In this document: positions 1-64,000 of the stretch, one piece after another | Layout of the letters: every line of letters starts with the position of its first letter | Position numbering within the stretch: the stretch's first letter is position 1 | Origin: Flavobacterium hydrophilum | Lineage (GTDB): Bacteria > Bacteroidota > Bacteroidia > Flavobacteriales > Flavobacteriaceae | DNA length: 64,000 bases | Assembly (NCBI RefSeq): GCF_003202405.1 | Contig: NZ_QJHL01000001.1 | Location: 2,232,001 to 2,296,000 of the forward strand | Direction: 5' to 3' | Notes under the pieces: generated by a model | The model's database searches: none | Told to the model about the DNA's origin: nothing | Seen by the model: the letters and a program-made list of their open reading frames with translations, nothing else | Translations under genes and position numbers: made by a program

Positions 1-2
1 CC

Positions 3-107
3 GATCGTTACGTAGACCAGCCTTTATTGATCAAAGGAGCAGGTGCCGGTGCAGCCGTAACCGCTTCAGGAATTTTTGCGGATGTTATTCGAATAGGAAA
101 TATATAA
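3..107 (+). CDS. thrA: C-terminal end of bifunctional aspartokinase/homoserine dehydrogenase (partial)
   Basis: Only the last 34 codons are present, running in frame from the window edge to a TAA. The tail contains [20 protein letters not shown], which resembles the C-terminal helix of homoserine dehydrogenase in ThrA-type fusions. In that family the protein phosphorylates aspartate and reduces aspartate semialdehyde to homoserine. thrB and thrC follow in the same direction, giving the order thrA-thrB-thrC and supporting the call. Whether the aspartokinase half is fused cannot be seen from this fragment. Confidence 0.8.
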
Positions 108-113
108 TTTTTT

Positions 114-193
114 GTTTCATGTTTCATGTTTCAAGTTGCGAACCTTGCGAACCTTGCGGTTAAACTTGAAACCTGAAACCTGAAACCTGAAAC
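114..193. repeat. Heptamer repeats forming a hairpin between thrA and thrB
   Basis: The left side carries GTTTCAT units and the right side GAAACCT units. Between them GTTTCAAGTT (128-137) pairs perfectly with AACTTGAAAC (163-172), and the loop holds a duplicated GAACCTTGC. The tract ends about 8 bases before the thrB start codon. It may be a simple-sequence repeat able to change length, or a hairpin affecting thrB expression; neither is shown. Confidence 0.7.
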
Positions 194-201
194 AACCAGA
201 A

Positions 202-1125
202 ATGAAAGAAATAAAACTATTTTGCCCGGCTACAATTGCAAACCTCTCATGCGGATTCGATGTGCTTGGACTTTGCTTAGACAATGCGGGTGACGAAATG
301 ATCGTTCGAAAATCAGATCAGAAAGGTGTTCGGATTACTAAAATTGTGGGCGCCGATTTGCCTCTTGAAACCGAGAAAAACGTTTCGGGTGTGGCGGCTT
401 TGGCGATGTTAGCGACTTTGGATGAACTGGATTTCGGATTTGAAATTGAAATTTATAAAAATATCAAAGCCGGAAGCGGAATCGGAAGCAGTGCTGCCAG
501 TTCTGCAGGAGCGGTTTTCGGAATCAATGAATTATTAGGAAGACCATATTCCAGAAAAGATTTGGTTCAGTTTGCGATGCAGGGTGAAAAATTAGCCAGC
601 GGAAACGCACATGCAGATAACGTTGCTCCTGCCCTTTTAGGCGGATTTACGTTGGTAAGAAGTTATGCACCTCTTGACATCATAAGAATTGATAGTCCGG
701 AAGAATTATACGCAACAGTGGTTCATCCGCAAATCGAATTGAAAACGTCTGACGCTCGTTCGGTTTTAAAACAAAACGTTTCCTTAAAAAGTGCCATCAT
801 GCAATGGGGAAATGTGGGCGGACTTGTAGCAGGTCTTTACACCAAAGATTACGAATTGATTGGAAGATCGCTTCATGACGAAATCGTAGAACCTTTAAGA
901 AGTGTTTTAATCCCGGGATTTGACCAAATCAAACAAACGGCTTACGAAAACGGCGCTTTAGGTTCCGGAATTTCAGGTTCAGGCCCATCTATTTTCGCTT
1001 TAAGCCGAGGAAAAGAAACCGCAGACCAAATCGCAAAAGCCATGAGTGAGGTTTACGAGAAGATGAATTTACCATATGAAATTCACGTTTCGAAGATTAA
1101 TCCGGATGGTGTACGCGTTTTGTAA
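202..1125 (+). CDS. thrB: Homoserine kinase
   Basis: This 307-residue protein fits the GHMP kinase family and the usual length of ThrB. It phosphorylates L-homoserine with ATP to O-phosphohomoserine in the cytoplasm, the step before threonine synthase. The ATP-binding loop is visible as GSGIGSSAASSAGA near residues 92-105. The C-terminal GHMP segment includes GALGSGISGSGPSIFAL. The ATG at 202 is the first in frame and follows the heptamer repeat tract. thrA lies upstream and thrC downstream on the same strand, although 342 bases separate thrB from thrC. Confidence 0.97.
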   Translation: MKEIKLFCPATIANLSCGFDVLGLCLDNAGDEMIVRKSDQKGVRITKIVGADLPLETEKNVSGVAALAMLATLDELDFGFEIEIYKNIKAGSGIGSSAASSAGAVFGINELLGRPYSRKDLVQFAMQGEKLASGNAHADNVAPALLGGFTLVRSYAPLDIIRIDSPEELYATVVHPQIELKTSDARSVLKQNVSLKSAIMQWGNVGGLVAGLYTKDYELIGRSLHDEIVEPLRSVLIPGFDQIKQTAYENGALGSGISGSGPSIFALSRGKETADQIAKAMSEVYEKMNLPYEIHVSKINPDGVRVL

Positions 1126-1195
1126 AATGTGAGATGTGAATTGTAAAAAGTATTAAGTACGAAGAATTAAAGTATTAAGATTTATACGAAACGTT

Positions 1196-1378
1196 TGTCA
1201 GGCTGAGCGGAGTCGAAGCCCACGCAAAGTGAGACACATTTAATTTGTCATTTCGACTAAAAGGAGACCCGAGCGATAGCGAACAGGCGAAGCAAATCAC
1301 ACCATTATATCGACAAAGATTGGCGAATTTCTATACGGAGCTCCGAGTGTGATTTCTCGTCCCTCGAAATGACAAAAA
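1196..1378. repeat. Dispersed intergenic element between thrB and thrC
   Basis: The 342-base gap between thrB and thrC holds no gene. It contains TGTCAGGCTGAGCGGAGTCG at its left end, then TGTCATTTCGA (about 1247), then GACCCGAGCGATAGCGAACA from 1266, and finally TCGAAATGACA (about 1367), which is the reverse complement of the second motif. The whole is therefore an imperfect palindrome. The GACCC...GAACAGGCGAAGC part recurs at 5096-5133, and a TCAGCCTGAGCGGA version occurs near 9710. It looks like a mobile or recombining flavobacterial intergenic repeat, with no coding potential seen. Confidence 0.75.
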
Positions 1379-1424
1379 TGAACATAATTATTGGTATTTA
1401 GAATTTTAGTATTGGAATTTACTT

Positions 1425-1461
1425 TCTAAAAATCTAAAAATCTAAAGTCTAAAAATCTAAA
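1425..1461. repeat. TCTAAAAA tandem repeat just upstream of thrC
   Basis: Four to five imperfect copies of TCTAAAAA lie directly before the thrC ATG at 1468. Such AT-rich simple repeats sit in front of several genes in this window (thrB, thrC, coaD). Copy-number change could alter spacing of translation signals, but this is inference. Confidence 0.6.
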
Positions 1462-1467
1462 ATAAAA

Positions 1468-2757
1468 ATGAAATACTACAGTTTAAACCATAATGCCCCA
1501 AAAGTTTCTTTTCAGGAAGCGGTGATACAAGGATTAGCGAGTGACAAAGGATTATATTTCCCGGAAAATATTACCGCTTTAGATCCGTCTTTTTTTGATA
1601 AAATCGAAAGTTTAAGCCACGAAGAAATTGCTTTTGAAGCGATTAAACAATTTGTGGGCGACGAAATACCTGCAGAAAAACTAAAAGAAATCATTGCAGA
1701 CACTTTAGTTTTTGATTTTCCGGTAGTGAAAGTCGAAAACGGAATCTATTCGTTAGAATTATTCCACGGTCCGACAATGGCGTTTAAAGACGTAGGAGCG
1801 CGATTTATGTCACGTTGTCTGGGCTATTTCAACAAAGATAAAAAAGATGCTAAAAACACCGTTTTAGTGGCAACTTCCGGAGATACCGGAGGTGCTGTTG
1901 CCAGCGGATTTTTAGGCGTTGACGGCGTTGATGTTGTCATTTTATATCCGTCAGGAAAAGTGAGCGATATTCAGGAAAAGCAATTGACTACTTTAGGGCA
2001 AAACATTAAAGCGCTTGAAGTTGACGGTGTTTTTGATGACTGTCAGGATATGGTAAAAAAAGCGTTTTTAGATGAAACTTTAGCGCACAAAAACCTGACC
2101 TCAGCAAACTCTATCAATATTGCGCGCTGGTTACCACAAATGTTTTATTTCTTCTTTGCTTACAAAGCGTTGAAAAGCCAAAACAAACCTTTGGTTTTCT
2201 CTTGCCCAAGCGGAAACTTCGGAAATATCTGTGCCGGAATTATGGCTAAGAAATTAGGTTTGCCAATTGAGCATTTTGTAGCGTCTACAAACGTAAACGA
2301 CACGGTACCAAGATTCTTAGAAAACGGAAAATACGATCCAAAACCTTCTAAAGCAACCATCTCTAACGCCATGGATGTTGGAAACCCAAGCAACTTTATC
2401 AGGATTCAGGAATTGTACAATAATGACCTGAAAGCTTTCGAAAAAGACTTCTCTTCTTATAGTTATACTGACGAAGAAACATTAGTTGCTCTAAAGAATA
2501 TTTATAACACAGACGGTTACATTGCAGAACCGCACGGTGCTGTTGGTTATTTAGGTTTGAAAAAAGAGCTTGAAAAACATCCCAACACTATTGGTATTTT
2601 CTTAGAAACGGCTCACCCAATTAAATTCTTAGATGTTGTTGAACCTGCTTTAGGAATTACGCTTACTATTCCTGCTCAGATTGAGAGCGTTATTAATGAG
2701 GAAAAAGTTAGTGTGAAGATTGGGACCTATGAGGAGTTGAAGAGTTTTTTAGGTTAA
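1468..2757 (+). CDS. thrC: Threonine synthase
   Basis: The 429-residue protein is a PLP enzyme that converts O-phosphohomoserine to threonine and phosphate in the cytoplasm. The motif HGPTMAFKDVGARF places the PLP-binding lysine at about residue 107. The phosphate-binding loop follows as VATSGDTGGAVASGF. The N-terminus MKYYSLNHNAPKVSFQEAV is typical of the bacterial ThrC subfamily, and the length is normal. It completes the thrA-thrB-thrC set. A hairpin lies 45 bases after the stop and may end the transcript. Confidence 0.97.
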   Translation: MKYYSLNHNAPKVSFQEAVIQGLASDKGLYFPENITALDPSFFDKIESLSHEEIAFEAIKQFVGDEIPAEKLKEIIADTLVFDFPVVKVENGIYSLELFHGPTMAFKDVGARFMSRCLGYFNKDKKDAKNTVLVATSGDTGGAVASGFLGVDGVDVVILYPSGKVSDIQEKQLTTLGQNIKALEVDGVFDDCQDMVKKAFLDETLAHKNLTSANSINIARWLPQMFYFFFAYKALKSQNKPLVFSCPSGNFGNICAGIMAKKLGLPIEHFVASTNVNDTVPRFLENGKYDPKPSKATISNAMDVGNPSNFIRIQELYNNDLKAFEKDFSSYSYTDEETLVALKNIYNTDGYIAEPHGAVGYLGLKKELEKHPNTIGIFLETAHPIKFLDVVEPALGITLTIPAQIESVINEEKVSVKIGTYEELKSFLG

Positions 2758-2801
2758 CGATCTCTTTTTAATAAAATTTCAGACTACAAATTTCCCGTGA
2801 T

Positions 2802-2824
2802 AGTACGAGCCTCATGCTCGTACT
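2802..2824 (+). terminator. Hairpin downstream of thrC
   Basis: AGTACGAGC and GCTCGTACT form a perfect 9-base stem around a CTCAT loop. The downstream stretch is T-rich but not a strict T run, so termination is plausible rather than certain. Confidence 0.5.
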
Positions 2825-2916
2825 TATTATTAGTTATTGATTTAGTTATAGTTATTAGCATGAATAAATTGATCACGTGAGCTAAGAAAGTTGTTGTTTT
2901 ATAATAAATATTTTAA

Positions 2917-3462
2917 ATGAAAAAAAATATTCCCTTTCTTATATTGTTCTTTATATTTTTCTTATCATCGTGCAGTCGTGGTATATATCAAAAAGAAATT
3001 ACAACTCAAACAACTGGAATTGATTTTTCAAACGGAAAATGGCTTTTAGGAAATATAGATGCTGATTATAGTATTAAAGACAAACTGACACAAATAGTTA
3101 TTAAAGACTTTTCAAAATATTTGAATAATAGATTAGTTAATTCTTTAAATGATAGTTCTCTTTTAATTGCAAATAAAATTCCCTTAAATCCAAGTAAATC
3201 TGTAATTTTAGATTTAAAAAAAGGAACAAATTATGATTATTTTATAAATATTAAATATCATAATGAGAATAAAAATTGGAATCATTATATTGTTCAATTA
3301 GAAGTTTATGATCTAAATCTCGGTCAGATTATATATTCTCAAAGAGTACGGGGGGCTTTGAGAGATAATAGCGGATTGACTACTTCAAAACCAATTAAAG
3401 GAATTGTAATTGGGTGTTATCAAGTTATTATGAAAGATATTGCTATGAAATCTAGAAATTAA
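2917..3462 (+). CDS. Putative lipoprotein of unknown function
   Basis: I do not recognise a family for this 181-residue protein. It begins with a hydrophobic signal peptide ending LSSCSRG, so Cys19 or nearby would be lipidated and the protein anchored in an envelope membrane. The mature part is polar and predicted soluble, with several Tyr/Asn/Lys-rich stretches, including a segment that reads like an antiparallel beta region (YIVQLEVYDLNLGQIIYSQRV). The coding sequence is clearly more AT-rich than thrC. It stands alone between the thr genes and a convergent methyltransferase-like gene. Confidence 0.75.
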   Translation: MKKNIPFLILFFIFFLSSCSRGIYQKEITTQTTGIDFSNGKWLLGNIDADYSIKDKLTQIVIKDFSKYLNNRLVNSLNDSSLLIANKIPLNPSKSVILDLKKGTNYDYFINIKYHNENKNWNHYIVQLEVYDLNLGQIIYSQRVRGALRDNSGLTTSKPIKGIVIGCYQVIMKDIAMKSRN

Positions 3463-3511
3463 ATTTACATTCAGTCAACATCCACGAGCTCGCGTTAGCA
3501 ATTTAAATTAA

Positions 3512-4282
3512 TCACTTCCTCGTCCCCAACAAATACAAAATTTTAGTAGGTCCGGATTTCACCCTTCCAATTTCCCAATTAAAATTTTCTTTATTATTTA
3601 AATTAGAAACCAGTGCGTTCATTTCTTCAACAGAATAGGTTCTTAAAGAAGAGACAACCCCATCCCACAAAATTAAAACCGGTACAATCGGAATAAGATA
3701 CGTAAAAATAATTCTGCCAATATGAAATGGCCTTATAAATGGAGCTGTAACCAACACGCTAAACGGTGAAAAAATCATAGCCATAATACTCTGAAAACTT
3801 CTCTCCTGCCCTTCAAAAATCGCAATGGAACTATTCGTATCAATTGCATTTTGCAAAATCTGCTGCGCATCTTTCGGTTTGAAATGATGGAAGGATAAAA
3901 ATTGCGTTCGAAGTCCTTTTAGGTTTTCAGGAACGTTTCTGGCATCGACTGACGTTTTTACAAAATCGAAATTGTCGGCTTGTTTTTGCGTGTGTTCAAA
4001 TGCCGGAATATTTGGAAAATAATCTGTTAGGAGAATTTTTAAATCGTGGTTGTGTTGTCGCAATTCGGTGTTGAGCCAGATGAGTCCGCCGCCTCCACCT
4101 GAAGCGAGATCAATAATCTGGTTGGTCCGGCTTTCTTTTAATCCTTTTTCGATTATGGGAACTATGCCTTTGTACATGGCAGTTTTATTAGAAAGAAACT
4201 GTAGAAAGTCGGTCATATAATTTCTAATAAACTCCGGAAGCCATTGCTGATCTTCAAATTCGAATAAGTGAATTCTGCTCAT
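3512..4282 (-). CDS. Methyltransferase-like protein with a hydrophobic C-terminal segment
   Basis: The 256-residue protein has a Rossmann-type motif I, IIDLASGGGGGLIWL (about residues 56-70), followed by an acidic strand end in LLTDYFP. This is the pattern of class I SAM-dependent methyltransferases. A second feature is a long hydrophobic stretch around residues 165-205 (for example IIFTYLIPIVPVLILWDGVV), which suggests membrane association. The substrate is not evident. It is divergent from the GNAT gene at 4449. The five-glycine loop is unusual. Confidence 0.65.
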   Translation of the reverse strand: MSRIHLFEFEDQQWLPEFIRNYMTDFLQFLSNKTAMYKGIVPIIEKGLKESRTNQIIDLASGGGGGLIWLNTELRQHNHDLKILLTDYFPNIPAFEHTQKQADNFDFVKTSVDARNVPENLKGLRTQFLSFHHFKPKDAQQILQNAIDTNSSIAIFEGQERSFQSIMAMIFSPFSVLVTAPFIRPFHIGRIIFTYLIPIVPVLILWDGVVSSLRTYSVEEMNALVSNLNNKENFNWEIGRVKSGPTKILYLLGTRK

Positions 4283-4448
4283 ACTTTATTGATATTGTGT
4301 TTCATGCAAATTTGAAGAATTTTATTTACAAATCCACTTACATAAATTTAAAATAGCTGTTTTTCATTCCACATCAAATTGTAATTTTACTTTTGCAAAA
4401 AAATCAACCCGACATCTAACAGTTTACATTTCACATTTCACAAAAAAA

Positions 4449-4955
4449 ATGATTACAAAAGCAACTTTAGAAGATATTCCTGCATTAGTAAAATTAATCA
4501 ACTCGGCTTACAGAGGTGAAACCTCCAAAAAAGGCTGGACAACCGAAGCCCATTTACTCGAAGGAAAAAGAACTGACGAACCCGAAATGACCGAAATCTT
4601 TCTGGAACCAAAAAATACGATTCTGAAATTTACAGAAAATAATACCATTATCGGTTCGGTTTTATTGGTAGATAAAGGTCATCAATTGTATTTGGGAATG
4701 CTGACGGTTTCACCGGAACTGCAAAACAGTGGCATCGGCAAAAAGCTTTTGGCTGAAGCCGAAAATCAGGCGAAAGCCTTGGGATTGTCTAGTATAATTA
4801 TGACGGTCATATCGGTTCGTGAGGAGCTTATTGCTTGGTACAAAAGACATGGTTATCTGGATACGGGCGAACGAGAGGTTTTTCCTGAGAGCGAAATTCA
4901 TGTTACGATTTCTGATGAACCATTGGAGTTTGTATTTTTAGAGAAGAAACTTTAG
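4449..4955 (+). CDS. GNAT family N-acetyltransferase
   Basis: The 168-residue protein has the GNAT fold signature: beta strand LYLGMLTVSPELQ followed by the acetyl-CoA pyrophosphate loop QNSGIGKKLL (about residues 96-105), then WYKRHGYLDTGERE near the C-terminus. Members transfer an acetyl group from acetyl-CoA to a small molecule or protein amine in the cytoplasm. The substrate cannot be read from the sequence. It is followed by repeats rather than by another gene of the same operon. Confidence 0.85.
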   Translation: MITKATLEDIPALVKLINSAYRGETSKKGWTTEAHLLEGKRTDEPEMTEIFLEPKNTILKFTENNTIIGSVLLVDKGHQLYLGMLTVSPELQNSGIGKKLLAEAENQAKALGLSSIIMTVISVREELIAWYKRHGYLDTGEREVFPESEIHVTISDEPLEFVFLEKKL

Positions 4956-4958
4956 AGT

Positions 4959-5240
4959 TTTACCGCAGAGATTCGCAAAGGGTTATACAGAGGTTCGCAA
5001 AGTTTTTTTTAATCTCGCAAAGGCGAAAAGTTTTTTCACGCAGATTTAAAAAAGATGTAAGCAGATTATCTTTTTTAAATCTGCTCAAATCTGCAGACCC
5101 AAGCGACAGCGAACAGGCGAAGCAATCTGCGTGAAAATAAAATTTATTTCGATCCTTTAGTTGGCTATTTTTATTTCGTTACTGGCTACACAGAGATGCG
5201 CTAAGTTTTTTTAATCTCGCAAAGGACAAAGGCGCAAAAT
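4959..5240. repeat. Dispersed repeats between the GNAT gene and pldA
   Basis: The 305-base gap holds no gene. It contains CCGCAGAGATTCGCAAAG and TTAATCTCGCAAAGGCG type units at 4960-5030 and again at 5190-5237. An inverted ACGCAGATT...AATCTGCGTG pair (about 5039 and 5124) encloses a copy of GACCC(A)AGCGACAGCGAACA (from 5096), which is also found in the thrB-thrC gap. The nested arrangement suggests one repeat inserted within another. Confidence 0.7.
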
Positions 5241-5260
5241 TCATTTATAAAATCGGTAAT

Positions 5261-6094
5261 TTAGAAAATTCCCATATTTTCCGGTTTAATCGTAAATCCT
5301 AAACGTATCATGCTTTTATGCTCCTGATAATCGATTAAACTTTCTGTATAGCCTACAAACCATTGAAGGGTGAGATAATAATTTTCGTTTTTGTACGGCC
5401 TCCAGTTTACCTGTGTCTGCAAAGAGCCATAATTGATAAGACCACTTCCTTTTCTGAAAAGAATGTCGGCACTCCAACGTCCCGGTTGTATCTGATAAGT
5501 GGCACTCGCTTCACCATAACCCACATATTTTGTAAGTCCCGGGTTATCATCTTTGTCAACAAGCGGAACCCATCCTCTCAAACCTACTGTCCAGCGTGGT
5601 GAAACCTGTGATTTTAAAGAGAAGGCAAGCATGTTCCATGTGCGTGAATATATGGAATCCCTGCCGTTTGATTCATGCTCTAATGATATCGTTCCATACG
5701 TCAGTCTTCCGCCTTTTAAATAAAATGGTCGAACAATGGCAACACCCGGATTAAAGTTAATTTCTGAAAATGGTTTTGAGCTTGCATAAATGTCCCAAAA
5801 CGCTTTTTGGGTGTACATCAAATAGGGATAAAATCCACCCCATAAAGGCTTTGATTTCAATCTAAGCTTAAAACTTACCTGATATTTAACATCCGCATTA
5901 TCACGGGTGATGGCTGTATTAATGGGCACTCCTGTCAAAAAATAATTGTCTTTATGAACCGAAAAACTGGGTTCTTTCAACAACGAATCTGCTGCCCGAA
6001 AATCTTTTTTAGTCTCTAAAATAGGTTCTAAAATTTGTGAATTTACATGGATTGAAAATAAAATGATAAAAATCAACAGGTATTTTGAGTGCAT
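5261..6094 (-). CDS. pldA: Outer-membrane phospholipase A
   Basis: The 277-residue protein begins with a signal peptide (cleavage likely after residues around HVNSQ). It hydrolyses acyl chains from membrane phospholipids as an outer-membrane beta-barrel. The catalytic stretch HESNGRDSIYSRTWN puts His140, Ser142 and Asn154 in exactly the spacing of the OMPLA triad (His142, Ser144, Asn156 in E. coli). A second conserved stretch, DDNPGLTKYVGYGEA, also matches the family. The C-terminal residue is Phe, as expected for a barrel protein. It appears monocistronic and is flanked by dispersed repeats on both sides. Confidence 0.92.
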   Translation of the reverse strand: MHSKYLLIFIILFSIHVNSQILEPILETKKDFRAADSLLKEPSFSVHKDNYFLTGVPINTAITRDNADVKYQVSFKLRLKSKPLWGGFYPYLMYTQKAFWDIYASSKPFSEINFNPGVAIVRPFYLKGGRLTYGTISLEHESNGRDSIYSRTWNMLAFSLKSQVSPRWTVGLRGWVPLVDKDDNPGLTKYVGYGEASATYQIQPGRWSADILFRKGSGLINYGSLQTQVNWRPYKNENYYLTLQWFVGYTESLIDYQEHKSMIRLGFTIKPENMGIF

Positions 6095-6204
6095 TCTGTA
6101 ATTTAAATTTGAATTATTATTTGCTTTGACACAAGTTATACTATTTCAATAACAAATATTAACTCAATAAAATAAGAGTTGACTCAATAAATAAATTAAT
6201 AAAA

Positions 6205-6440
6205 AACTTTAGGCATTTTACCGTAGAAATTCGCAAAGGAGTGCGCAGAGATTCGCTAAGTTTTTCTTTCTTTAATCTCGCAAAGTCGCGAAGGCGCTAA
6301 GTTTATTTCAATCTTTTAAATTCCATAAAAACCTCTTATGAAAAACAAGTGCCTTAGCCCTGATGGAAGCGGCATCTCCCGATTTAGAAAAACAAGGCTT
6401 TAGCCGTAGTTTTTGTTTATCGGGAATATAGCGTACAGCA
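6205..6440. repeat. Dispersed repeats upstream of pldA
   Basis: The 371-base gap 6095-6465 holds the pldA upstream region near 6100-6190 and then repeats. At 6215-6300 there are CGCAGAGATTCGCTAAG and AATCTCGCAAAGTCGCG units like those at 4959-5240. At 6354-6440 lies a TTAGCCCTGATGGAAGCGGC element with an internal inverted pair, TCCCGAT...ATCGGGA, related to the elements at 9585, 12768 and 61165. No open reading frame of interest was found. Confidence 0.65.
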
Positions 6441-6465
6441 GGAATAGCTCCTGAAAACCTTAGTA

Positions 6466-6849
6466 TTAAAGAACTAAATCTTCAAACAAACGCTGAATCG
6501 TCTTCTCCAAATCTTCACACAAACCCGGATGCGGTCTCGAAGTCTGAATGGCAGAACTTCTAATAGCTGTCAGCCATCGAAAACGGGATGGTATATCCAT
6601 TTCACCAATTGGGCCGCCCTCTTTGTCTCCGGCTGCTATTTTCTTCAGTGCGGTTATATTGCAGTGCAATTGCTCGATATCAAAATCATTTGAAAGGGCT
6701 TCTATTTTGACATCATCGATGTGTGACAATACTTTTATAAATTTGGCTTTTTTGCAAAACAAAATAATTCCGATATTCAGGAATTCTTCGCGCTCTACCC
6801 TTGGCACCACACGAATTACGGCATACTCATATAAGTGACTATCTTGCAT
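6466..6849 (-). CDS. DUF3037 domain-containing protein
   Basis: The 127-residue protein starts YEYAVIRVVPRVEREEFLNIGIILFC, typical of DUF3037 proteins. Its function is unknown. Its start overlaps the end of the HipA-like kinase gene by 11 bases, so the two are translationally coupled. The same pairing is known in other bacteria and implies a joint role. No signal peptide or membrane segment is seen, so it should be cytoplasmic. Confidence 0.85.
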   Translation of the reverse strand: MQDSHLYEYAVIRVVPRVEREEFLNIGIILFCKKAKFIKVLSHIDDVKIEALSNDFDIEQLHCNITALKKIAAGDKEGGPIGEMDIPSRFRWLTAIRSSAIQTSRPHPGLCEDLEKTIQRLFEDLVL

Positions 6850-7621
6850 TTTGAGCCTGATTTACAAAAATTTCGGAATGATTTAATCGGGTCTGCAAAA
6901 ACTGTAAATATACATTTCGCAAGGCTTCAGGAGTTTCATCTGTATCTTCCCACTGCAGCCATTCAAGCGGAATCGTATTCACAATTTCTTCTAATATTTC
7001 AGAAGTCAAAATCGCTTTGAATTCGGCATCGACTTCTTTCAAAAGTGAAGCCTGCGGGAGTAATACATGATCTTTGATCAAAGCAAACGGACTTTTAGCA
7101 TGCTGTTCCCAGTTGTTCCATGAATGATGAAAATACAGACACGCACCATGATCGATCAGCCATAGCTCTTTATGCCAGATCAGCATATTGGTATTTTTAA
7201 AAGTTCGGTCGACATTGGTAATATAAGCGTCCAGCCAGACAATTTGTGAGGCTTGTTTATCGTCAACAGTTGTTACCACCGGATCAAACGTAATGGCGCC
7301 TGACAAAAAATGAAGTGCCAGATTTAATCCCTGGCTTCCCTGCAGTAAATCCTGAATCTCTTCGTCAGCTTCGGTACGTCCAAAAGCTTCATCAAGATTG
7401 GCGAAAACTAATTCCGGTAACTGTAGTTTTAAGGCTTTTGCAATTTGTCCTCCAACCAGTTCGGCTATCAAAGCTTTTACACCGTGTCCGGCGCCTTTAA
7501 ATTTAAGTACATATTTAAAATCGTCATCGGCTTCTGCCAAAGCAGGCAAAGAACCTCCTTCACGCAAAGGCGTAATGTAACGCGTGACATTTACCGTTCT
7601 GAGATCGAAATTGTTTTTCAT
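6839..7621 (-). CDS. HipA-like kinase domain protein
   Basis: The 260-residue protein resembles the C-terminal kinase half of HipA. Visible features are the ATP-site lysine region FKYVLKFKGAGHGVKALIAE, the catalytic-loop-like VWLDAYITNVDRTFKNTNML (about residues 129-148) and the metal-binding-like LIDHGACLYF. It lacks the N-terminal HipA domain and no HipB antitoxin lies nearby. The overlapping partner is a DUF3037 gene. It could be a small-molecule or protein kinase; a toxin role is possible but not supported by the context. Confidence 0.8.
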   Translation of the reverse strand: MKNNFDLRTVNVTRYITPLREGGSLPALAEADDDFKYVLKFKGAGHGVKALIAELVGGQIAKALKLQLPELVFANLDEAFGRTEADEEIQDLLQGSQGLNLALHFLSGAITFDPVVTTVDDKQASQIVWLDAYITNVDRTFKNTNMLIWHKELWLIDHGACLYFHHSWNNWEQHAKSPFALIKDHVLLPQASLLKEVDAEFKAILTSEILEEIVNTIPLEWLQWEDTDETPEALRNVYLQFLQTRLNHSEIFVNQAQNAR

Positions 7622-7754
7622 ATAAGTACAATATATTTCATAAGCAGTATTTCCTATTCTACAAACTTAGTCTTTTAGATCATTAGATTTTTTATACTTA
7701 ATCAAATTTTCGATTGCAAAATTCCCACAAAACGAATGAAAAGCATTAAAAAAC

Positions 7755-7776
7755 AAAAGCTCCATCAGGAGCTTTT
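7755..7776 (-). terminator. Intrinsic terminator downstream of rluD
   Basis: AAAAGCTCC and GGAGCTTTT form a perfect 9-base stem with an ATCA loop. On the minus strand it is followed by TGTTTTTTAATG, a good T run. It lies 49 bases past the rluD stop. Confidence 0.8.
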
Positions 7777-7824
7777 AAAATATTAGAGTAAATTATCAAA
7801 TTGACAAATTGGCACATTATCTAA

Positions 7825-8871
7825 TCATTCCTCCTCATCCTCAACATGATGTGATTTCGAATAATTGCGCCATTTTTCAATACAATCTTGAAAGTCCTGA
7901 GGCAATTCGGTATCAAAACGCATCAGTTCTTTTGTATTCGGATGCACAAAACCAAGCGTTTTAGCATGCAAAGCCTGGCGAGGCAAAGCTTTAAAACAGT
8001 TTTCGATAAACTGCTTGTATTTCGTAAAAGTAGTCCCTTTTAAAATCAAATGACCTCCGTAACGTTCATCATTAAACAACGGATGCCCAATGTGCTTCAT
8101 GTGCGCACGAATCTGATGTGTTCTTCCGGTTTCCAGTTTGCATGAAATCAAAGTCACATAACCAAAACGCTCCAGAACTTTATAATGTGTTATGGCAGGT
8201 TTTCCAATTTCAGGATCTGCAAAAACAGCCATTTGCATTCGGTCTTTTAAATGTCTGGCAAGGTTTCCTTCAATCGTTCCGCTTTCTTCAGCAACATTTC
8301 CCCAAACAAGAGCGACATACTCACGTTCCGTCGTTTTAGCTTCAAACTGTTTGGCCAAATGTGTCATGGCTGCTTCCGTTTTGGCTATAATCAAAAGTCC
8401 TGATGTATCCTTGTCAATTCTGTGAACCAGACCAGGGCGTTCACTGCTGTTCATTGGTAAATTTTCAAAATGAAACGCCAAAGCATTCACCAAAGTTCCT
8501 GTATAATTGCCATGTCCAGGATGCACTACCAATCCGGGTGGTTTATTGATAAGCAAAAGCGCCTCATCTTCATAAACGATATTCAACGGAATGTCCTCCG
8601 GATCTACTCTGTTTTCAAACGGAGGATGCGATAACATCACCGTAATGATATCAAAAGGTTTTACTTTATAATTTGATTTTACGGGAATCTCATTTACAAA
8701 AACACTTCCTTCGCTTGCCGCATTCTGAATCTTATTCCGTGTTGCATTCGGAATCATATTCATCAAATATTTGTCAATTCGCAAAAGCGCCTGACCTTTA
8801 GGCACATCAAATCTGAAATGTTCGAATAATTCGTCTTCCAGATCTAAATTTTCTTCACTATTATTGTTCAT
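7825..8871 (-). CDS. rluD: 23S rRNA pseudouridine synthase, RluD-type
   Basis: The protein of 348 residues isomerises uridines in 23S rRNA to pseudouridine. An S4 RNA-binding domain covers about residues 20-90 (RIDKYLMNMIPNATRNKIQN). The catalytic core contains GLVHRIDKDTSGLLIIAK with the catalytic Asp at residue 153, and the later ETGRTHQIRAHMKHIGHPL motif. The start at 8871 is chosen over an upstream in-frame ATG at 8925 because family members begin shortly before the S4 domain, and because it gives an 11-base overlap with the PASTA gene. RluA-family relatives modify other sites, so the exact position is inferred. Confidence 0.92.
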   Translation of the reverse strand: MNNNSEENLDLEDELFEHFRFDVPKGQALLRIDKYLMNMIPNATRNKIQNAASEGSVFVNEIPVKSNYKVKPFDIITVMLSHPPFENRVDPEDIPLNIVYEDEALLLINKPPGLVVHPGHGNYTGTLVNALAFHFENLPMNSSERPGLVHRIDKDTSGLLIIAKTEAAMTHLAKQFEAKTTEREYVALVWGNVAEESGTIEGNLARHLKDRMQMAVFADPEIGKPAITHYKVLERFGYVTLISCKLETGRTHQIRAHMKHIGHPLFNDERYGGHLILKGTTFTKYKQFIENCFKALPRQALHAKTLGFVHPNTKELMRFDTELPQDFQDCIEKWRNYSKSHHVEDEEE

Positions 8872-9484
8872 CTGTTGGGGTTTCTTCAATTGGCACAGCA
8901 GTACTGTCTGTAGCCTCACTTTCATCTACATAACTCGCTTTTCCGTCACCTAAAACCAAATCAATTTTAGACGCTTTTAGTACGCGGTCACCTGCTTTCA
9001 GGTTTCTTCCTTTGTAACGAAGCTCCAAAACCATATCTTTTCCTAAGTTCGGAATATAGGTAATCGTTCCTTCCTGAAGCCCTAAAGCTTTCAACGTTGG
9101 AACTGCTTCGCGATACGTTTTTTCAATTAAATCAGGAATTTTAACAGATGAAAATCCTGAAGCATTGATTTTAATATATATTTTTCTTCCAACTTTTACC
9201 TTTGTTCCCGGCAGCGGATCCTGCTCTACTACACTAAATTTAGGATATTCACTTCTGTAATCAACACTATCCAAAAGCACATAATCCAAATCCAGTTCAT
9301 CCAGTTTTTCTTCCACCTGTTCTTCAGTCAGTTTTGCTAAATCCGGAACCGCAATTTCGTGTCCGTGATCCGTTGTAAACGTCAGCCAGTGCATAAACAA
9401 ATAACCTAAAACTGCAATAATAGCAGCTGCACCCAACACTTGCAAAAAAAACACACGGCTCGTTAAATACTTACGTAAACTCAT
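8861..9484 (-). CDS. Membrane-anchored PASTA domain protein
   Basis: The product is about 207 residues starting MSLRKYLTSRVFF; an upstream ATG at 9508 is less likely. A single transmembrane helix (VLGAAAIIAVLGYLFMHWL) is followed by two PASTA-like repeats, VPDLAKLTEEQVEEKLDELDL and IPDLIEKTYREAVPTLKALGL, each followed by a VGRKIYIKI or VLKASKIDLVL strand. PASTA domains elsewhere bind peptidoglycan or occur in cell-wall kinases and PBPs; no kinase domain is present here. The gene overlaps rluD by 11 bases, a pairing also common in related genomes. Its role is unknown. Confidence 0.88.
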   Translation of the reverse strand: MSLRKYLTSRVFFLQVLGAAAIIAVLGYLFMHWLTFTTDHGHEIAVPDLAKLTEEQVEEKLDELDLDYVLLDSVDYRSEYPKFSVVEQDPLPGTKVKVGRKIYIKINASGFSSVKIPDLIEKTYREAVPTLKALGLQEGTITYIPNLGKDMVLELRYKGRNLKAGDRVLKASKIDLVLGDGKASYVDESEATDSTAVPIEETPTDEQ

Positions 9485-9584
9485 AAATTTATTTTTAGAT
9501 GAACGCAAAGATAAAGCTATTTCGTTTCAAAAAAAATGATAATTTTGTTTTAAACAACAAAGCTTTTAATACACGTTATTAGAA

Positions 9585-9740
9585 GGAGCTGTTTCCTGCT
9601 GTCCGCTGTATCTTTTGCGCCGAACCCCGGCACAAAAGGATGCCGCTCCCATCAGGGCTAGGGCTCGTGGTTTCATAAGAGCATTTTCGTCACTATTATT
9701 GACAATCGTGTCAGCCTGAGCGGAATTGGCGTAGCAAACA
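9585..9740. repeat. Dispersed hairpin element between the PASTA gene and ddl
   Basis: The element reads GCTGTATCTTTTGCGCCG, then a short loop, then CGGCACAAAAGGATGCCGC, followed by TCCCATCAGGGCTA. It is the same family as 12768-12855 (opposite orientation) and 61165-61250. A TCAGCCTGAGCGGA fragment follows at about 9709, matching the thrB-thrC repeat family. No gene is present between 9485 and 9776. Confidence 0.7.
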
Positions 9741-9776
9741 AAGAAAATTAACGATTAAACACATAAACACCAAAAA

Positions 9777-10748
9777 ATGAAAAACATAGCCATCATCATG
9801 GGCGGATATTCAAGCGAATATAAAATCTCTCTAATCAGCGGAAACGTGGTAAAACAATACCTTGACAAAAAAAAATACAACGGATTCCGAATTCATATTT
9901 TTAAGGAAAAATGGGTTTATGTAGATGAAAAGGATGCTGAATTTCCAATTGACAGAAACGATTTCTCTGTAACCGTAAACGGAGAGAAAATCAAATTTGA
10001 CTGTGTTTTCAACGCTATTCACGGTTCTCCGGGCGAAGATGGACTTATGCAGGCGTATTTTGAACTGCTGGGAATCCCGCAAACTTCCTGCGATTATTAC
10101 CAGGCAGCTGTGACCTTCAATAAACGTGATTTATTATCGGTTTTAAAACCATACGGCATCAAAACAGCTATTTCCTATTACCTTAATAAAGGTGATGTAA
10201 TTAATACAGCCGAAATTGTAAAAAAAGTAGGTTTACCATGTTTCGTAAAGCCAAACAAAGCGGGGTCTAGTTTCGGAATCTCAAAAGTAAAAACCGAAGC
10301 CGAATTGCCAATCGCTATTGAAGTGGCGTACAAAGAAGACAACGAAATCATCATCGAAAGCTTCCTTGACGGAACTGAAGTTTCTGTTGGGGTTATCAAT
10401 TACAAAGGCGAAATCATCGTCTTACCCATCACCGAAATCGTATCAGACAATGATTTCTTTGATTACGAAGCTAAATACGAAGGAAAATCACAGGAAATTA
10501 CGCCAGCCAGAATTTCAGATGAACTGACACAAAAAATAGGCGAAACCGCCAAACGTGCTTACGAAGTATTGAAAATGAAAGGGTTCTCAAGAAGCGAATT
10601 CATTATCGTAAACAACGAACCGCACATGCTGGAAATGAACACCATTCCGGGATTAACAACCGAAAGCCTGATTCCGCAGCAGGCCAAAGCAGCCGGAATA
10701 TCTCTTGAGGATTTATTTACGAATGCTATTGAGCTGGCTTTAGCGTAA
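9777..10748 (+). CDS. ddl: D-alanine--D-alanine ligase
   Basis: The 323-residue ATP-grasp enzyme joins two D-alanines for the peptidoglycan stem peptide in the cytoplasm. The N-terminal MGGYSSEYKISLISG loop, FNAIHGSPGEDGLMQAYFE, FVKPNKAGSSFGISKV and the C-terminal LEMNTIPGLTTESLIPQQA are the characteristic Ddl motifs. Length is normal. The ATG at 9777 begins directly at the conserved first strand. A strong terminator follows 16 bases after the stop, so it is probably transcribed alone. Confidence 0.97.
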   Translation: MKNIAIIMGGYSSEYKISLISGNVVKQYLDKKKYNGFRIHIFKEKWVYVDEKDAEFPIDRNDFSVTVNGEKIKFDCVFNAIHGSPGEDGLMQAYFELLGIPQTSCDYYQAAVTFNKRDLLSVLKPYGIKTAISYYLNKGDVINTAEIVKKVGLPCFVKPNKAGSSFGISKVKTEAELPIAIEVAYKEDNEIIIESFLDGTEVSVGVINYKGEIIVLPITEIVSDNDFFDYEAKYEGKSQEITPARISDELTQKIGETAKRAYEVLKMKGFSRSEFIIVNNEPHMLEMNTIPGLTTESLIPQQAKAAGISLEDLFTNAIELALA

Positions 10749-10764
10749 GCTTGTTAAGATATTA

Positions 10765-10804
10765 GAGGTGCTGAGATTCTAAAATTTCAGCACCTCATTT
10801 TTTT
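10765..10804 (+). terminator. Intrinsic terminator after ddl
   Basis: GAGGTGCTGA (10765-10774) pairs with TCAGCACCTC (10787-10796) and is followed by a seven-base T run. Confidence 0.9.
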
Positions 10805-10827
10805 AATAAAATGTCACACATTAATTT

Positions 10828-11430
10828 ATGATGATTTTAGTTGGAACGCGGGATTCAAACATAAAAAACGGAATAATTTTAAACGAAAAATGTCCAAAAT
10901 GTAACGAAGAAAACACATTGCATTTTAGTATTTACAGAAAATATATTTCTCTTACTTTAATTCCTTTGTTTCCGGTTGGTAAAACGGTTTTTATTAATTG
11001 TAATCATTGTGATGAAAATTTTGATTACGAAGATTTACCTGAAAGTATCCAGCTAAAACTGAGAAATGAAAAATTAGATGCTACACCCTGGATGTTTTTG
11101 GGTTCCATTATTTTAGTTGCATTCATTATTTTTTCAATCCGTAATTATTTTGATGAAAAGGACGAGACCAGTATTCTAATAAAAAATCCAATTGAGGGAG
11201 ACGTTTATAATTTAAAGTTCTCTAACGGTTATTATTCGAACATGAGAATTGACAAAGTAACCAAAGACAGCGTTTATATGACCCATAATGATTTTGAGGC
11301 CTATATGCCATACGAAATCGATGATTTGGATAAACCAGAAAATTTTTCAGATCAAAAAGTGTATTATTCCAGAAAAGATATTTTAAAACTTTATCAGGAA
11401 GATGAAATAATAAAAATAAGGAGAAAATAA
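10828..11430 (+). CDS. Zinc-ribbon membrane protein of unknown function
   Basis: The 200-residue protein has CPKC near residue 22 and CNHC near residue 58, spaced like a two-part zinc ribbon. A single membrane helix follows (WMFLGSIILVAFIIFSI, about residues 89-105). The C-terminal 90 residues are polar and end with charged repeats. I cannot name a family with confidence. It sits alone between the ddl terminator and the DUF421 gene, 62 bases before the latter. Confidence 0.7.
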   Translation: MMILVGTRDSNIKNGIILNEKCPKCNEENTLHFSIYRKYISLTLIPLFPVGKTVFINCNHCDENFDYEDLPESIQLKLRNEKLDATPWMFLGSIILVAFIIFSIRNYFDEKDETSILIKNPIEGDVYNLKFSNGYYSNMRIDKVTKDSVYMTHNDFEAYMPYEIDDLDKPENFSDQKVYYSRKDILKLYQEDEIIKIRRK

Positions 11431-11492
11431 TAGTTTAATTTTCCAATAAAAACTCAGTAACTTAGTTCCTCATAACCTTAGCACCTCAACAA

Positions 11493-12185
11493 ATGAAAGA
11501 AATCTTCGAATGGAACAGAGTCTTATTTAACGAACTGCCGGGAGTTTTCCTTCTGGAAGTAATCTTTCGTTCAGCTGTAATGTTTACGGTTTTATTACTG
11601 ACTTTAAAACTAGCCGGAAAACGAGGCGTCAAACAATTATCGATTTTCGAAACCGTAATTGTAATTGCTTTAGGCTCTGCAGCGGGCGATCCGATGTTTT
11701 ATGAAGATGTCGGGATTGTACCGGCTATTATTGTTTTTGCCGTTATTATGATTTTGTACCGGACTGTAACCTGGCTGACCGGAAAAAGCAAAAAGTTTGA
11801 AGAATTTATCGAAGGAAAAACCGAATGCCTTATTCAGGACGGAAAATTTTCTCTATCGTCATTTAAAAAAGAAACTTTGGCTCAGGATGAATTTTTTTCT
11901 GAGTTGAGGGTAAAATCTATCGAACACTTAGGTCAGATTAAACATGCTTTTATTGAGCCAAGTGGCGAAGTAAGCGTTTTTTACTATGAAGACAAAGAAG
12001 TTGGATACGGATTGCCAATTTTACCTGCTTTGTTTACTAAAAAAAACAAAAATATCCCGACAGACGGAACTTATTCCTGTACTTTCTGTGGACATACCGA
12101 AAAGCAAAAAACAGGAACTGCAACATGCAAAATCTGTCAAAAGGATGAATGGGTGGCTTCAATAAATACTTTGCGAATAACTTAG
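11493..12185 (+). CDS. DUF421 (YetF-type) membrane protein with C-terminal zinc ribbon
   Basis: The 230-residue protein has three N-terminal hydrophobic helices (VIFRSAVMFTVLLLTLKLAG, then VIVIALGSAAGDPMF, then IIVFAVIMILYRTVTWL). The soluble part KTECLIQDGKFSLSSFKKE matches the DUF421/YetF core, an inner-membrane family of unknown function. The C-terminal tail adds CTFCGH and CKICQK, a likely zinc ribbon beyond the usual YetF end. The preceding gene also has a zinc ribbon, but no joint role is evident. Confidence 0.85.
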   Translation: MKEIFEWNRVLFNELPGVFLLEVIFRSAVMFTVLLLTLKLAGKRGVKQLSIFETVIVIALGSAAGDPMFYEDVGIVPAIIVFAVIMILYRTVTWLTGKSKKFEEFIEGKTECLIQDGKFSLSSFKKETLAQDEFFSELRVKSIEHLGQIKHAFIEPSGEVSVFYYEDKEVGYGLPILPALFTKKNKNIPTDGTYSCTFCGHTEKQKTGTATCKICQKDEWVASINTLRIT

Positions 12186-12230
12186 ATTCAATTTCAAAAT
12201 TCAATTTCAATTTCAATTTCAAACTTCAAA
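12186..12230. repeat. TCAATT hexamer tract upstream of coaD
   Basis: Tandem AATTTC/TCAATT units run directly after the DUF421 stop, ending about 45 bases before the coaD start. Low-complexity tract with no other signal seen. Confidence 0.55.
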
Positions 12231-12275
12231 AAAAATTAAAACTTGTGCTGAAACTGAAATCTCAAAAATAAAAAA

Positions 12276-12734
12276 ATGAAAAAAGCTATATTTCCCGGAT
12301 CATTTGATCCTATTACTCTTGGACATGAAGATATTATCAAAAGAGGAATCCCTTTGTTTGATGAAATTATAATAGCTATTGGTGTTAATGCCGAAAAAAA
12401 ATACATGTTTTCACTTGAAGAAAGAAAACGTTTTATTGAAGAAACATTCAAAAATGAGCCAAAAGTCTCGGTTATCACTTACGAAGGTTTAACTATTGAT
12501 CTGGCAAAAAAACTAAAAGCAAATTTTATTTTAAGAGGTTTACGCAACCCGGCCGATTTCGAATTCGAAAAAGCGATTGCACACACCAACAGAAAGCTTT
12601 CTAAAATTGAAACCGTCTTTTTATTAACGGCAGCAGGTACTTCATTTATCAGTTCCAGCATCGTACGTGATGTATTACGCCACGGAGGTGAATATGAAAT
12701 GCTGGTTCCGGATGCGGTGAGAGTGACAAAGTAA
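12276..12734 (+). CDS. coaD: Phosphopantetheine adenylyltransferase
   Basis: The 152-residue enzyme transfers AMP from ATP to 4'-phosphopantetheine, giving dephospho-CoA, the penultimate step of coenzyme A synthesis. The N-terminus shows FPGSFDPITLGHEDII with the nucleotidyltransferase TxGH motif (His17). LRGLRNPADFEFE and FISSSIVRDVLRHGG are further family signatures. Length is slightly short but normal for Bacteroidota. The ATG at 12276 is immediately before the first conserved strand. Confidence 0.96.
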   Translation: MKKAIFPGSFDPITLGHEDIIKRGIPLFDEIIIAIGVNAEKKYMFSLEERKRFIEETFKNEPKVSVITYEGLTIDLAKKLKANFILRGLRNPADFEFEKAIAHTNRKLSKIETVFLLTAAGTSFISSSIVRDVLRHGGEYEMLVPDAVRVTK

Positions 12735-12767
12735 TCTTATAAGACCTTTTGAAAACAAAATTTTCTA

Positions 12768-12855
12768 ATCTAGCCCCGATAAAAGCGGTATCCTTTTTCT
12801 GGCTGCTGCCAGACAGAAAAAGATACAAGCGGATAGCGGGACAAATGGTCCTGAA
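12768..12855. repeat. Dispersed hairpin element between coaD and the PhnA gene
   Basis: TAGCCCCGATAAAAGCGGTA is followed by ATCCTTTTTCTGG and, after a short loop, CCAGACAGAAAAAGAT, then AAGCGGATAGCGGGAC. The flanks match the elements at 9585 and 61165, but the hairpin tip differs. The 246-base gap holds no gene. Confidence 0.75.
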
Positions 12856-12980
12856 AAAACAAAACTTGTGCTTCAAAAAAACACAATCACCCGCAGTTTC
12901 AAGATTTTAAGACCTCAAATATAAATTTGTAAGCGAATCAAATTAAAACTAATTTCGCTCTCTCAAATAAAAATCAAACA

Positions 12981-13559
12981 ATGAGCATTGAAAGAGAATT
13001 AAGCAAACGCAGCGAATCTAAATGTGAACTTTGCGGCACTGAAGAAAACCTGAAAGTATATACTGTTTTACCAACTCAAAAAGGCGGTATTGATGAAGCT
13101 GTTTTAGCCTGCACTACCTGCATTAATCAAATTGAAAATCCAGACAAAGTTGATTTAAATCACTGGAGATGCCTTAACGACAGTATGTGGAATGAAAACG
13201 TTGCCGTACAAGTTGTAGCCTGGAGAATGTTAAGCCGTATGCGTGCTGCCGGCTGGCCTCAGGAATTACTGGATATGATGTATTTAGACGAAGACACGCT
13301 TACATGGGCACAAGCTACCGGTGAAGGCGAAGATGACGAAAACAAACTGGTTCACCGTGACAGTAATGGTGTTATCTTAGAACACGGAGATTCTGTGGTT
13401 TTAATCAAAGACTTGAAAGTAAAAGGCTCGAGTATGGTTGCTAAACAGGGAACTGCTGTTCGTAACATTCGTTTAGACCACGAAAATGCTGAATATATTG
13501 AAGGAAAAGTAGATGGTCAGCAAATTGTAATTATTACACAATACGTTAAGAAGATATAA
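12981..13559 (+). CDS. PhnA domain protein
   Basis: The 192-residue protein has an N-terminal zinc ribbon (CELCG at about residue 15 and CTTC about 28 residues later), followed by WRCLNDSMWNENVAVQVVAWRML. The C-terminal PhnA domain is visible as DSNGVILEHGDSVVLIKDLK and KQGTAVRNIRL. Despite the name, PhnA proteins are not shown to act in phosphonate use in general, and their function is uncertain. It is likely cytoplasmic and monocistronic, ending at a strong bidirectional terminator. Confidence 0.88.
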   Translation: MSIERELSKRSESKCELCGTEENLKVYTVLPTQKGGIDEAVLACTTCINQIENPDKVDLNHWRCLNDSMWNENVAVQVVAWRMLSRMRAAGWPQELLDMMYLDEDTLTWAQATGEGEDDENKLVHRDSNGVILEHGDSVVLIKDLKVKGSSMVAKQGTAVRNIRLDHENAEYIEGKVDGQQIVIITQYVKKI

Positions 13560-13565
13560 TTTAAA

Positions 13566-13602
13566 AAGTCCCGGTTTTATTAATACAATAAAACCGGGAC
13601 TT
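13566..13602. terminator. Bidirectional terminator between the PhnA and fasciclin genes
   Basis: AAGTCCCGGTTTTATT (13566-13581) pairs perfectly with AATAAAACCGGGACTT (13587-13602) around a five-base loop, between two converging genes. Confidence 0.9.
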
Positions 13603-13642
13603 AAAAACACTTATAAAAAAATCAATTAACCTTATTTTGATT

Positions 13643-14197
13643 TTACATTTTTGGCAACAATACAGTATCAACTACATGTATTACACCATTTGACTGATTG
13701 ACATCAGCAATTGTAACTTTTGATTTATTTCCGCTTTCGTCAGAAATATATAAATCTTTTCCATCCATCCAGGCAGTTAAAGTTCCACCGCTCACGGTTT
13801 TAAAAGTTGCTTTTCCTTTTCCCGCTTTTATTGCTTTTGCAATGTCAGAAGCATTCATTTTTCCGGCAACCACATGGTAAGTCAGGATAGTTTGTAATGT
13901 TTTGATATTTTCCGGTTTCAATAATGTTTGAACAGTTCCTTCAGGCAGTTTGTCAAAAGCTTTGTTTGTTGGAGCAAAAACGGTGAATGGTCCTTTGCCT
14001 TGTAATGTTTCTACTAATCCCGCCGCTTTTACTGCTGCAACCAATGTGGTATGATCTTTTGAGTTTACAGCATTTTCGACAATATTTTTACTTGGATACA
14101 TCGCAGCTCCACCAACCATTACTGTTTTTTGTGCGTTTGATGTAAATGCAAATCCCAAAGCTAAAATGGCTACAGCTAAAAATTTTCTAGTTTTCAT
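13643..14197 (-). CDS. Secreted fasciclin domain protein
   Basis: The 184-residue protein starts with a signal peptide (MKTRKFLAVAILALGFAFTSNAQ) and has one fasciclin domain over about residues 45-182. The FAS1 signatures GPFTVFAPTNKAFDKLP and YHVVAGKMNASDI, and the final GVIHVVDTVLLP, are clear. FAS1 proteins mediate adhesion or bind ligands outside the cytoplasm. It converges with the PhnA gene and lies before the terminator of the PUL, but is not evidently part of it. Confidence 0.92.
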   Translation of the reverse strand: MKTRKFLAVAILALGFAFTSNAQKTVMVGGAAMYPSKNIVENAVNSKDHTTLVAAVKAAGLVETLQGKGPFTVFAPTNKAFDKLPEGTVQTLLKPENIKTLQTILTYHVVAGKMNASDIAKAIKAGKGKATFKTVSGGTLTAWMDGKDLYISDESGNKSKVTIADVNQSNGVIHVVDTVLLPKM

Positions 14198-14325
14198 AAT
14201 GAATGTTTTAAGTTATAGATTCATTTACGCTGTAATACATGATTTGGTTTCGTTATATCCAAAAAAAAAAATAGCATTGATACTAAATCATCATATAACA
14301 CACTATAATTCAGCATTAAATTGAA

Positions 14326-14351
14326 AAAGCCACATTTTACAATGTGGCTTT
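14326..14351 (-). terminator. Terminator at the left end of the PUL
   Basis: AAAGCCACATT and AATGTGGCTTT form a perfect 11-base stem with a TTAC loop. On the minus strand the stem is followed by TTCAATTT. It closes the long enzyme operon 52 bases after the last gene. Confidence 0.85.
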
Positions 14352-14403
14352 ACTTTGAATATTTAATACGTTAAATTATAAATCTACAAGTTATATAACA
14401 CTA

Positions 14404-17400
14404 TTAAATAGACGGAAAAAGGCTGGTTCTGGTAATTTTGTCTGATGAGAATTCAACTGAAAGCCCGTCTCCGTAACTTTCCTGAAAATATTCTAAACGA
14501 ATTGGCAGAAGACCTTTCTTTAGCATTATTTCGGATTTCTTTTCGTCAAAACCATGTAAACCATCATTATCAATAATCAACTGGTTGTTGATGTATAATT
14601 TACTTCCATCATCAGAAGCCATATAGAAAGTATATTTTCCATCTTCCGGGATGTTGATGAATCCATTGTACACTAAACCATAATCATTGGAGTCATGCTT
14701 AATTTTATTCAGGTCAAAATCAGGGGCAAATCCTTTATCAACCGGCGTAAGTTTACTGAAATCCGGAATTTTACTCCATCTTCCTTTGTATAAACTATAG
14801 TTTAAACCTGTCTTTTTATTATAGAATATTTTTGAAATAACAGAGCTATTAGAACCTTGACCAGCAGGAACAGCAATCGCATTTACACGCGCCGGAACTG
14901 TAACTTCAAATGCTTTTGTATAGAGCTGTGAACTGCGTGTTGGAACAGAACCGTCTGTCGTGTAATATATTTTATCAGTTCCGTTTTGAACAAACTCTAC
15001 TTTTGCTTTTGTATCAGAGTCCAACTCTGCTGAGTTTGAAAATTCCGGTCTTTCGGCAATACTTCCATAATTTTTAAGGAATTCGTAATACGGTTTGTAA
15101 ACTTTATTGGTTTCACTAGCAGATTGAATAGTCAAAAGCGTACTATTCCAACGATCTCCAAATCCGTCAATTTCCTTTTTAATATCTGCAAGGTTATATT
15201 CCAGATTCTGGCCAAACTGTGACAACGACATTATTTCGAATGGGCTGTGTAATCCGTCATTCCAACTGTTTAACAAACGGAAAGTCTCGAAATTTTTCAT
15301 GTATTTAATTTGTCCTTTTTTGCCAGAAAGAAGCTGTTGATCGTAATCAGGGAATTGCACCTGAACCGAAACTGTTTTATTTGTAGGAGATTCCGGTACA
15401 TAAACATGTGTTTCAAAATCATTTCCTGCATACGACCAGCTGCCCACTTTTGCTTCTTCACTATATGGAATATTTTGTCCGTTTACTGATACAGTGGTTG
15501 GAGGAAATGAACATGGAAAACGCAGTTCGTAACCTCTTGAAGTCAGCATTCCCGGGAATGAACCTTCCACAGGCGAAATCACGATATTCATTTTGTTTCC
15601 TGTTTGCTCTGAAGTTACAGGCGTAAAAGTGAAAGCATTTTTCTTGAAATTGTTGTTGTTTCCTTCATCTTCATAAAGTCTCAAAGACCCTTTTTTACCC
15701 GGATAAAATGAAAGAATCAGTGGATTTAATGGTTTTTCATCTGTTCTTTCTACTTTTGACTGCATCGGAATAATAGCTCCTTCTTTTACAAAAACAGGAA
15801 TATCTCCTAAAGTAAATGGCATCGTAATTTTTTTACCGCCTTTTATGATGCTTCCGGTACTTGTTTCATACCATTTACCTTCAGGAAGCCATGTTTCGTG
15901 TGATAAAAACACACTTCCTTTTTCGATAGGTTTTGTAATTGGATGCACAATCATATCACGGCCAAACATATATTGGTTTGGAATAGCGTATGAACTCTCT
16001 TCTTTTGGATAATCATAATACATCGGGTGAACGGTAGAAACTCCCGTTTCATAAGTATTACGAGCTTCATTGTATAAATAGGGAACCAGCGAGTATCTGA
16101 TTTGATAAGCCTCTCTCATAATAAGGAAATTATCGATCGGATAAGCCCAAATACGTCTTTCGTGCTGTGGTGCAGCCGTAGCATGAGTTCTGAATATCGG
16201 ACTAAAAACACCCCACTGAATCCATCTGGTGTAAAGTTCAGCAGTTCCTGCATCACCCTGATGTCCTCCAATATCATGACTCCAATAACCAAATCCTACA
16301 TTTGCAGCAGTAGCCGTAAAATAAGGCTGATAGTTCAACGACTCCCAGGTTACATGCGTATCTCCTGAAAATCCGATTTGGTATCTGTGATTTCCTAATC
16401 CGCCCCAGCGATGAAAGATAAGCGGACGCACTTTATTTTGGCGCTCCATATCGCTGTAATGCACATAATTTAAGTAAATCGTCGGATTAACTCCGGGAAT
16501 ATTAGTGCTTCCCCATTGCTGCCAGTCTAACCACCAAAAATCTACTCCCGCTTTTTCTATAGGACGTAAAACAATATCCATATAATTGGTTGCAAACTTT
16601 TTATCGGTAATATCAAAAGGCACGTATTTTTTTGTAGCCGGATCGATTCCCATTGCTTTCGCCATTTCAGGATATGCTTCTTCGTAAGGCTGTATACCTG
16701 AAGCCGGGTGAAGATTCAAACACGTTTTTAGATGCTGTTCATTGGTCCATTTTAAAAACTTTTCCGGAGAAGGGAATAAATTTTTGTTCCATGTAAATCC
16801 TGTCCAGCCCGAATCTTCTCCGGCCTGGTCTCTTTGTCTTTGCCCGTTTTTGAAAAATTCAGGTAATGATTTGATATGCCAGTCCATATCAATTACAAAA
16901 ACATCAAGCGGCACGTCATGCATTTTGAATTCCCCCACAAGGTCACGGAATTCAGTATCCGAATACTCCCTGTATCTTGACCACCAGGCACCAAAGGCAA
17001 ATCGTGGAGGCATGGCTATTTTACCTGCAATATCAGTATAGTCTTTTAAAGCCGCTTTATAATTTGAATCATAGGCAAAAAGATATAAATCCTGTGGTTT
17101 ATCTCCGGGACGTGCCATTACCCATGGCCACTCCGAATTATCAAAAAGAGGGCGCTCACTGTCGTCTATTAAATACCATCCGTCACGCGAAATTATACCT
17201 TTTTCCAGTTCTTTAGCCGGACCATCAACTCCATCCAGAGTACGGGTTGTTCCTAATAAGTTTTTACCATTGGCTAAACCCGGCTTCCATGTAGTTGGTT
17301 TGCCATTTACAATAAAGTCAACACTCAGATTTTTGTCGTCAAATTTACCTGCCCCCTTTTTATATTTAAGTTTTACTACATCAGTCGCAATTAGCAATTC

Positions 17401-17649
17401 ACCTTTAGTCTCTTTTTTAGTAAAAGTTGGTACCGGAAGGTTTCGATTTACAAAAGTCAGTGAAGCATTGTCTGTAAACTTACCGTCGGCGCTCCATTCC
17501 ATACGGATTACACGGGGTGAAAGCACTGTAAATCGGGCATTTCCTGAAACTACCACAGCTTGTGGACTGGCTTCCGGTTTGTATTCCTGAGCCGATAGAG
17601 CAGCCGACGCAAGACAAAAAATTGTAACTAAAAATTGTTTTGTTTTCAT
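14404..17649 (-). CDS. GH31 glycosidase with chitobiase-like and PA14 domains
   Basis: The start at 17649 is chosen because it begins a clear signal peptide (MKTKQFLVTIFCLASAALSAQ), giving 1081 residues. The GH31 barrel has the nucleophile motif FWWLDWQQWG (Asp375) and the acid/base motif GFSGDTHVTW (Asp430). GH31 enzymes act on alpha-linked glucose, xylose, galactose or related residues; specificity is not readable. After the barrel come a DUF5110-like region, a chitobiase C-terminal-like strand domain (IYYTTDGSVPT) and a PA14 domain (YTFYMASDDGSKLYINNQLI). It has no T9SS tail, so it is probably periplasmic, unlike its operon neighbours. Last gene of the PUL. Confidence 0.9.
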   Translation of the reverse strand: MKTKQFLVTIFCLASAALSAQEYKPEASPQAVVVSGNARFTVLSPRVIRMEWSADGKFTDNASLTFVNRNLPVPTFTKKETKGELLIATDVVKLKYKKGAGKFDDKNLSVDFIVNGKPTTWKPGLANGKNLLGTTRTLDGVDGPAKELEKGIISRDGWYLIDDSERPLFDNSEWPWVMARPGDKPQDLYLFAYDSNYKAALKDYTDIAGKIAMPPRFAFGAWWSRYREYSDTEFRDLVGEFKMHDVPLDVFVIDMDWHIKSLPEFFKNGQRQRDQAGEDSGWTGFTWNKNLFPSPEKFLKWTNEQHLKTCLNLHPASGIQPYEEAYPEMAKAMGIDPATKKYVPFDITDKKFATNYMDIVLRPIEKAGVDFWWLDWQQWGSTNIPGVNPTIYLNYVHYSDMERQNKVRPLIFHRWGGLGNHRYQIGFSGDTHVTWESLNYQPYFTATAANVGFGYWSHDIGGHQGDAGTAELYTRWIQWGVFSPIFRTHATAAPQHERRIWAYPIDNFLIMREAYQIRYSLVPYLYNEARNTYETGVSTVHPMYYDYPKEESSYAIPNQYMFGRDMIVHPITKPIEKGSVFLSHETWLPEGKWYETSTGSIIKGGKKITMPFTLGDIPVFVKEGAIIPMQSKVERTDEKPLNPLILSFYPGKKGSLRLYEDEGNNNNFKKNAFTFTPVTSEQTGNKMNIVISPVEGSFPGMLTSRGYELRFPCSFPPTTVSVNGQNIPYSEEAKVGSWSYAGNDFETHVYVPESPTNKTVSVQVQFPDYDQQLLSGKKGQIKYMKNFETFRLLNSWNDGLHSPFEIMSLSQFGQNLEYNLADIKKEIDGFGDRWNSTLLTIQSASETNKVYKPYYEFLKNYGSIAERPEFSNSAELDSDTKAKVEFVQNGTDKIYYTTDGSVPTRSSQLYTKAFEVTVPARVNAIAVPAGQGSNSSVISKIFYNKKTGLNYSLYKGRWSKIPDFSKLTPVDKGFAPDFDLNKIKHDSNDYGLVYNGFINIPEDGKYTFYMASDDGSKLYINNQLIIDNDGLHGFDEKKSEIMLKKGLLPIRLEYFQESYGDGLSVEFSSDKITRTSLFPSI

Positions 17650-17678
17650 ATTCTCATTTAAAATTAATCTTTGATAAC

Positions 17679-17737
17679 ACTTCAAATAATTTCATTAAAA
17701 ATAACAGCCATTTATAAGTAATAACATTATTTGAAGT
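17679..17737. repeat. Intercistronic inverted repeat between GH31 and GH43 genes
   Basis: ACTTCAAATAAT (17679-17690) is the exact reverse complement of ATTATTTGAAGT (17726-17737), with a 35-base AT-rich spacer. It could form an mRNA hairpin between cistrons. Confidence 0.65.
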
Positions 17738-17757
17738 ATATGCTTTTTATTCCAGGT

Positions 17758-20310
17758 TTATTTTTTAATAAATTTCTTCACATATCTTCCTGCGTTGGTT
17801 TGAATATGCAGTATATAAATACCTGATGTCAAATTCCCTACATACAAATCGTTGTAAAACTTTAAAGGGTTACTCACAAGTCTGCCCTGAATATCATATA
17901 TTTTTATATCAGCTGCTGATAAATCAACTTCTGACGTAATATGTAATAGCTGATCAACAGGATTTATTATACTTATCTGATGGCTTAACTGCAGGTCATT
18001 AATACCTAAAGTTGTTTCATAAAACTGCGATTTAGTTATCACTTCCCTTCCCTGAAGAAAACTGGACCATTCGAGTTTGCAGGTAGCAGCACTGGTGCTT
18101 TCAAAATATTCCAGTTTGATGTTGTATTTTTTACCGGCTTCAAGGAAAATTTTACCTCTGTTTTCTCCTGTGTCATCCAGCCATTTATCAATAATTAATT
18201 GGTTGTTGATCCAAAGTCTTCTTCCGTTATTGCTGGTTACATAAAAAGTATATTCACCGCTGTATTTTGGCTGTACCTGACCTGTCCAGCGCACTGTGAA
18301 ACGATCTGCATTTACTACACCTGAAGCAGGAGAAGTGAATCCCCAGTCAAAATTAATTGTCGCATCTACTCTGTTCAATACAGATGTTTCAAAATTCATT
18401 CCGTTGAAATAGTTTCCTGACAAACCAGTTCCCGTACCAATCACCGGATTTACATCCGGCATTAAATCCAGTTTCCAGCGTTGGGCATTGTTATTAAAAT
18501 CTGACCACTGCTGAATATTGGTTCCCGGCTCAGCAAGGTCATCGGCAACATCAAGACATTTATTAGTGCCTTTGTGAGTTAATTTAAAATAACCGTCAGG
18601 CATTAAATCAATTTTCCAGCGCTGGGCATCATTATCAGTATCATCCCATTGGTGTACATTGGCACCGTCATTACTACTATTATTATCCACATCCAAAACC
18701 TGGTTTGTTCCCTTATGTTTCAACTGATAAAACCCGTCACTTTCGAGTGTAATATACCAGCGTTGAGCATTAACATTACCACTGTCTGTCCATTGATGCA
18801 CATTGGCTCCGGGAGTTGTAAGATCCCTGTCTACACTTATAACCTGATTCGTTCCTTTGTGGGTTAATTTGTATAATCCTCCGGAAATTATTGGCACATC
18901 GATTAATTCCAGTTTCCAGCGCTGTCCATCACTTCCGTTGTCTGTGTTTTGTCTTACGTTAGCAAGCGGTGCACTGCTATTTTGATCTACTTCCAGAGAT
19001 TGATTGGTTCCTTTATGTGTTAGTTTAAAATAACCGTCTGTCATCTTTTCAAAGTTCCAATACTGAGAATCATTTCCGGTTGCCGTAGTCCCCTGCTGCA
19101 CATTTGCCTCAGGAAGATTACTGTTACTGTCTACTTCTAAACATTGATTAGTTCCTTTGTGGGTCAGTTTATAAAAGCCATTCGATTCCAGCGTAATCAC
19201 CCAGCGCTGTGAATCGTTACCACTATCCGTATTCTGCTGCACATTCGCACCCGGCTGGCTACTATTATTCGCTACTTCCAAAACCTGGGTCGTTCCTTTG
19301 TGGATTAATTTATAAATAGCTCCCGAAACAATTGGTGCTACAGGCAATGATGAACATGTATTATCCGGCACTCTTGGTTTTACTCCATAATTGGTCATGT
19401 TTACCGGTTCAATTAAATCATTAGCATTAAAATACATATGGTCAATAGCCACTTTTCTGTCTCCGCTAGATGCATTTTCATAACGATGGTACACAATATA
19501 ATATTCGTCGCAATCACCCATTTTTATAACAGAATGATGTCCTGGTCCCTTATCCTGTACATTAGAACTAAGTACAGTCCCTCTGTATGTCCATGGGCCC
19601 ATAGGAGAATTGGACGTTGAATATTGTACATTATAAGAGTCATTACCCCAATATCCATTAGAGTACATCATATAATAAATACCTTTACGCTTAACCAGAT
19701 AAGGTGCTTCCGTATAATTTTGAGGTGTTATATTAACAGACGCAGAAGACAGACTGATCATATCCGGATTTAATTTACGTACCGCCAGTTTGCTTTTGCC
19801 CGATCCTCCGTAATAAATGTATGCCTGACCGTCGTCGTCTGTAAATACCATTGCATCAATGATATCATCTGTAAATGGATCAGTACCGATAAGTGGTGCG
19901 CCCAAATCAGTAAAAGGACCTAATGGAGAATCCCCCACTGCAACTCCAATTTTAACCTCGGCAGTATAATAGAAATAATATTTATTATTTCTGAAAGCAA
20001 CACCGGGAGCCCAGCCATTATTTTCAGCCCAGCTGCATTGGGGACCAATATCAAAAATAACCCCTTCATCTACCCAGTTTGTCAAATCTACCGATGAAAA
20101 AGCATGAAATTGTTTCCCTGCCGATGCTGTCGGATAGATGTAATATTTGTTGTTGAAATAATGAATTTCAGGATCTGCACCAGAAAACAATGGATTACCG
20201 CTCAATTGTGCGTGTACCGGAGCAGCGACACCCATAAACATGAAAAAGACGGCCATTCGTAATCCTGACAGGCTAACCAGATTATAACTTTTTTGTAGAA
20301 TTCGTATCAT
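17758..20310 (-). CDS. Secreted GH43 with six ricin-type repeats, PA14 and T9SS tail
   Basis: The start at 20310 matches the paralogue at 20428-22545; an upstream ATG at 20343 is less likely. The 850-residue protein has a signal peptide to about residue 35, then a GH43 five-bladed propeller (about 38-325). GADPEIHYF supplies the catalytic base Asp46, DDIIDAMVF the pKa-modulating Asp and TEAPYLVKR the acid Glu. Six ricin-type units of about 47 residues (332-622) follow, each with HKGTxQxLxV and QxW, then PA14 (623-767) and a T9SS type A tail ending VKKFIKK. GH43 enzymes cleave furanosyl or xylosyl residues; galactofuranose or arabinofuranose are both possible. It should be secreted or surface-attached. 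Confidence 0.92.
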   Translation of the reverse strand: MIRILQKSYNLVSLSGLRMAVFFMFMGVAAPVHAQLSGNPLFSGADPEIHYFNNKYYIYPTASAGKQFHAFSSVDLTNWVDEGVIFDIGPQCSWAENNGWAPGVAFRNNKYYFYYTAEVKIGVAVGDSPLGPFTDLGAPLIGTDPFTDDIIDAMVFTDDDGQAYIYYGGSGKSKLAVRKLNPDMISLSSASVNITPQNYTEAPYLVKRKGIYYMMYSNGYWGNDSYNVQYSTSNSPMGPWTYRGTVLSSNVQDKGPGHHSVIKMGDCDEYYIVYHRYENASSGDRKVAIDHMYFNANDLIEPVNMTNYGVKPRVPDNTCSSLPVAPIVSGAIYKLIHKGTTQVLEVANNSSQPGANVQQNTDSGNDSQRWVITLESNGFYKLTHKGTNQCLEVDSNSNLPEANVQQGTTATGNDSQYWNFEKMTDGYFKLTHKGTNQSLEVDQNSSAPLANVRQNTDNGSDGQRWKLELIDVPIISGGLYKLTHKGTNQVISVDRDLTTPGANVHQWTDSGNVNAQRWYITLESDGFYQLKHKGTNQVLDVDNNSSNDGANVHQWDDTDNDAQRWKIDLMPDGYFKLTHKGTNKCLDVADDLAEPGTNIQQWSDFNNNAQRWKLDLMPDVNPVIGTGTGLSGNYFNGMNFETSVLNRVDATINFDWGFTSPASGVVNADRFTVRWTGQVQPKYSGEYTFYVTSNNGRRLWINNQLIIDKWLDDTGENRGKIFLEAGKKYNIKLEYFESTSAATCKLEWSSFLQGREVITKSQFYETTLGINDLQLSHQISIINPVDQLLHITSEVDLSAADIKIYDIQGRLVSNPLKFYNDLYVGNLTSGIYILHIQTNAGRYVKKFIKK
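18450..19330 (-). repeat. Six tandem ricin-type coding repeats (about 141 bp period)
   Basis: Within the GH43 gene, units carrying the coding pattern for HKGTNQ and QRW recur about every 141 bases, enough for two beta-trefoils of three units each. Copies are similar but not identical at DNA level. Confidence 0.85.
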
Positions 20311-20324
20311 AAATTTTAATTTTA

Positions 20325-20388
20325 AAACATCCCTAAAAAGCAATTTCTTTATAATTTGAACTTTTAAAGGGCATTTTTAGAGATGTTT
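20325..20388. repeat. Intercistronic inverted repeat between the two GH43 genes
   Basis: AAACATCCCTAAAAA (20325-20339) and TTTTTAGAGATGTTT (20374-20388) are reverse complements with one mismatch. The position directly upstream of the next cistron suggests an mRNA structure. Confidence 0.65.
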
Positions 20389-20427
20389 ACATTAACTTAA
20401 TTGTTATTTTTAAAACATGTTTTCACA

Positions 20428-22545
20428 TTATTTCTTAATAAATTGTTTCGTAATTTTTGTGCCCTCTTTTTCAAAAACAGCAAAATAAATTCCCTTTGCT
20501 AAACCCGAAACATCTAAACTGTTATCCTTTGCTTTTTGCTCCATAACAAGACTTCCTGTTTGAGAAAAAACACGAATCTGGATCCCTTTCATATCTATAT
20601 TAAAGAAAAGTGTGTTTTTTACCGGATTTGGATATATGTTTATAGCTTCCGCTCCGGCTTCATCCTGGGATTCTAGTTGTGATTTCGCTATTTTTGAAGT
20701 ATTTGTCGGTTTTATTAAATCCAGTTTCCAGCGCTGGGCATCGTTATTATTATCTGTATATTGATGTACATTTGTTCCCGGTTCAGCCAGATTGTTTACG
20801 ACATCCAAACATTGATTGGTGTTTTTGTGGGTAAGTTTAAAATAGCCATCGGACATCAATTCTATTTTCCAGCGCTGTGCATTGGTACCAAGATCTGTCC
20901 ATTGCTGCACATTTGCTCCAGCCACACTGCTATTGTTATCCACATCTAACACCTGATTTGTTCCTCTGTGCGTTAATTTGTAAAAGCCATCAGCTTCCTT
21001 TGTAATTACCCAGCGCTGTGCATCCGTTTCATTAGGATTATGCTGCTGTACATTTGCCCCTTGCTGTGTACTGCCTCCACTCACATCAAGTCTTTGATTA
21101 GTTCCTTTATGAGTTAGTCGGTACACCCCTCCAGAAACAATTGGAACTTCAATAAGATCAAATCTCCATCGCTGAGCATCATTATTTGTATTAGGATTAT
21201 CATTCCATTGCTGTACATTGGCACCCGACTGACTGCTGTTATTATCCACATCTAAAACCTGAGTTGTTCCTTTGTGAGTGAGTTTTCCATAACCATCAGA
21301 CATCATTTCAATTTTCCAGCGTTGTGCATCGGTACCAAGATCTGTCCATTGCTGCACATTGGCTCCGGCCACACTGCTATTATTATCAACATCCAAAACC
21401 TGAGTAGTTCCTTTATGCGTTAATTTATAATAACCATCTGCCTCAAGTGTAACAATCCAGCGCTGTGCATCGTTTCCATTGTCTGTACTTTGCTGAACAT
21501 TTGCTCCAGACTGACTTCCATTATTTAAAACATCCAGGCATTGATTCGTTCCTTTGTGGGTTAATTTGTAAATACCTCCCGAAACGATACTTTGCGTAGG
21601 ACATGACAAATCCGGTACTCTGGGGGCAACTCCATAATTGGTCATATTTACCGTTTCAATCAAATCGGCTGAGTTGAAATACATTCTGTCAATAGCAATT
21701 TTCCTGTCACCTGATGTACCGTTTTCATACCTGTGGTAAATGATATAATATTCATCACAATTACCCATTTTCAATACGCCATGATGTCCCGGACCTTTGT
21801 CTTCTATGTTAGAACTTAATATTTTACCTCTGTATGTCCACGGTCCCATAGGCGAATTAGAAGTTGAATATTGTACATTATAAGTATCATTAAACCAGGA
21901 TCCATTGGAGTACGTCATATAATAAATTCCTTTTCTTTTTATCATATAAGGAGCTTCGGTATAATTTTGAGGCGTTATATTTGTAGGTCCGGTCGCCAAA
22001 CTAATCATATCAGCATTTAACTTACGAACCACCATTTTGCTTTTACCTGATCCTCCATAATAAATGTAAGCTTGTCCGTCATCATCAATGAAAACATTGG
22101 CATCAATAATATCGTCTGTGTAAGGATCTGTTCCGATAAGCGGCGCACCTATATCTGTAAAGGGACCAATTGGGGTATTACCTACGGCGCAACCAATTTT
22201 GGTCTCGGCAGTATAATAGAAATAGTATTTATTATTGCGAAAAACCACTGCCGGAGCCCAGCCGTTATTTTGTGACCAGGGGCTATCCGGATAAAGATCG
22301 AAAATAAGACCTTCATCAACCCAATTGGTCAAATCATTTGAGGAATACGCATGAAACTGAGTACCGTAAATAGCAGTAGTATAGATATAGTATTTGTTGT
22401 TAAAGTAATGAATTTCCGGGTCAGCCCCGGTAAATAATGGGTTTCCGCTGAGCTGTGCCTGTACAGGAACTGCAAAACATATAAACATTAAAAATGCTGC
22501 GAAACGCAATCTGAATTTAGCAATCTGATTATATATTTGTATCAT
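20428..22545 (-). CDS. Secreted GH43 with six ricin-type repeats and T9SS tail
   Basis: This 705-residue paralogue of the neighbouring GH43 has the same order without PA14. The signal peptide ends near residue 30 (AVPVQAQ) and the GH43 domain covers about 34-315, with GADPEIHYF (Asp42), DDIIDANVF and TEAPYMIKR as catalytic motifs. Six ricin-type units lie at about 320-610, and a T9SS type A tail starts at INIYPNPVKNTLFF (about 635) and ends TKQFIKK. The high similarity of the GH43 domains points to tandem gene duplication. The substrate is probably the same class of furanosyl side chain. It follows the GH76 gene with only an 18-base gap, so it is co-transcribed. Confidence 0.93.
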   Translation of the reverse strand: MIQIYNQIAKFRLRFAAFLMFICFAVPVQAQLSGNPLFTGADPEIHYFNNKYYIYTTAIYGTQFHAYSSNDLTNWVDEGLIFDLYPDSPWSQNNGWAPAVVFRNNKYYFYYTAETKIGCAVGNTPIGPFTDIGAPLIGTDPYTDDIIDANVFIDDDGQAYIYYGGSGKSKMVVRKLNADMISLATGPTNITPQNYTEAPYMIKRKGIYYMTYSNGSWFNDTYNVQYSTSNSPMGPWTYRGKILSSNIEDKGPGHHGVLKMGNCDEYYIIYHRYENGTSGDRKIAIDRMYFNSADLIETVNMTNYGVAPRVPDLSCPTQSIVSGGIYKLTHKGTNQCLDVLNNGSQSGANVQQSTDNGNDAQRWIVTLEADGYYKLTHKGTTQVLDVDNNSSVAGANVQQWTDLGTDAQRWKIEMMSDGYGKLTHKGTTQVLDVDNNSSQSGANVQQWNDNPNTNNDAQRWRFDLIEVPIVSGGVYRLTHKGTNQRLDVSGGSTQQGANVQQHNPNETDAQRWVITKEADGFYKLTHRGTNQVLDVDNNSSVAGANVQQWTDLGTNAQRWKIELMSDGYFKLTHKNTNQCLDVVNNLAEPGTNVHQYTDNNNDAQRWKLDLIKPTNTSKIAKSQLESQDEAGAEAINIYPNPVKNTLFFNIDMKGIQIRVFSQTGSLVMEQKAKDNSLDVSGLAKGIYFAVFEKEGTKITKQFIKK
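20715..21590 (-). repeat. Six tandem ricin-type coding repeats with near-identical copies
   Basis: Units of about 141 bases recur. The segments around 20870-20960 and 21312-21402 are nearly identical at DNA level, both containing GGTACCAAGATCTGTCCATT, which points to recent duplication or gene conversion inside the gene. Confidence 0.85.
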
Positions 22546-22563
22546 AATTTCTACTGTTTGATT

Positions 22564-24885
22564 TTATTTTTTAATAAATCGTTTTGTAATTTTTGCTCCA
22601 TCTTTTTCAAAAACTATAAAATAAGTTCCTGCAGCCAAACCTGAGACATTTACATTATCGGACTGGATTTTTTGTTCAGAAACTGAGTTTCCTGTTAAAG
22701 AAAAAATACGTACCTGAGTTCCTGAGACTTCGCCGGTAAAAAACAATGTACTTTCAACCGGATTCGGATATACATTTATAGCTGTTGCTGCGGTTTCGGT
22801 TTCTGTTGTCAATTCTGTTTTTGCAAATTTTGCTGTACCTGCAGGAATCAATTTCCAGTGTCCGCTCGCCTGATTTGCATTTTCCCATTGTTGTACATTT
22901 CCACCGCTTACCGTACTAAAACCAGCTACTTCGACTAACTTTCCGCTATGTTTAGCTACCAGTTTGTAATAGCCATCACCTGTTGATACGGCTATAAATT
23001 GCTGGTTCGCTGCACCAACATAAGTCCATTGATGCACATTCGCTCCATTCTCTACACTTACTCCTGCAACATCTACTGCTTTGCCACTGTTAATCCCCTG
23101 GATTTGATAAGCTCCGTCGCCAGCATCAATTAATTTGAATTTTTGATTATTGGCTCCTGTATAATTTCCTTGTGCAATATTTCCCCCGTCTGCAGTACTT
23201 AGTCCCCAGACATCCATATATAAACCACTATGGCGATTTTGTAAATAGTAGGTTATATTTCCTAAATTAGGAGTTCCGTTTGGACGAATACGCAAAGAGG
23301 TTGTTCTGTCATTCCAATCACCGGCCCAATCAGTAGTGGCTGTAAAATCTTTTGAAGCTCCGGTAAAATTATCACCATCATAAACTGTTACTTTGTATCC
23401 TTCTGTGATTTTTAAAGAGGTAATGTCATTATCCAGGATTCCTTTTGCACGAAGTTGTGCGAGCGTATAATCTCCTACATTAAGACCTGCAGTGTATCCT
23501 GAATAGGTTATATCCTGATACACATTCACTAAAGAAGTGTTTGTATCTACTATTTTTAAGGACGAAATTCTGTCATTCCAGTCTGCAAGCCATGCTGAAT
23601 TTGCAGTAAATACTTTGGAAGCACCACCAAAATTATCGTTTTCATAAACCGTTACCACATAACCGGCAGGAACTGTTAAAGATGTGATATCATTATCAGA
23701 AATACCTCTTGCCTGAAGTTGTGCCAAAGTATAATTTCCTGTCGAAAGCTGTGAATAAAAACCTCCGTAATTAATATTCTGATAAGCGTGAACCTTATTC
23801 AAACTCGCAACAGATTCAAACAAATGAAGACCTGCAGACTGAGTAGACAAATCAATCGTTCCGGTTGGTACTGAATCCCAATAGGAATTGATTAAATAAT
23901 TGGTTTTATTCACAGCTTTAGCCCACACATAATTGCTGGTGTAATTGATAACACCCAAATACCTGTCTTTTTGAGCCTGTGTTAAATTTCCCATACGGAC
24001 AAATTCTATAAACCACTTGGCAAAAATTCCTTTGAATAAACCTCCGTCTCCCTGTCCATTTTCATTCAGGAAAAATACACCTCCGTTATAATTTCTGTAA
24101 TTCATCATAAACTCACATGCCTTGATGCCATCATCTATATAGGATTGTGTACCTGTAACAAGATTAAGTTCTAAACAAGCAGCGATGAACATACCTGAGT
24201 TATATGAGAACTGCCAGTCAGGATCCAAATTGGTTGGACTGTCCCATATTCCTCCCTGCGCATTAAAAACATTTGCTTTCATCCAGGTATGAATGTCTTT
24301 TGCCATTTGCAGGTTGCTGTTATCGCCTTCCAATTGATACAATTTCACAGCAATAACAATAGCAGGACCATTGGCAATTGAGTTTTTACAAGGAGTATTA
24401 CACCCTTTTTTCCATGACATAGCACCATTTGTATATCCGGTTTTAATCTCTGTCCACATTTGATGTACGGCATCTAAAAACTCCGGATCTTTGGTTGCAT
24501 TGTAGCAGTTGAAACTCGCCAGACAAAGCCATTCCAAATCATCATAGAAATCATTGTGATAGGTTCCCGCACCATACGAATTGTATTTTCTGATTCCTGC
24601 AATGATGCTTTTCATTCGGTCTTTATAAACAGAATTACGAGTTCTTTGATAAGCATCTGCTAATGTTTCCAGCGTATGTGCCTGTATCCAGTATCCGTAA
24701 CCATAAGGATCATTGTCTGAAGCGCTGTTATGTTTATAATAACTTTTATCAGCAGACATAAAAATAGTGTTAGTTCCGTTCTGTAGATTTTCTGCCCGTT
24801 GATCAGCTGTTTGTGAAAATAAATTTGAAACGCATAACAAAAAGAACAGCATGCAAACGCCTCCGGCTTTAAATAGATTCTTCAT
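22564..24885 (-). CDS. Secreted GH76 with beta/gamma-crystallin and ricin-type modules
   Basis: The 773-residue protein has a signal peptide (to about residue 25) and a GH76 domain (about 30-365). The catalytic Asp pair is visible in NDFYDDLEWLCLA (Asp115-Asp116). GH76 enzymes are endo-alpha-1,6-mannanases or related transglycosidases. Two crystallin-type Greek-key pairs (365-538) follow, seen as VTVYENDNFGGASKVFTA and VTVYDGDNFTGASKDFTA, each with W(N)DRxxSL. A ricin-type trefoil covers 545-675 and a T9SS type A tail starts at INVYPNPVESTLFF. The protein should be secreted or surface-bound. Its paralogue is at 29163-31487, with a GH31 gene between them. Confidence 0.93.
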   Translation of the reverse strand: MKNLFKAGGVCMLFFLLCVSNLFSQTADQRAENLQNGTNTIFMSADKSYYKHNSASDNDPYGYGYWIQAHTLETLADAYQRTRNSVYKDRMKSIIAGIRKYNSYGAGTYHNDFYDDLEWLCLASFNCYNATKDPEFLDAVHQMWTEIKTGYTNGAMSWKKGCNTPCKNSIANGPAIVIAVKLYQLEGDNSNLQMAKDIHTWMKANVFNAQGGIWDSPTNLDPDWQFSYNSGMFIAACLELNLVTGTQSYIDDGIKACEFMMNYRNYNGGVFFLNENGQGDGGLFKGIFAKWFIEFVRMGNLTQAQKDRYLGVINYTSNYVWAKAVNKTNYLINSYWDSVPTGTIDLSTQSAGLHLFESVASLNKVHAYQNINYGGFYSQLSTGNYTLAQLQARGISDNDITSLTVPAGYVVTVYENDNFGGASKVFTANSAWLADWNDRISSLKIVDTNTSLVNVYQDITYSGYTAGLNVGDYTLAQLRAKGILDNDITSLKITEGYKVTVYDGDNFTGASKDFTATTDWAGDWNDRTTSLRIRPNGTPNLGNITYYLQNRHSGLYMDVWGLSTADGGNIAQGNYTGANNQKFKLIDAGDGAYQIQGINSGKAVDVAGVSVENGANVHQWTYVGAANQQFIAVSTGDGYYKLVAKHSGKLVEVAGFSTVSGGNVQQWENANQASGHWKLIPAGTAKFAKTELTTETETAATAINVYPNPVESTLFFTGEVSGTQVRIFSLTGNSVSEQKIQSDNVNVSGLAAGTYFIVFEKDGAKITKRFIKK

Positions 24886-24933
24886 AATTTACTTCTTTAA
24901 GATTAATAACTAAACAATAAATGATGTAAAATA

Positions 24934-24978
24934 AAAAGCCTTAACCAAATCAATTTCAGTAGATTCAGTCAGGCTTTT
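24934..24978. repeat. Intercistronic inverted repeat between GH31 and GH76 genes
   Basis: AAAAGCCT (24934-24941) pairs with AGGCTTTT (24971-24978). The stem is short and GC-poor; it may be a weak terminator or a stability element. Confidence 0.5.
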
Positions 24979-24982
24979 ATGC

Positions 24983-27900
24983 TTATTTCTTTATGAATTT
25001 TCTGGAAATTTTAGTCCCATTTTTATTCGTAGTAATAAAATACAGCCCGGCATTTAGTTTAGAAACATCGATGCTGTTGTTACTCTCTACTTTTTGTTTT
25101 AAAACCAGACTGCCTGTTGGAGAAAGAATACTCACATTTACCCCAGCCATATCTGTACTAAAGAAAAGTGTATTCCCAACCGGATTCGGATAAATAAAAC
25201 TTTCTTCCTTAGTAAAATCAGGCTGGCCAAGGTTTGCCGAAATGTTTTTAATACTTACTTTATTAGTTGTCAAATTAACCGTTACCTTATATGTTCCTGT
25301 TCCTCCTGCAGGTACTTTCCACATATTATCAGGTGCTGTACATCCGGCTGCTTTAGTAAATGCAGTTCCGGACAGCGTTTGGTCTGCCACAGTTGCGTAC
25401 AACCATGTATCATCACAGCTGCCAGTGCCAGAATGAAATTTAAACTTTCCGTCAGTACTGCCATTTGCAGCAGCTAATGTTCCTGTCCATGTAAAAACAT
25501 CTAAGTCATTTGCAGATTGCTCCATCAATAAGCCTTTCGTATCATTACCTGCAGAAGTTGCATCACCCACAATTGATAAGGACTCCAGTGCTATTTTTTG
25601 GATACTTATTTTTTTAGTTTCAACATCAACAGTTATTTTATAAGTCCCAGTTTCTCCAGTTTTTACCTGCCATTTATTATCTGCAGCACAGCCGTCTACT
25701 ATTATTAGATTATTATCAGATATTGACTGATTATCTATAACTGAATTCAACCAGAGATCATCACAGAAATTATTTAAACCGGAATGAAACTTAAAATTTC
25801 CAGCTGATAATTTTCCTGTCCATGTAAAAACATTCAAATTATCATTGGATTGCTGCATTGCAAGTCCTTTTGGATCCCAGCCTATTGATGTAGCATCTCC
25901 AACAATCGCCATGGTAGTAATTGTTTTCTTTATATTAATTGTCTTAGCAACAACATCAATAATTATAGTATAAGTACCCGTCTGTCCATCACGGACTTTC
26001 CATTTTTTATCATTATTACAGCCGTTTTCTACTTTATATGTAGTTCCGGATAAAGCCTGATCTGCGTCTGTGGCCATCAGCCAAACATCATCGCAAAAAT
26101 TATTAGGACCGGAATGAAACTTGAATGCTCCCTCTGTTGTACCATTGCTTGCCGTTAATTTTCCTGTCCATTTGAAAATATTTGGCTGTTCCAGATTATG
26201 CTCCATTGGAAGTCCTTTTGGATTCCATCCTATTGAAGTGGCATCTCCAACAATAGCTAAAGAGGCAAAATCATTCAATTTTTCGACTTTGACTACTCTT
26301 GTACTAACATTAACCGTTATTTTATAGGTGCCATTTTCGCCCGCTTTTACTTTCCATTTGTTATCCGGGTATGAACAGCCATTCGCAATAACCATTGATG
26401 TAGTAGACAAAGACTGATCTGCTGCGTTTGCGTAAATCCATACATCATCGCATTGTCCGCCGGTTCCGTAGTGGAATTTAAATTTCCCTTCCGTTTTACT
26501 ATTATCCGCTCTGGTAATACTTGATGATAAATGACCTGTCCAAGTGAAAACATTCAAATCTTCAACCGATTGGTTCATTGGTAATCCCATCAAATCAAAA
26601 TTCATAAGATCTGTAGCATCTCCTACAATTGCTAGTGAATTAATTGCCGGTGTTTTTTGAACCACATAGTTTAATGTCGCTTCGTCAAATGTTACGCTAT
26701 AAATACCATCAGCATTTATAGTAAATGAAATAGTATTACTGCTGTCATTGGTTTGTATCGCTTTTCCGGATATTCCTGTTGCTCCTCCCCATTCTAATCC
26801 GTTTGGATTTTTACTCTGAATAAATTTTAAGGTATAGGTCTGACCCGATTTTAAGTTTAATGCATCCAACTTCCATTTCTTTTCTCCAACATTTATCATT
26901 GGAGTTAGATTTGTATTAAAGCTACCTTTAAGAAACATCGTATTTACCATGCTTAAATCAAGGTTCTGATTAGTATCCGGGATGATTGGTATATAACGAA
27001 CCGTATTTGAAGACCAGGCTGAATATACAATTCCATTATCCGTTACATATCCTATTCTGCTGACACGATTTATGTTTTTACTTCCTCCTATCTGATTGAT
27101 AACAACCTTTAATGAGTCGGCGTTGTGTTTTGTTACATTAATTCCGTGAACTGCGTAATCATTTGATTTATATCCAAATCCATCTCCATCATCATGATAG
27201 ATTTCGCCGGCAGCAGTTCCGTCCTGTAATGGATTGATCAGGTACGTAATATTGTCGCTTTTGTAATCTGATGTACTTTGAACAACATCGGTAATTGGAA
27301 TTACTGAGCCTGGCCTTACGTACAAATGAGCCTGGTATTTATCATCTTCCGTAGTTTCAAGTTTAACTTTATTCCAGTTTCCTTTAGGTAAACTCGGATT
27401 TACAGCCCATCTTGGAACTACCAGTAAATCTTTTCCTAACAGGAAAGCCTGCTGTTCAGTTCGTAAACTCAGATCCGTATTATCAGCAAAGAAAACAGGT
27501 CTCATCAAAGGCATTCCGGTTTCTGAAGCTTCTCTTAACAAGGTATACATATACGGAAGAAGACGGTATCTGCGATTAACAGCTGTACGCGAAACATTTT
27601 CAATCTGCGATCCAAAAACCCATGGCTCCTGATTAACAGAGTTGTTTGCAGCATGATTTCTTGAAAATGGATAATAAGCGCCTAAAGCCATCCAATGTCC
27701 TAATAAATCTGGCGTACAATCGTTGTTAAAGCCACCAATATCAGCACCTGAAATTGGCTGACCTGAAAGACCTAATGTGATTGACATTGGGACCGACAGT
27801 TTTAAATGCGCCCAAGAAGAAGAATTATCTCCCGTCCAGGTAGCTGCATATCTTTGGCCTCCCAAAAAGTTGGAACGAGACAAAACAAACGGACGCTTAT

Positions 27901-29107
27901 CCGGATTGGCTGCAACTATTCCTTCTCGGCTTGCTTTCACCATCAAATAGCCATATACATTGTGATATCTTAAATGACTTCCTGCAGGCATAGTCCCTCC
28001 TCCACGATGCAGATTATCTTCTGGCATTGTTTTGTTTGGAGTCTCAAACACAGAAGGTTCATTCATGTCATTCCAGATTCCGTCAATTCCAGTTTTCATG
28101 AAATCTTTATACAATCCGGCCCACCAGGTACGGGTTTCCGGTCTTGTATAATCTGGAAAGGCAACATCACCGGGCCAGACCTGGCCGTTAAATTCTGTAC
28201 CATCTGCCTTTTGTACCCAATGATTACCCGCTTTTCCCTGATCGTATACAAAATAACCCGTTTGTTTTTTTACACCGGGATCAATCATATAGACAGCTTT
28301 GAAATTTTTAGTATGTAAATAATCATTCAGGCCTTTAGGATTACTGAATGTGCTTTGATTAAAGGTAAATACCTTGTATTGATCCATATAATCAATGTCC
28401 ATCCAAATTACATCGCATGGAATTTTTCGATTCCTGAATTCATCAGCAATACTTTTCACCTTTGAATCCGGAGTATACGTAAACCTGCTTTGCTGAAAAC
28501 CTAGTGTCCATAAAGCAGGAAGTTCTATTTTCCCTGTTAATTCCCCAAGGGTTTTCACCAATTCCTGAGGACTGTTTCTTTCAATCACAATCACTCTGAA
28601 TCCGGGACCTTCTGATGTTATCGTTACCGGATTTGTAATCACAAAAGATTGTTTCCAGGTATGATCGGCAATAATTCCGAAAGCTGTACCATCAGGACGA
28701 ACTCCCATAATCCATGGATGTGACTGATAAAGACGAGTACCATTGTCAATCCAGTAATTAGGTGCCTCGCTATTCCATAATGTTACCTGAGTATCATTAC
28801 GTTTTAATGGTCCTGATACTTCACCATTTCCATAAAAATCCACACTTCCTGTATAGGAAATTTTCACTGTGCTTTTACCATTTACTGTACTAAAAACAGG
28901 TTTAATTGACCAGGATGCAGGAACAGTTCCTTTATCGGTCAAATCATTTAGAAAAATTAGTGAAGGTAAAGTATGCGATGGATTGAAATTGTTTGGATAA
29001 AAAACAGCAATATTGTCCCCGGCCATATTTGAAGTCTGGCCCCGGGTCATGAATACGTTCAGTACCGTTATTGAAAACAGCATGAACAGTTTAAATCCTT
29101 TTTTCAT
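24983..29107 (-). CDS. Secreted GH31 fused to four SusE-like repeats and a T9SS tail
   Basis: This 1374-residue protein has a signal peptide, an N-terminal GH31 beta domain and a barrel with GIWNDMNEPS (nucleophile Asp347) and TWTGDNSSSW (acid/base Asp427). These motifs are those of the alpha-glucosidase branch of GH31. From about residue 825 to 1290 it carries four repeats of 108-125 residues, each starting xLSIVGDATS or AIVGDATS and containing FKFHSG, CDDxWL and GTGTYKxTV. They resemble the carbohydrate-binding modules of SusE/SusF lipoproteins. A more divergent similar unit precedes them. The T9SS type A tail ends SRKFIKK. The enzyme should act outside the cell, an unusual place for GH31. 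It lies between the two GH76 genes. Confidence 0.92.
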   Translation of the reverse strand: MKKGFKLFMLFSITVLNVFMTRGQTSNMAGDNIAVFYPNNFNPSHTLPSLIFLNDLTDKGTVPASWSIKPVFSTVNGKSTVKISYTGSVDFYGNGEVSGPLKRNDTQVTLWNSEAPNYWIDNGTRLYQSHPWIMGVRPDGTAFGIIADHTWKQSFVITNPVTITSEGPGFRVIVIERNSPQELVKTLGELTGKIELPALWTLGFQQSRFTYTPDSKVKSIADEFRNRKIPCDVIWMDIDYMDQYKVFTFNQSTFSNPKGLNDYLHTKNFKAVYMIDPGVKKQTGYFVYDQGKAGNHWVQKADGTEFNGQVWPGDVAFPDYTRPETRTWWAGLYKDFMKTGIDGIWNDMNEPSVFETPNKTMPEDNLHRGGGTMPAGSHLRYHNVYGYLMVKASREGIVAANPDKRPFVLSRSNFLGGQRYAATWTGDNSSSWAHLKLSVPMSITLGLSGQPISGADIGGFNNDCTPDLLGHWMALGAYYPFSRNHAANNSVNQEPWVFGSQIENVSRTAVNRRYRLLPYMYTLLREASETGMPLMRPVFFADNTDLSLRTEQQAFLLGKDLLVVPRWAVNPSLPKGNWNKVKLETTEDDKYQAHLYVRPGSVIPITDVVQSTSDYKSDNITYLINPLQDGTAAGEIYHDDGDGFGYKSNDYAVHGINVTKHNADSLKVVINQIGGSKNINRVSRIGYVTDNGIVYSAWSSNTVRYIPIIPDTNQNLDLSMVNTMFLKGSFNTNLTPMINVGEKKWKLDALNLKSGQTYTLKFIQSKNPNGLEWGGATGISGKAIQTNDSSNTISFTINADGIYSVTFDEATLNYVVQKTPAINSLAIVGDATDLMNFDLMGLPMNQSVEDLNVFTWTGHLSSSITRADNSKTEGKFKFHYGTGGQCDDVWIYANAADQSLSTTSMVIANGCSYPDNKWKVKAGENGTYKITVNVSTRVVKVEKLNDFASLAIVGDATSIGWNPKGLPMEHNLEQPNIFKWTGKLTASNGTTEGAFKFHSGPNNFCDDVWLMATDADQALSGTTYKVENGCNNDKKWKVRDGQTGTYTIIIDVVAKTINIKKTITTMAIVGDATSIGWDPKGLAMQQSNDNLNVFTWTGKLSAGNFKFHSGLNNFCDDLWLNSVIDNQSISDNNLIIVDGCAADNKWQVKTGETGTYKITVDVETKKISIQKIALESLSIVGDATSAGNDTKGLLMEQSANDLDVFTWTGTLAAANGSTDGKFKFHSGTGSCDDTWLYATVADQTLSGTAFTKAAGCTAPDNMWKVPAGGTGTYKVTVNLTTNKVSIKNISANLGQPDFTKEESFIYPNPVGNTLFFSTDMAGVNVSILSPTGSLVLKQKVESNNSIDVSKLNAGLYFITTNKNGTKISRKFIKK
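25260..26640 (-). repeat. Four-copy coding repeat array (SusE-like modules)
   Basis: Four in-frame units of roughly 325-375 bases within the GH31 gene encode the GDATS...FKFHSG...CDD modules. They are clearly homologous at protein level and partly at DNA level. Confidence 0.85.
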
Positions 29108-29162
29108 AATTTTTTAGTTTTCATTTTTTCGAATTTTATAAAATCTCCAAGAGAATTTTTTA

Positions 29163-31487
29163 CTATTTTTTCAGGAATTTTTTGGTGATTTCTTTTCCGT
29201 CTTTATGTATCGTGATGAAATATATTCCTATTTCGAGTTTCGAAACATCCACACTGTTGTCGCTATCTACGCTTTGTTTCAACACCAAACTTCCTAAAAC
29301 AGAAAAAATGTTTATCTGAGAGCCTGTTATATCAGAATTGAAAAACAGTGTGTTTTGTGCCGGATTTGGATATAGATTTAAAGATGTTATTCCGTTATGT
29401 GTTTCCACACCCAATGATTCCACTTTTATTAATTTCCATTGGCCGCTAGCCTGTGAATTGACATCTTCCCATTGCTGAACATTTGCGCCATTTGCACTAC
29501 TAAAGTTGGATACCTCAACCAGTTTACCGCTGATTCTGGGTATAATTTTGTAATATCCGTCTCCTGTTGCCACCAATACAAACTGCTGGTTTGCAGTTGC
29601 GTTATATGGTGATTGGTTCACATTCGTACCATTATCTGTGTTGTAGTCATCGATATTCAATGATTGTCCACTGTGTTTTGCAATGATTTTGTACAAACCA
29701 TCTCCTAAATGTGTAAATGTAAATTTCTGGTTATCTCCAGCAGTTGCGGTACCTTGGGCTATATTACCACCGGTTGACATACTGGAACCGGATACTTCCA
29801 TGTTCAGTGCGCTATTACGATTTTGTAATTGATAAATTATATCTCCTAAACTTGTATCTCCGTTGGCTTGAACACGTAATGATGTTGTTTTATCGTTCCA
29901 GTCTGATGATAAACCAGTATCAGAAGTAAAGTCTTTTGACTGCCCGGTAAAATTATCTCCTTCATACAGTGTAACTTTAAAACCTTTCGATATTTTGAAC
30001 GAACTAATGTCATTGTCCGTAATCCCTTTTGACTGAAGTTGTGCCAAAGTATAATCTCCAATATCAAGAGCCACATTATAACCTGTAAAATTTACATTTT
30101 GAAAAACATTCATTACAGAACTATCAATAATTAAAGGATTTGTAACCGGAGGATTTGTATCTTCAATTTTTATTGACGAAATCCTGTCATTCCAATCGGC
30201 AAGCCAGGCGGTATTTGCCGTGAACGTTTTAGAAGCACCTGTGAAATTATCATTTTCATAAACGGTAACCACATAACCAGCGGGAACGGTTAAAGAAGTA
30301 ATGAAGTTATCAGGAGCACCTCTGGAAAGCAGCTGTGCCGATGTATAATTGCCCGGTGCAAGCTGCGAATAAAATCCGGCATAATTAATATCCTGATAAA
30401 CGTGTACTTTGTTTAAACTGGCAACAGATTCAAATAAATGAAGACCGCTTGTCTGAGTCGATAAATCAATCGATTCTGTTGGTAATTTCCGCCAATTGTA
30501 GTTCGTTAAATAATTAGATTTGCTTACTGCATTGTTCCAGGCATAATCAGCCGTATAATTAATGATTTGCAGATAATGTTCTTTTCTGGCCTGAGGAATA
30601 TTTCCAATACGAACAAATTCTATAAACCATTTTGCGAAAATTCCTTTGAATAAACCACCGTCTCCCTGCCCTGTTTCATTTAAGTAAAAAGCACCACCGC
30701 TATATTTTCTGTAATTCATCATAAAATCAGCAGCTTTCATACCATCCTCGATATAGGATTGCTGACCGGTAACAAGGTTAAGTTCCAGACAGGCTGCAAT
30801 AAACATTCCTGTGTTATATGAAAATTGCCAGTCAGGATCCTGATTTGTTGGAGAATCCCAAATTCCGCCCTGATCGTTAAGCACATTGGCTTTCATCCAG
30901 GCATGGATATCTTTTGCCATTTGCAAGTTTGAATTATCACCTTCTAATTGGTATAACTTCACAGCAATAACTATTGCGGGACCGTTGGCAATTGAGTTTT
31001 TACATGGAGTGCTGCATCCTTTTTTCCATGAAACAGCACCGTTTGAATATCCTGTTTTTATTTCATCCCATATTTGATGTACGGCATCAAGAAACTCAGA
31101 ATCTTTAGTGGCGTTGTAGCAATTAAAAGCAGCTAAACACAGCCATTCCAGGTCATCATAGTAATCATTACGATACGTTCCTGCAGCATATCTGTTATAT
31201 TTTCTGATTCCGGCAATGATACTTTTCATTCTGTCTTTGTAGACAACATTGCGGGTTCTTTGATAAGCATCTGCTAAAGTTTCCAGCGTATGTGCCTGTA
31301 TCCAATAGCCATAGCCATAAGGGTCATTATCTGAAGCACTGTTCAGTTTATAATAACTTTTATCAGCAGACATGAAAATAGTATTGGTTGCATCCTGAAT
31401 CTTATCTGCGCGCTGATCAGCTGTTTGTGCAGATAACTTTGCGCTCAATATCAAAAAGAACATCATCTTTATTACGTTTCTAATCAT
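29163..31487 (-). CDS. Secreted GH76 with beta/gamma-crystallin and ricin-type modules, second copy
   Basis: The 774-residue protein is a close paralogue of the one at 22564-24885. Signal peptide, GH76 domain with NDYYDDLEWLCLA (Asp111-Asp112), two crystallin-type units (about 362-539; VTVYENDNFTGASKTFTA and VTLYEGDNFTGQSKDFTS), ricin-type trefoil (546-682) and a T9SS type A tail (LNLYPNPAQNTLFF, ending KKFLKK) are in the same order. A short insertion precedes the second crystallin unit. The GH76 domains are much more alike than the ricin parts. It is the first enzyme gene after susE, 447 bases away, so it may have its own promoter. Confidence 0.93.
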   Translation of the reverse strand: MIRNVIKMMFFLILSAKLSAQTADQRADKIQDATNTIFMSADKSYYKLNSASDNDPYGYGYWIQAHTLETLADAYQRTRNVVYKDRMKSIIAGIRKYNRYAAGTYRNDYYDDLEWLCLAAFNCYNATKDSEFLDAVHQIWDEIKTGYSNGAVSWKKGCSTPCKNSIANGPAIVIAVKLYQLEGDNSNLQMAKDIHAWMKANVLNDQGGIWDSPTNQDPDWQFSYNTGMFIAACLELNLVTGQQSYIEDGMKAADFMMNYRKYSGGAFYLNETGQGDGGLFKGIFAKWFIEFVRIGNIPQARKEHYLQIINYTADYAWNNAVSKSNYLTNYNWRKLPTESIDLSTQTSGLHLFESVASLNKVHVYQDINYAGFYSQLAPGNYTSAQLLSRGAPDNFITSLTVPAGYVVTVYENDNFTGASKTFTANTAWLADWNDRISSIKIEDTNPPVTNPLIIDSSVMNVFQNVNFTGYNVALDIGDYTLAQLQSKGITDNDISSFKISKGFKVTLYEGDNFTGQSKDFTSDTGLSSDWNDKTTSLRVQANGDTSLGDIIYQLQNRNSALNMEVSGSSMSTGGNIAQGTATAGDNQKFTFTHLGDGLYKIIAKHSGQSLNIDDYNTDNGTNVNQSPYNATANQQFVLVATGDGYYKIIPRISGKLVEVSNFSSANGANVQQWEDVNSQASGQWKLIKVESLGVETHNGITSLNLYPNPAQNTLFFNSDITGSQINIFSVLGSLVLKQSVDSDNSVDVSKLEIGIYFITIHKDGKEITKKFLKK

Positions 31488-31733
31488 ATATTATTAAATT
31501 ATATGTTTAAGTATTCATTTCCTGTAAAAAACATGACTGCTTTTTACTTCTATATTTTGGTGAAGAATGTAGGTTCCGCAGCGGGCATAAAAAATTAATT
31601 AAACACTGCTACGTTATTAGAAATATCACAGGAGTGATGCGCAATAAACAGACATTATTTGCAGAGTAAAGTTCCTATCATAGTCTAAAAATTTATCGTT
31701 GTTTTTTTGTCATTTCATATTCATTTGAAAACA

Positions 31734-31747
31734 TTAAAACGTTTTAG
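31734..31747 (-). promoter_or_regulatory. CG-centred palindrome upstream of GH76
   Basis: TTAAAACGTTTTAG contains a perfect 12-base palindrome (31735-31746). It is nearly the same as the 14-base palindrome at 47042-47055 and shares the centre and spacing of the one at 39986-39999. This is the form of LacI-family operators. It lies about 250 bases upstream of the GH76 start; no clear -7 box abuts it here. Confidence 0.5.
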
Positions 31748-31850
31748 TGAATTATTCACAATTTCACATGTAATAACTTTACACGTTTTCATATTTAATA
31801 AATGATTTTTTCAATGCTAAAAAATTCAGCAAATGACTAAAAAATGAATC

Positions 31851-31884
31851 CAAAACTTTCCAATACACAGATTGAAAAGTTTTG
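31851..31884 (-). terminator. Hairpin after susE, possible partial terminator
   Basis: CAAAACTTTCCAAT and ATTGAAAAGTTTTG form a 14-base stem with one mismatch and a six-base loop. On the minus strand it is followed by GATTCATTTTTTAG. It lies 51 bases after the susE stop and could reduce read-through into the enzyme genes. The rest of the 447-base gap 31488-31934 shows no gene. Confidence 0.6.
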
Positions 31885-31934
31885 TCTTCATTTTGTTGGG
31901 GCAATTTATTAACCTGAAAATTATTTATTACTAA

Positions 31935-33134
31935 CTATAGTTTCTTTAACTGAATAGTCAGATTCACAGGGTTTACGATAAGTTCGTAATCACCAGTCTC
32001 CAGAATATCCCATTTGTCATCCTTACCAGAGCCTGCAGGTTTCAAAAACATTGGTGTAGGTGGAGCATCAGGTACAAGTACAGTATGATTTGTTGCAGGC
32101 TGAAAACCTCTACCTCCCCAGTCGCCTTGCTGTGTATAAAGTTTAAACCCTTCCTTTTCATCACCACCACCATTTGGTTTAACAGCTTCAAACCTTCCTT
32201 TGAATGTATATACTTCTGGATTTTTAGGATCCCAGTTCATTTGTTTTGCCTTTCCAATATCCCAGCGGATGCCTGATATCGAATGCCCTACCATATAAAC
32301 ACCTGGGTAAGGTACATATCCAAGAGCATAGATTCCCTTATCAATATCCATATATAAAGAATGACGGCCTGATTGAGTTACTTTAAAAACATTATCTGCT
32401 GTTCTTTGATCTGTTTGGTTATACACAAGAGTATTTCCTGCTGCCGGATCGTAAGATGGCAACTCGCTGCCCGGTTTTTCAATAACTTTGAATGAACCAA
32501 CTGAAAAGTCTCCAAGATAAGTGTATATTGTTCTTTCTGTTATTTCAGGTAAACTTTTACCCGTATTATAATCCCAGCTGCCGCTTATAGCATCACCAAC
32601 CATAAACAACGGCAATGGTCCCGGGCTATAACTTGTAGCAATAAAACTGGATGTAGATACTTCCGGCAGCTGAAACTGCTTACTATTATCTACTCTGGCT
32701 ATTATTTGCACTTCAAGATTTGTAGCAACACCTCCCGGGCGTTTAAAATTTTTCAGTAATAAATCGTTTAACTGCCTTACCGTGTAAGATTTGGTAAAAA
32801 CTCCTGCCGGAATTTCTTCTGTAATTACAGTATTTTTCGGATCATCTTCATCCAGGCCTTCGCTAAATTTATTTCCTTCGATATCTATACGGAAAAAGTA
32901 GGTTAAAGTAGTTCCGGCTCCTCTGTCATTTCCTTGTGTCCAGGTAAAAGTTATTGCGTTTTGTTCCTCATTTTCTTTAACCAATACAACTTCTTTCCCG
33001 GAAAGACTTAAAGTCAAAGGATTAGCAAAATCAGGCTCCTTAAGCCAGTCAGCATTCTCAAGTCCTTTATCTTCACAAGAGACAAGAACGATACTCATTA
33101 TTATAAATGAGATAATATTTTTTATATTTTTCAT
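31935..33134 (-). CDS. SusE/SusF-like outer-membrane glycan-binding lipoprotein
   Basis: The start at 33134 gives a 399-residue protein with a lipoprotein signal (MKNIKNIISFIIMSIVLVSC). The N-terminal SusE domain is seen as ADWLKEPDFANPLTLSLSG and AITFTWTQGNDRGAGT. Two C-terminal modules (PLPLFMVGDAISGSWDYN and GVYMVGHSISGIRWDIGK) match the SusE/SusF carbohydrate-binding repeats. It would sit on the cell surface beside SusCD and hold the glycan. It follows susD after 17 bases and belongs to the same transcript. Confidence 0.9.
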   Translation of the reverse strand: MKNIKNIISFIIMSIVLVSCEDKGLENADWLKEPDFANPLTLSLSGKEVVLVKENEEQNAITFTWTQGNDRGAGTTLTYFFRIDIEGNKFSEGLDEDDPKNTVITEEIPAGVFTKSYTVRQLNDLLLKNFKRPGGVATNLEVQIIARVDNSKQFQLPEVSTSSFIATSYSPGPLPLFMVGDAISGSWDYNTGKSLPEITERTIYTYLGDFSVGSFKVIEKPGSELPSYDPAAGNTLVYNQTDQRTADNVFKVTQSGRHSLYMDIDKGIYALGYVPYPGVYMVGHSISGIRWDIGKAKQMNWDPKNPEVYTFKGRFEAVKPNGGGDEKEGFKLYTQQGDWGGRGFQPATNHTVLVPDAPPTPMFLKPAGSGKDDKWDILETGDYELIVNPVNLTIQLKKL

Positions 33135-33151
33135 TTTAGTTTCGTTTTTAG

Positions 33152-35053
33152 TTATTTGTCCCAGAAAGGTGCCTGTACCAGATTTGGATTCTTTTCGATT
33201 TCTGCTAAGTATACAGGGAACCAATAAAAAGATTTTTTATACACTCTGTTTTGATATACGGTTCTTTTATAAAAATCATTTGCATTAGTACCGTTATAGT
33301 TCATTCCGTAAAAAGGACCATTCAGTACTGTTTCTGCTAATTTCCATCTTCTTAAATCGCTATAACGTATTCCTTCTGTACAAAGTTCAACTCTTCGTTC
33401 CATTCTTATTATCTTTCTTATACTTTCCTGATCATTGTCAACATGTATATTTAAAGCGTCGGATGCTCCAATTGTATAGGTTCTTACACCTGCTCTTTCT
33501 CTAATTTTATTAAGATAGATAAGAATATCAGCATTCCCCGGATCTGATTCATTAAGTGCTTCTGCATAGTTCAAATACACCTCTCCTAATCTAAATAGAA
33601 TTCCCTGACGTGCTGCAAAATAACCTGAACGCGGATTTCTTGTCGGATCAGTTCTTTTTCTTAATAAATAACCATTTTGTGGAGCATCATGTGTATGATT
33701 ATTATCCTTCCCACCGTTAAAAAATTCGAGTCTTCTACCGTTATCTTTTCCGGCATTATCCCCTTCAGTATACCATGCTTTATCAAAATTAACTGCTAAA
33801 TAAAATCTTGGTTCACGATTGCAATACATTCTGTAAGTACCTGCCAATGTAACCAGACCGGCATTTTTAATTGCATTATATTTTGTTGTTCCTCCGGTCC
33901 AGAATCCATCTTCTGAAGAGAAACCTGTTTCAACATATCCTGAAGACGGATCAGTAATTGGCAAGCCATTATCCATAAAAAAAGCATCTACCAGAGATTG
34001 TGTTACTCCTAATCCGCCTGCGCCTCCGTTTCCACTTGGTGCTGAATGTCTGTCGTATTCTCTGTAATCACCACTTGGACGGGCGAACAATACTTCTTTA
34101 TTTCCATTATTAGCTTCTACAAGATGTAAATTTTGACAAGACATGAAGGGGTCAATTCCTCCTGCAGTATTCAATTCTGTATATAATTTATGACCTGCAG
34201 CTTCTGCATCCATAATTAATTTTTTACTCGCATCTGCAGCAATTCTCCATTTATTAGCATCATACGTAGGATTGAATAATGGTTTTCCATCTTTAGTATT
34301 ATGACCAATATATTCAGGATTTCCATTAACAAGCGGACTTGCTGCAAAAAGTAACATTCTGGCTCTAACAGCTTCACACATAATAGATGTTGCACGACCA
34401 AATTTTCTACCCTCTGTATAAGATGTTGGTAAGACCAGGGCAGCCTCTCTCAATTCTTTATCAACCCAGGTCACTATTTCATCATAAGGAGTCTGACCTA
34501 CCTGTAAATCCGGAAGATTATAATCTACTGGTGTAATTGCGTCCGGATTAAAAGGAATCGGACCATAAGTATCTAACAATAGTGTGTAATAATAGGCTTT
34601 TAAGAAATGACACTCAGCAATCATTAACTTAACTTCCTCTTGTGTCAAACCATCTTCCGGTAATGGCTTAACATTCTGGATAAATATGTTGCATTCTCTA
34701 ATTCTTTGAGGAAGTCCGTTCCAATATCCCGGTGCCCATTGTGAACCTACTGACCAGTCACCCAGAATAAAAGGTATTACATCCCAGCCATATTGACGCC
34801 ATCTCTCAGATGGAGTAATATCATCTGCTAAAATTTCCCATCCGGTCTGACGGACAGTTCCTCCCCAAATAGGATCAGGAATCCTGGAATAGCAGGATGC
34901 TAACCAGTTCTCTACTTTTGTTTTACTCTGAAAAACTGCATCAAGAGTAAGTTCGGTGTCGCTCTCTTTATCTAAATAATCTGAACATGATGACGATAAA
35001 AATAATCCTAAAAAAAGGAATATTGATCTAATATATATATGTTTCATTTTCAT
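33152..35053 (-). CDS. SusD-like surface glycan-binding lipoprotein
   Basis: The 633-residue RagB/SusD family protein has a lipoprotein signal ending LFLSSSCSDYLDK. The TPR-like helical region includes IAECHFLKAYYYTLLLDTYG, and the C-terminal part has EVYLNYAEALNES and RGIRYSDLRRW-like sequence (CTEGIRYSDLRRWKLAE). SusD caps the SusC transporter and delivers glycan fragments to it. It starts 10 bases after susC and precedes susE, the canonical order. Confidence 0.95.
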   Translation of the reverse strand: MKMKHIYIRSIFLFLGLFLSSSCSDYLDKESDTELTLDAVFQSKTKVENWLASCYSRIPDPIWGGTVRQTGWEILADDITPSERWRQYGWDVIPFILGDWSVGSQWAPGYWNGLPQRIRECNIFIQNVKPLPEDGLTQEEVKLMIAECHFLKAYYYTLLLDTYGPIPFNPDAITPVDYNLPDLQVGQTPYDEIVTWVDKELREAALVLPTSYTEGRKFGRATSIMCEAVRARMLLFAASPLVNGNPEYIGHNTKDGKPLFNPTYDANKWRIAADASKKLIMDAEAAGHKLYTELNTAGGIDPFMSCQNLHLVEANNGNKEVLFARPSGDYREYDRHSAPSGNGGAGGLGVTQSLVDAFFMDNGLPITDPSSGYVETGFSSEDGFWTGGTTKYNAIKNAGLVTLAGTYRMYCNREPRFYLAVNFDKAWYTEGDNAGKDNGRRLEFFNGGKDNNHTHDAPQNGYLLRKRTDPTRNPRSGYFAARQGILFRLGEVYLNYAEALNESDPGNADILIYLNKIRERAGVRTYTIGASDALNIHVDNDQESIRKIIRMERRVELCTEGIRYSDLRRWKLAETVLNGPFYGMNYNGTNANDFYKRTVYQNRVYKKSFYWFPVYLAEIEKNPNLVQAPFWDK

Positions 35054-35063
35054 TGTTTTTAAA

Positions 35064-38000
35064 TTATAAACTTACATCTAGTCCAAAAAGAATAGATTTT
35101 GTTGTTGGGTATTTTAAACCATTTGATGTACCTAACTCCGGATCCCAAAGTTTAAAATCTGAGATGTAGAACAAATTATTCGCACTGCAATAAACTCTTA
35201 CTCCTTGTAACCAGATTTTTTCAGCTACACTTTTTTTCAATGAATAACCTAATTCCAAAGTTTTCAATCGGCCAAAACTCATATCTTTTTTCCACCATGT
35301 AGATGCTACAGAATTGTTAGCATTAGTACCATAACTTAATCTAGGCCAAAACACATCCTGACTTGGGTTTTCTTCAGTCCAACGGTCGTTGTAGTTACTA
35401 TAAATATTTCCTAAAGTACCCTGGCCGCTTCCTGGTATAAAATTAGCTCCGCCAATAATTCTTTCTGATTTTGCTACACCCTGAAAGAAGAAACTAAAAT
35501 CAAATTGTTTGTATTTTGTAGTATTTCCAAATCCATACACAATTTGAGGATCTGTTGTTCCGCCTATATAACCTTCATCTAAACCGCTGATAATTCCATC
35601 AGCATTTCTATCCTTATATTTAATATCCCCCGGACGTACAACACCAAATTGTGGAATAGGAATCCCTGAAGCTAAAACATTGTTCTGAGGATTATCACTG
35701 ATAGTAGCAAAATCTTCATTTGTATATAAGCCTGTTGCAGTTAGTCCCCATAATGTATTATTTTGAATACCTGTTGCCGAGCGATAAGTCCCTTTTAAAG
35801 CCGCAGCTTCATCTCTTTCAGTCACTTTATTTTCAACATAAGTGAAATTACCACGCCAGCTCATAAAAAAATCAGGGGTTATTTGTTTGCTTATATTTAA
35901 TGAAACCTCAAGCCCTTTATTTTCCATTTTTCCAAAATTGGCCCAAGGTGCATTAATAAATCCTGCCTGACTTGGAACTGTATTTCGTGAAATAAAGATG
36001 TCCTGTCTTTTTTCCTTGAATACATCTACAGTCAAATCAATCATATTCAGTATTCCTAATTCCAAACCAAGATCTGTTTTTGCTACATTTTCCCAGGTCA
36101 GACCCGGTACTCCAATTTCGCCTTCCTCAATTCCTTCAAATTTTACTCCTGTTCCTGTACCAAAAGTATAGTCAGAGTTATTATTATCACTAATTGTAGT
36201 TAAATAAGCAAACCTTCTGTTACCTCCAATCTGATCATTTCCTACAAGTCCATAAGCACCACGGAATTTAATTTTATTAAAAATATCTCTGTATGGCTCC
36301 ATAAATTTTTCTTCACTTGCAATCCATCCTACAGCTACAGATGGGAAAAATCCATAACGGTCTTTCTTTTCGAAATTTTCTGAACCATTATATCCAAAAT
36401 TAAATTCAGCAATATATTTGCGATCAAAAGTATAAGAAGCTCTTCCTGCCAATCCCTGATGTCTGAAAGCCTGAGGTCCTCTATCATCCTGATATTGATC
36501 CTGATTATATAACAATAAACCAGCTACATCATGTTTACCATTAAAAGTGCGGTTATAAGTTGTGTTTGCTTCCAGATAAATACGTTTATTTCCAAATTCT
36601 TGTGAAGTAGTATACCCAAGATATTCCTGCCCGCTGGTATCAAGCCTATTTTTAATCAAACTCCCATCAAGATCTCTTTCAGTGGCTACATCATAGTAAA
36701 AAGGCGATTTACCACGTGTTACCCTGTTTTGAGAAAAAGAGTCAAACGAATACGTAAACTTCGCTTTTAAACCAGGAGTAACAGCTTTAAAATCCTGCTC
36801 TAATGATACCAAACTTTCAATTTTGCTTCCTCCTTGTTTGTAATATCCTTGCTGAGTACTCACAGCCCATGGATTTGGACGCTGTGGAATCTTAGGAAGA
36901 GTTCCGTCTGAATATACCGCAGGATGTGCAAAAGGAGTCGTTTCAAAAGCAAAACCAAATAATTCATCAGTACTGCTGTTTCCTTTATTAAGATTTTGTA
37001 AAAACCCTCCAATATTTACTCTTAATAAAGTTGTTTTTGATAAGTTAACATCAACATTGGAACGAACATTCGTTCTGTTAAGTTTCGTTTCTGAATCATA
37101 CGATTGTTTAGGATCTCTTGCAAGAATACCTTTTTCATTATAATGAGAAACAGTTAATGCGTATCTCAAAATTTCTGATCCCCCGGCAACATTAAAATTA
37201 GTTCTTGATGTAAAAGCATAATCTTTTGTTATGTCATCTATCCAATTTACATCAGGATATAAATCTGGATCATAATTATTAGCTGTTTTTGCAATACGGT
37301 CCTGAGAGTATAGCTCTGTGCCAGACAATTCATTTAGTAAACTCATATAAGGAGCTGCACCAATGAAAGTTGGCAATTTAGTAGGTTCCTGAACTGAATA
37401 TTCTGTTCTTAATTGTATTCTTGGAGCTCCAACGAAACCTCTTTTTGTATTAATCAAAATAACACCGTTTGCTCCTCTAACACCGTAAACAGCACTGGCG
37501 GCAGCATCTTTCAAAACGGAGAAAGACTCAATTTCTGAAGGATCAAGATCATTTAGGTTTCTTTCAATTCCATCTACCAATACCAGCGGATTTGTGGCTC
37601 CTGCAAAAGTAGAGATTCCGCGAATCCTGATATCTGATTGGTCATAACCTGGTTCACCAGATCTTTGAACCGCCATTACTCCGGTAATTTGACCTGCCAG
37701 GTTGTTACTTAAGGTACGGGCAGTACCTACCTGCAATAGCGAAGGTTTTATAGTACTAATGGCTCCTACAACTGAAGCTTTTTTCTGTGTACCATAACCA
37801 ACAACTACAACCGTCTGAAGATCACTAGTCTCTTCTGCCAGTGCTACCGTTATTTTTCTGGAATTATTTAAAGGTTTTTCGATCTCTTTCATCCCAATAT
37901 ATTTAAATACAAGGATAGCCTGAGGAGAAGATACGGTAATATTAAAAGTTCCATCAAAATCTGTCGATACTGCATTTTTTGTACCTTTTTCAAGTACTGT

Positions 38001-38207
38001 CGCACTCGGTAACGAAAGACCTTTAGAATCAGTTACCTTTCCCGTTATTTTTATGGGATCCTGTGAATTGCCCGTTTGTGCATAACCACTCCCTGCACAG
38101 AGCATTAGAAACAATAAGTAAATCAATCCATCCATGCTAAACTTTTTACTCAAGGCAAATAAGCTTAGTGGCGTGGATGACATTTTCCAAGTCGTTTTAA
38201 TTTTCAT
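35064..38207 (-). CDS. SusC-like TonB-dependent outer-membrane transporter
   Basis: The 1047-residue protein has a signal peptide ending AGSGYAQ, then a carboxypeptidase-regulatory-like domain (ITGKVTDSKGLSLPSATV, about residues 53-130). A plug domain with TVVVVGYGTQKKASVVGAIS and ANGVILINTKRG follows, and then a large beta barrel. It imports oligosaccharides across the outer membrane using TonB energy. It leads the susC-susD-susE transcript. A 138-base block shared with another PUL promoter lies about 150-285 bases upstream of its start. Confidence 0.96.
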   Translation of the reverse strand: MKIKTTWKMSSTPLSLFALSKKFSMDGLIYLLFLMLCAGSGYAQTGNSQDPIKITGKVTDSKGLSLPSATVLEKGTKNAVSTDFDGTFNITVSSPQAILVFKYIGMKEIEKPLNNSRKITVALAEETSDLQTVVVVGYGTQKKASVVGAISTIKPSLLQVGTARTLSNNLAGQITGVMAVQRSGEPGYDQSDIRIRGISTFAGATNPLVLVDGIERNLNDLDPSEIESFSVLKDAAASAVYGVRGANGVILINTKRGFVGAPRIQLRTEYSVQEPTKLPTFIGAAPYMSLLNELSGTELYSQDRIAKTANNYDPDLYPDVNWIDDITKDYAFTSRTNFNVAGGSEILRYALTVSHYNEKGILARDPKQSYDSETKLNRTNVRSNVDVNLSKTTLLRVNIGGFLQNLNKGNSSTDELFGFAFETTPFAHPAVYSDGTLPKIPQRPNPWAVSTQQGYYKQGGSKIESLVSLEQDFKAVTPGLKAKFTYSFDSFSQNRVTRGKSPFYYDVATERDLDGSLIKNRLDTSGQEYLGYTTSQEFGNKRIYLEANTTYNRTFNGKHDVAGLLLYNQDQYQDDRGPQAFRHQGLAGRASYTFDRKYIAEFNFGYNGSENFEKKDRYGFFPSVAVGWIASEEKFMEPYRDIFNKIKFRGAYGLVGNDQIGGNRRFAYLTTISDNNNSDYTFGTGTGVKFEGIEEGEIGVPGLTWENVAKTDLGLELGILNMIDLTVDVFKEKRQDIFISRNTVPSQAGFINAPWANFGKMENKGLEVSLNISKQITPDFFMSWRGNFTYVENKVTERDEAAALKGTYRSATGIQNNTLWGLTATGLYTNEDFATISDNPQNNVLASGIPIPQFGVVRPGDIKYKDRNADGIISGLDEGYIGGTTDPQIVYGFGNTTKYKQFDFSFFFQGVAKSERIIGGANFIPGSGQGTLGNIYSNYNDRWTEENPSQDVFWPRLSYGTNANNSVASTWWKKDMSFGRLKTLELGYSLKKSVAEKIWLQGVRVYCSANNLFYISDFKLWDPELGTSNGLKYPTTKSILFGLDVSL

Positions 38208-38354
38208 TTGAGTTAATTTTTTGGTTTTTATTAGTTAGTTTCATTTCAATTAAAAGAGCTTTTTGAAGAATTGGATTTAATATCATTTTCAGAATTTTTC
38301 AAACAATACCCAAATACTAATAAGGCATTTAATTTTATTCTTTTTTATGGCATG

Positions 38355-38492
38355 TTAAAATATTACACCATTTTTTTATTGATACTATAATTTTATATCC
38401 TAAAAAATATCATTTTAATTTTTGACCAAATTAGGATATTGATAACATAATTTTAACCCCATTTTGTTTCATAATTATGTTGAAATGATGCA
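38355..38492 (-). promoter_or_regulatory. Conserved 138-bp upstream block, copy 1 (susC)
   Basis: This block aligns end to end with 51858-51995, same length and same strand, roughly three quarters identical by eye. GACCAAATTAGGATA and CCCATTTTGTTTCA are shared exactly. Inside this copy are an inverted pair ATATCCTAA/TTAGGATAT and a direct repeat TATTGATACTATAAT/TATTGATAACATAAT 60 bases apart. It is the best candidate for the HTCS binding site upstream of susC. The remainder of the 758-base gap (38493-38908) is AT-rich with only tiny reading frames. Confidence 0.7.
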
Positions 38493-38908
38493 TAGAGCCC
38501 CCGAAAACACTATAAAAATGCATGTGAATCAAAATAAATACTTAATATCTCACAAATGAAAAAATCATTCCCAATAAAAGCATAAAAAAGATGGATTTTT
38601 AAAATGAGATTATTAATTATTTTTCTTTATTTCTTCCTCTATTCCTGAGTAAGATATATGATTTTAAACACATTAGGGATATACGGAGATTATAAAACAT
38701 CCAACTATGATATTCTATTAAATTAGAGATGAATTCCCGTACATTTTTATATCACAGGACTATTAATGATACACATAAATACTCATCAAATGATAATTGG
38801 GGCTTTTCAACAGACATATTCGAAGGGATATTGAAGATGACGAATTACCAAAAGCCACTTCTACCTGAAACACAATCGCTGATAATATAAATATCTCAAA
38901 ACAGCAAA

Positions 38909-38940
38909 AAAAAAATAACGCATGAATACGTTATTTTTTT
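38909..38940. terminator. Terminator between the lone GH43 gene and the susC region
   Basis: AAAAAAATAACG (38909-38920) pairs with CGTTATTTTTTT (38929-38940). A/T runs on both sides make it work in either direction. It ends the GH43 transcript 25 bases past its stop. Confidence 0.8.
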
Positions 38941-38965
38941 ACGGTCTGCAGCTATCTCTTTTTAA

Positions 38966-39949
38966 TTATTTAATCTTATGAGATTTTACTCCTTCATTAG
39001 TTATAATAACAGGCTTTATAAAGCCATTTTCATCAAAATACATTTCTTCTATACACGTTTCTCTGGAATTTCCAAGTGTTTCGGTGAGTGGCCTTCTATG
39101 ATAAACAATAAAATATTTATCCGAATTAGGGTCTTTCATAATCGAGTTATGACCTGCTCCGTTAGCAATTTTAGAATCCTGTTCTAAGATTTTCCCAATT
39201 CTTTTGAATGGCCCCATTGGGGAATCTGCGATGGCATAGGCCACACAATAATCAGGTCCGGTCCAGCCTCCTTCAGACCACATGAAGTAATATTTGTTAT
39301 TTCTGATAAACATAAAAGGACCTTCAACATAGTTTTCAGGAGTGATTTCTTTAAAAACAGTTTTATCTTCAAAAGGTACAAAACCAGTAAAATCAGATTT
39401 TAATTTCGCAATATTACAATGCCTCCATCCTCCGTAAATTAAATAACATTGTCCGTCTTTATCCCTAAACACAAACTGATCGATTGGCTGTGCACCATTA
39501 TAAAATTTATCAACTAATGGTTTTCCAAGGTAATCTCTGTAAGGTCCTTCAGGTTTTGAAGCTACGGCAATACCAATTCCTCCTGTCTCGTTATCACTTT
39601 GAATATCATTAGCTCCAAAAAACAAGAAATATTTATTTTTATTTTTAATGATAGAAGGTGCCCACATTGCTTTTTTAGCCCATTTGACTGCTGTAGTATC
39701 CAAAATCCTGGAATGCTTTGTCCAGTTTACCAGATCTTTTGAAGAAAAAGCGTCCATAAAAATCTGATCTTCGTAACGTGCAGAAAATGTGGGGTAAACC
39801 CAATAGGTTTTATCAAAAATAATTCCTTCCGGATCAGCGTACCAGCCTTTGAATATGGGGTTGTTGTTTTTTGTATTATCCGAAATTATGGTTTGCGCAA
39901 TTGCCTTAGAGAAAGAAATCAGGGATAGCAAAAATAAAACTTGTTTCAT
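38966..39949 (-). CDS. GH43 glycosidase, single-gene transcript
   Basis: The 327-residue protein has a signal peptide (MKQVLFLLSLISFSKAIAQ) and a single GH43 propeller. WYADPEGIIFDKTYWVYPTF gives the catalytic base Asp39, QPIDQFVFRDKDGQ the modulating Asp and NYVEGPFMF the acid Glu. It lacks accessory modules and a T9SS tail, so it is likely periplasmic. It is related to, but clearly distinct from, the two ricin-bearing GH43 proteins. Its own promoter with an operator palindrome and its own terminator suggest separate control. Confidence 0.92.
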   Translation of the reverse strand: MKQVLFLLSLISFSKAIAQTIISDNTKNNNPIFKGWYADPEGIIFDKTYWVYPTFSARYEDQIFMDAFSSKDLVNWTKHSRILDTTAVKWAKKAMWAPSIIKNKNKYFLFFGANDIQSDNETGGIGIAVASKPEGPYRDYLGKPLVDKFYNGAQPIDQFVFRDKDGQCYLIYGGWRHCNIAKLKSDFTGFVPFEDKTVFKEITPENYVEGPFMFIRNNKYYFMWSEGGWTGPDYCVAYAIADSPMGPFKRIGKILEQDSKIANGAGHNSIMKDPNSDKYFIVYHRRPLTETLGNSRETCIEEMYFDENGFIKPVIITNEGVKSHKIK

Positions 39950-39977
39950 TGTTTTCTGGTATAGCTTTATATCTAAA

Positions 39978-40009
39978 CAAATATACTAAATCGATTTAGC
40001 TAAAACAAG
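39978..40009 (-). promoter_or_regulatory. Promoter with embedded CG-centred operator upstream of GH43
   Basis: On the minus strand a perfect Bacteroidota -7 box TATATTTG (39978-39985) is directly preceded by the perfect palindrome CTAAATCGATTTAG (39986-39999). A CTTG that may serve as the -33 element lies 20 bases upstream (40006-40009). Transcription would start about 20 bases before the GH43 ATG. The palindrome in the spacer is where a repressor would block the promoter. The rest of the 346-base gap is AT-rich and without genes. Confidence 0.7.
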
Positions 40010-40179
40010 TTTTTTTTAAATAATAAATAATTATAAACTACAAAAATTAAAATTATACAACCATACTATTAAAAAATTACTGAATAATCATTAATACAAA
40101 TAAATGACCGAGATATTTCATATTACTAAATACGCAATAATTGCAAAGATTTAAAACCTAATCAGAGCAATAATAAAAA

Positions 40180-40211
40180 AATCTGCCTCATTTAAAAAAA
40201 TAAGGCAGATT
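40180..40211 (-). terminator. Intrinsic terminator after the SGNH esterase gene
   Basis: AATCTGCCT and AGGCAGATT form a 9-base stem. On the minus strand it is followed by TTTTTTATTATTG. It ends the upstream half of the PUL. Confidence 0.88.
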
Positions 40212-40295
40212 ATATAAAATCATAGAGAAAAGGCAGTTTTCACATTCCTGCTCCTTTTTCCAGAATGTAATATCGAATTATTTAATTTTACGACA

Positions 40296-43200
40296 TTACT
40301 TTTTGATTATTTTATAAGAACCATTAGTTGAATCTGAATAAAAAATCTTAACTACATAAATTCCTGAGGTAAGTGAATTTACATTTACAGTATTAGAGTT
40401 AGCAACCGTTTTAACCAATCCTCCAAGCGCATTATAAACCTCTATATTCTTAATATCATTATCTCCAGAATCGATTGTAAGGATTTCATGCACCGGATTT
40501 GGATACAATTGTATTGTTTTATTACCGCTGTTAAAATCAATAGTTTTTAATGTTATTGCTGAGAAGTCAATTTTATTTGTGCTTTGGGCAAGATTTGCAA
40601 AAGTTGCTTCACCTGAAGCCGCTCCTCCATCAAGTGGTGCATACAACTCAAGACTTGATTTAAGCATTTTACCATTATTCATCGCTGTTATCTCTTCAAT
40701 ATTCATTCCTGATCTGTAGAAAAACCAGTTTTTATACTGAAGTGATGTTGGTGCATTTGCAGGATTTAGAGAAAATATTTTTGATTCTAATTTTTCATTA
40801 AGGCTTCCTAAAACTGCAGCATCTGAATAAAGGAATGTTGTTCCTCTGGCATAAAAATGAGTTAGCGTGATTTTGTGCCACTGGTTGTCATTTACAACAG
40901 TAGTTCCTGTGATTTTAGTTCCTGAAGGAGAAGTATAAACCAAATGTCCATTCGCATCGATAGCAATAGTACCAGCCGTTGTAGTTGTAGTAAAAGAGGC
41001 CAGATTACCTGTTGTATTTGTTTTAACATCAAACGATGTTGTAAAAGAATGTATCGTTTTTTCAGGTGTAAATTTTATTGCTCCGTTAGCAGCTGTATTA
41101 TTTATATTTAAAGGAGTTCCGGCAACAATTTGTGGTAATGACTTTCCTTGTTCTAAAGCGTCAAATAAGGAAGGAACCATTGCATAAAAGAATTCTGCAT
41201 GTCCAATATCATTTGGATGCAAGTCGTCAGATTTATATCCTGTTGCCCATCTGCCTGCCCCATTATCAATTGCTCCCAGAAGATTGATACTTGGCAAGTC
41301 CCATTCATGAATTAGTAAATTCATTTGCTTTATGAAATTATAATCAGCTGCATTATAGTCTTCACGAGTATAATTATTCATAATCACCGGAATCTTTCCG
41401 TTTTGTTTTGCCTTTGCAATCAGCAATTGCATATTAGTTTTAAACTGGTCAAACGCTGGCTGCCCATTTTCATGAATGCCTTCATTACCAAGAGAAAGAC
41501 CGTAAATCACATACTTGCTGCAATCCCCTATAAGATCTTTTTCGTATCGGTTTAGGAGACTAACCGTATTATTTCCATTTATGGCAATATTTGAAGTAGT
41601 AAATTTAGAACTTGTGCCGCTTGCAAAACGTTCTCCAAGTAACTGACCATATTGATAAGCATACCCTTGATTGTTAGTAGCGCCAAATCCGTTTGCTACA
41701 GAAGATCCCATTACAGATATCTCCAAATCATCTATGTCATCACATTCAATTGAATAGCTATAGTTACTTAAATCAAGTGTAATTTTAAATTTACCGTATT
41801 TAAGTCCAATATCTTCTGTTGGAACATTATAAGCCTGATACTCCGATTTTAGCATCACCGTATTAGTGGTGTTTTTAACTTTATGAAAAGAATAAGGCCA
41901 GTCACCATTCCCTTTGAAGCTGAAACGGGTATCGGTTTCACCATTGGAAACAGTCATATCAATTGTTTTTGACCAGACTCCGTTGCCTTGATAATCCAGG
42001 GGTGCTCCCTCAGCAATATTCCAGCCGCCTGCAATCATATTGGATGCTACAGCCCATCTTATTGGAACAATTGTGTAGGTATTCGTATTTAAATTTACAG
42101 TAATAAGTACTGTTCCTGTTTCCGTCGGATCAATTCCTGCTCCGCTTAAAGAAAGTGCTCCCGCTCCTGAACCTGCACCATAAAAAGCACCACCCGATTT
42201 AGACGTATAAAAGTTAATTGTCCCGTTTGCTTTTAACGAAGTATATATTTCAAAAATGTTTGTTATGTTTTTAGTAAGTCCCCTAACCATTCTCATAGGC
42301 AGAGCATCAACAATATTATCTCCTTTTTCTGTAGCCGTTCCTGAGAAAAACAATTCTGATATCTGATTAGACACGTTAATCGTTTTGGTAGCCGAAACTG
42401 AAGGTGTCAGCAAACTGGTTGCTGTCACTACTACCGACCCATTACCTGTAGGAGTAAGTAAGCCTGAGCTGCTGATAGTGGCAATATTAGCATTATCAAC
42501 TTTCCAGCTTACAGCAGATGAACTTGCGTTTGATGGCGTAACTGCAGCTGACATTTGTGATGTTTGTCCACTTGTTATGATGTCATTTCCTGTTATCTGA
42601 AGTGCAGTTACATGAATTACAGGAATATCGTATTCCTCTACTTTCATGGCGTTTATATAAGCAAAACCTCCGGTAACAATTGATAAGTCGATGATGATTT
42701 CTCCTGAAGCATTTGGAAATAATACACTTGTTTTAAGCACCTTATTTTTATTTCCGTCTGCACCGTCAGTTGTTACAAGCTGCCCTGTAAAAGAATTTGC
42801 TCCCGTAAAAACAAATTTAGATTCTCTTACAGCCTGACCAGATGCAACCCTTGATCCAAAAACATCAAATTTGTAGCCTTTTGAAGGAGATAAATTAGTT
42901 ATTTTAAGTTGTCCTGTGGGATTACTGCCTTCTGTGTAAAAATAATCTGAGGTGGCAGTTTTGATTGCCAGATCATCTAAATTAGCTGTTGTTGGCGTTA
43001 ATAGTCCATAGCTATCAGATGAATTTATTGAAAAATTATCCGTAACTGTAAGGGTATAACCTGTTGCCGTGTTGCTAGAGTTAACCAAAGTGGTCGTAGC
43101 TCCTACTGCTCCGTTTGTGGGGTTATTCCAATAGTGATTGTTTACATCAGGGCTTGGTGTTATTGCTCCATTATTACCACCTGTAGGTCCAAAATCTACA

Positions 43201-43883
43201 TACATACTTTGATTAACCGGAATATTGTATTCTTCCATCTTCATAGCATTGATATAGCCAAAATTTCCTGTGATAATCGACAAGTCAATAGTTATTACCC
43301 CTGAAGCATCCGGGAATAAAAGTGTTGTTTTAAGCGTTTTATTATTATTTCCGGTTGCAGTACCATCCGTTGTTACAAGCTGACCTGTAAAAGAATTTCC
43401 GCCTGTAAAAACAAATTTAGATTCTCTTACCGCCTGACCAGATGCAACCCTCGAGCCAAAAACACTAAACTTATAGCCTTTTGAAGGGGATAAATTGCGT
43501 ATTTTAAGCTGTCCTGTTGGATTAGAAGCCTCTACAAAAAAATAATCCTGAGTAGCTGTTCCGATTGCAAGGTCATCTAAATTAGCCGCCGTTGGTGATG
43601 CCGGTCCATAATTTATAGTAGAATTTAATGTAAAATTATCTGTAACTTCAAGTTTAAAACTTGTAGCCACATTACTGGCATTGGTCAAAGTGATATTGCT
43701 TCCTACACCTTCACTGGTTATATTATTCCAATAGTGACCGTTTGCATCAGGGTTTGGTGTTATTCCTCCCTGAGTTCCGCCTGTTGGGCCAAAATCGACA
43801 TAAAAACTCTGATTAAGAGTTTGTCCATTCAGATGGATAAATCCAAATAAAAGGTAAAATAATAAGAGTAATTTTTTTTTCAT
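40296..43883 (-). CDS. Very large secreted SGNH esterase with T9SS tail
   Basis: The 1195-residue protein has a signal peptide and two homologous N-terminal domains of about 195 residues (about 22-215 and 222-415). Each domain starts FYVDFGPTGG or MYVDFGPTGG and contains NLSPSKGYKFxVFGSRVASG. A Big_2-like Ig domain (420-505) and a SusE-like region (510-720) follow. The SGNH hydrolase (about 722-915) has VMGSSVANGFG (Ser728) and DDLHPNDIGH (Asp886, His889). A LamG-like domain and a T9SS type A tail (IQLYPNPVHEILTI, ending YKIIKK) complete it. It probably removes acetyl groups from the glycan at the surface; the ester is inferred. Confidence 0.88.
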   Translation of the reverse strand: MKKKLLLLFYLLFGFIHLNGQTLNQSFYVDFGPTGGTQGGITPNPDANGHYWNNITSEGVGSNITLTNASNVATSFKLEVTDNFTLNSTINYGPASPTAANLDDLAIGTATQDYFFVEASNPTGQLKIRNLSPSKGYKFSVFGSRVASGQAVRESKFVFTGGNSFTGQLVTTDGTATGNNNKTLKTTLLFPDASGVITIDLSIITGNFGYINAMKMEEYNIPVNQSMYVDFGPTGGNNGAITPSPDVNNHYWNNPTNGAVGATTTLVNSSNTATGYTLTVTDNFSINSSDSYGLLTPTTANLDDLAIKTATSDYFYTEGSNPTGQLKITNLSPSKGYKFDVFGSRVASGQAVRESKFVFTGANSFTGQLVTTDGADGNKNKVLKTSVLFPNASGEIIIDLSIVTGGFAYINAMKVEEYDIPVIHVTALQITGNDIITSGQTSQMSAAVTPSNASSSAVSWKVDNANIATISSSGLLTPTGNGSVVVTATSLLTPSVSATKTINVSNQISELFFSGTATEKGDNIVDALPMRMVRGLTKNITNIFEIYTSLKANGTINFYTSKSGGAFYGAGSGAGALSLSGAGIDPTETGTVLITVNLNTNTYTIVPIRWAVASNMIAGGWNIAEGAPLDYQGNGVWSKTIDMTVSNGETDTRFSFKGNGDWPYSFHKVKNTTNTVMLKSEYQAYNVPTEDIGLKYGKFKITLDLSNYSYSIECDDIDDLEISVMGSSVANGFGATNNQGYAYQYGQLLGERFASGTSSKFTTSNIAINGNNTVSLLNRYEKDLIGDCSKYVIYGLSLGNEGIHENGQPAFDQFKTNMQLLIAKAKQNGKIPVIMNNYTREDYNAADYNFIKQMNLLIHEWDLPSINLLGAIDNGAGRWATGYKSDDLHPNDIGHAEFFYAMVPSLFDALEQGKSLPQIVAGTPLNINNTAANGAIKFTPEKTIHSFTTSFDVKTNTTGNLASFTTTTTAGTIAIDANGHLVYTSPSGTKITGTTVVNDNQWHKITLTHFYARGTTFLYSDAAVLGSLNEKLESKIFSLNPANAPTSLQYKNWFFYRSGMNIEEITAMNNGKMLKSSLELYAPLDGGAASGEATFANLAQSTNKIDFSAITLKTIDFNSGNKTIQLYPNPVHEILTIDSGDNDIKNIEVYNALGGLVKTVANSNTVNVNSLTSGIYVVKIFYSDSTNGSYKIIKK

Positions 43884-43984
43884 TTTTTTGGTTTTTTAGT
43901 TAGTATTACTTCAAGAACGTGTTATCAAAAAGGTAAATTTGATTTTTACAGAATCTAAAATGGACAAAACAAAATCCTCAGAAA

Positions 43985-44755
43985 TTAATTATTTGGGAAC
44001 TTATTATAATTTTTAACATAATCATCCCAAAGTTCATCGATAGTTTTATTTGTCTCTTTTTTCCAAATTTCGGATGTATAAGTACCGGTCCTGCATTTGT
44101 CATCTAGTATCTCAACTATGCCTCTTTTGAAGTTTTTATCCACCCAAAGTAAAAAACGTGCAGTCGTTCTGTACGATGCCTGGTATTTATTTCCTTTATC
44201 ATCTAATGTGCCCGGCAAAACCCAGCCACTTTCTGCATTACTCAATCCATATATTTCTCTTACATAGTCCGCAATCCCTTCTACAAGCCATCCGGGAGTA
44301 TTTTTACTTTCCGGATAAGCCTGAATTAAATGGAAACCTTCATGGACAATAACATCTATATCTTTATCCCTGACTGGTTTTGTGAAAAATTTTGTGAATA
44401 CGGTAATTTCATTATTAATAGCATGTGCCGGATGATCTGTATCTGCATCACTGAAGATTATAATAACACTTTTTGTTGCCTTTGGATTAAAATGCTCAAG
44501 CATTTTAGGATAGGCATCAAAGAAACGTTCCGCTATATTATTTTTAAATTCATTACTAAGTTTTGGATCACTATTTCTTACTGTCAGCTGATAACCGTTT
44601 TTAATTATAACACTGTCTTTTTCAATGAAGTTATTTGTAGCTAAGTTTGCTTTTATCCTATTATGATTACCATTCTTTTCTTCTTTAGAAATAGAGAATA
44701 ATGGCACCAAAAGAATTGAAAAAAGAAAACTCTTTGTATTAATTTTAAAATTCAT
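43985..44755 (-). CDS. Basic-secretory-protein-type metallopeptidase
   Basis: The 256-residue protein has an N-terminal signal peptide. VIVHEGFHLIQ is a zinc-binding HExxH motif (His138, Glu139, His142), followed by PGWLVEGIADYVREIYG, the signature of the plant/bacterial basic secretory protein family. Such proteins are putative metallopeptidases of unclear substrate. The gene lies between the GH31 and the SGNH esterase genes, on the same strand, with 70- and 101-base gaps. A role in freeing glycan from glycoprotein is possible but unproven. Confidence 0.85.
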   Translation of the reverse strand: MNFKINTKSFLFSILLVPLFSISKEEKNGNHNRIKANLATNNFIEKDSVIIKNGYQLTVRNSDPKLSNEFKNNIAERFFDAYPKMLEHFNPKATKSVIIIFSDADTDHPAHAINNEITVFTKFFTKPVRDKDIDVIVHEGFHLIQAYPESKNTPGWLVEGIADYVREIYGLSNAESGWVLPGTLDDKGNKYQASYRTTARFLLWVDKNFKRGIVEILDDKCRTGTYTSEIWKKETNKTIDELWDDYVKNYNKFPNN

Positions 44756-44825
44756 ATTACAGACTTAATAGTTAAACAAAAAACACATAAAAACCTGATT
44801 TACAAACAAAAAATCAGACAATAAA

Positions 44826-46991
44826 TTATTTTAAAGTAATCGTGATACCATCTTTAAGCGTACCCGAACCTGTATATATTTTACCGCTCAATATTAAACT
44901 TACATTTACTGCTTTTACATCTTCATTGCTATTTCTCTTGCCCTCAACATTAGAAACTCTCACAATAACAATATCATTTTTTTTCTCAGCCGAAAAAGTT
45001 ATTAGAGCATAATCCCCTTTTTGAAATCCAAATCCATCTCCGGAATCTAAATACAATTCCCCACTTGCTTTGCCTTCTTTATCAAGACAAACAAAAAGGC
45101 TTAACGGATCGAATGAATTCTCTCCTGCATTCTGAATCACTTTACCGGCAGGAATAATACTTCCGCCTCTGATACTTAATTTTGCCTGATATTTATCTGT
45201 CTTTTCTCCTTCAATAAGATTTAGTTCTTCCCATATTCCTGATGGAAGTACTGGATTTTTTGCAAATGCCGGAACCACCAAAAGATTTTCTCCTAATAAA
45301 AATGCCTGTTCCTCGGCTCTTAAACGTGAATCTTTAACGTCTGCAAAAAATACTGGCGACATAACGGGCATTCCTGTTTTAGAAGATTCATAAAAAAGGG
45401 TGTATAGATAGGGCAACAAGCGATAGCGTCTTTCTAAAGCAATTCGCGATGTTTTTTCTATTTCGGGACCGTAAGCCCAAGGCTCTTTATCATTTGTTCC
45501 TGCACAGGCGTGACCTCGTGCAAAAGGCATAAATGCCCCAAACCCAAGCCAGTTTGCCCATAGATCTCCGTCTGTATTTCCTAGAAAACCACCTATATCC
45601 GGACCACTGAATGGCTGCCCTGATAATCCGAGTGTAAGAGACATCGGTACAGATAGTTTCAGGTGATCCCAACCGGCATAATTGTCTCCTGTCCAGGTTG
45701 CGGCAAAACGCTGTCCTCCTAATAAATTTGACCTCGTTAAAAGAAATGGGCGCTTTTCAGGATTTGTTTTTAGAATCCCATCATAAGAAGCTTCCACCAT
45801 CAATCGGCCGTAAGCATTGTGATAAAGCAAGTGAGAACCCTGTGGTAAATTTCCGCCTCCTTTGTGCGGAGTGTCATAAGGCATTGTACCCAAGCGTTTA
45901 TCTTCAGGAAAATCATTATCATTTACGGCAGGCTCATTCATATCATTCCAGACTCCGTCAATACCTGTATTTAAAAAGTCTTTGTACAATCCTGCCCACC
46001 ATTTTCTTGTTTTAGGACTTGTAAAATCGGGAAATGCACAATCTCCCGGCCAAACTTTACCGTGATATTCTTCTCCGTTATTTTGCTGCACCCAAACATC
46101 ATTTTTTGAGCCGGACTGATAAACTGTATACTCTTTATCAACTTTAACTCCCGGATCTATCATGTAAATTGCCTTAAAGCCTTTTGAATGCAGATTATCA
46201 TTTAATCGTTTAGGATTTTCGAACCTGATACTGTCAAATGTAAAAACCCTGTATCCCTGCATATAATCAATATCCATCCAGATCACGTCACATGGAATTT
46301 TCTTTTCTCTGAAGTTATCAGCTATTTCCATAACACGTTTTTCACTGTCATAAGAGAATCGGCATTGGTGATATCCTAGTGCCCAACGCGGAGGCAATTT
46401 TATTGTTCCTGTTAATTCAGAAAGCCCTTTCATAACCTCCTGAGGCGATTTTCTGTCGATAATATATACTCTGAACAAAGCGCCCTCAGAATTATAAATA
46501 ATCTGATTAGAATTTGTAATTAGCTCTGCTTTCCATGTACTGTCAAAAATAATTCCGAAAGCAGACCCGTCAGGACGTACGCCCATAACCCATGGATGAG
46601 TCTGGTATAATCTTTTACCACCTTCTACACTGTAAGCACCTGTATCTGTATTCCATAATTTTATAGACTGACCATTACGCAATAATGGACCGGTAACTTC
46701 TCCTCCACCATATAAACTTATATCTCCTTTCAAATTTAAAACCGCACTAGCCTTATTATTTGCAAATGAAAATTCAGGGATTAAAGACCAGTCAGTTGGC
46801 ACTTTCCCCTTAGAAATTGGTTCAGATGCAAGAATCAAGGATGGTGTTTTGTTTTTATCAAATCCTTTAGGTACAAATTCTACTATGCGATTCCCTACTG
46901 CTGATTTTTTTTGCAAAGGAACCTGTTGTGCATAAATTGCCATACCTGTCGAAATAAAGAATATTGAAAATATTGTGGTTTTAAAATTCAT
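44826..46991 (-). CDS. GH31 alpha-glucosidase-like enzyme, periplasmic form
   Basis: The 721-residue protein has a signal peptide (MNFKTTIFSIFFISTGMAIYAQQ) and a single GH31 enzyme unit. GVWNDMNEPA carries the nucleophile Asp350 and TWTGDNYAGW the acid/base Asp436. It is closely related to the catalytic part of the 1374-residue GH31 at 24983-29107 but lacks the SusE-like repeats and the T9SS tail. It is therefore likely the periplasmic counterpart, acting on imported oligosaccharides. A CG-centred palindrome sits 51 bases upstream of the start. Confidence 0.93.
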   Translation of the reverse strand: MNFKTTIFSIFFISTGMAIYAQQVPLQKKSAVGNRIVEFVPKGFDKNKTPSLILASEPISKGKVPTDWSLIPEFSFANNKASAVLNLKGDISLYGGGEVTGPLLRNGQSIKLWNTDTGAYSVEGGKRLYQTHPWVMGVRPDGSAFGIIFDSTWKAELITNSNQIIYNSEGALFRVYIIDRKSPQEVMKGLSELTGTIKLPPRWALGYHQCRFSYDSEKRVMEIADNFREKKIPCDVIWMDIDYMQGYRVFTFDSIRFENPKRLNDNLHSKGFKAIYMIDPGVKVDKEYTVYQSGSKNDVWVQQNNGEEYHGKVWPGDCAFPDFTSPKTRKWWAGLYKDFLNTGIDGVWNDMNEPAVNDNDFPEDKRLGTMPYDTPHKGGGNLPQGSHLLYHNAYGRLMVEASYDGILKTNPEKRPFLLTRSNLLGGQRFAATWTGDNYAGWDHLKLSVPMSLTLGLSGQPFSGPDIGGFLGNTDGDLWANWLGFGAFMPFARGHACAGTNDKEPWAYGPEIEKTSRIALERRYRLLPYLYTLFYESSKTGMPVMSPVFFADVKDSRLRAEEQAFLLGENLLVVPAFAKNPVLPSGIWEELNLIEGEKTDKYQAKLSIRGGSIIPAGKVIQNAGENSFDPLSLFVCLDKEGKASGELYLDSGDGFGFQKGDYALITFSAEKKNDIVIVRVSNVEGKRNSNEDVKAVNVSLILSGKIYTGSGTLKDGITITLK

Positions 46992-47033
46992 ATTATAAAT
47001 TTTAATGTTATTATATTATTATAAGTTTAAAAA

Positions 47034-47055
47034 CAATTTTACTAAAACGTTTTAG
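47034..47055 (-). promoter_or_regulatory. Operator palindrome abutting a -7-like box upstream of GH31
   Basis: CTAAAACGTTTTAG (47042-47055) is a perfect 14-base palindrome. On the minus strand it is followed directly by TAAAATTG, one base from TAnnTTTG. This is the same arrangement as at 39978-39999. No convincing -33 box at the usual distance was found. Confidence 0.6.
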
Positions 47056-47166
47056 CAAATAAATACAAAGAAATTGATTCTACAAAATATTTTTATAAAA
47101 AATAAGTGTGGAATTTATTTTTTTACCGAACTATCTGGTATTTAAAGACTTCTGAAAATAAATAAA

Positions 47167-48351
47167 TTAAGGTTTTTCTGAAAATTTATAAACAGATACT
47201 GTATGATAAACTGTTTTGGGCTCTAATGTTATGGATGGAAAATTTGGTTGATTTGGTGCATCAGGAAAATGTTGTGTCTCTAAAGCAAAAGCTGTTCTGT
47301 AATCATCTTTTGCGCCGGATTTAAATGTATTTTTGCCTTGCATGAAATTACCACTGTAAAACTGAAAACCTGGTTCCTCAGTATAAACATTCATAACAAC
47401 GCCTGATAAATCTCCTGTTATTGAGCCTACATGTGCCATTCCGTTTCGCTTTTTGTTATTTAATACAAAATTATGATCGTATCCGCCTCCGTTTTCCAAT
47501 TGAACATTTTTCGTTTTTATACGCTCTCCAATTGTATGAGGAGTAACAAAGTCGAATGGCGTGCCTGCTACAGCTTCAATTTTACCTGTTGGAATTAAGC
47601 CTTTATCAACCGGAGTATATTCTTTTGCATTAAATTGCACCAGATGATTTAAGATCGTACCGCTTCCTTCTCCGTTCAAATTAAAAAAAGCATGATTGGT
47701 TAAATTCACAATCGTTGTTTTGTCGGTTGTTGCTTCGTATTCCATTTTCACTTCGTTATCAGTGGTCACACTATAAGTAACTTTTACTTTTAAGTTTCCG
47801 GGAAAACCCATTTCCATATCCGGAGAAACATAAGTAAAAACCAAAGTCTGGTCATTAATTTTTTCTGCATTCCAAACTACATCTTCGTATCCTTTCGTCC
47901 CGCCGTGCAAGGCATTTTCACCATTGTTAACCGGAATACTATAATTTTTCCCGTTTAAACTGAATTTTCCCTTTGCAATTCGATTACCAACGCGTCCAAT
48001 AGTAGCACCAAAATATTTCTCAGTTGAATTTTGATAGTCTTTAATGCTTTTAAAACCAACTACAACATCTATAAATTCGTTGTTCTTGTTTTTGACCAGT
48101 AAACTAACCAAACGGCCTCCGTAATTGGTAAAAGCAGCCTGGATATTTTTATTTTTTATCCAGTAAAGATTTACTTCCTTTCCGTCGATTTCTTTTTTGA
48201 AATCAATAGAATCAAGAGTTGCCGGTTTCAAATTCACATTTTCAGTTAGCGATTTGTTGGAGTTGTTGGAATTGTCACTTTGTTTCTTCTGACAAGAAAA
48301 TTGAAAAAACACCCCTAAAAGAAGAACACTGACTAATTGATTTTTTTTCAT
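47167..48351 (-). CDS. galM: Aldose 1-epimerase, lipoprotein form
   Basis: The 394-residue protein starts with a lipoprotein signal (VLLLGVFFQFSCQKK), then the mutarotase fold. Family motifs are NRIAKGKFSLNGKNY, NGENALHGGTKG, NLTNHAFFNLNG and VYTEEPGFQFYSGNFM, which carries the catalytic Glu. It interconverts alpha and beta anomers of released aldoses, here in the periplasm rather than the cytoplasm. It lies between a GH43 (18-base gap) and the GH31 gene, consistent with final sugar processing. Confidence 0.93.
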   Translation of the reverse strand: MKKNQLVSVLLLGVFFQFSCQKKQSDNSNNSNKSLTENVNLKPATLDSIDFKKEIDGKEVNLYWIKNKNIQAAFTNYGGRLVSLLVKNKNNEFIDVVVGFKSIKDYQNSTEKYFGATIGRVGNRIAKGKFSLNGKNYSIPVNNGENALHGGTKGYEDVVWNAEKINDQTLVFTYVSPDMEMGFPGNLKVKVTYSVTTDNEVKMEYEATTDKTTIVNLTNHAFFNLNGEGSGTILNHLVQFNAKEYTPVDKGLIPTGKIEAVAGTPFDFVTPHTIGERIKTKNVQLENGGGYDHNFVLNNKKRNGMAHVGSITGDLSGVVMNVYTEEPGFQFYSGNFMQGKNTFKSGAKDDYRTAFALETQHFPDAPNQPNFPSITLEPKTVYHTVSVYKFSEKP

Positions 48352-48369
48352 CGTTGTATGTTTTATTAC

Positions 48370-49422
48370 TTATTTCATTGCAGGAATAGCTATAGAAACT
48401 CCTTCTGACATTGGCTCACCAATAACAGGGTTTCCATTTTCATCCCATTTGATCTGCTGCATCCTTGGAGATCTTTGTACACCACATCCTTCACCCGGGT
48501 TAGAATTTGCATGGTATAAAATCCAGTCTTCTTTGCCATTTGGTGACTTAAAAAATGAGTTATGTCCCGGAGCATATACTTTTGTTTTATTTGATTGTTC
48601 CAAAATAGGCTTATCTGATTTTACCCATGCCAAAGGATCCAGCAAATTATTTTTTCCTGTAAAAGTTAGTAGTCCTAAACTGTAATTATCCGTCCAGCAA
48701 CCACTTGCCGAAAAAACAATGAATGCTTTATTCTTATGTGTCAGGAACTGAGGTCCCTCATTTACATTTACCTGCGGAGGATTTACATCATCATGCAGCG
48801 CACCATGTAATTCCCAGGGATTTGTTGGACTTGAAATTAGAACTCTGTCGCCGTCAATTTGAGTAGGATTTTTCATTTTGGCGATATAAATATTTTGTTG
48901 TCCATTAGTATCTCCTTCCCAGCCGGACCAAATCATGTATAATTGTTTTTTGTATGTAAAAATATTCCCATCAATAGCCCATTTATCTGTTTGTGCAGCA
49001 ATTTTCCCTTTAAAAACCCATTCCCCTTTCATTGGATCTTTTGAGTCGTTTTCTAAAACATACATTCTGTGTGTATTATTCGAACCATTATCTGCAGCAA
49101 AATATACATACCATTTGCTATTGATAAAATGAAACTCAGGTGCCCAAATTTCAGCAGAATAATCTGTGTTTGCCGGTGCAGTCCAAATGACTTTCTTTTC
49201 AGCATTTTGCAGATCGGCCAAATTTTTGGTTTTTAAAAGAACCAGATGATTTTGCATCGTATGAGTGTAGTAATAATAGCCATTATGATAGGTACTATAC
49301 GGATCTGCTCCGTAATCTAAAAGAGGATTGGTAAATGTTTGCTGTGCAGAAACTGTTTTGCTTACTAAACAAAACAGAATCAGTATTAGTGTTTGTTTGA
49401 ATATTGAATTATTTATTTTCAT
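48370..49422 (-). CDS. GH43 arabinofuranosidase-like enzyme
   Basis: The 350-residue protein has a signal peptide ending SKTVSAQ and one GH43 propeller. YGADPYSTYHNGYYYYTHT provides the base Asp, KWAIDGNIFTY the modulating Asp and NVNEGPQFL the acid Glu. This sequence group resembles exo-acting alpha-L-arabinofuranosidases more than the other three GH43 proteins here. It lacks a T9SS tail, so it is probably periplasmic. It is followed by galM in the same transcript. Confidence 0.9.
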   Translation of the reverse strand: MKINNSIFKQTLILILFCLVSKTVSAQQTFTNPLLDYGADPYSTYHNGYYYYTHTMQNHLVLLKTKNLADLQNAEKKVIWTAPANTDYSAEIWAPEFHFINSKWYVYFAADNGSNNTHRMYVLENDSKDPMKGEWVFKGKIAAQTDKWAIDGNIFTYKKQLYMIWSGWEGDTNGQQNIYIAKMKNPTQIDGDRVLISSPTNPWELHGALHDDVNPPQVNVNEGPQFLTHKNKAFIVFSASGCWTDNYSLGLLTFTGKNNLLDPLAWVKSDKPILEQSNKTKVYAPGHNSFFKSPNGKEDWILYHANSNPGEGCGVQRSPRMQQIKWDENGNPVIGEPMSEGVSIAIPAMK

Positions 49423-49513
49423 TATAATTATTTTTATGAGCAGTTTTGAGGCTTGTAATTATTGTGTTGTTTTATTGATTCTTTCAGATAGATTGTATTA
49501 AAAATCAAATTAC

Positions 49514-49531
49514 CGGGATAAAATAATCCCG
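49514..49531 (-). terminator. Short hairpin between the GH5-like and GH43 genes
   Basis: CGGGAT and ATCCCG form a perfect 6-base stem with an AAAATA loop, followed on the minus strand by GTAATTTGATTTTTAAT. It may cause partial termination inside the operon. Confidence 0.5.
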
Positions 49532-49588
49532 ATAACTTGCATCACATAAACAACTAACCACAGTTTATCTTTAATTTTTTTATGCTTT

Positions 49589-50755
49589 TTATTTAGAATT
49601 TACTTCGGCTGTAATCTTTTTTATAAAATCTGTTTCTGTTTTTTTATATGGAGTTCCATCCGCATTAAATACCTCATGGAACCATACAGGCGGTGCTGAA
49701 GTATATTTTTTTGTCCAGCTGTCCCAGGGAAATTTAGTTTGTGTTTTCCCATCTACTAAGCCCCAGTTCATCATGGCAATTTTATTTTCTTTGGCGATTG
49801 GCAAAAATCCTTCAAAGGTGCTGCCGTTTGGTCTTGCCATGTATTCGGTACATAACAATGGTTTTCCGTAACGCTTCAGCTCATTGATTCTTTTTGTAAA
49901 GTCTGCTGGTTTGTCATAACAGTGAAAAGAAATAACATCTGATTGTTCCAGTTGTAATTTAAAAATAGGTTTCATCTCTTTTTCAGACCAGTCACCTGCC
50001 CAGACTCCTGATGTTAAAGGTTGTGAAGGATTGCTTGAACGTGCCCATTGAAAAGCCTTTTTCAAAAGATTATAAGTTAGTTCTTCTTTATTAGCAGTTT
50101 CTACTTTTACATAAGCAGGCCTGTTCATATTGTCCGGCTCATTCCAGACATCCCAGCCTAAAATTCGATTATCATCCTTAAAGTGCGCTATTGTTTCTTT
50201 AATGTACTTTTCTAAACGGGGAGTTTGTTTTTCATCTAAAAGTGCTTTTTGTCCCGGTGACTGCACCCAACCCGAATTGTGCAAAAATGGCTTAGGAGCT
50301 CTTTGTTTTCCTGATACCGGAAACGGGTCCCAACAAGAATCAAACAAAACGAATAATGTTTTGATATGATGTTTATCAGCGATAGTCAAATATTCATCCA
50401 TTCTTTTATAAAATCCTTCGGCATCATCTTTATGAAGCAAATCATGAAGATAAACGCGCATCACATTCATTCCTATGCTTTCTGCCCAGCCTAATTCCTG
50501 ATCTATTTTTTTAGGATCAAATGTATCTTTCTGCCACATTTCTAACTGGTTAATGGCATTACCGGGTGTGAAATTAGCCCCTACAAGCCACGGCTGTTTT
50601 GCATACCATGTATTAGCTTTCTCTTTTGTCCAGATTGTTCTTTCAGTAACAGAAGTTCCGGTAGGGCTTTGATCGGTTTTAACTTCATTTTTGCTTTTAT
50701 TACAGCTAATTGTGAGTACCGAAAATAAAGCAATAGCTATTAATTTATTTTTCAT
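49589..50755 (-). CDS. GH5-like (clan GH-A) glycosidase lipoprotein
   Basis: The start at 50755 gives a 388-residue protein with a lipoprotein signal ending LTISCNK. The barrel shows IGMNVMRVYLHDLL, the acid/base motif ILGWDVWNEPDN and the nucleophile motif KPLLCTEYMARPNGS, typical of clan GH-A. It most resembles GH5-type proteins often annotated as xylanase or cellulase-like, but the substrate here is unknown and may be a beta-linked part of the glycan. It would be membrane-anchored. It is the second gene of the operon starting at 51652. Confidence 0.85.
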   Translation of the reverse strand: MKNKLIAIALFSVLTISCNKSKNEVKTDQSPTGTSVTERTIWTKEKANTWYAKQPWLVGANFTPGNAINQLEMWQKDTFDPKKIDQELGWAESIGMNVMRVYLHDLLHKDDAEGFYKRMDEYLTIADKHHIKTLFVLFDSCWDPFPVSGKQRAPKPFLHNSGWVQSPGQKALLDEKQTPRLEKYIKETIAHFKDDNRILGWDVWNEPDNMNRPAYVKVETANKEELTYNLLKKAFQWARSSNPSQPLTSGVWAGDWSEKEMKPIFKLQLEQSDVISFHCYDKPADFTKRINELKRYGKPLLCTEYMARPNGSTFEGFLPIAKENKIAMMNWGLVDGKTQTKFPWDSWTKKYTSAPPVWFHEVFNADGTPYKKTETDFIKKITAEVNSK

Positions 50756-50848
50756 TGTAAAAAGGTATTTTGATTTTAAGCTTTGGAAATCCATGATTAA
50801 ATTCCAAAAGCTATAATGTTTAATATGAAAAAGGTATATTTTAAAAAT

Positions 50849-51652
50849 TTATAAATCTTTAGCTGCCTTTTTGATTAAAACCGCCATATACGAATTTATT
50901 TCTCGTGTAGTTAAAGCTTCCTGCCATGCTTTTTGGTCTGCTTCGGAACGCAGGGTATTATAAGTATTAGGACTTCCGTACAGCTGATTAAAGTCTTTAA
51001 ACTTATCCAGAGAAACATGCGAGATTCCACTATTTAAAGCATTTCCTTTGGGAGTTATCACTTTCAGTAAACTCCAGCTGCCAGTTCTCCCTGCATCTAT
51101 TCTATTTTGCCATTCGGGTTTAAAGATTTTTGATTCTGCATTTTCATATTTTGTATAATTATTTGGACTTACTTTCATAAAATTTATTGCCATTACATTT
51201 CCTAAAGACATATTGAATTGTCCTTTTGTCTGGTCAATTTGCTCCATAAAAAATGTTTCAGTCAAATCCCTGCTTTGAAGAGATTCGGTTCTTTTTGATA
51301 CTAAATCTGCTTCAGACATAGTGGGGAATGCTCTTTTGGCAATGGTTAAGAAACTCTCGCCTGGACCGTCCTGAAACATTTTGATTGGGTCATCAAAAAC
51401 CTGAATCGTTACATATTGATTGTTTTGATTCTCACCTCCAGGCTGCAAACGCCAAAGCTGCCATCCTAATATCGCACCGCTTTTAATGCGTTGATCGTGT
51501 ATTTTTTCCCAAAAACTCTCCGTTTCAAGATAGGCTGATTCTTGTGCCGGAGCCACTTTCATAAATTGAACTAATAAATATGTTTTTTTTTGAGCAATCG
51601 CATTACTCACACAAATAAGAGCTGTTAAAAACAGAAGTATTTTTTTCATCAT
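50849..51652 (-). CDS. Secreted duplicated alpha-beta protein of unknown function
   Basis: The 267-residue protein has a signal peptide (MMKKILLFLTALICVSNAIAQ). Two halves resemble each other: TYLLVQFMKVAPAQESAYLE with WQLWRLQPGG (about 24-75), and VMAINFMKVSPNNYTKYENA with WSLLKVITPKG (about 152-205). This looks like a tandem dimeric alpha-beta barrel fold, but I do not recognise a named family. It leads the upstream PUL operon and has the second copy of the conserved 138-base block 206-343 bases upstream. It could bind a ligand or an intermediate; its function is unknown. Confidence 0.75.
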   Translation of the reverse strand: MMKKILLFLTALICVSNAIAQKKTYLLVQFMKVAPAQESAYLETESFWEKIHDQRIKSGAILGWQLWRLQPGGENQNNQYVTIQVFDDPIKMFQDGPGESFLTIAKRAFPTMSEADLVSKRTESLQSRDLTETFFMEQIDQTKGQFNMSLGNVMAINFMKVSPNNYTKYENAESKIFKPEWQNRIDAGRTGSWSLLKVITPKGNALNSGISHVSLDKFKDFNQLYGSPNTYNTLRSEADQKAWQEALTTREINSYMAVLIKKAAKDL

Positions 51653-51857
51653 TACATTTATAACTTTTAATAATTAGTAATTATAATTCGGCACATTATT
51701 ATTTGAATTTCTTTAGCTTTAACAGTGCAACTAAAATCAAAAATGATCCCCATTCGTTTATTATAATTTAAAAGACAACTTTTAAGGATTTCATTTTGTA
51801 TTCGTTAAAATATAATTAATATTGCAAGAGCTCTAAAGATGTTTATTTTGACACCTT

Positions 51858-51995
51858 TTAAAATATTTCAGCTATTTTTTATTAATACTTTAATTTATAT
51901 GCTAAAAAAATATGATTTTTATTTTCGACCAAATTAGGATACGAACTAGATAATTTTAATCCCATTTTGTTTCACAATTGTGTTCAAATGGTGCA
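51858..51995 (-). promoter_or_regulatory. Conserved 138-bp upstream block, copy 2
   Basis: It aligns with 38355-38492 (copy 1 upstream of susC) with only compensating single-base gaps. GACCAAATTAGGATA, ATAATTTTAA and CCCATTTTGTTTCA are conserved. The strand and its distance of 206 bases from the downstream gene are similar to copy 1 (148 bases). It lies in the 446-base gap between the divergent HTCS and the 51652 operon, so it could serve either. The rest of the gap shows no gene. Confidence 0.7.
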
Positions 51996-52098
51996 ATTCA
52001 TCAATAGTAAACCTTGTAAACCTGCATTACAAAACAAAATGAATGCTTATGACACAATTGGAGAAGTTATTTTTATAAAAAATTAATAAAACATTTAC

Positions 52099-55000
52099 AT
52101 GCAAAGATTTTTCAAAATAGGGACACTCGCTTGTCTTATGTTTTTGTCAATTACAGTTTTCAGTCAGGAATATTATTTTAAACATTATAAGGTCGAAAAT
52201 GGTATGTCTAACAATTCTGTTTTAGCCTCGATTCAGGATAAAGATGGATTTTTATGGTTTGGCACCAAAGATGGTCTGAATCGTTTTGACGGATATCATT
52301 TTAAAACATTTCGAAGTGGAGCAAATCCTAAAACATCCTTAGGAATAAACTACATTCAGTCGCTGCATGAATTCAAAAATTATATTTGGGTTGGAACTGA
52401 CAAAGGATTGTATTCTTATGATAAAAAGTTAGAGAAATTTACTTTTTTGAATGAGGCAATAAATAATCGTATTAACGATATTGACAATGATCTGAAAAAT
52501 AACTTATGGTTTATTTCTATTGGAACGCTGGTCAAATATAATGTTGACACAAAAGAGACTACTCTTTTTGACAGAAATTCCTTTTATGCCACTTCTATTA
52601 CCTGTGATAAAAATGGGGTAATCTGGGCATCATCTTATGATGATTTATATCGCTATTCTGAAGCGACTCAAAGTTTCGATAAAATTAATGTACAGTTGCC
52701 TAACAGTACTTTTTCGATTTCAGTCATTTATGCATTAGATGCCAATTCAATTTTGATTGGCACAAGAGATCACGGTATTTACAAATACGATGTGTCAAGT
52801 GGAAAAACATCTCCTTTTATTAACGGTTCCGAAAGACCAATTTTTGTCAGACAATTTAAAAAAAGCAATCAAAATGAAATATGGATTGCAAGCGAATCAG
52901 GTGTTTATATTTATAATTTAAAAAATAAAACGATCCGGAATTTACGTAAAAGTGCGAGTGATCCTTATGCCATTTCAGACAATGCAGCGTATTGCATTAC
53001 GATTGACAAAGAGAATGGTGTCTGGATTGGAACTTATTTTGGCGGCGTAAATTACCACCAAAAACAATACGATCAGTTTAAAAAATATTTTCCGCGCAAA
53101 AGTGAAAATGCAATAGTTGGAAGTGCCGTTCGCGAAATTCACAAAGACAACCAGGGAAATCTTTGGATTGGTACCGAAGATGCCGGAATTAATAAATTCA
53201 ACCTTAAGACGAAGAAATTTGTTAATTTCCAGCCTAACGGAACAAAATCAGGGCTTTCTTTCTATAATATACATGCTGTTTTACCACGAGGAAATAAAGT
53301 CTGGATAGGAACTTTTGAACATGGATTAGATATAATGGATGCCAATACCGGAAACGTTATAAAACATTATGACCTTAATTCAAGTAATTTAAGAAGTAAC
53401 TTTATAATTACGTTTTATGAAACTCCTGAAAAGAAATTATACGTTGTAACCTCATTGGGTATCTATTTATATGATGAGCAAAATGATGATTTCAAAATTT
53501 GTGACGAGTTCTCCCAATCCACTCATTACACCTGTATGTTTAAGGACAGAGAAGGAAATTTATGGGCAGGATCCTATAGAGACGGGCTGTTCTTCTACAA
53601 TTCAAAAACTAAAGAGAAAGCAGTTTACAGACATGATTTAAAAGATGATAAAAGCATTAGTAATGATTTTATCACATCAATCTTTCAGGATCAACAGCAT
53701 AACCTTTGGATAGCAACCGAAAATGGCCTGAATTTATTTGATACCCGAAAAAAACAATTCAAAAAATTTACCACTAAAGAAGGATTTCCAAGCAATGTAA
53801 TTTACTCTATTCTACAGGATGAAAAACAGAATTTATGTATTACCACTTCAAAAGGATTGGTCAAATTTAACTATAAAACAAAAGCAGTAAAAATCTTTAC
53901 TACTGCAAACGGATTGTTGAGCGATCAGTTTAATTACAGCTCGGCTTTTAAGGATTCCAATGGAGATATGTATTTTGGTAACCTAAATGGTATGATTAGT
54001 TTTAATCCTAAAAATTTCAGTACTTATAAATACAATCCTCCCATATTTATTACCGGACTTCAGATAAATAATCAGGATGTTGTGGTAAATGATGACGATT
54101 CTCCGCTGGACGAATCTGTTTCTTTTATTAAAAATATTACTTTAAAAAATCATCAGTCAAATTTTAACATTGATTTTGCTTCGTTAAGCTATACAGCTCC
54201 TGAGCTTACAGAATATTGGTATAAACTGGACGGCATTAGTGATGATTGGGTGTATTTGAATAAAAATAATAAAGTGTTTTTTACAGAACTCCCTTCGGGC
54301 GATTACAAATTCAGGGTTAAATCTCTAAGTGCCGGTGGTATCTGGAGCAAAGAAGCTGTAGTTGGAATTACCATTTTACCGCCATTTTGGGCAAGTACCT
54401 ATGCCTTTATTCTTTATTTTTTAATAATAGCAGGATGCCTTTACTGGCTTTTACGCAGGTATCACAACATGAATGTTAAGGAAAACAATCAAAAAATTGC
54501 AAATCTTAATAACGAAAAAGAAAAGGAAATCTATCATGCAAAAATTGAATTTTTTACCAATGTTGCCCATGAAATACGAACTCCTTTAACTTTAATTAAA
54601 AGTCCCTTAGAAAGCTTGTTAAAAAAATCCTACGAGTCTCCGGAAATTCTGCCCAATTTATCAATAATGGAGAAAAACACCTCCCGCCTACTCAATTTGG
54701 TTAACGAATTGCTTGATTTCAGGAAGACAGAAATGGAAGGAATGGGGCTTACTTTTGTGGAAACAAATATATCAGCATTAGTAAAACAATTACAATCGCA
54801 ATTTACCCCTCTAATTGAAGAAAAAAGCATTCATTTTGAATTAGAACTGGGTGAAAAAAACATTTACGCTTTTGTTGATGAAGAAGCAATTCGAAAAATT
54901 CTGAGCAATTTAATCAGCAATGCTATAAAATATGCAAAAAGCGAAGTATTTATTACATTATTCAGGGATGAAGATTCTTTGGAATTTATCATCAAAAATG

Positions 55001-56049
55001 ATGGGAATTTAATTCCAAAAAACCTTAAAAACAAAATATTTGAACCTTTCTTCAGGATATTAGGCTCTGAAATGCAGACAGGAACCGGAATCGGATTGTC
55101 ACTTGCCCATTCGTTGACTGAATTGCATAACGGAACATTAAAATTGCAATTTTCTGACGACTCCATGAATACTTTTGTTTTAAAGTTGCCACTGCGTCAG
55201 GAAAGTGAGTTTCATCTTTATAAGGATACCTCCGAAACTGCTGTAAAAGAAAGCAATGAAGAATTTGAAAATGAGATTATAGCTAAAAATATTAAAACTC
55301 AAATACTTGTTGTCGAGGATAATGTGGAGCTGCTTAATTTTATGAGTAAAGAATTGGGTAAAGAATATAAAATTTTCAAAGCTGCGAACGGAGAAGAAGC
55401 TTTAAAAGTAATTCACAACGAAACGATACATATTGTGATTAGTGATATTACAATGCCAATAATGGACGGAATCGAGTTGTGCGACCGTATTAAATCTAAC
55501 ATTGAAACGAGTCACATCCCGGTTATTTTATTAACAGCTTTAAGCGCTGTACAATCCAGAATTAAAGGGCTGGAATCAGGTGCCGATGCTTATATTTCGA
55601 AACCATTTTCGATGGATTTTATATTGGCGCAAATTGATAATTTATTGTCCAACAGGCGCCACGTAATGGAATATTATGCAAGTTCTCCTCTATCCCATTT
55701 AAAAACAATAGCCCATAATAAAATCGACGAAGATTTTATTAAAAAACTGGACGAAATTATAGATCAGAATATGGCAGATACTAATTTAAGTGTTGAGTCA
55801 TTGGCCGATATTCTCCACATGAGCCGCTCTACTTTATATCGCAAAATAAAAGACATCTCCAACCTGAGTCCAAACGAACTGATCAACAATGCCCGACTAA
55901 AAAAAGCAGCAGAATTATTGCTTTCCGGCAAATACAAAGTTTATGAAATTGCAGAAATTGTGGGTTATAATTCCCAATCGAGTTTCAGCAGGAATTTTCA
56001 AAAAAGTTTTGGTATGTCGCCTTCGGAGTTTATCAATAATGGCAATTAA
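52099..56049 (+). CDS. Hybrid two-component system regulator (HTCS)
   Basis: The 1316-residue protein combines sensor and regulator. A signal peptide (to about residue 22) is followed by about 14 propeller repeats of the type DGFLWFGTKDGLNRFD, then a Y_Y_Y domain (to about 765) and a membrane helix (YAFILYFLIIAGCLYWLL). The kinase part has NVAHEIRTPLTLI with His824 and NLISNAIKYA and GTGIGLSLAHSL in the ATPase. The receiver has IVISDITMPIMDG with Asp1116, and an AraC-type HTH lies at about 1210-1310. In Bacteroidota such proteins sense a periplasmic oligosaccharide and activate the adjacent PUL. It is divergent from the PUL genes. Confidence 0.97.
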   Translation: MQRFFKIGTLACLMFLSITVFSQEYYFKHYKVENGMSNNSVLASIQDKDGFLWFGTKDGLNRFDGYHFKTFRSGANPKTSLGINYIQSLHEFKNYIWVGTDKGLYSYDKKLEKFTFLNEAINNRINDIDNDLKNNLWFISIGTLVKYNVDTKETTLFDRNSFYATSITCDKNGVIWASSYDDLYRYSEATQSFDKINVQLPNSTFSISVIYALDANSILIGTRDHGIYKYDVSSGKTSPFINGSERPIFVRQFKKSNQNEIWIASESGVYIYNLKNKTIRNLRKSASDPYAISDNAAYCITIDKENGVWIGTYFGGVNYHQKQYDQFKKYFPRKSENAIVGSAVREIHKDNQGNLWIGTEDAGINKFNLKTKKFVNFQPNGTKSGLSFYNIHAVLPRGNKVWIGTFEHGLDIMDANTGNVIKHYDLNSSNLRSNFIITFYETPEKKLYVVTSLGIYLYDEQNDDFKICDEFSQSTHYTCMFKDREGNLWAGSYRDGLFFYNSKTKEKAVYRHDLKDDKSISNDFITSIFQDQQHNLWIATENGLNLFDTRKKQFKKFTTKEGFPSNVIYSILQDEKQNLCITTSKGLVKFNYKTKAVKIFTTANGLLSDQFNYSSAFKDSNGDMYFGNLNGMISFNPKNFSTYKYNPPIFITGLQINNQDVVVNDDDSPLDESVSFIKNITLKNHQSNFNIDFASLSYTAPELTEYWYKLDGISDDWVYLNKNNKVFFTELPSGDYKFRVKSLSAGGIWSKEAVVGITILPPFWASTYAFILYFLIIAGCLYWLLRRYHNMNVKENNQKIANLNNEKEKEIYHAKIEFFTNVAHEIRTPLTLIKSPLESLLKKSYESPEILPNLSIMEKNTSRLLNLVNELLDFRKTEMEGMGLTFVETNISALVKQLQSQFTPLIEEKSIHFELELGEKNIYAFVDEEAIRKILSNLISNAIKYAKSEVFITLFRDEDSLEFIIKNDGNLIPKNLKNKIFEPFFRILGSEMQTGTGIGLSLAHSLTELHNGTLKLQFSDDSMNTFVLKLPLRQESEFHLYKDTSETAVKESNEEFENEIIAKNIKTQILVVEDNVELLNFMSKELGKEYKIFKAANGEEALKVIHNETIHIVISDITMPIMDGIELCDRIKSNIETSHIPVILLTALSAVQSRIKGLESGADAYISKPFSMDFILAQIDNLLSNRRHVMEYYASSPLSHLKTIAHNKIDEDFIKKLDEIIDQNMADTNLSVESLADILHMSRSTLYRKIKDISNLSPNELINNARLKKAAELLLSGKYKVYEIAEIVGYNSQSSFSRNFQKSFGMSPSEFINNGN

Positions 56050-56119
56050 TAAATTATTTTTAAGTCTGACTCAATTTTGTTTCAATTTTATCATTAGATT
56101 TATTAAAAAATCATTCATT

Positions 56120-56647
56120 ATGGAAAACCTGCCTAAAAAAGTCAGAAGCAGAAAACTAAATACAAGAGTCGATTTAACTGCAATGGTTAGCGTTTCATTT
56201 TTACTGATTGTGTTCTTTATGGTTACAACTGAATTGGCCAAACCGAAAATTATGGACTTTGGACATGGGGACAGAGGTTGCGGTCCTGAACCTGGTTGCA
56301 GCAAACCAGATGAAAATCGCATTTTAACTGTGTTACTCGATGATAATGACAAAATGATTACTTACATGGGATTGCTATACTCACCTGTTCAAAAACCTAA
56401 AGAAGTAGAATATGGAAAAGATGGAATACGCAAAGAATTATTAATTATTGATAAAAAAGTTCATCAATACTCTGCCGGAATGGGGAAACCTGAAATAGGT
56501 GTTACAGTAATCATCAAGCCGAGTAAAAAATCTAATTACGGAAATCTGGTTAATATTCTTGATGAAATGAATATTACAGGAATCAATTCTTATGCAATTG
56601 TAGATTATTATACTCCTGAAGAAACAAAATTATTAGCTTCTAAATAA
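56120..56647 (+). CDS. ExbD/TolR-like protein lacking the channel aspartate
   Basis: The start at 56120 is used because family proteins begin shortly before the helix; an in-frame ATG at 55943 would overlap the HTCS gene by 107 bases. The 175-residue protein has RVDLTAMVSVSFLLIVFFMV, matching the ExbD/TolR helix. ExbD and TolR have a conserved proton-pathway Asp in the AMVD position, but here it is Ser24. No exbB is adjacent. It may be a non-energising paralogue. The rest is a periplasmic domain ending VDYYTPEETKLL. It may be co-transcribed with the HTCS gene, 70 bases upstream. Confidence 0.82.
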   Translation: MENLPKKVRSRKLNTRVDLTAMVSVSFLLIVFFMVTTELAKPKIMDFGHGDRGCGPEPGCSKPDENRILTVLLDDNDKMITYMGLLYSPVQKPKEVEYGKDGIRKELLIIDKKVHQYSAGMGKPEIGVTVIIKPSKKSNYGNLVNILDEMNITGINSYAIVDYYTPEETKLLASK

Positions 56648-56687
56648 TAAAACTTCAAGAAGAACTCCTAATAACCAATCATAAAAC

Positions 56688-56715
56688 AAAAGTCCCACAG
56701 TAATGCGGGACTTTT
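56688..56715. terminator. Bidirectional terminator between the ExbD-like and LRR genes
   Basis: AAAGTCCCACA and TGCGGGACTTT pair with one mismatch around GTAA, with A and T runs on either side. It is nearly identical to the rpsA terminator at 59131-59159. Confidence 0.88.
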
Positions 56716-56726
56716 TGCTTAATAGT

Positions 56727-59051
56727 TTAGTTTTTAATAAACTTCATACCTGAACTTCCTTTATCTGATTTAACCTTTAGAAAGTAAGTTCCCGCTCTAA
56801 GCTTTGAAACATCAATACTTGAAACTGATTTTGCATTTGGAACCGCAATCACCAATTGCCCTAAAATGTCATAAATCGCTAATGATTGTATTTCAATAGC
56901 CTGTTTAGCGTTAATATTTAAAACATCACTTACCGGATTTGGATATAAGGCAAAATAATTAGAAAACTCAAAATCTGGATTACTTAAAGTCGTTTGAAAT
57001 TTTGATGTCGCTTTATTAGTAAGTATCGGGAAATTATAATCAAAATAAATATTCGCCTCGTTTGTAAACGAATCCCCAACTTTTAATGTTGGAAGTGTCT
57101 TGATTTTAAAAGCAACATAACCGTCATTATTCGCATCATCAAAAGGAAGATTGATATTTTCGAAAATAAATTCCACTTTATTTCCTTCTGAAATTTTAGT
57201 TACAAATGAATGACTTGAACTAGTTGGAATTAAAGTCGAAATATCAAATTTTGATAAATCAATCATGTCTTTTACGACGATACTTTGTGCTTGATAAGTT
57301 CCTGTATTTTCAAAACGAATCATGTAATGTACATACTCCCCTATTAAACTTGGAGTGATAATAGAACCTTCCAAACACGTTTTATCATTTGGATCGTAAG
57401 AACCTACTACGGTTTGATTTAATGTGAATGTATTATCAATTAGAGTTTCGTCTGTGGCTTGTGATACTATAGTCGCTGTTAATTTTAATATATCACCGTT
57501 GTTTACTGCAGGAGTTTCCATTGGTGAATTTACATTCATTGTAAAAATTATCTCTTTACTTTCAAACGGCTGTAAATTTATAAAATTCCATTCTAAATTA
57601 CCTGATGTCTGATTAGAGAATGCTGTACTTGAAGAAACATAATCCAATATAGTATCATCAAATTTGATGTTAATTGAACCTGTTTGTGTTTTATTCCCTT
57701 TATTTTTATAGACTATCTTATATTTTGCGTCAAAACCGGGTCTTGAAACATCAATTGGTAATAAAGATATTTCTAAATCTGGATGTACACCATTAGGCGT
57801 AACACAAAAATTTTGTACAAATGGAGTTCCTACACTTGGAAAACTAACTGCAACAGCACTAGGAAAAACCGAAAAGTAATCTGGATTTTCAATTACTGGC
57901 GTAAGAGTATGTGTTCCCGTTTGAACATATATAGAGTAAGCTCCCGAAGTGTTAGAAATTAAATTACTCGAAATTACTCCATTTGTAATAGAAAATTTCA
58001 AGTTTGGAAAAGTTTTATCACTGAAATCACATCCGTCTGAATTTGTATCAAATTTTGTATTTCCGTTAACTGCATAAAAAATTCCACCAGGAGTAAATGA
58101 GCAATAACTGCTTACTTGATAATAAGTGGAACCATACATTCTACTTATAGCTAAAGCTTGGGAATCATTTAAAATTAAAATATTTTTCAAGTTTTCCATC
58201 TCAAATTCATCACCACAAATATATTTCAGTTTAGGATTTGGCATCAATGACCTCCACGTTAAATCTTCAACAGATCCATTTTTAATAAACAAATTAGTCA
58301 GCTCAAAATTATAACCACAATATAACTTCTTAAGATTAGTCAAACTGCTTAAATCTAGTGTTGTAAATTTATTATTTTCACAGTCTAAATACTTTAGTTT
58401 ACTTAACCCATTAAATTTTAATAATTGTAATTGATTACCAGAACAATTCAAATATTGAAGATTTGTTAATCCGTTTAGATCTAAGGCAGTAAATTTATTA
58501 CCGGCACACCTCAAATCCAGAAGATTAATTAAGTTTAAATTTATTGAAGTAAAATGATTACTTCCAATGTCCAAAACTTGAAGATTTATTAAAAAATTTA
58601 TATCTAACGAAGTAAATTGATTATAACTACATTCTAAACTTTGAAGTTTAGTTAAGCCTCTCAAATCTAATGAACTTAATTTATTAGAGATACAGTTTAA
58701 CTTTTCAAGTTTAGTTAAACCACTTATATCTAATATTTCTAGCTTATTATAACTACAATTTAAAACTTTTAAATTAGTGAATTTTAAAATCCCCTCTAAT
58801 GAGGAAATCTTCTCACTATCAGGAACTCCTTGCTGATACACATTTAATTCAACAACTTCTAATGCCTCTTTCTCCTGGATTTCACCATCTTCATTCTTAT
58901 CAATTTTGGTATAATATCCCTGTGCGTCTTTTGCACAATCAAAATTCTTTAACAAAAAAGTTTTAAAATTAGCATCAGGAAAATTAATAATTTGTGCACT
59001 CAAACCATTAAAAAAGTAAAAAACAAAAAACAAAAAGTAAATTTTCTTCAT
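56727..59051 (-). CDS. Secreted leucine-rich-repeat protein with T9SS tail
   Basis: The 774-residue protein has a signal peptide and an EF-hand-like loop (DKNEDGEIQEKEA, about residue 50). About ten LRR units of 20-23 residues follow (about 75-270), seen as LKVLNCSYNKLEILDISGLT. The middle holds SdrD-like and DUF11-like strands, including NKGNKTQTGSINIKFDD and SYDPNDKTCLEG, a stretch frequent in T9SS proteins. The T9SS type A tail starts FALYPNPVSDVLNI and ends SGMKFIKN. It is likely secreted or surface-bound, for adhesion or binding. It is flanked on both sides by near-identical terminators. Confidence 0.9.
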   Translation of the reverse strand: MKKIYFLFFVFYFFNGLSAQIINFPDANFKTFLLKNFDCAKDAQGYYTKIDKNEDGEIQEKEALEVVELNVYQQGVPDSEKISSLEGILKFTNLKVLNCSYNKLEILDISGLTKLEKLNCISNKLSSLDLRGLTKLQSLECSYNQFTSLDINFLINLQVLDIGSNHFTSINLNLINLLDLRCAGNKFTALDLNGLTNLQYLNCSGNQLQLLKFNGLSKLKYLDCENNKFTTLDLSSLTNLKKLYCGYNFELTNLFIKNGSVEDLTWRSLMPNPKLKYICGDEFEMENLKNILILNDSQALAISRMYGSTYYQVSSYCSFTPGGIFYAVNGNTKFDTNSDGCDFSDKTFPNLKFSITNGVISSNLISNTSGAYSIYVQTGTHTLTPVIENPDYFSVFPSAVAVSFPSVGTPFVQNFCVTPNGVHPDLEISLLPIDVSRPGFDAKYKIVYKNKGNKTQTGSINIKFDDTILDYVSSSTAFSNQTSGNLEWNFINLQPFESKEIIFTMNVNSPMETPAVNNGDILKLTATIVSQATDETLIDNTFTLNQTVVGSYDPNDKTCLEGSIITPSLIGEYVHYMIRFENTGTYQAQSIVVKDMIDLSKFDISTLIPTSSSHSFVTKISEGNKVEFIFENINLPFDDANNDGYVAFKIKTLPTLKVGDSFTNEANIYFDYNFPILTNKATSKFQTTLSNPDFEFSNYFALYPNPVSDVLNINAKQAIEIQSLAIYDILGQLVIAVPNAKSVSSIDVSKLRAGTYFLKVKSDKGSSGMKFIKN

Positions 59052-59130
59052 ATATATAAATTTTCACACAAAAATAACTTTTCAAAACAATAACACAACT
59101 TTATTTGTTAAAAAAGAGATTATAAAAACA

Positions 59131-59159
59131 AAAAAAGTCCCACAGTGATGTGGGACTTT
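59131..59159 (-). terminator. rpsA terminator
   Basis: AAAGTCCCACA (59134-59144) pairs perfectly with TGTGGGACTTT (59149-59159), loop GTGA, followed on the minus strand by a T run. It lies 23 bases after the rpsA stop. Confidence 0.9.
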
Positions 59160-59181
59160 CTATTTATAAAAAAGCTAAGAA

Positions 59182-60960
59182 TTATTTTTTCTCAGTTTTT
59201 TCCATTTTAGCTTTCAATGCAGCTAATACATCATTGTTATCTCCTAAAGTTGCAGCTGGTGCATTAGTAGTAGAGTTAGATGAAGTATTTTCAGTTGCAG
59301 CTTTCACGTTTTTCTCTTCTTCTTCACGGAAGATAGCAGTGTGAGAAGCAACTACTCTTTTGAATTCTTTGTTGAATTCGATTACTTTGAAATCAGCAGT
59401 ATCACCTTTTTTCAATTTCTTTCCGTCTTCTTTTTCAAGGTGACGAGTAGGAATGAAAGCAACGATATCATCTCCGAATTCTACAGTAGCTCCTTTGTCA
59501 ACGATTTCAGAAATCTCACCGTTGTGGATAGTTCCTACAGCGAAAGAATCTTCGTATTGATCCCAAGGATTAGCTGTAGTTTGTTTGTGACCTAAAGATA
59601 ATTTACGTCCTTCAACATCTAATTCTAATACAACTACATCAAGTTTCTCACCAACATTTACAAATTCAGATGGGTGTTTGATTTTCTTAGTCCAAGACAA
59701 GTCAGAGATGTAGATTAATCCATCAATTCCTTCTTCTAATTCTACGAAAATACCAAAGTTTGTAAAGTTTCTAACGATACCTGTATGTTTAGAACCTACT
59801 GGGTATTTAGAAGTAATGTCAGTCCATGGATCCTGAGTTAATTGTTTGATACCTAATGACATCTTACGATCATCTCTGTCAAGAGTTAAAATAACTGCCT
59901 CAACAACATCTCCAACTTTCACGAAGTCCTGAGCAGAACGTAAGTGAGTAGACCATGACATTTCAGAAACGTGGATTAAACCTTCAACACCTTCAGCAAC
60001 TTCGATAAATGCACCGTAATCAGCGATTACAACTACTTTACCTTTTACTTTATCACCAATAGTTAAATTAGCATCTAAAGCATCCCATGGGTGAGCGTTT
60101 AATTGTTTCAATCCTAATTGAATTCTTGTTTTCTCATCATCGAAATCAAGGATTACAACGTTTAATTTTTGGTCTAATTCAAGAACTTCACTTGGGTGGT
60201 TGATTCTGCTCCAAGAAAGGTCAGTAATGTGAATTAATCCGTCAACACCACCTAAGTCAATGAACACACCATAAGAAGTAATGTTTTTAACAACACCTTC
60301 TAATACTTGTCCTTTTTGTAATTGACCGATGATTTCTTTTTTCTGTACTTCAATATCAGCCTCGATAAGCGCTTTGTGAGATACAACAACGTTTTTGAAT
60401 TCGTGGTTGATTTTTACCACTTTGAATTCCATCATTTTGTTTACATATACATCGTAGTCTCTAATTGGCTTAACGTCAATTTGAGAACCTGGTAAGAACG
60501 CCTCGATACCGAATACGTCAACGATCATACCTCCTTTAGTTCTGCATTTAACAAAACCGTTAACGATTTCTCCAGTTTCATTAGCTGCAATAACTCTATC
60601 CCAAGATTTGATAGTACGTGCTTTTCTGTGAGATAATACTAACTGACCTGTTTTATCCTCACGGATGTCGATTAATACTTCAACTTTGTCACCTACTTTT
60701 AAGTTTGGGTTGTAACGGAATTCGTTTAAAGAAATAACACCTTCAGATTTAGCATTGATATCAACGATAACGTCTCTATCTGTAATTCTAACAACAACAC
60801 CTTCAACTACTTCTTCCTGATCTGTAGCGATGAAAGTTTTTGATACTAGTTCTTCAAACTCTAATAAGTTTTTCTCATCTACTGCGTCGATTCCTTCTTG
60901 GAAGTTATGCCAGTTAAAATTTGCTAAAAACTCTTCTTGTGATTTTAATTGTTCAGACAT
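59182..60960 (-). CDS. rpsA: 30S ribosomal protein S1
   Basis: The 592-residue protein has six S1 RNA-binding repeats. Several are visible as VEGVVVRITDRDVIVDINAK, LEGVVKNITSYGVFIDLGGV and HTGIVRNFTNFGIFVELEEG. S1 binds mRNA and helps initiation on messages with weak Shine-Dalgarno sites, which is relevant to flavobacteria. An N-terminal acidic region and a C-terminal low-complexity tail (ATENTSSNSTTNAPAAT) match the Bacteroidota form. It appears monocistronic with its own terminator. The upstream region contains a TTAATTTG that may be a -7 box about 120 bases before the start. Confidence 0.97.
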   Translation of the reverse strand: MSEQLKSQEEFLANFNWHNFQEGIDAVDEKNLLEFEELVSKTFIATDQEEVVEGVVVRITDRDVIVDINAKSEGVISLNEFRYNPNLKVGDKVEVLIDIREDKTGQLVLSHRKARTIKSWDRVIAANETGEIVNGFVKCRTKGGMIVDVFGIEAFLPGSQIDVKPIRDYDVYVNKMMEFKVVKINHEFKNVVVSHKALIEADIEVQKKEIIGQLQKGQVLEGVVKNITSYGVFIDLGGVDGLIHITDLSWSRINHPSEVLELDQKLNVVILDFDDEKTRIQLGLKQLNAHPWDALDANLTIGDKVKGKVVVIADYGAFIEVAEGVEGLIHVSEMSWSTHLRSAQDFVKVGDVVEAVILTLDRDDRKMSLGIKQLTQDPWTDITSKYPVGSKHTGIVRNFTNFGIFVELEEGIDGLIYISDLSWTKKIKHPSEFVNVGEKLDVVVLELDVEGRKLSLGHKQTTANPWDQYEDSFAVGTIHNGEISEIVDKGATVEFGDDIVAFIPTRHLEKEDGKKLKKGDTADFKVIEFNKEFKRVVASHTAIFREEEEKNVKAATENTSSNSTTNAPAATLGDNNDVLAALKAKMEKTEKK

Positions 60961-61164
60961 GCTGATAAAAAAATTTGTATTCTGTTTTCCCTGAGTTTCA
61001 TAAAGCAGTAAAAAAACAGAAGTTGTTTTACATAAATAGTTGATTCCTAATGGAAACTCTTCTCTGCCAAAAGGACTGCAAAATTAATACATTTATTTGT
61101 AACAGCCAACAAAAACAGGTATGATTATCAGTTAATTGGTCAGAAGCACATGATTTTGTGGTTT

Positions 61165-61250
61165 TTCAAGACCAAAAGTCCCGCTTTCGCTCTTATCTTT
61201 TATGGCAAACCCTGCCATAAAAGGATAACCGCTCTATCGGGGCTAAATTA
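61165..61250. repeat. Dispersed hairpin element upstream of rpsA
   Basis: AGTCCCGCTTTCGCTC is followed by ATCTTTTATGGCA, a short loop, TGCCATAAAAGGAT and then ACCGCTCTATCGGGGCTAAA. Same family as 9585 and 12768 with a different hairpin tip. The 371-base gap 60961-61331 otherwise holds only upstream regions of the two divergent genes. Confidence 0.75.
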
Positions 61251-61331
61251 GAAGTTTTATTCTCCATCAAGTATTGAATCTAAATTTCTAATATAACCTC
61301 CTATATTTACAGCTAAAAAATCGTATCAAAT

Positions 61332-61832
61332 ATGAAAAAAGAAAATACAAAGTCATGTATATTATCCTTATTATTAATAGGGTTACTACTTTTTTCAACT
61401 TTTATGACATTCCTTTTTATTTTCGAATTTACAGACAATTACAAAATCATTAAACATGAAAAACAGTTTAAAAAGATAAAAGTAAAAATTGATTCTACAA
61501 AAACATCAAGTTCCAGAAGTGGAAAAAGTTCTGCAACTTCAACATCTACAACTTTTTATTTCAACAAAGGAAGTATCTTAACCAATCAAGATAGAAAAGG
61601 GATCATTTTGAATCATCAATCGTATGAGCAAGAAATATACGAATACATGACCGACCACCAAGATTCATTATATATTTGGAACTTAGATCATAAAACTTCA
61701 AAATTTGCTTATGAAGATCAAAAAAATATTAATATTTCAGAAGAAATTGAAAACAATAATAGAATAAAAATTTATTTTGTTGTTTACATTTTCTTTTTGG
61801 TATTATTTCTAAAGGTTAGAAACAGAATTTAA
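61332..61832 (+). CDS. Two-TM membrane protein of unknown function
   Basis: The 166-residue protein has a membrane helix at about residues 9-31 (LSLLLIGLLLFSTFMTFLFIF) and a second at the C-terminus (IYFVVYIFFLVLFLKV). Between them is a polar domain with a Ser/Thr-rich stretch (STKTSSSRSGKSSATSTSTT). The overall layout recalls DUF3592 proteins, but I cannot confirm the family. The gene is AT-rich and alone. Confidence 0.65.
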   Translation: MKKENTKSCILSLLLIGLLLFSTFMTFLFIFEFTDNYKIIKHEKQFKKIKVKIDSTKTSSSRSGKSSATSTSTTFYFNKGSILTNQDRKGIILNHQSYEQEIYEYMTDHQDSLYIWNLDHKTSKFAYEDQKNINISEEIENNNRIKIYFVVYIFFLVLFLKVRNRI

Positions 61833-61849
61833 AAAAGACTAATTAAAAC

Positions 61850-61882
61850 AAACCCGACAGGTATTGAAAACCTGTCGGGTTT
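61850..61882. terminator. Bidirectional terminator between converging genes
   Basis: AAACCCGACAGGT (61850-61862) pairs perfectly with ACCTGTCGGGTTT (61870-61882), a 13-base stem, between two convergent genes. Confidence 0.92.
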
Positions 61883-61901
61883 ATATATTTTTTTTTCAGT
61901 C

Positions 61902-63395
61902 TTAAGAATTAAACCAACCAGCAACCAATTCATCTTCAAAAGAATTAGCATTTTTATGCACAAACTCATTCGTATTTTTATCATAAGTATAATCCAGTTT
62001 CCAGCTTTCGTGATTCTCAGCGAGCTCTTTAATACTTTCACAAACAAAAGCAATTTCTTCATTCGTTGTCGTTGGGTGAATTGACATTCTGATCCATCCC
62101 GGTTTTTTGATTAAATCGCCAATCGTAATTTCATCAACCAGCTTATTCGAAGTTTCCTGATCTACATGCAGTAAAAAATGCCCGTAAGTTCCCGCACAAC
62201 TACAGCCTCCTCTGGTTTGAATTCCGAATCTGTCATTCAGTAATTTTACTCCTAAATTAAAATGCAAGTCCTCTATAAAAAACGAAATTACTCCTAACCT
62301 TTCCTGATGATGTCCCGCCAGAATTTTGATATTCGAAATCGGATTCAGCTCACTAAAAACAAAATCTACAATTTCATGCTCGCGCTGCAGGATGTTTTCA
62401 ATACCCATTTCTTCCTTCAGTTCAATAGCAAGAGCGGTTTTAATCACTTGCAGAAACCCTGGAGTTCCGCCGTCTTCACGGTCTTCAATATTATCAATAT
62501 ATTTATGTTCTCCCCAAGGATTTGTCCAGCTAACAGTTCCTCCGCCCGGACAATCCGGAATCATATTATTGTATAATTTTTTATTAAAAATCAAAACTCC
62601 TGAAGTTCCGGGACCTCCTAAAAATTTATGCGGTGAAAAGAAAATCGCATCCAAATATGCCTGTGGGTCTTCAGGATGCATATCAATTTGAACATAAGGC
62701 CCTGAACAGGCAAAATCTACAAAACAAACACCATTATACTGATGCATCAATTTTGCTACATCATGAAAAGGAGTTCTTAATCCGGTTACGTTTGAACATG
62801 CCGTAATCGAAGCAATTTTTATCGTTCTGTCTTTGTATTTTTCTAATAATTCTCTTAAATTATCCAGACTAAAAAGCCCTTTTTCAGTTTCAGAACACGG
62901 AATAATTTCAACATCTGCAATCGTTTCCAGCCAGGAAGTCTGATTCGAATGATGCTCCATATGAGAAATAAAAACAATCGGTTTTTTCTCAGCCGGAATA
63001 TTCGTAAAAGCCTTTAGGTTTTCAGGAACTTTCAAACCTAAAATTCGCTGAAACTTATTAATTACACCTGTCATTCCGGTACCATCTGTAATTAAAACAT
63101 CATCAGTATTGGCGTTTGTATGACGCTTGATAATGTGACGCGCATGATGATATGCCTTTGTCATAGCAGTCCCTGAAACAGTGGTTTCGGTATGAGTATT
63201 CGCAACAAAAGGACCAAATTCATTTAAAAGCTTTTCTTCGATTGGGCGATAGAGTCTTCCGCTGGCAGTCCAATCGGTATAAATGATTTTCTTTTTACCA
63301 TAAGGAGAATCAAAACACTGATCAATTCCAACAATATTCTGCCTAAAATCATTAAAATAAGCTTCTAAACCCGTGGTATTATTTTTGCTATTCAT
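61902..63395 (-). CDS. Class V aminotransferase, cysteine-desulfurase-like
   Basis: The start at 63395 gives 497 residues; the upstream in-frame ATG at 63455 lacks support. PLP-fold motifs are ISHMEHHSNQTSW, CFVDFACSGPYV and FFSPHKFLGGPGTSGVL, with the PLP Lys at residue 257. The late GGCSCAGTYGHFLL contains two cysteines in a position reminiscent of desulfurase Cys loops, but not the usual IscS or SufS loop. No partner suf or isc genes are present. The exact reaction is not known. Confidence 0.85.
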   Translation of the reverse strand: MNSKNNTTGLEAYFNDFRQNIVGIDQCFDSPYGKKKIIYTDWTASGRLYRPIEEKLLNEFGPFVANTHTETTVSGTAMTKAYHHARHIIKRHTNANTDDVLITDGTGMTGVINKFQRILGLKVPENLKAFTNIPAEKKPIVFISHMEHHSNQTSWLETIADVEIIPCSETEKGLFSLDNLRELLEKYKDRTIKIASITACSNVTGLRTPFHDVAKLMHQYNGVCFVDFACSGPYVQIDMHPEDPQAYLDAIFFSPHKFLGGPGTSGVLIFNKKLYNNMIPDCPGGGTVSWTNPWGEHKYIDNIEDREDGGTPGFLQVIKTALAIELKEEMGIENILQREHEIVDFVFSELNPISNIKILAGHHQERLGVISFFIEDLHFNLGVKLLNDRFGIQTRGGCSCAGTYGHFLLHVDQETSNKLVDEITIGDLIKKPGWIRMSIHPTTTNEEIAFVCESIKELAENHESWKLDYTYDKNTNEFVHKNANSFEDELVAGWFNS

Positions 63396-63577
63396 GGATG
63401 TACTTTTGTTTGACGGCAAATATATTGTTTTTAAATAAAATTGCAGAATTATCAATTAGAAACTTAAAATTTAAAATTACTTTTTACTATCTTTAATTAA
63501 TTAGTCTTTTTACAAACAATTTATCATAATATCCTACATAACTAATAGGAGAAATCGGTAAACTAAAATAATATTAA

Positions 63578-64000
63578 ATGAAAAATTTATCCGTAGCAAC
63601 CTTTGGTGGCGGCTGTTTTTGGTGCATAGAAGCTGTAATTCAGCGTTTAAACGGAATCGAAACCGTGAAATCCGGATATTCTGACGGACAAATTAAAAAT
63701 CCGGCTTACAGAGAGGTCTGCACCGGAAGAACCGGACATGCAGAAGTGATTCAGGTTGTTTTTAACCCTGACATAATTTCATACCATGACTTAATTACCA
63801 TTTTCATGACAAGCCATGATCCTACAACCCTAAATCGCCAGGGAGCTGACAGCGGAACACAATACCGTTCGATTATTTTATATCACGATGAAACACAAAA
63901 ATCAATTGCCGAACAGGTTTTCAGTGAACTAAAATCTGTTTTTCCGGATCCAATTGTAACACAGCTAAAACCTTTTCAGGTGTTTTATGAAGCCGAAGAA
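63578..64000 (+). CDS. msrA: Peptide-methionine (S)-S-oxide reductase, 5' part
   Basis: The gene runs off the right edge with 141 codons present. The signature FGGGCFWCIEAV near the start holds the catalytic Cys13. GYSDGQIKNPAYREVCTGRTGHAE, LNRQGADSGTQYRSII and other MsrA family stretches follow. It repairs oxidised methionine using thioredoxin. It is divergent from the aminotransferase gene. Confidence 0.95.
   Translation, partial: MKNLSVATFGGGCFWCIEAVIQRLNGIETVKSGYSDGQIKNPAYREVCTGRTGHAEVIQVVFNPDIISYHDLITIFMTSHDPTTLNRQGADSGTQYRSIILYHDETQKSIAEQVFSELKSVFPDPIVTQLKPFQVFYEAEE

Follow-up and report, generated by a model that had tools for sequence, protein, structure and literature searches.

The 1374-aa ORF at 24983-29107 (minus strand, ATG start) of the window, that is, of the whole 64,000-nucleotide stretch of Flavobacterium hydrophilum DNA analysed, joins a GH31 enzyme, SusE-type modules and a T9SS tail in a single frame. 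Its product is probably a T9SS-exported, exo-acting GH31 α-glucosidase that brings its own array of one X25-like and four SusE/DusE-type X25 modules. Domain identity, predicted fold, homology, conservation and gene order were established in this study, and the preliminary description of four SusE-like modules on a GH31 with a T9SS tail was borne out by the profiles, by the module clade and by the fold of the second module, M2.

Domain architecture of the fused GH31

The features of the fused protein are as follows:

29039..29107, minus strand: signal peptide, about residues 1-23, MKKGFKLFMLFSITVLNVFMTRG, read by eye
27539..28525, minus strand: GH31 TIM barrel, residues 195-523 (PF01055, 401 bits)
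27080..27517, minus strand: GH31 C-terminal β domains, residues 531-676 (PF21365, 30 bits, over cut-off)
26648..26950, minus strand: fifth, divergent X25/amylase-N-domain-like β-sandwich, residues 720-820 (AF2 model)
26276..26638, minus strand: module M1, residues 824-944; Cys 886/911; putative platform aromatics Phe837 (first) and Trp890 (second)
25922..26263, minus strand: module M2, residues 949-1062; Cys 1005/1030; putative platform pair Trp961/Trp1009
25592..25921, minus strand: module M3, residues 1063-1172; Cys 1115/1140; putative platform pair Trp1077/Trp1119
25238..25585, minus strand: module M4, residues 1175-1290; Cys 1231/1256; Asn1188 replaces the first putative platform Trp, Trp1235 kept
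24986..25195, minus strand: type A T9SS C-terminal sorting domain, residues 1305-1374 (TIGR04183, PF18962)

The ORF belongs to GH31 by its PF01055 barrel together with the WxDMNE and WTGD motifs, which are intact as WNDMNEP (345-351) and WTGDN (424-428). We take the former to be the nucleophile motif and the latter the acid/base motif, in line with the Asp roles usual in GH31. The GH31 N-domain also scored over its Pfam cut-off, and DUF5110 reached 22.1 bits, under its cut-off, in the same C-terminal region as PF21365. The best PDB relative, 5djw (838 bits, residues 28-696), is named α-glucosidase II and shares the catalytic domain, but is a 697-residue chain without accessory modules or tail. 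FjDex31A (6jr6), a GH31 dextranase from a Flavobacterium α-glucan locus that is predicted to be periplasmic (PMC10316084), was a much weaker match (273 bits).

The sorting domain scored 42.8 bits with Por_Secre_tail (PF18962, residues 1305-1372, cut-off 27) and 47.6 bits with TIGR04183 of NCBIfam (cut-off 23), and SprA_N was found in the genome at 469 bits. The ORF therefore combines the sequence features of a type A T9SS substrate, namely a sorting domain over cut-off, a signal peptide read by eye and SprA in the same genome. A lipobox Cys is absent, the earliest Cys of the protein being residue 231, and PF14292 was not detected with the Pfam profiles, so the lipobox Cys and N-terminal PF14292 that mark a SusE-type surface lipoprotein are both lacking. 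These features would place the fused GH31 at the cell surface by the T9SS route.

SusE/DusE-type modules and the fifth β-sandwich

Four tandem modules of ~115 aa occupy residues 824-1290, each scoring 181-201 bits against a profile built from these copies; the span of 825-1290 proposed earlier agrees with these boundaries. In the genome profile search, PF16411 (SusF_SusE, cut-off 27.5) matched in the frame of the ORF at 36.9 and 57.6 bits; in the Pfam hmmscan it was not listed for the whole fused protein, and it also matched the Paludibacter relative by hmmscan (1.3e-21). The four repeats and the modules of the orthologues formed a single clade (100/98 support), indicating homology and not chance.

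The preliminary description had made its claim depend on fold similarity to SusE/SusF, and such similarity was found. The AlphaFold2 model of M2, built from an alignment of 69 module sequences, had a pLDDT of 95.5 and aligned by VIA with SusF (4fe9) at Z 12.6 (106 residues, 2.3 Å), with X25-2 of Ruminococcus bromii Sca5 (7rpy) at Z 10.2 and with SusE (4fem) at Z 8.8, while unrelated chains gave Z of about 4.4 or lower. Foldseek by itself gave a best E of 0.012, so that the VIA alignment was required, and a viral structure search gave no useful match. On the model, M1-M4 have the SusE/SusF (X25) fold.

Fold and tandem layout are thus shared with the starch-binding lipoproteins SusE and SusF, but the sequence likeness is marginal (SusF, 0.008) and SusE and SusF carry no fused enzyme. 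In contrast, the module profile matched BT3088, the SGBPdex of Bacteroides thetaiotaomicron and the best PDB sequence match, at 6e-55 in three stretches. Starch SusE/SusF were therefore ruled out as nearest relatives, and the sequences of M1-M4 appear closer to the dextran-locus SusE homologues (DusE/SGBPdex). BT3088 and FjDusE of F. johnsoniae contain the same module family, three in tandem. Both are enzyme-free lipoproteins whose N-terminal domain is SusE/Ig-like, whereas the fused protein has neither lipobox nor PF14292 and places its modules between a GH31 and a T9SS tail. FjDusE, from a dextran locus of the GH66-GH31-GH97 type, binds tightly to dextran but weakly to starch (PMC10316084), and the module relatives in other Flavobacteriaceae likewise lie within GH66-GH31-GH97 dextran loci.

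The AF2 model of residues 690-1300 (mean pLDDT 82.5) shows an extra β-sandwich at 720-820, which aligned by VIA with the N/F domain of Amy703 (8jn0, Z 9.7), the N-domain of the Klebsiella maltohexaose amylase (9us6, Z 9.2) and pullulanase (2wan, Z 8.3). In Dysgonomonas L040 the homologous stretch passes both X25_BaPul and AMPK1_CBM, and the Dysgonomonas and Barnesiella relatives have two such X-type domains and a T9SS tail in place of the SusE-type modules. This fifth module, like the third GH31 (14404-17685) and the cysteine pair of each module, was absent from the preliminary description.

In Sca5, the binding platform is a Trp pair per lobe (W509/W555 and W620/W661), and its X25 lobes did not bind in isolation (PMC9112005). 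Judged by position and spacing, Trp961 and Trp1009 of M2 may correspond to W620/W661. At these putative platform positions M2 and M3 have a Trp pair, M1 has Phe and Trp, and M4 has Asn and Trp. The first position is Trp in 63 of the 69 modules, Phe837 of M1 and Asn1188 of M4 being among the exceptions; the same Phe and Asn occur in G917, F. hibisci and F. aquicola, and Flavivirga has Trp there in both M1 and M4. Both Trp of M2 and M3 are kept in 5/5 genomes compared, and each of the four modules retains the second Trp. Since the first Trp is replaced in M1 and M4, the four modules are probably not equal, and their sequences suggest that not all of them need bind.

Each module also holds one Cys pair exactly 25 residues apart; all other Cys of the protein (Cys231 and Cys464) lie in the catalytic part. 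In the 69-module alignment, 25 modules have both Cys, 40 have neither and 4 have one; because the rows are related sequences, a p-value for this co-occurrence is overstated. The pair is common to DusE-like modules of other Flavobacteriaceae and is missing from the aligned BT3088 stretch. Each pair likely forms a disulfide.

Relatives, gene history and locus context

The fused architecture is conserved in three further Flavobacterium genomes (F. aquicola, F. hibisci and G917) and in Flavivirga, with catalytic parts 80-92% identical; the full-length forms of F. hibisci, F. aquicola and Flavivirga came from the contig search and that of G917 from the phylum scan. In F. hibisci, a TAG within M1 interrupts the frame. 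The Paludibacter form has two modules and a tail; those of two Kiritimatiellota MAGs have a single module and lack a tail. Among 299 sampled genomes of the genus, the fused gene was found in the F. hydrophilum genome of the window and in F. hibisci (G546), and short-build relatives of 51-55% identity were found in eight; the fused architecture is thus rare within Flavobacterium. All 15 fused modules of Flavobacteriaceae formed the clade with 100/98 support, enclosed in a 19-row clade (99/92) that also takes in one free-protein module and the modules that come first in the Paludibacter and Kiritimatiellota forms. The simplest history would be one fusion of the X domain and a module to a GH31, followed by an expansion to four modules ahead of the split between Flavobacterium and Flavivirga.

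Besides the SusC/SusD pair and a SusE lipoprotein, the locus encodes three GH31, two GH76 and four GH43 enzymes, together with a GDSL protein and an HTCS regulator. The genes discussed below are:

14404..17685, minus strand: third GH31, carrying a PA14 domain; nearest relative of known structure 7wj9 (472 bits)
22564..24885, minus strand: GH76 with β/γ-crystallin, ricin-B and T9SS tail, adjoining the fused GH31 downstream
29163..31487, minus strand: GH76 with β/γ-crystallin, ricin-B and T9SS tail, adjoining the fused GH31 upstream
31935..33134, minus strand: SusE-like lipoprotein of the locus, start probably Met at 33134, lipobox LVSC
33152-35053, minus strand: SusD (Pfam/NCBIfam profiles)
35064-38207, minus strand: SusC (Pfam/NCBIfam profiles)
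44826..46991, minus strand: short GH31, 721 aa, with signal peptide and no modules, T9SS tail or lipobox

Other Flavobacterium and Flavivirga loci preserve the order SusC-SusD-SusE and then the fused GH31, which there too has GH76 and/or GH43 genes beside it. The SusE-like lipoprotein scored 49 bits with PF14292 and 47 bits with PF16411, and matched BT3088 at 3e-21. The best PDB relative of the upstream GH76 is the α-1,6-mannanase 6shd, and the GH43 genes are relatives of arabinanases and xylosidases; these mannanase-type GH76 and GH43 flanks point to a mixed polymer. GH66 (PF13199) was not found in the whole F. hydrophilum genome, which sets the locus apart from classical dextran loci of the FjDexUL type. 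A resident dextran locus was likewise rejected as the module donor, there being no GH66 and a two-module query having matched only the fused gene in the genome.

The short GH31 had been described as a module-less and probably periplasmic sister of the fused enzyme. Its signal peptide and the lack of a lipobox agree with a probable periplasmic location; in loci of this kind, glycoside hydrolases that carry a type I signal peptide are regarded as mostly periplasmic (PMC10316084). The two enzymes are 54% identical and both carry WNDMNEP and WTGDN, and short-build counterparts exist in the Flavobacterium relatives L116-L121. In a GH31 tree made by a quick method with an outgroup on a long branch, the short enzyme grouped with other Flavobacterium short enzymes, away from the fused clade. 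One enzyme type in two compartments, as first proposed, thus holds at the level of the family, but the two are not twins: they lie in separate clades, and the tree does not support a recent duplication whose copies were routed to different compartments. The closest relative of the third GH31, 7wj9, we take to be the LlGH31_u1 structure. LlGH31_u1 is a nigerose-specific α-1,3-glucosidase (PMC9061262).

Proposed function and the secreted module branch

In the proposed mechanism, the signal peptide would lead the protein to the periplasm and the T9SS tail would carry it across the outer membrane. The modules would anchor the enzyme on an α-glucan or α-glucosylated polymer by weak multivalent contacts through paired aromatic platforms, the GH31 barrel would trim α-glucosyl units beside the neighbouring SusC/D/E complex, and the short GH31 would handle imported oligosaccharides in the periplasm; surface glycan-binding protein and enzyme would then be one secreted chain. 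By analogy with the module relatives in dextran loci and with dextran binding by FjDusE, the modules likely bind α-glucan, even though the genome lacks GH66. The substrate is perhaps an α-glucan, maybe α-1,3 or α-1,6, on a mixed fungal-wall-like polymer. The likeness of the X domain to amylase and pullulanase N-modules supports the α-glucan reading, as does the neighbouring GH31 whose closest relative is presumably the nigerose-specific enzyme. Counted against the main explanation were the missing GH66, the GH76/GH43 flanks, the Trp loss in M1 and M4, the behaviour of isolated Sca5 lobes and the TAG in F. hibisci.

Three other explanations were weighed. It is doubtful, though worth considering, that the modules bind the other polymer of the locus, an α-1,6-mannan or else a heteropolymer bearing furanosyl side chains, by retuned X25 modules while the GH31 removes glucosyl caps. 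The mannanase and arabinanase/xylosidase relatives nearby, the absent GH66 and the two modules without the first Trp all suit this explanation, but the nearest module relatives are dextran-locus proteins, and the Paludibacter and Dysgonomonas loci contain relatives of two of the GH31s and SusC/D, whereas the GH76 and GH43 of the window had no relatives there within the stretch examined. Rather unlikely is a lineage-specific accretion of modules with function unchanged, by which the fused enzyme would do the job of the short GH31. Tails with extra domains and T9SS signals do arise at several separate points in the GH31 tree, and the catalytic motifs of both enzymes are identical; however, the F. 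hydrophilum genome and F. hibisci G546 each retain both enzymes, which lie in separate clades, and this suggests different jobs. That the modules serve chiefly as spacers or stability elements, a disulfide-stapled stalk distancing the enzyme from the surface with vestigial binding, is improbable: the regular Cys pairs outside the catalytic part and the first Trp missing in M1 and M4 would fit it, but the M2/M3 Trp pairs and the second Trp of every module are conserved, and related modules also form non-enzyme T9SS proteins, for which a stalk role gives no ready explanation.

As a rule, SGBPs and surface enzymes are separate lipoproteins and have to meet at the SusCD transporter. The preliminary statement that SusE-type modules normally occur in separate lipoproteins stood in part, since X25 modules on enzymes, such as the Bacillus pullulanase, have already been published (PMC9112005) and the principle is not new, and since T9SS-tailed proteins made of modules were found here. 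The X25 modules of Bacillus acidopullulyticus pullulanase and of R. bromii Sca5/Sas20 have the same fold as those of F. hydrophilum, but their partners are GH13 or scaffoldin and their secretion routes differ, with neither GH31 nor T9SS. In the literature searched, which left most subscription papers outside, no description was found of SusE/DusE-type modules on a GH31 with a T9SS tail, nor of T9SS proteins made only of such modules. The parts are of known kinds and their combination is rare.

We tentatively suggest that SusE/SGBP-type modules have, next to the lipoproteins anchored at SusC/D, a second, T9SS-exported branch, in which they occur alone or, as in F. hydrophilum, fused to an enzyme, here in a locus whose remaining enzymes suggest a polymer with which such modules have so far not been connected. 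The module-only members, from other genomes, are L186 (597 aa, four modules) and L182 (593 aa, three modules), in which SusE-type modules and T9SS tail both exceeded their Pfam cut-offs and no enzyme domain was found. If this branch holds, enzyme and SGBP would be united in a single chain able to work away from the SusCD complex. Together with the module-only proteins, the chimera series of one to four modules across species would test the worth of binding, asking what its value is once covalently tied to catalysis and freed from the lipid anchor, and the missing first Trp of M1 and M4 would make single-module binding comparisons informative. Two further module-only proteins, L110 and L034, carry weaker T9SS tails.

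Genes surrounding the fused GH31

The fused GH31 gene is flanked by two GH76 genes, and the SusC/SusD/SusE locus to which they belong encodes a further T9SS protein and is adjoined by a regulatory gene:

Window 22564-24885: GH76 gene; beta/gamma-crystallin, ricin-B and T9SS tail
Window 29163-31487: second GH76 gene; beta/gamma-crystallin, ricin-B and T9SS tail
Window 40296-43883: T9SS protein within the locus, 1195 aa; GDSL lipase and Big_2 domains
Window 52099-56049: gene adjoining the locus; hybrid two-component regulator, Reg_prop repeats

The hybrid two-component protein is likely the regulator of the locus.

The F. hibisci orthologue

The 3′ end of the F. hibisci fused gene (L032:13600-14500) was compared with window 20344-25200, and its T9SS tail and downstream spacer were found to be those of the window's GH43-ricin gene, with ~89% DNA identity from the T9SS tail onward. 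Further, GH76b and the GH43-ricin gene are absent between the fused gene and the next GH43 gene in F. hibisci. Judged from the sequence, this arrangement looks like a deletion via recombination between T9SS-tail coding sequences.

The same fused gene carries an in-frame TAG within module 1 (L032:12536-12538), representing either a genuine nonsense change or a sequencing error; the TAG is also present in the F. hibisci genome of the genus sample (G546), apparently the same genome as that of L032.

SusE-type modules in other proteins

Matches to modules of the SusE type, weak in the L180 protein, were also observed in three proteins from other genomes:

L186:1378-3168: 597 aa; four SusF_SusE modules, T9SS tail
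L177:1945-3864: SusD-family protein, 640 aa; SusF_SusE/X25 module match
L180:2297-4615: 773 aa; Melibiase_C

No enzyme domain was found in the 597-aa protein, whose gene clusters with a SusD gene and a SusE-like gene of two modules. The L180 protein, in which both the AMPK1_CBM/SusF_SusE-like module and the T9SS tail are weak, is possibly a further enzyme bearing a module of the SusE/X25 kind. In the L177 protein, the match falls within the SusD_RagB region (377-460), and PF16411 frames of similar size recur in several genomes within the family of the L177 genome.

Follow-up and report, generated by a model that had tools for sequence, protein, structure and literature searches.

The 1195-residue esterase encoded in the window, a stretch of 64,000 nucleotides from the genome of Flavobacterium hydrophilum, begins with two tandem domains that we call a separate sequence family with a predicted malectin-like fold. 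The domain finding is real and merits a family entry; what is new is the sequence family, whereas both the type of module and the type of enzyme that carries it were known. The domain has no entry in the Pfam and NCBIfam releases searched; three phyla or more possess it, and its carriers include dozens of secreted esterases as well as SusE/F-type surface proteins of gut Bacteroides. The duplication, the fold, the catalytic blocks, the architecture and the gene company were established by calculation. We regard the protein as probably a T9SS-secreted polysaccharide O-acetylesterase whose bivalent malectin-like module keeps it on an acetylated glycan of fungi or lichens.

Architecture of the esterase

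The gene is an uninterrupted reading frame with an ATG start, organized as follows:

40296-43883, minus strand: whole gene, a 1195-residue T9SS-secreted SGNH esterase (open reading frame with Pfam and NCBIfam matches)
43821-43883, minus strand: signal peptide, residues 1-21 (sequence read by eye)
43230-43814, minus strand: malectin-like domain D1, residues 24-218, with the invariant W52 (alignment and AlphaFold2 model)
42633-43214, minus strand: malectin-like domain D2, residues 224-417, with W252 as the equivalent of W52 (alignment to D1)
42369-42614, minus strand: Big_2 Ig-like domain, residues 424-505 (Pfam; profile match 426-490, E 2.7e-8)
41742-42368, minus strand: SusE-like domain pair, residues 506-714 (homology to a SusE-family protein)
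41118-41720, minus strand: SGNH (GDSL) esterase domain, residues 722-922, with G726-S727-S728, G770, N800, D886 and H889 (Pfam and alignment)
40569-41057, minus strand: LamG-like region, residues 943-1105 (sub-threshold here, over the cut-off in homologue L018)
40299-40508, minus strand: T9SS type A sorting domain, residues 1126-1195 (TIGR04183)

The order put forward in the original prediction, twin domains before Ig-like, SusE-like and SGNH domains, is recovered here as the twin domains followed by Big_2, a SusE-like pair and PF13472. Its SusE-like assignment is confirmed by residues 510-716, which are 35% identical over 211 residues (E 4e-31) to a protein of the SusE family encoded elsewhere in this genome; comparison of this part with the SusE of the esterase's own PUL gave no match. 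The C-terminal sorting domain scores 42.6 bits against an NCBIfam cut-off of 23. The LamG-like region, which was missing from the predicted list, reaches a Pfam E-value of 0.11 at best in the window esterase.

Duplication and conservation of the twin domains

The two homologous 195-residue domains beginning xYVDFGPTGG, on which the prediction centred, are well founded. The motif starts at residue 27 (FYVDFGPTGG) and again at residue 227 (MYVDFGPTGG), and D1 and D2 are 74% identical as proteins over 195 residues (BLASTP E 2e-104) and 78% identical as DNA (578 aligned bases). A tree of 85 domain copies places them as mutual nearest relatives (support 0.95). Same-protein copies pair in this way in four lineages in all, the other three being Pedobacter (1.0), Hymenobacter (0.80) and L054 (0.69), and six Chitinophaga-type proteins have one older duplication in common (0.99). 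These are the cleanest cases among 29 two-copy proteins, the remainder having deeper or poorly supported histories. Such repeated doubling is compatible with selection for two binding sites.

The DFG and PDxNxYW motifs look more conserved than they should, because these peptides served as search patterns. As 74 of the 129 domain copies match such a pattern, residue conservation was recounted on the other 55. Trp52 is kept in all 55 of these, Tyr137 in 54, Asn179 in 52 and Asn53 in 51, and both window copies retain all four residues.

Sequence family and fold

Neither D1 nor D2 has a Pfam or NCBIfam match over a curated cut-off, 75 diverse members have no Pfam or NCBIfam family in common, and a PDB sequence search with the 75-row profile returned only short fibronectin-type matches; with nothing convincing from these searches, identity with a known module by sequence was rejected. 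Malectin (PF11721, CBM57) is absent among the best 25 of the 27 Pfam families found for the 75 members at E<=1. The domain has no sequence match to AGA-YXIM_GBD (PF21254), for which the window's genome holds one sub-threshold match at another place. Profile-profile comparison by hhalign gave the domain family a probability of 1.2% against Malectin (20 sequences; from 25 loci 22 were extracted, L110, L118 and L119 being too short, and L106 and L108 were dropped) and 0.5% against AGA-YXIM_GBD, a reference set of only 3 sequences. This failure is little informative on fold, since Malectin and AGA-YXIM_GBD, two reference families of the same fold, link to each other at just 19.6%.

It is hardly credible that an FN3 or another known module was overlooked in the twin domains. 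FN3 (PF00041) reaches a best E-value of 0.004, with 5 of the 75 members at E<=1, and the sub-threshold FN3-type matches in D1 are confined to the strand around residues 116-158, the likeness to fibronectin extending over about 20 positions. FN3 domains are about 90 residues long. The FN3 assignment was rejected on the 195-residue length, a strand plan unlike FN3 and the lack of any match in D1 over a curated cut-off, and the top rows of the structural comparison are malectin-like.

The structure prediction of one domain suggested with the original prediction gave a confident model: AlphaFold2, run on a 75-row alignment, returned D1 with a pLDDT of 94.3 and a pTM of 0.91. In VIA-align this model is grouped with the C-terminal module of the B. 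uniformis glucuronidase (Z 13.2, rmsd 2.8, 151 aligned), the ANXUR and FERONIA receptors (Z 11.6-12.5, with ANXUR2 at 12.5), the N-terminal module of the SGNH esterase YxiM (2o14; Z 12.4, rmsd 2.5, 134 aligned) and human malectin (Z 11.0, rmsd 3.4, 152 aligned), and by the scores against malectin and the Bacteroides module it is a malectin-like beta-sandwich. Identity in the malectin-type structural alignments is 6-11%. Rows below this group, CBM61 and CBM35 among them, have Z<=9.4; Foldseek alone gave low TM scores against the PDB, 0.16-0.43 of the query. Because VIA-align groups D1 with the malectins and the profiles give no link, we treat the domain as a sequence family of its own within that fold. 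The earlier description of the domains as of unknown type thus holds for the sequence family, which Pfam and NCBIfam lack, and fails for the fold. Assignment to a known module such as malectin-like or FN3, which would have overturned their novelty, was found for malectin at the level of fold, not by sequence, and not for FN3. The suggestion that they may be new carbohydrate-binding modules agrees with an uncatalogued family whose fold and gene company fit that role, although the fold itself was already known.

A phage origin of the domain was also considered and rejected. A BFVD structure search found structural likeness (query TM 0.62-0.69 for the best three matches), yet tblastn searches of a phage collection with D1 and with the stand-alone L007 protein found nothing, and D1 and D2 have no PHROGs match, the PHROGs rows of the esterase covering the Big_2 domain and residues 834-858.

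Distribution and architectures of relatives

Three close copies used as queries against GTDB genomes retrieved 73 loci, and iterated profiles on these, the window and loci from further genome searches found 129 domain copies in 82 proteins of Bacteroidota, Verrucomicrobiota and Planctomycetota. The distribution is patchy, since copies are present in 12 of 395 sampled genomes of the phylum (profile E<=1e-6) and in 4 of 299 genomes of the genus, the window's genome being included each time. This genome contains one further copy, 60% identical, in a 989-residue protein of the same plan on contig C27. The host is a soil-type bacterium.

Domain and SGNH are fused on one protein in 50 of the 73 loci; at 825-1953 residues (median 1049.5), these fusions run counter to the statement that known esterases of such length are few. 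The domain stands before the SGNH part in 45 of them, after it in 3 and on both sides in 2, and 31 of the 50 proteins have at least two copies. Under the strict rule SGNH is encoded by another gene of the locus in 3 of the 73 loci and was not found in 20, while a laxer SGNH rule places 6 loci, not 3, in the former class. The domain is not esterase-specific, because the 20 loci without an SGNH partner include single-domain proteins with PEP-CTERM motifs (L051, L061) and large, repeat-rich FN3 or PKD proteins (L008-L010, L063). A GH99-dockerin protein (L072) also carries it. In B. acidifaciens the domain lies at the C-terminal end of a SusE/F-type surface protein with the order DUF5016-DUF5125-DUF5121, and in B. 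congonensis and a Phocaeicola MAG (L029, shortened form) it ends a DUF5125-DUF5121 surface protein; the next gene in all three encodes an esterase with the order domain, SusE-like, SGNH, LamG.

These architectures bear on an alternative reading, a structural role without sugar binding, in which the twin domains act as spacers or stabilisers to place the SGNH domain. Many copies are indeed embedded in adhesin-like repeat proteins, and malectin-like folds also occur in the plant receptor ectodomains FERONIA and ANXUR, high in the VIA-align list. Repeated tandem duplication, an invariant Trp with a nearly invariant Asn, and the presence of the domain on a SusE/F-type PUL surface protein argue against such a role, which we consider quite improbable.

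Catalytic domain

PF13472 matches residues 725-896 of the esterase (E 5.6e-11, 43.7 bits against a cut-off of 32.9). G-S-S (726-728), G770, D886 and H889 do not vary across 39 sequences, and N800 hardly does. Residues 505-935, from the SusE-like pair to SGNH, were modeled with a pLDDT of 88.8. The closest solved structure to the catalytic domain is PbeAcXE (7tog/7toh; Z 23.0, rmsd 2.1, 189 aligned, 19% identity), which we take to belong to CE20, followed by a polyvinyl alcohol esterase (Z 21.8) and other GDSL esterases; Foldseek also returns the acetyl-mannan esterase CEX (6hfz, E 1.1e-7).

For this protein we infer glycan binding, an acetyl ester as the bond cleaved and a fungal substrate related to beta-1,6-glucan or alpha-mannan. 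The esterase would be exported through Sec and T9SS. The avidity of D1 and D2, with the SusE-like pair and LamG-like region assisting, would keep it on the glycan, and Ser728, Asp886 and His889 would hydrolyse esters of the bound glycan. Most likely, O-acetyl removal from a fungal- or lichen-type polysaccharide would then open the glycan to the PUL glycosidases.

Gene neighbourhood and candidate ligand

The following genes, annotated by profile match, surround the esterase:

14404-31487, minus strand: GH31, two GH43-ricin, GH76-ricin, GH31, GH76-ricin
31935-33224, minus strand: SusE
33152-35053, minus strand: SusD
35064-38207, minus strand: SusC
38966-39949, minus strand: GH43, next gene downstream of the esterase
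43985-44755, minus strand: BSP-family peptidase (PF04450), next gene upstream of the esterase
44826-51652, minus strand: GH31, aldose 1-epimerase, GH43, GH5-like and one further gene at 50849-51652
52099-56049, plus strand: hybrid two-component sensor/regulator (HTCS), divergent

Besides SusC, SusD, SusE and the HTCS, this PUL thus encodes two GH76, four GH43, three GH31 and one GH5-like enzyme. GH76 is the classic fungal alpha-mannanase family. As there is no GH30 or GH3 among the window genes scanned, beta-1,6-glucan is suggested through the relatives. The loci of B. acidifaciens, B. congonensis and the Phocaeicola MAG have SusC, SusD, GH30 and GH3 beside the domain-SGNH esterase, and the paralogue on C27 is adjoined by SusC, SusD, SusE and GH30. 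Of the PUL1,6-beta-glucan pair GH30_3 and GH3, both are present in L028, and the GH30 member in the paralogue locus L123. The proximity test covered 47 of the 73 loci, corresponding to 45 genomes with the window's included. Sixteen of these genomes have a GH30 gene no more than 25 kb from the domain, where random placement predicts 1.26 and simulations give 7 at most; the independent lineages behind this figure are fewer than 16, because six of the genomes are Hymenobacter. Counted by gene, with tandem domain rows merged and five second halves of split matches dropped, 36 of 96 GH30 genes are near the domain, 28 times random placement, versus 3.7 times for GH43 as a control for general clustering (8 of 150 genes among the matches listed). 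All four GH30s tested have BT3312 (5ngk) as their best match: that of B. acidifaciens with 1003 bits, that on C27 with 282 bits versus 152 for the runner-up, and two from Hymenobacter and Pedobacter loci with 294 and 314 bits.

The neighbouring genes allow a candidate ligand to be named; what is gained, and can be tested, is the association with beta-1,6-glucan loci. Tentatively, and as something possible rather than probable, the domain might be a new malectin-fold CBM family that mainly recognises (O-acetylated) beta-1,6-glucan in Bacteroidota, the attached SGNH domains being the missing pustulan O-acetylesterases and a new CE activity. Somewhat less likely still, the target could be an acetylated heteroglycan, alpha-1,6-mannan-containing or other, with the GH30 link of the relatives reflecting other specificities of the same scaffold. 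The GH76, GH43 and GH31 enzymes of the window gene run and the naming of CEX by Foldseek speak for such a heteroglycan, as does the occurrence of GH76 no farther than 25 kb from the domain in 4 of the 45 genomes versus 0.97 expected; this enrichment is weak, however, as simulations reach 6, and far under that of GH30, and the SusE-like part of the esterase resembles the SusE of a GH30 locus, not that of its own PUL. With just these four genomes, GH76 was rejected as a general partner of the domain. As a guess, a fungal or lichen heteroglycan would reconcile the GH76 set of the window with the GH30 link of the relatives.

The pustulan used in the beta-1,6-glucan PUL study is described there as about 2% O-acetylated (PMC5481569), and O-acetylated pustulan-type glucans of Umbilicaria lichens are the subject of a publication cited in PMC5172621 and PMC3875497. 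If pustulan-type glucans are the substrate, the esterases would add a deacetylation step to the published beta-1,6-glucan pathway, the main text on which never uses the words esterase, lipase or GDSL (PMC5481569), and this would bear on how gut and soil Bacteroidota feed on fungal and lichen cell walls. Literature searches for malectin with SGNH in Bacteroidetes, for malectin with PUL and esterase, for DUF5125 and for GH30 with SGNH in Bacteroidetes glucan use returned no match; PMC10449523, in its relevant passages, speaks of esterases generally, without SGNH or GH30.

Comparison with known systems

Malectin/CBM57 (PF11721), exemplified by the C-terminal module of a Bacteroides beta-glucuronidase, has the same fold with most of the domain aligned and is likewise appended to a carbohydrate-active enzyme. 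Malectin binds glucobiose via an aromatic/Asp site. Unlike Malectin/CBM57, the window domain has no Pfam or profile-profile link to that family, as its low hhalign probability and structural identity illustrate. The passages of PMC6351562 on these enzymes term the BdGUS module CBM57 and give BuGUS one CBM.

Esterases of the YxiM/YesT type (CE12, PF21254) also carry an N-terminal galactose-binding-like module before SGNH, and the appended CBM of YxiM has been described (PMC9487903). YxiM has one such module whereas the window esterase has two, and the description of YxiM in that paper's relevant passages does not mention Big_2, SusE-like, LamG or T9SS parts. The PbeAcXE and CEX entries differ from the window esterase in having no reported malectin-like pair.

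The PUL1,6-beta-glucan BT3309-BT3314, as presented in the main text of PMC5481569, resembles the relatives' loci in its GH30, GH3, SusC/D and DUF5016-type surface protein; the scanned genes of the window PUL include neither GH30 nor GH3. CBM92, as characterized in PMC11039641, is likewise a module tied to beta-1,6-glucan enzymes and binds multivalently, but does so through a beta-trefoil fold with three sites per module, unlike the malectin-fold twin domains.

Phage-related matches of the domain

When the predicted (AlphaFold2) model of D1 (m7726f1b41296; window 43227-43817), the first of the twin malectin-like domains of the esterase, was compared with the viral structure models of BFVD, the top-ranking matches were phage proteins, and a Vibrio phage tail-fibre protein was among the best, with a query TM of 0.69 between the two predicted folds. 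Despite these structural matches, tblastn against phage records returned none matching the domain.

Stand-alone copies also occur, as two 206-aa proteins that each consist of a single domain copy (L007 1396-2016 and L012 1462-2082). Both loci belong to one genome, from a different family within the same phylum as the window. The small genes preceding these copies appear phage- or virion-like by eye; a PHROGs search of the domain proteins in this context gave no match.

Genes near the esterases

In the polysaccharide utilization locus-type gene run (PUL) around the esterase and in two genomes of the genus, the following genes were located.

Window 43985-44755: BSP-family peptidase gene (PF04450), between GH31 and the esterase
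Window 50849-51652: gene heading the PUL strand; its 267-aa product has no Pfam match at 1e-5
L123 (own-genome paralogue's locus) 9340-10983: DUF6377 (PF19904) gene
L124 7107-8780: DUF6377 (PF19904) gene

In both genomes the DUF6377 protein gene directly adjoins a domain-SGNH esterase, of which its product is perhaps the regulator.

Taxonomic labels and copy number

Domain-bearing proteins were also found in L082 and L084, loci labelled as a Streptomyces griseus MAG and Saccharibacteria. These proteins resemble those of Bacteroidota and PEP-CTERM bacteria, and both loci probably represent mis-binned contigs. Among the 45 genomes of the GH30-proximity test, the highest copy number was that of a Bacteroidales MAG (G684; L014, L015, L059), with 15 domain copies at E<=1e-20 spread over several contigs.
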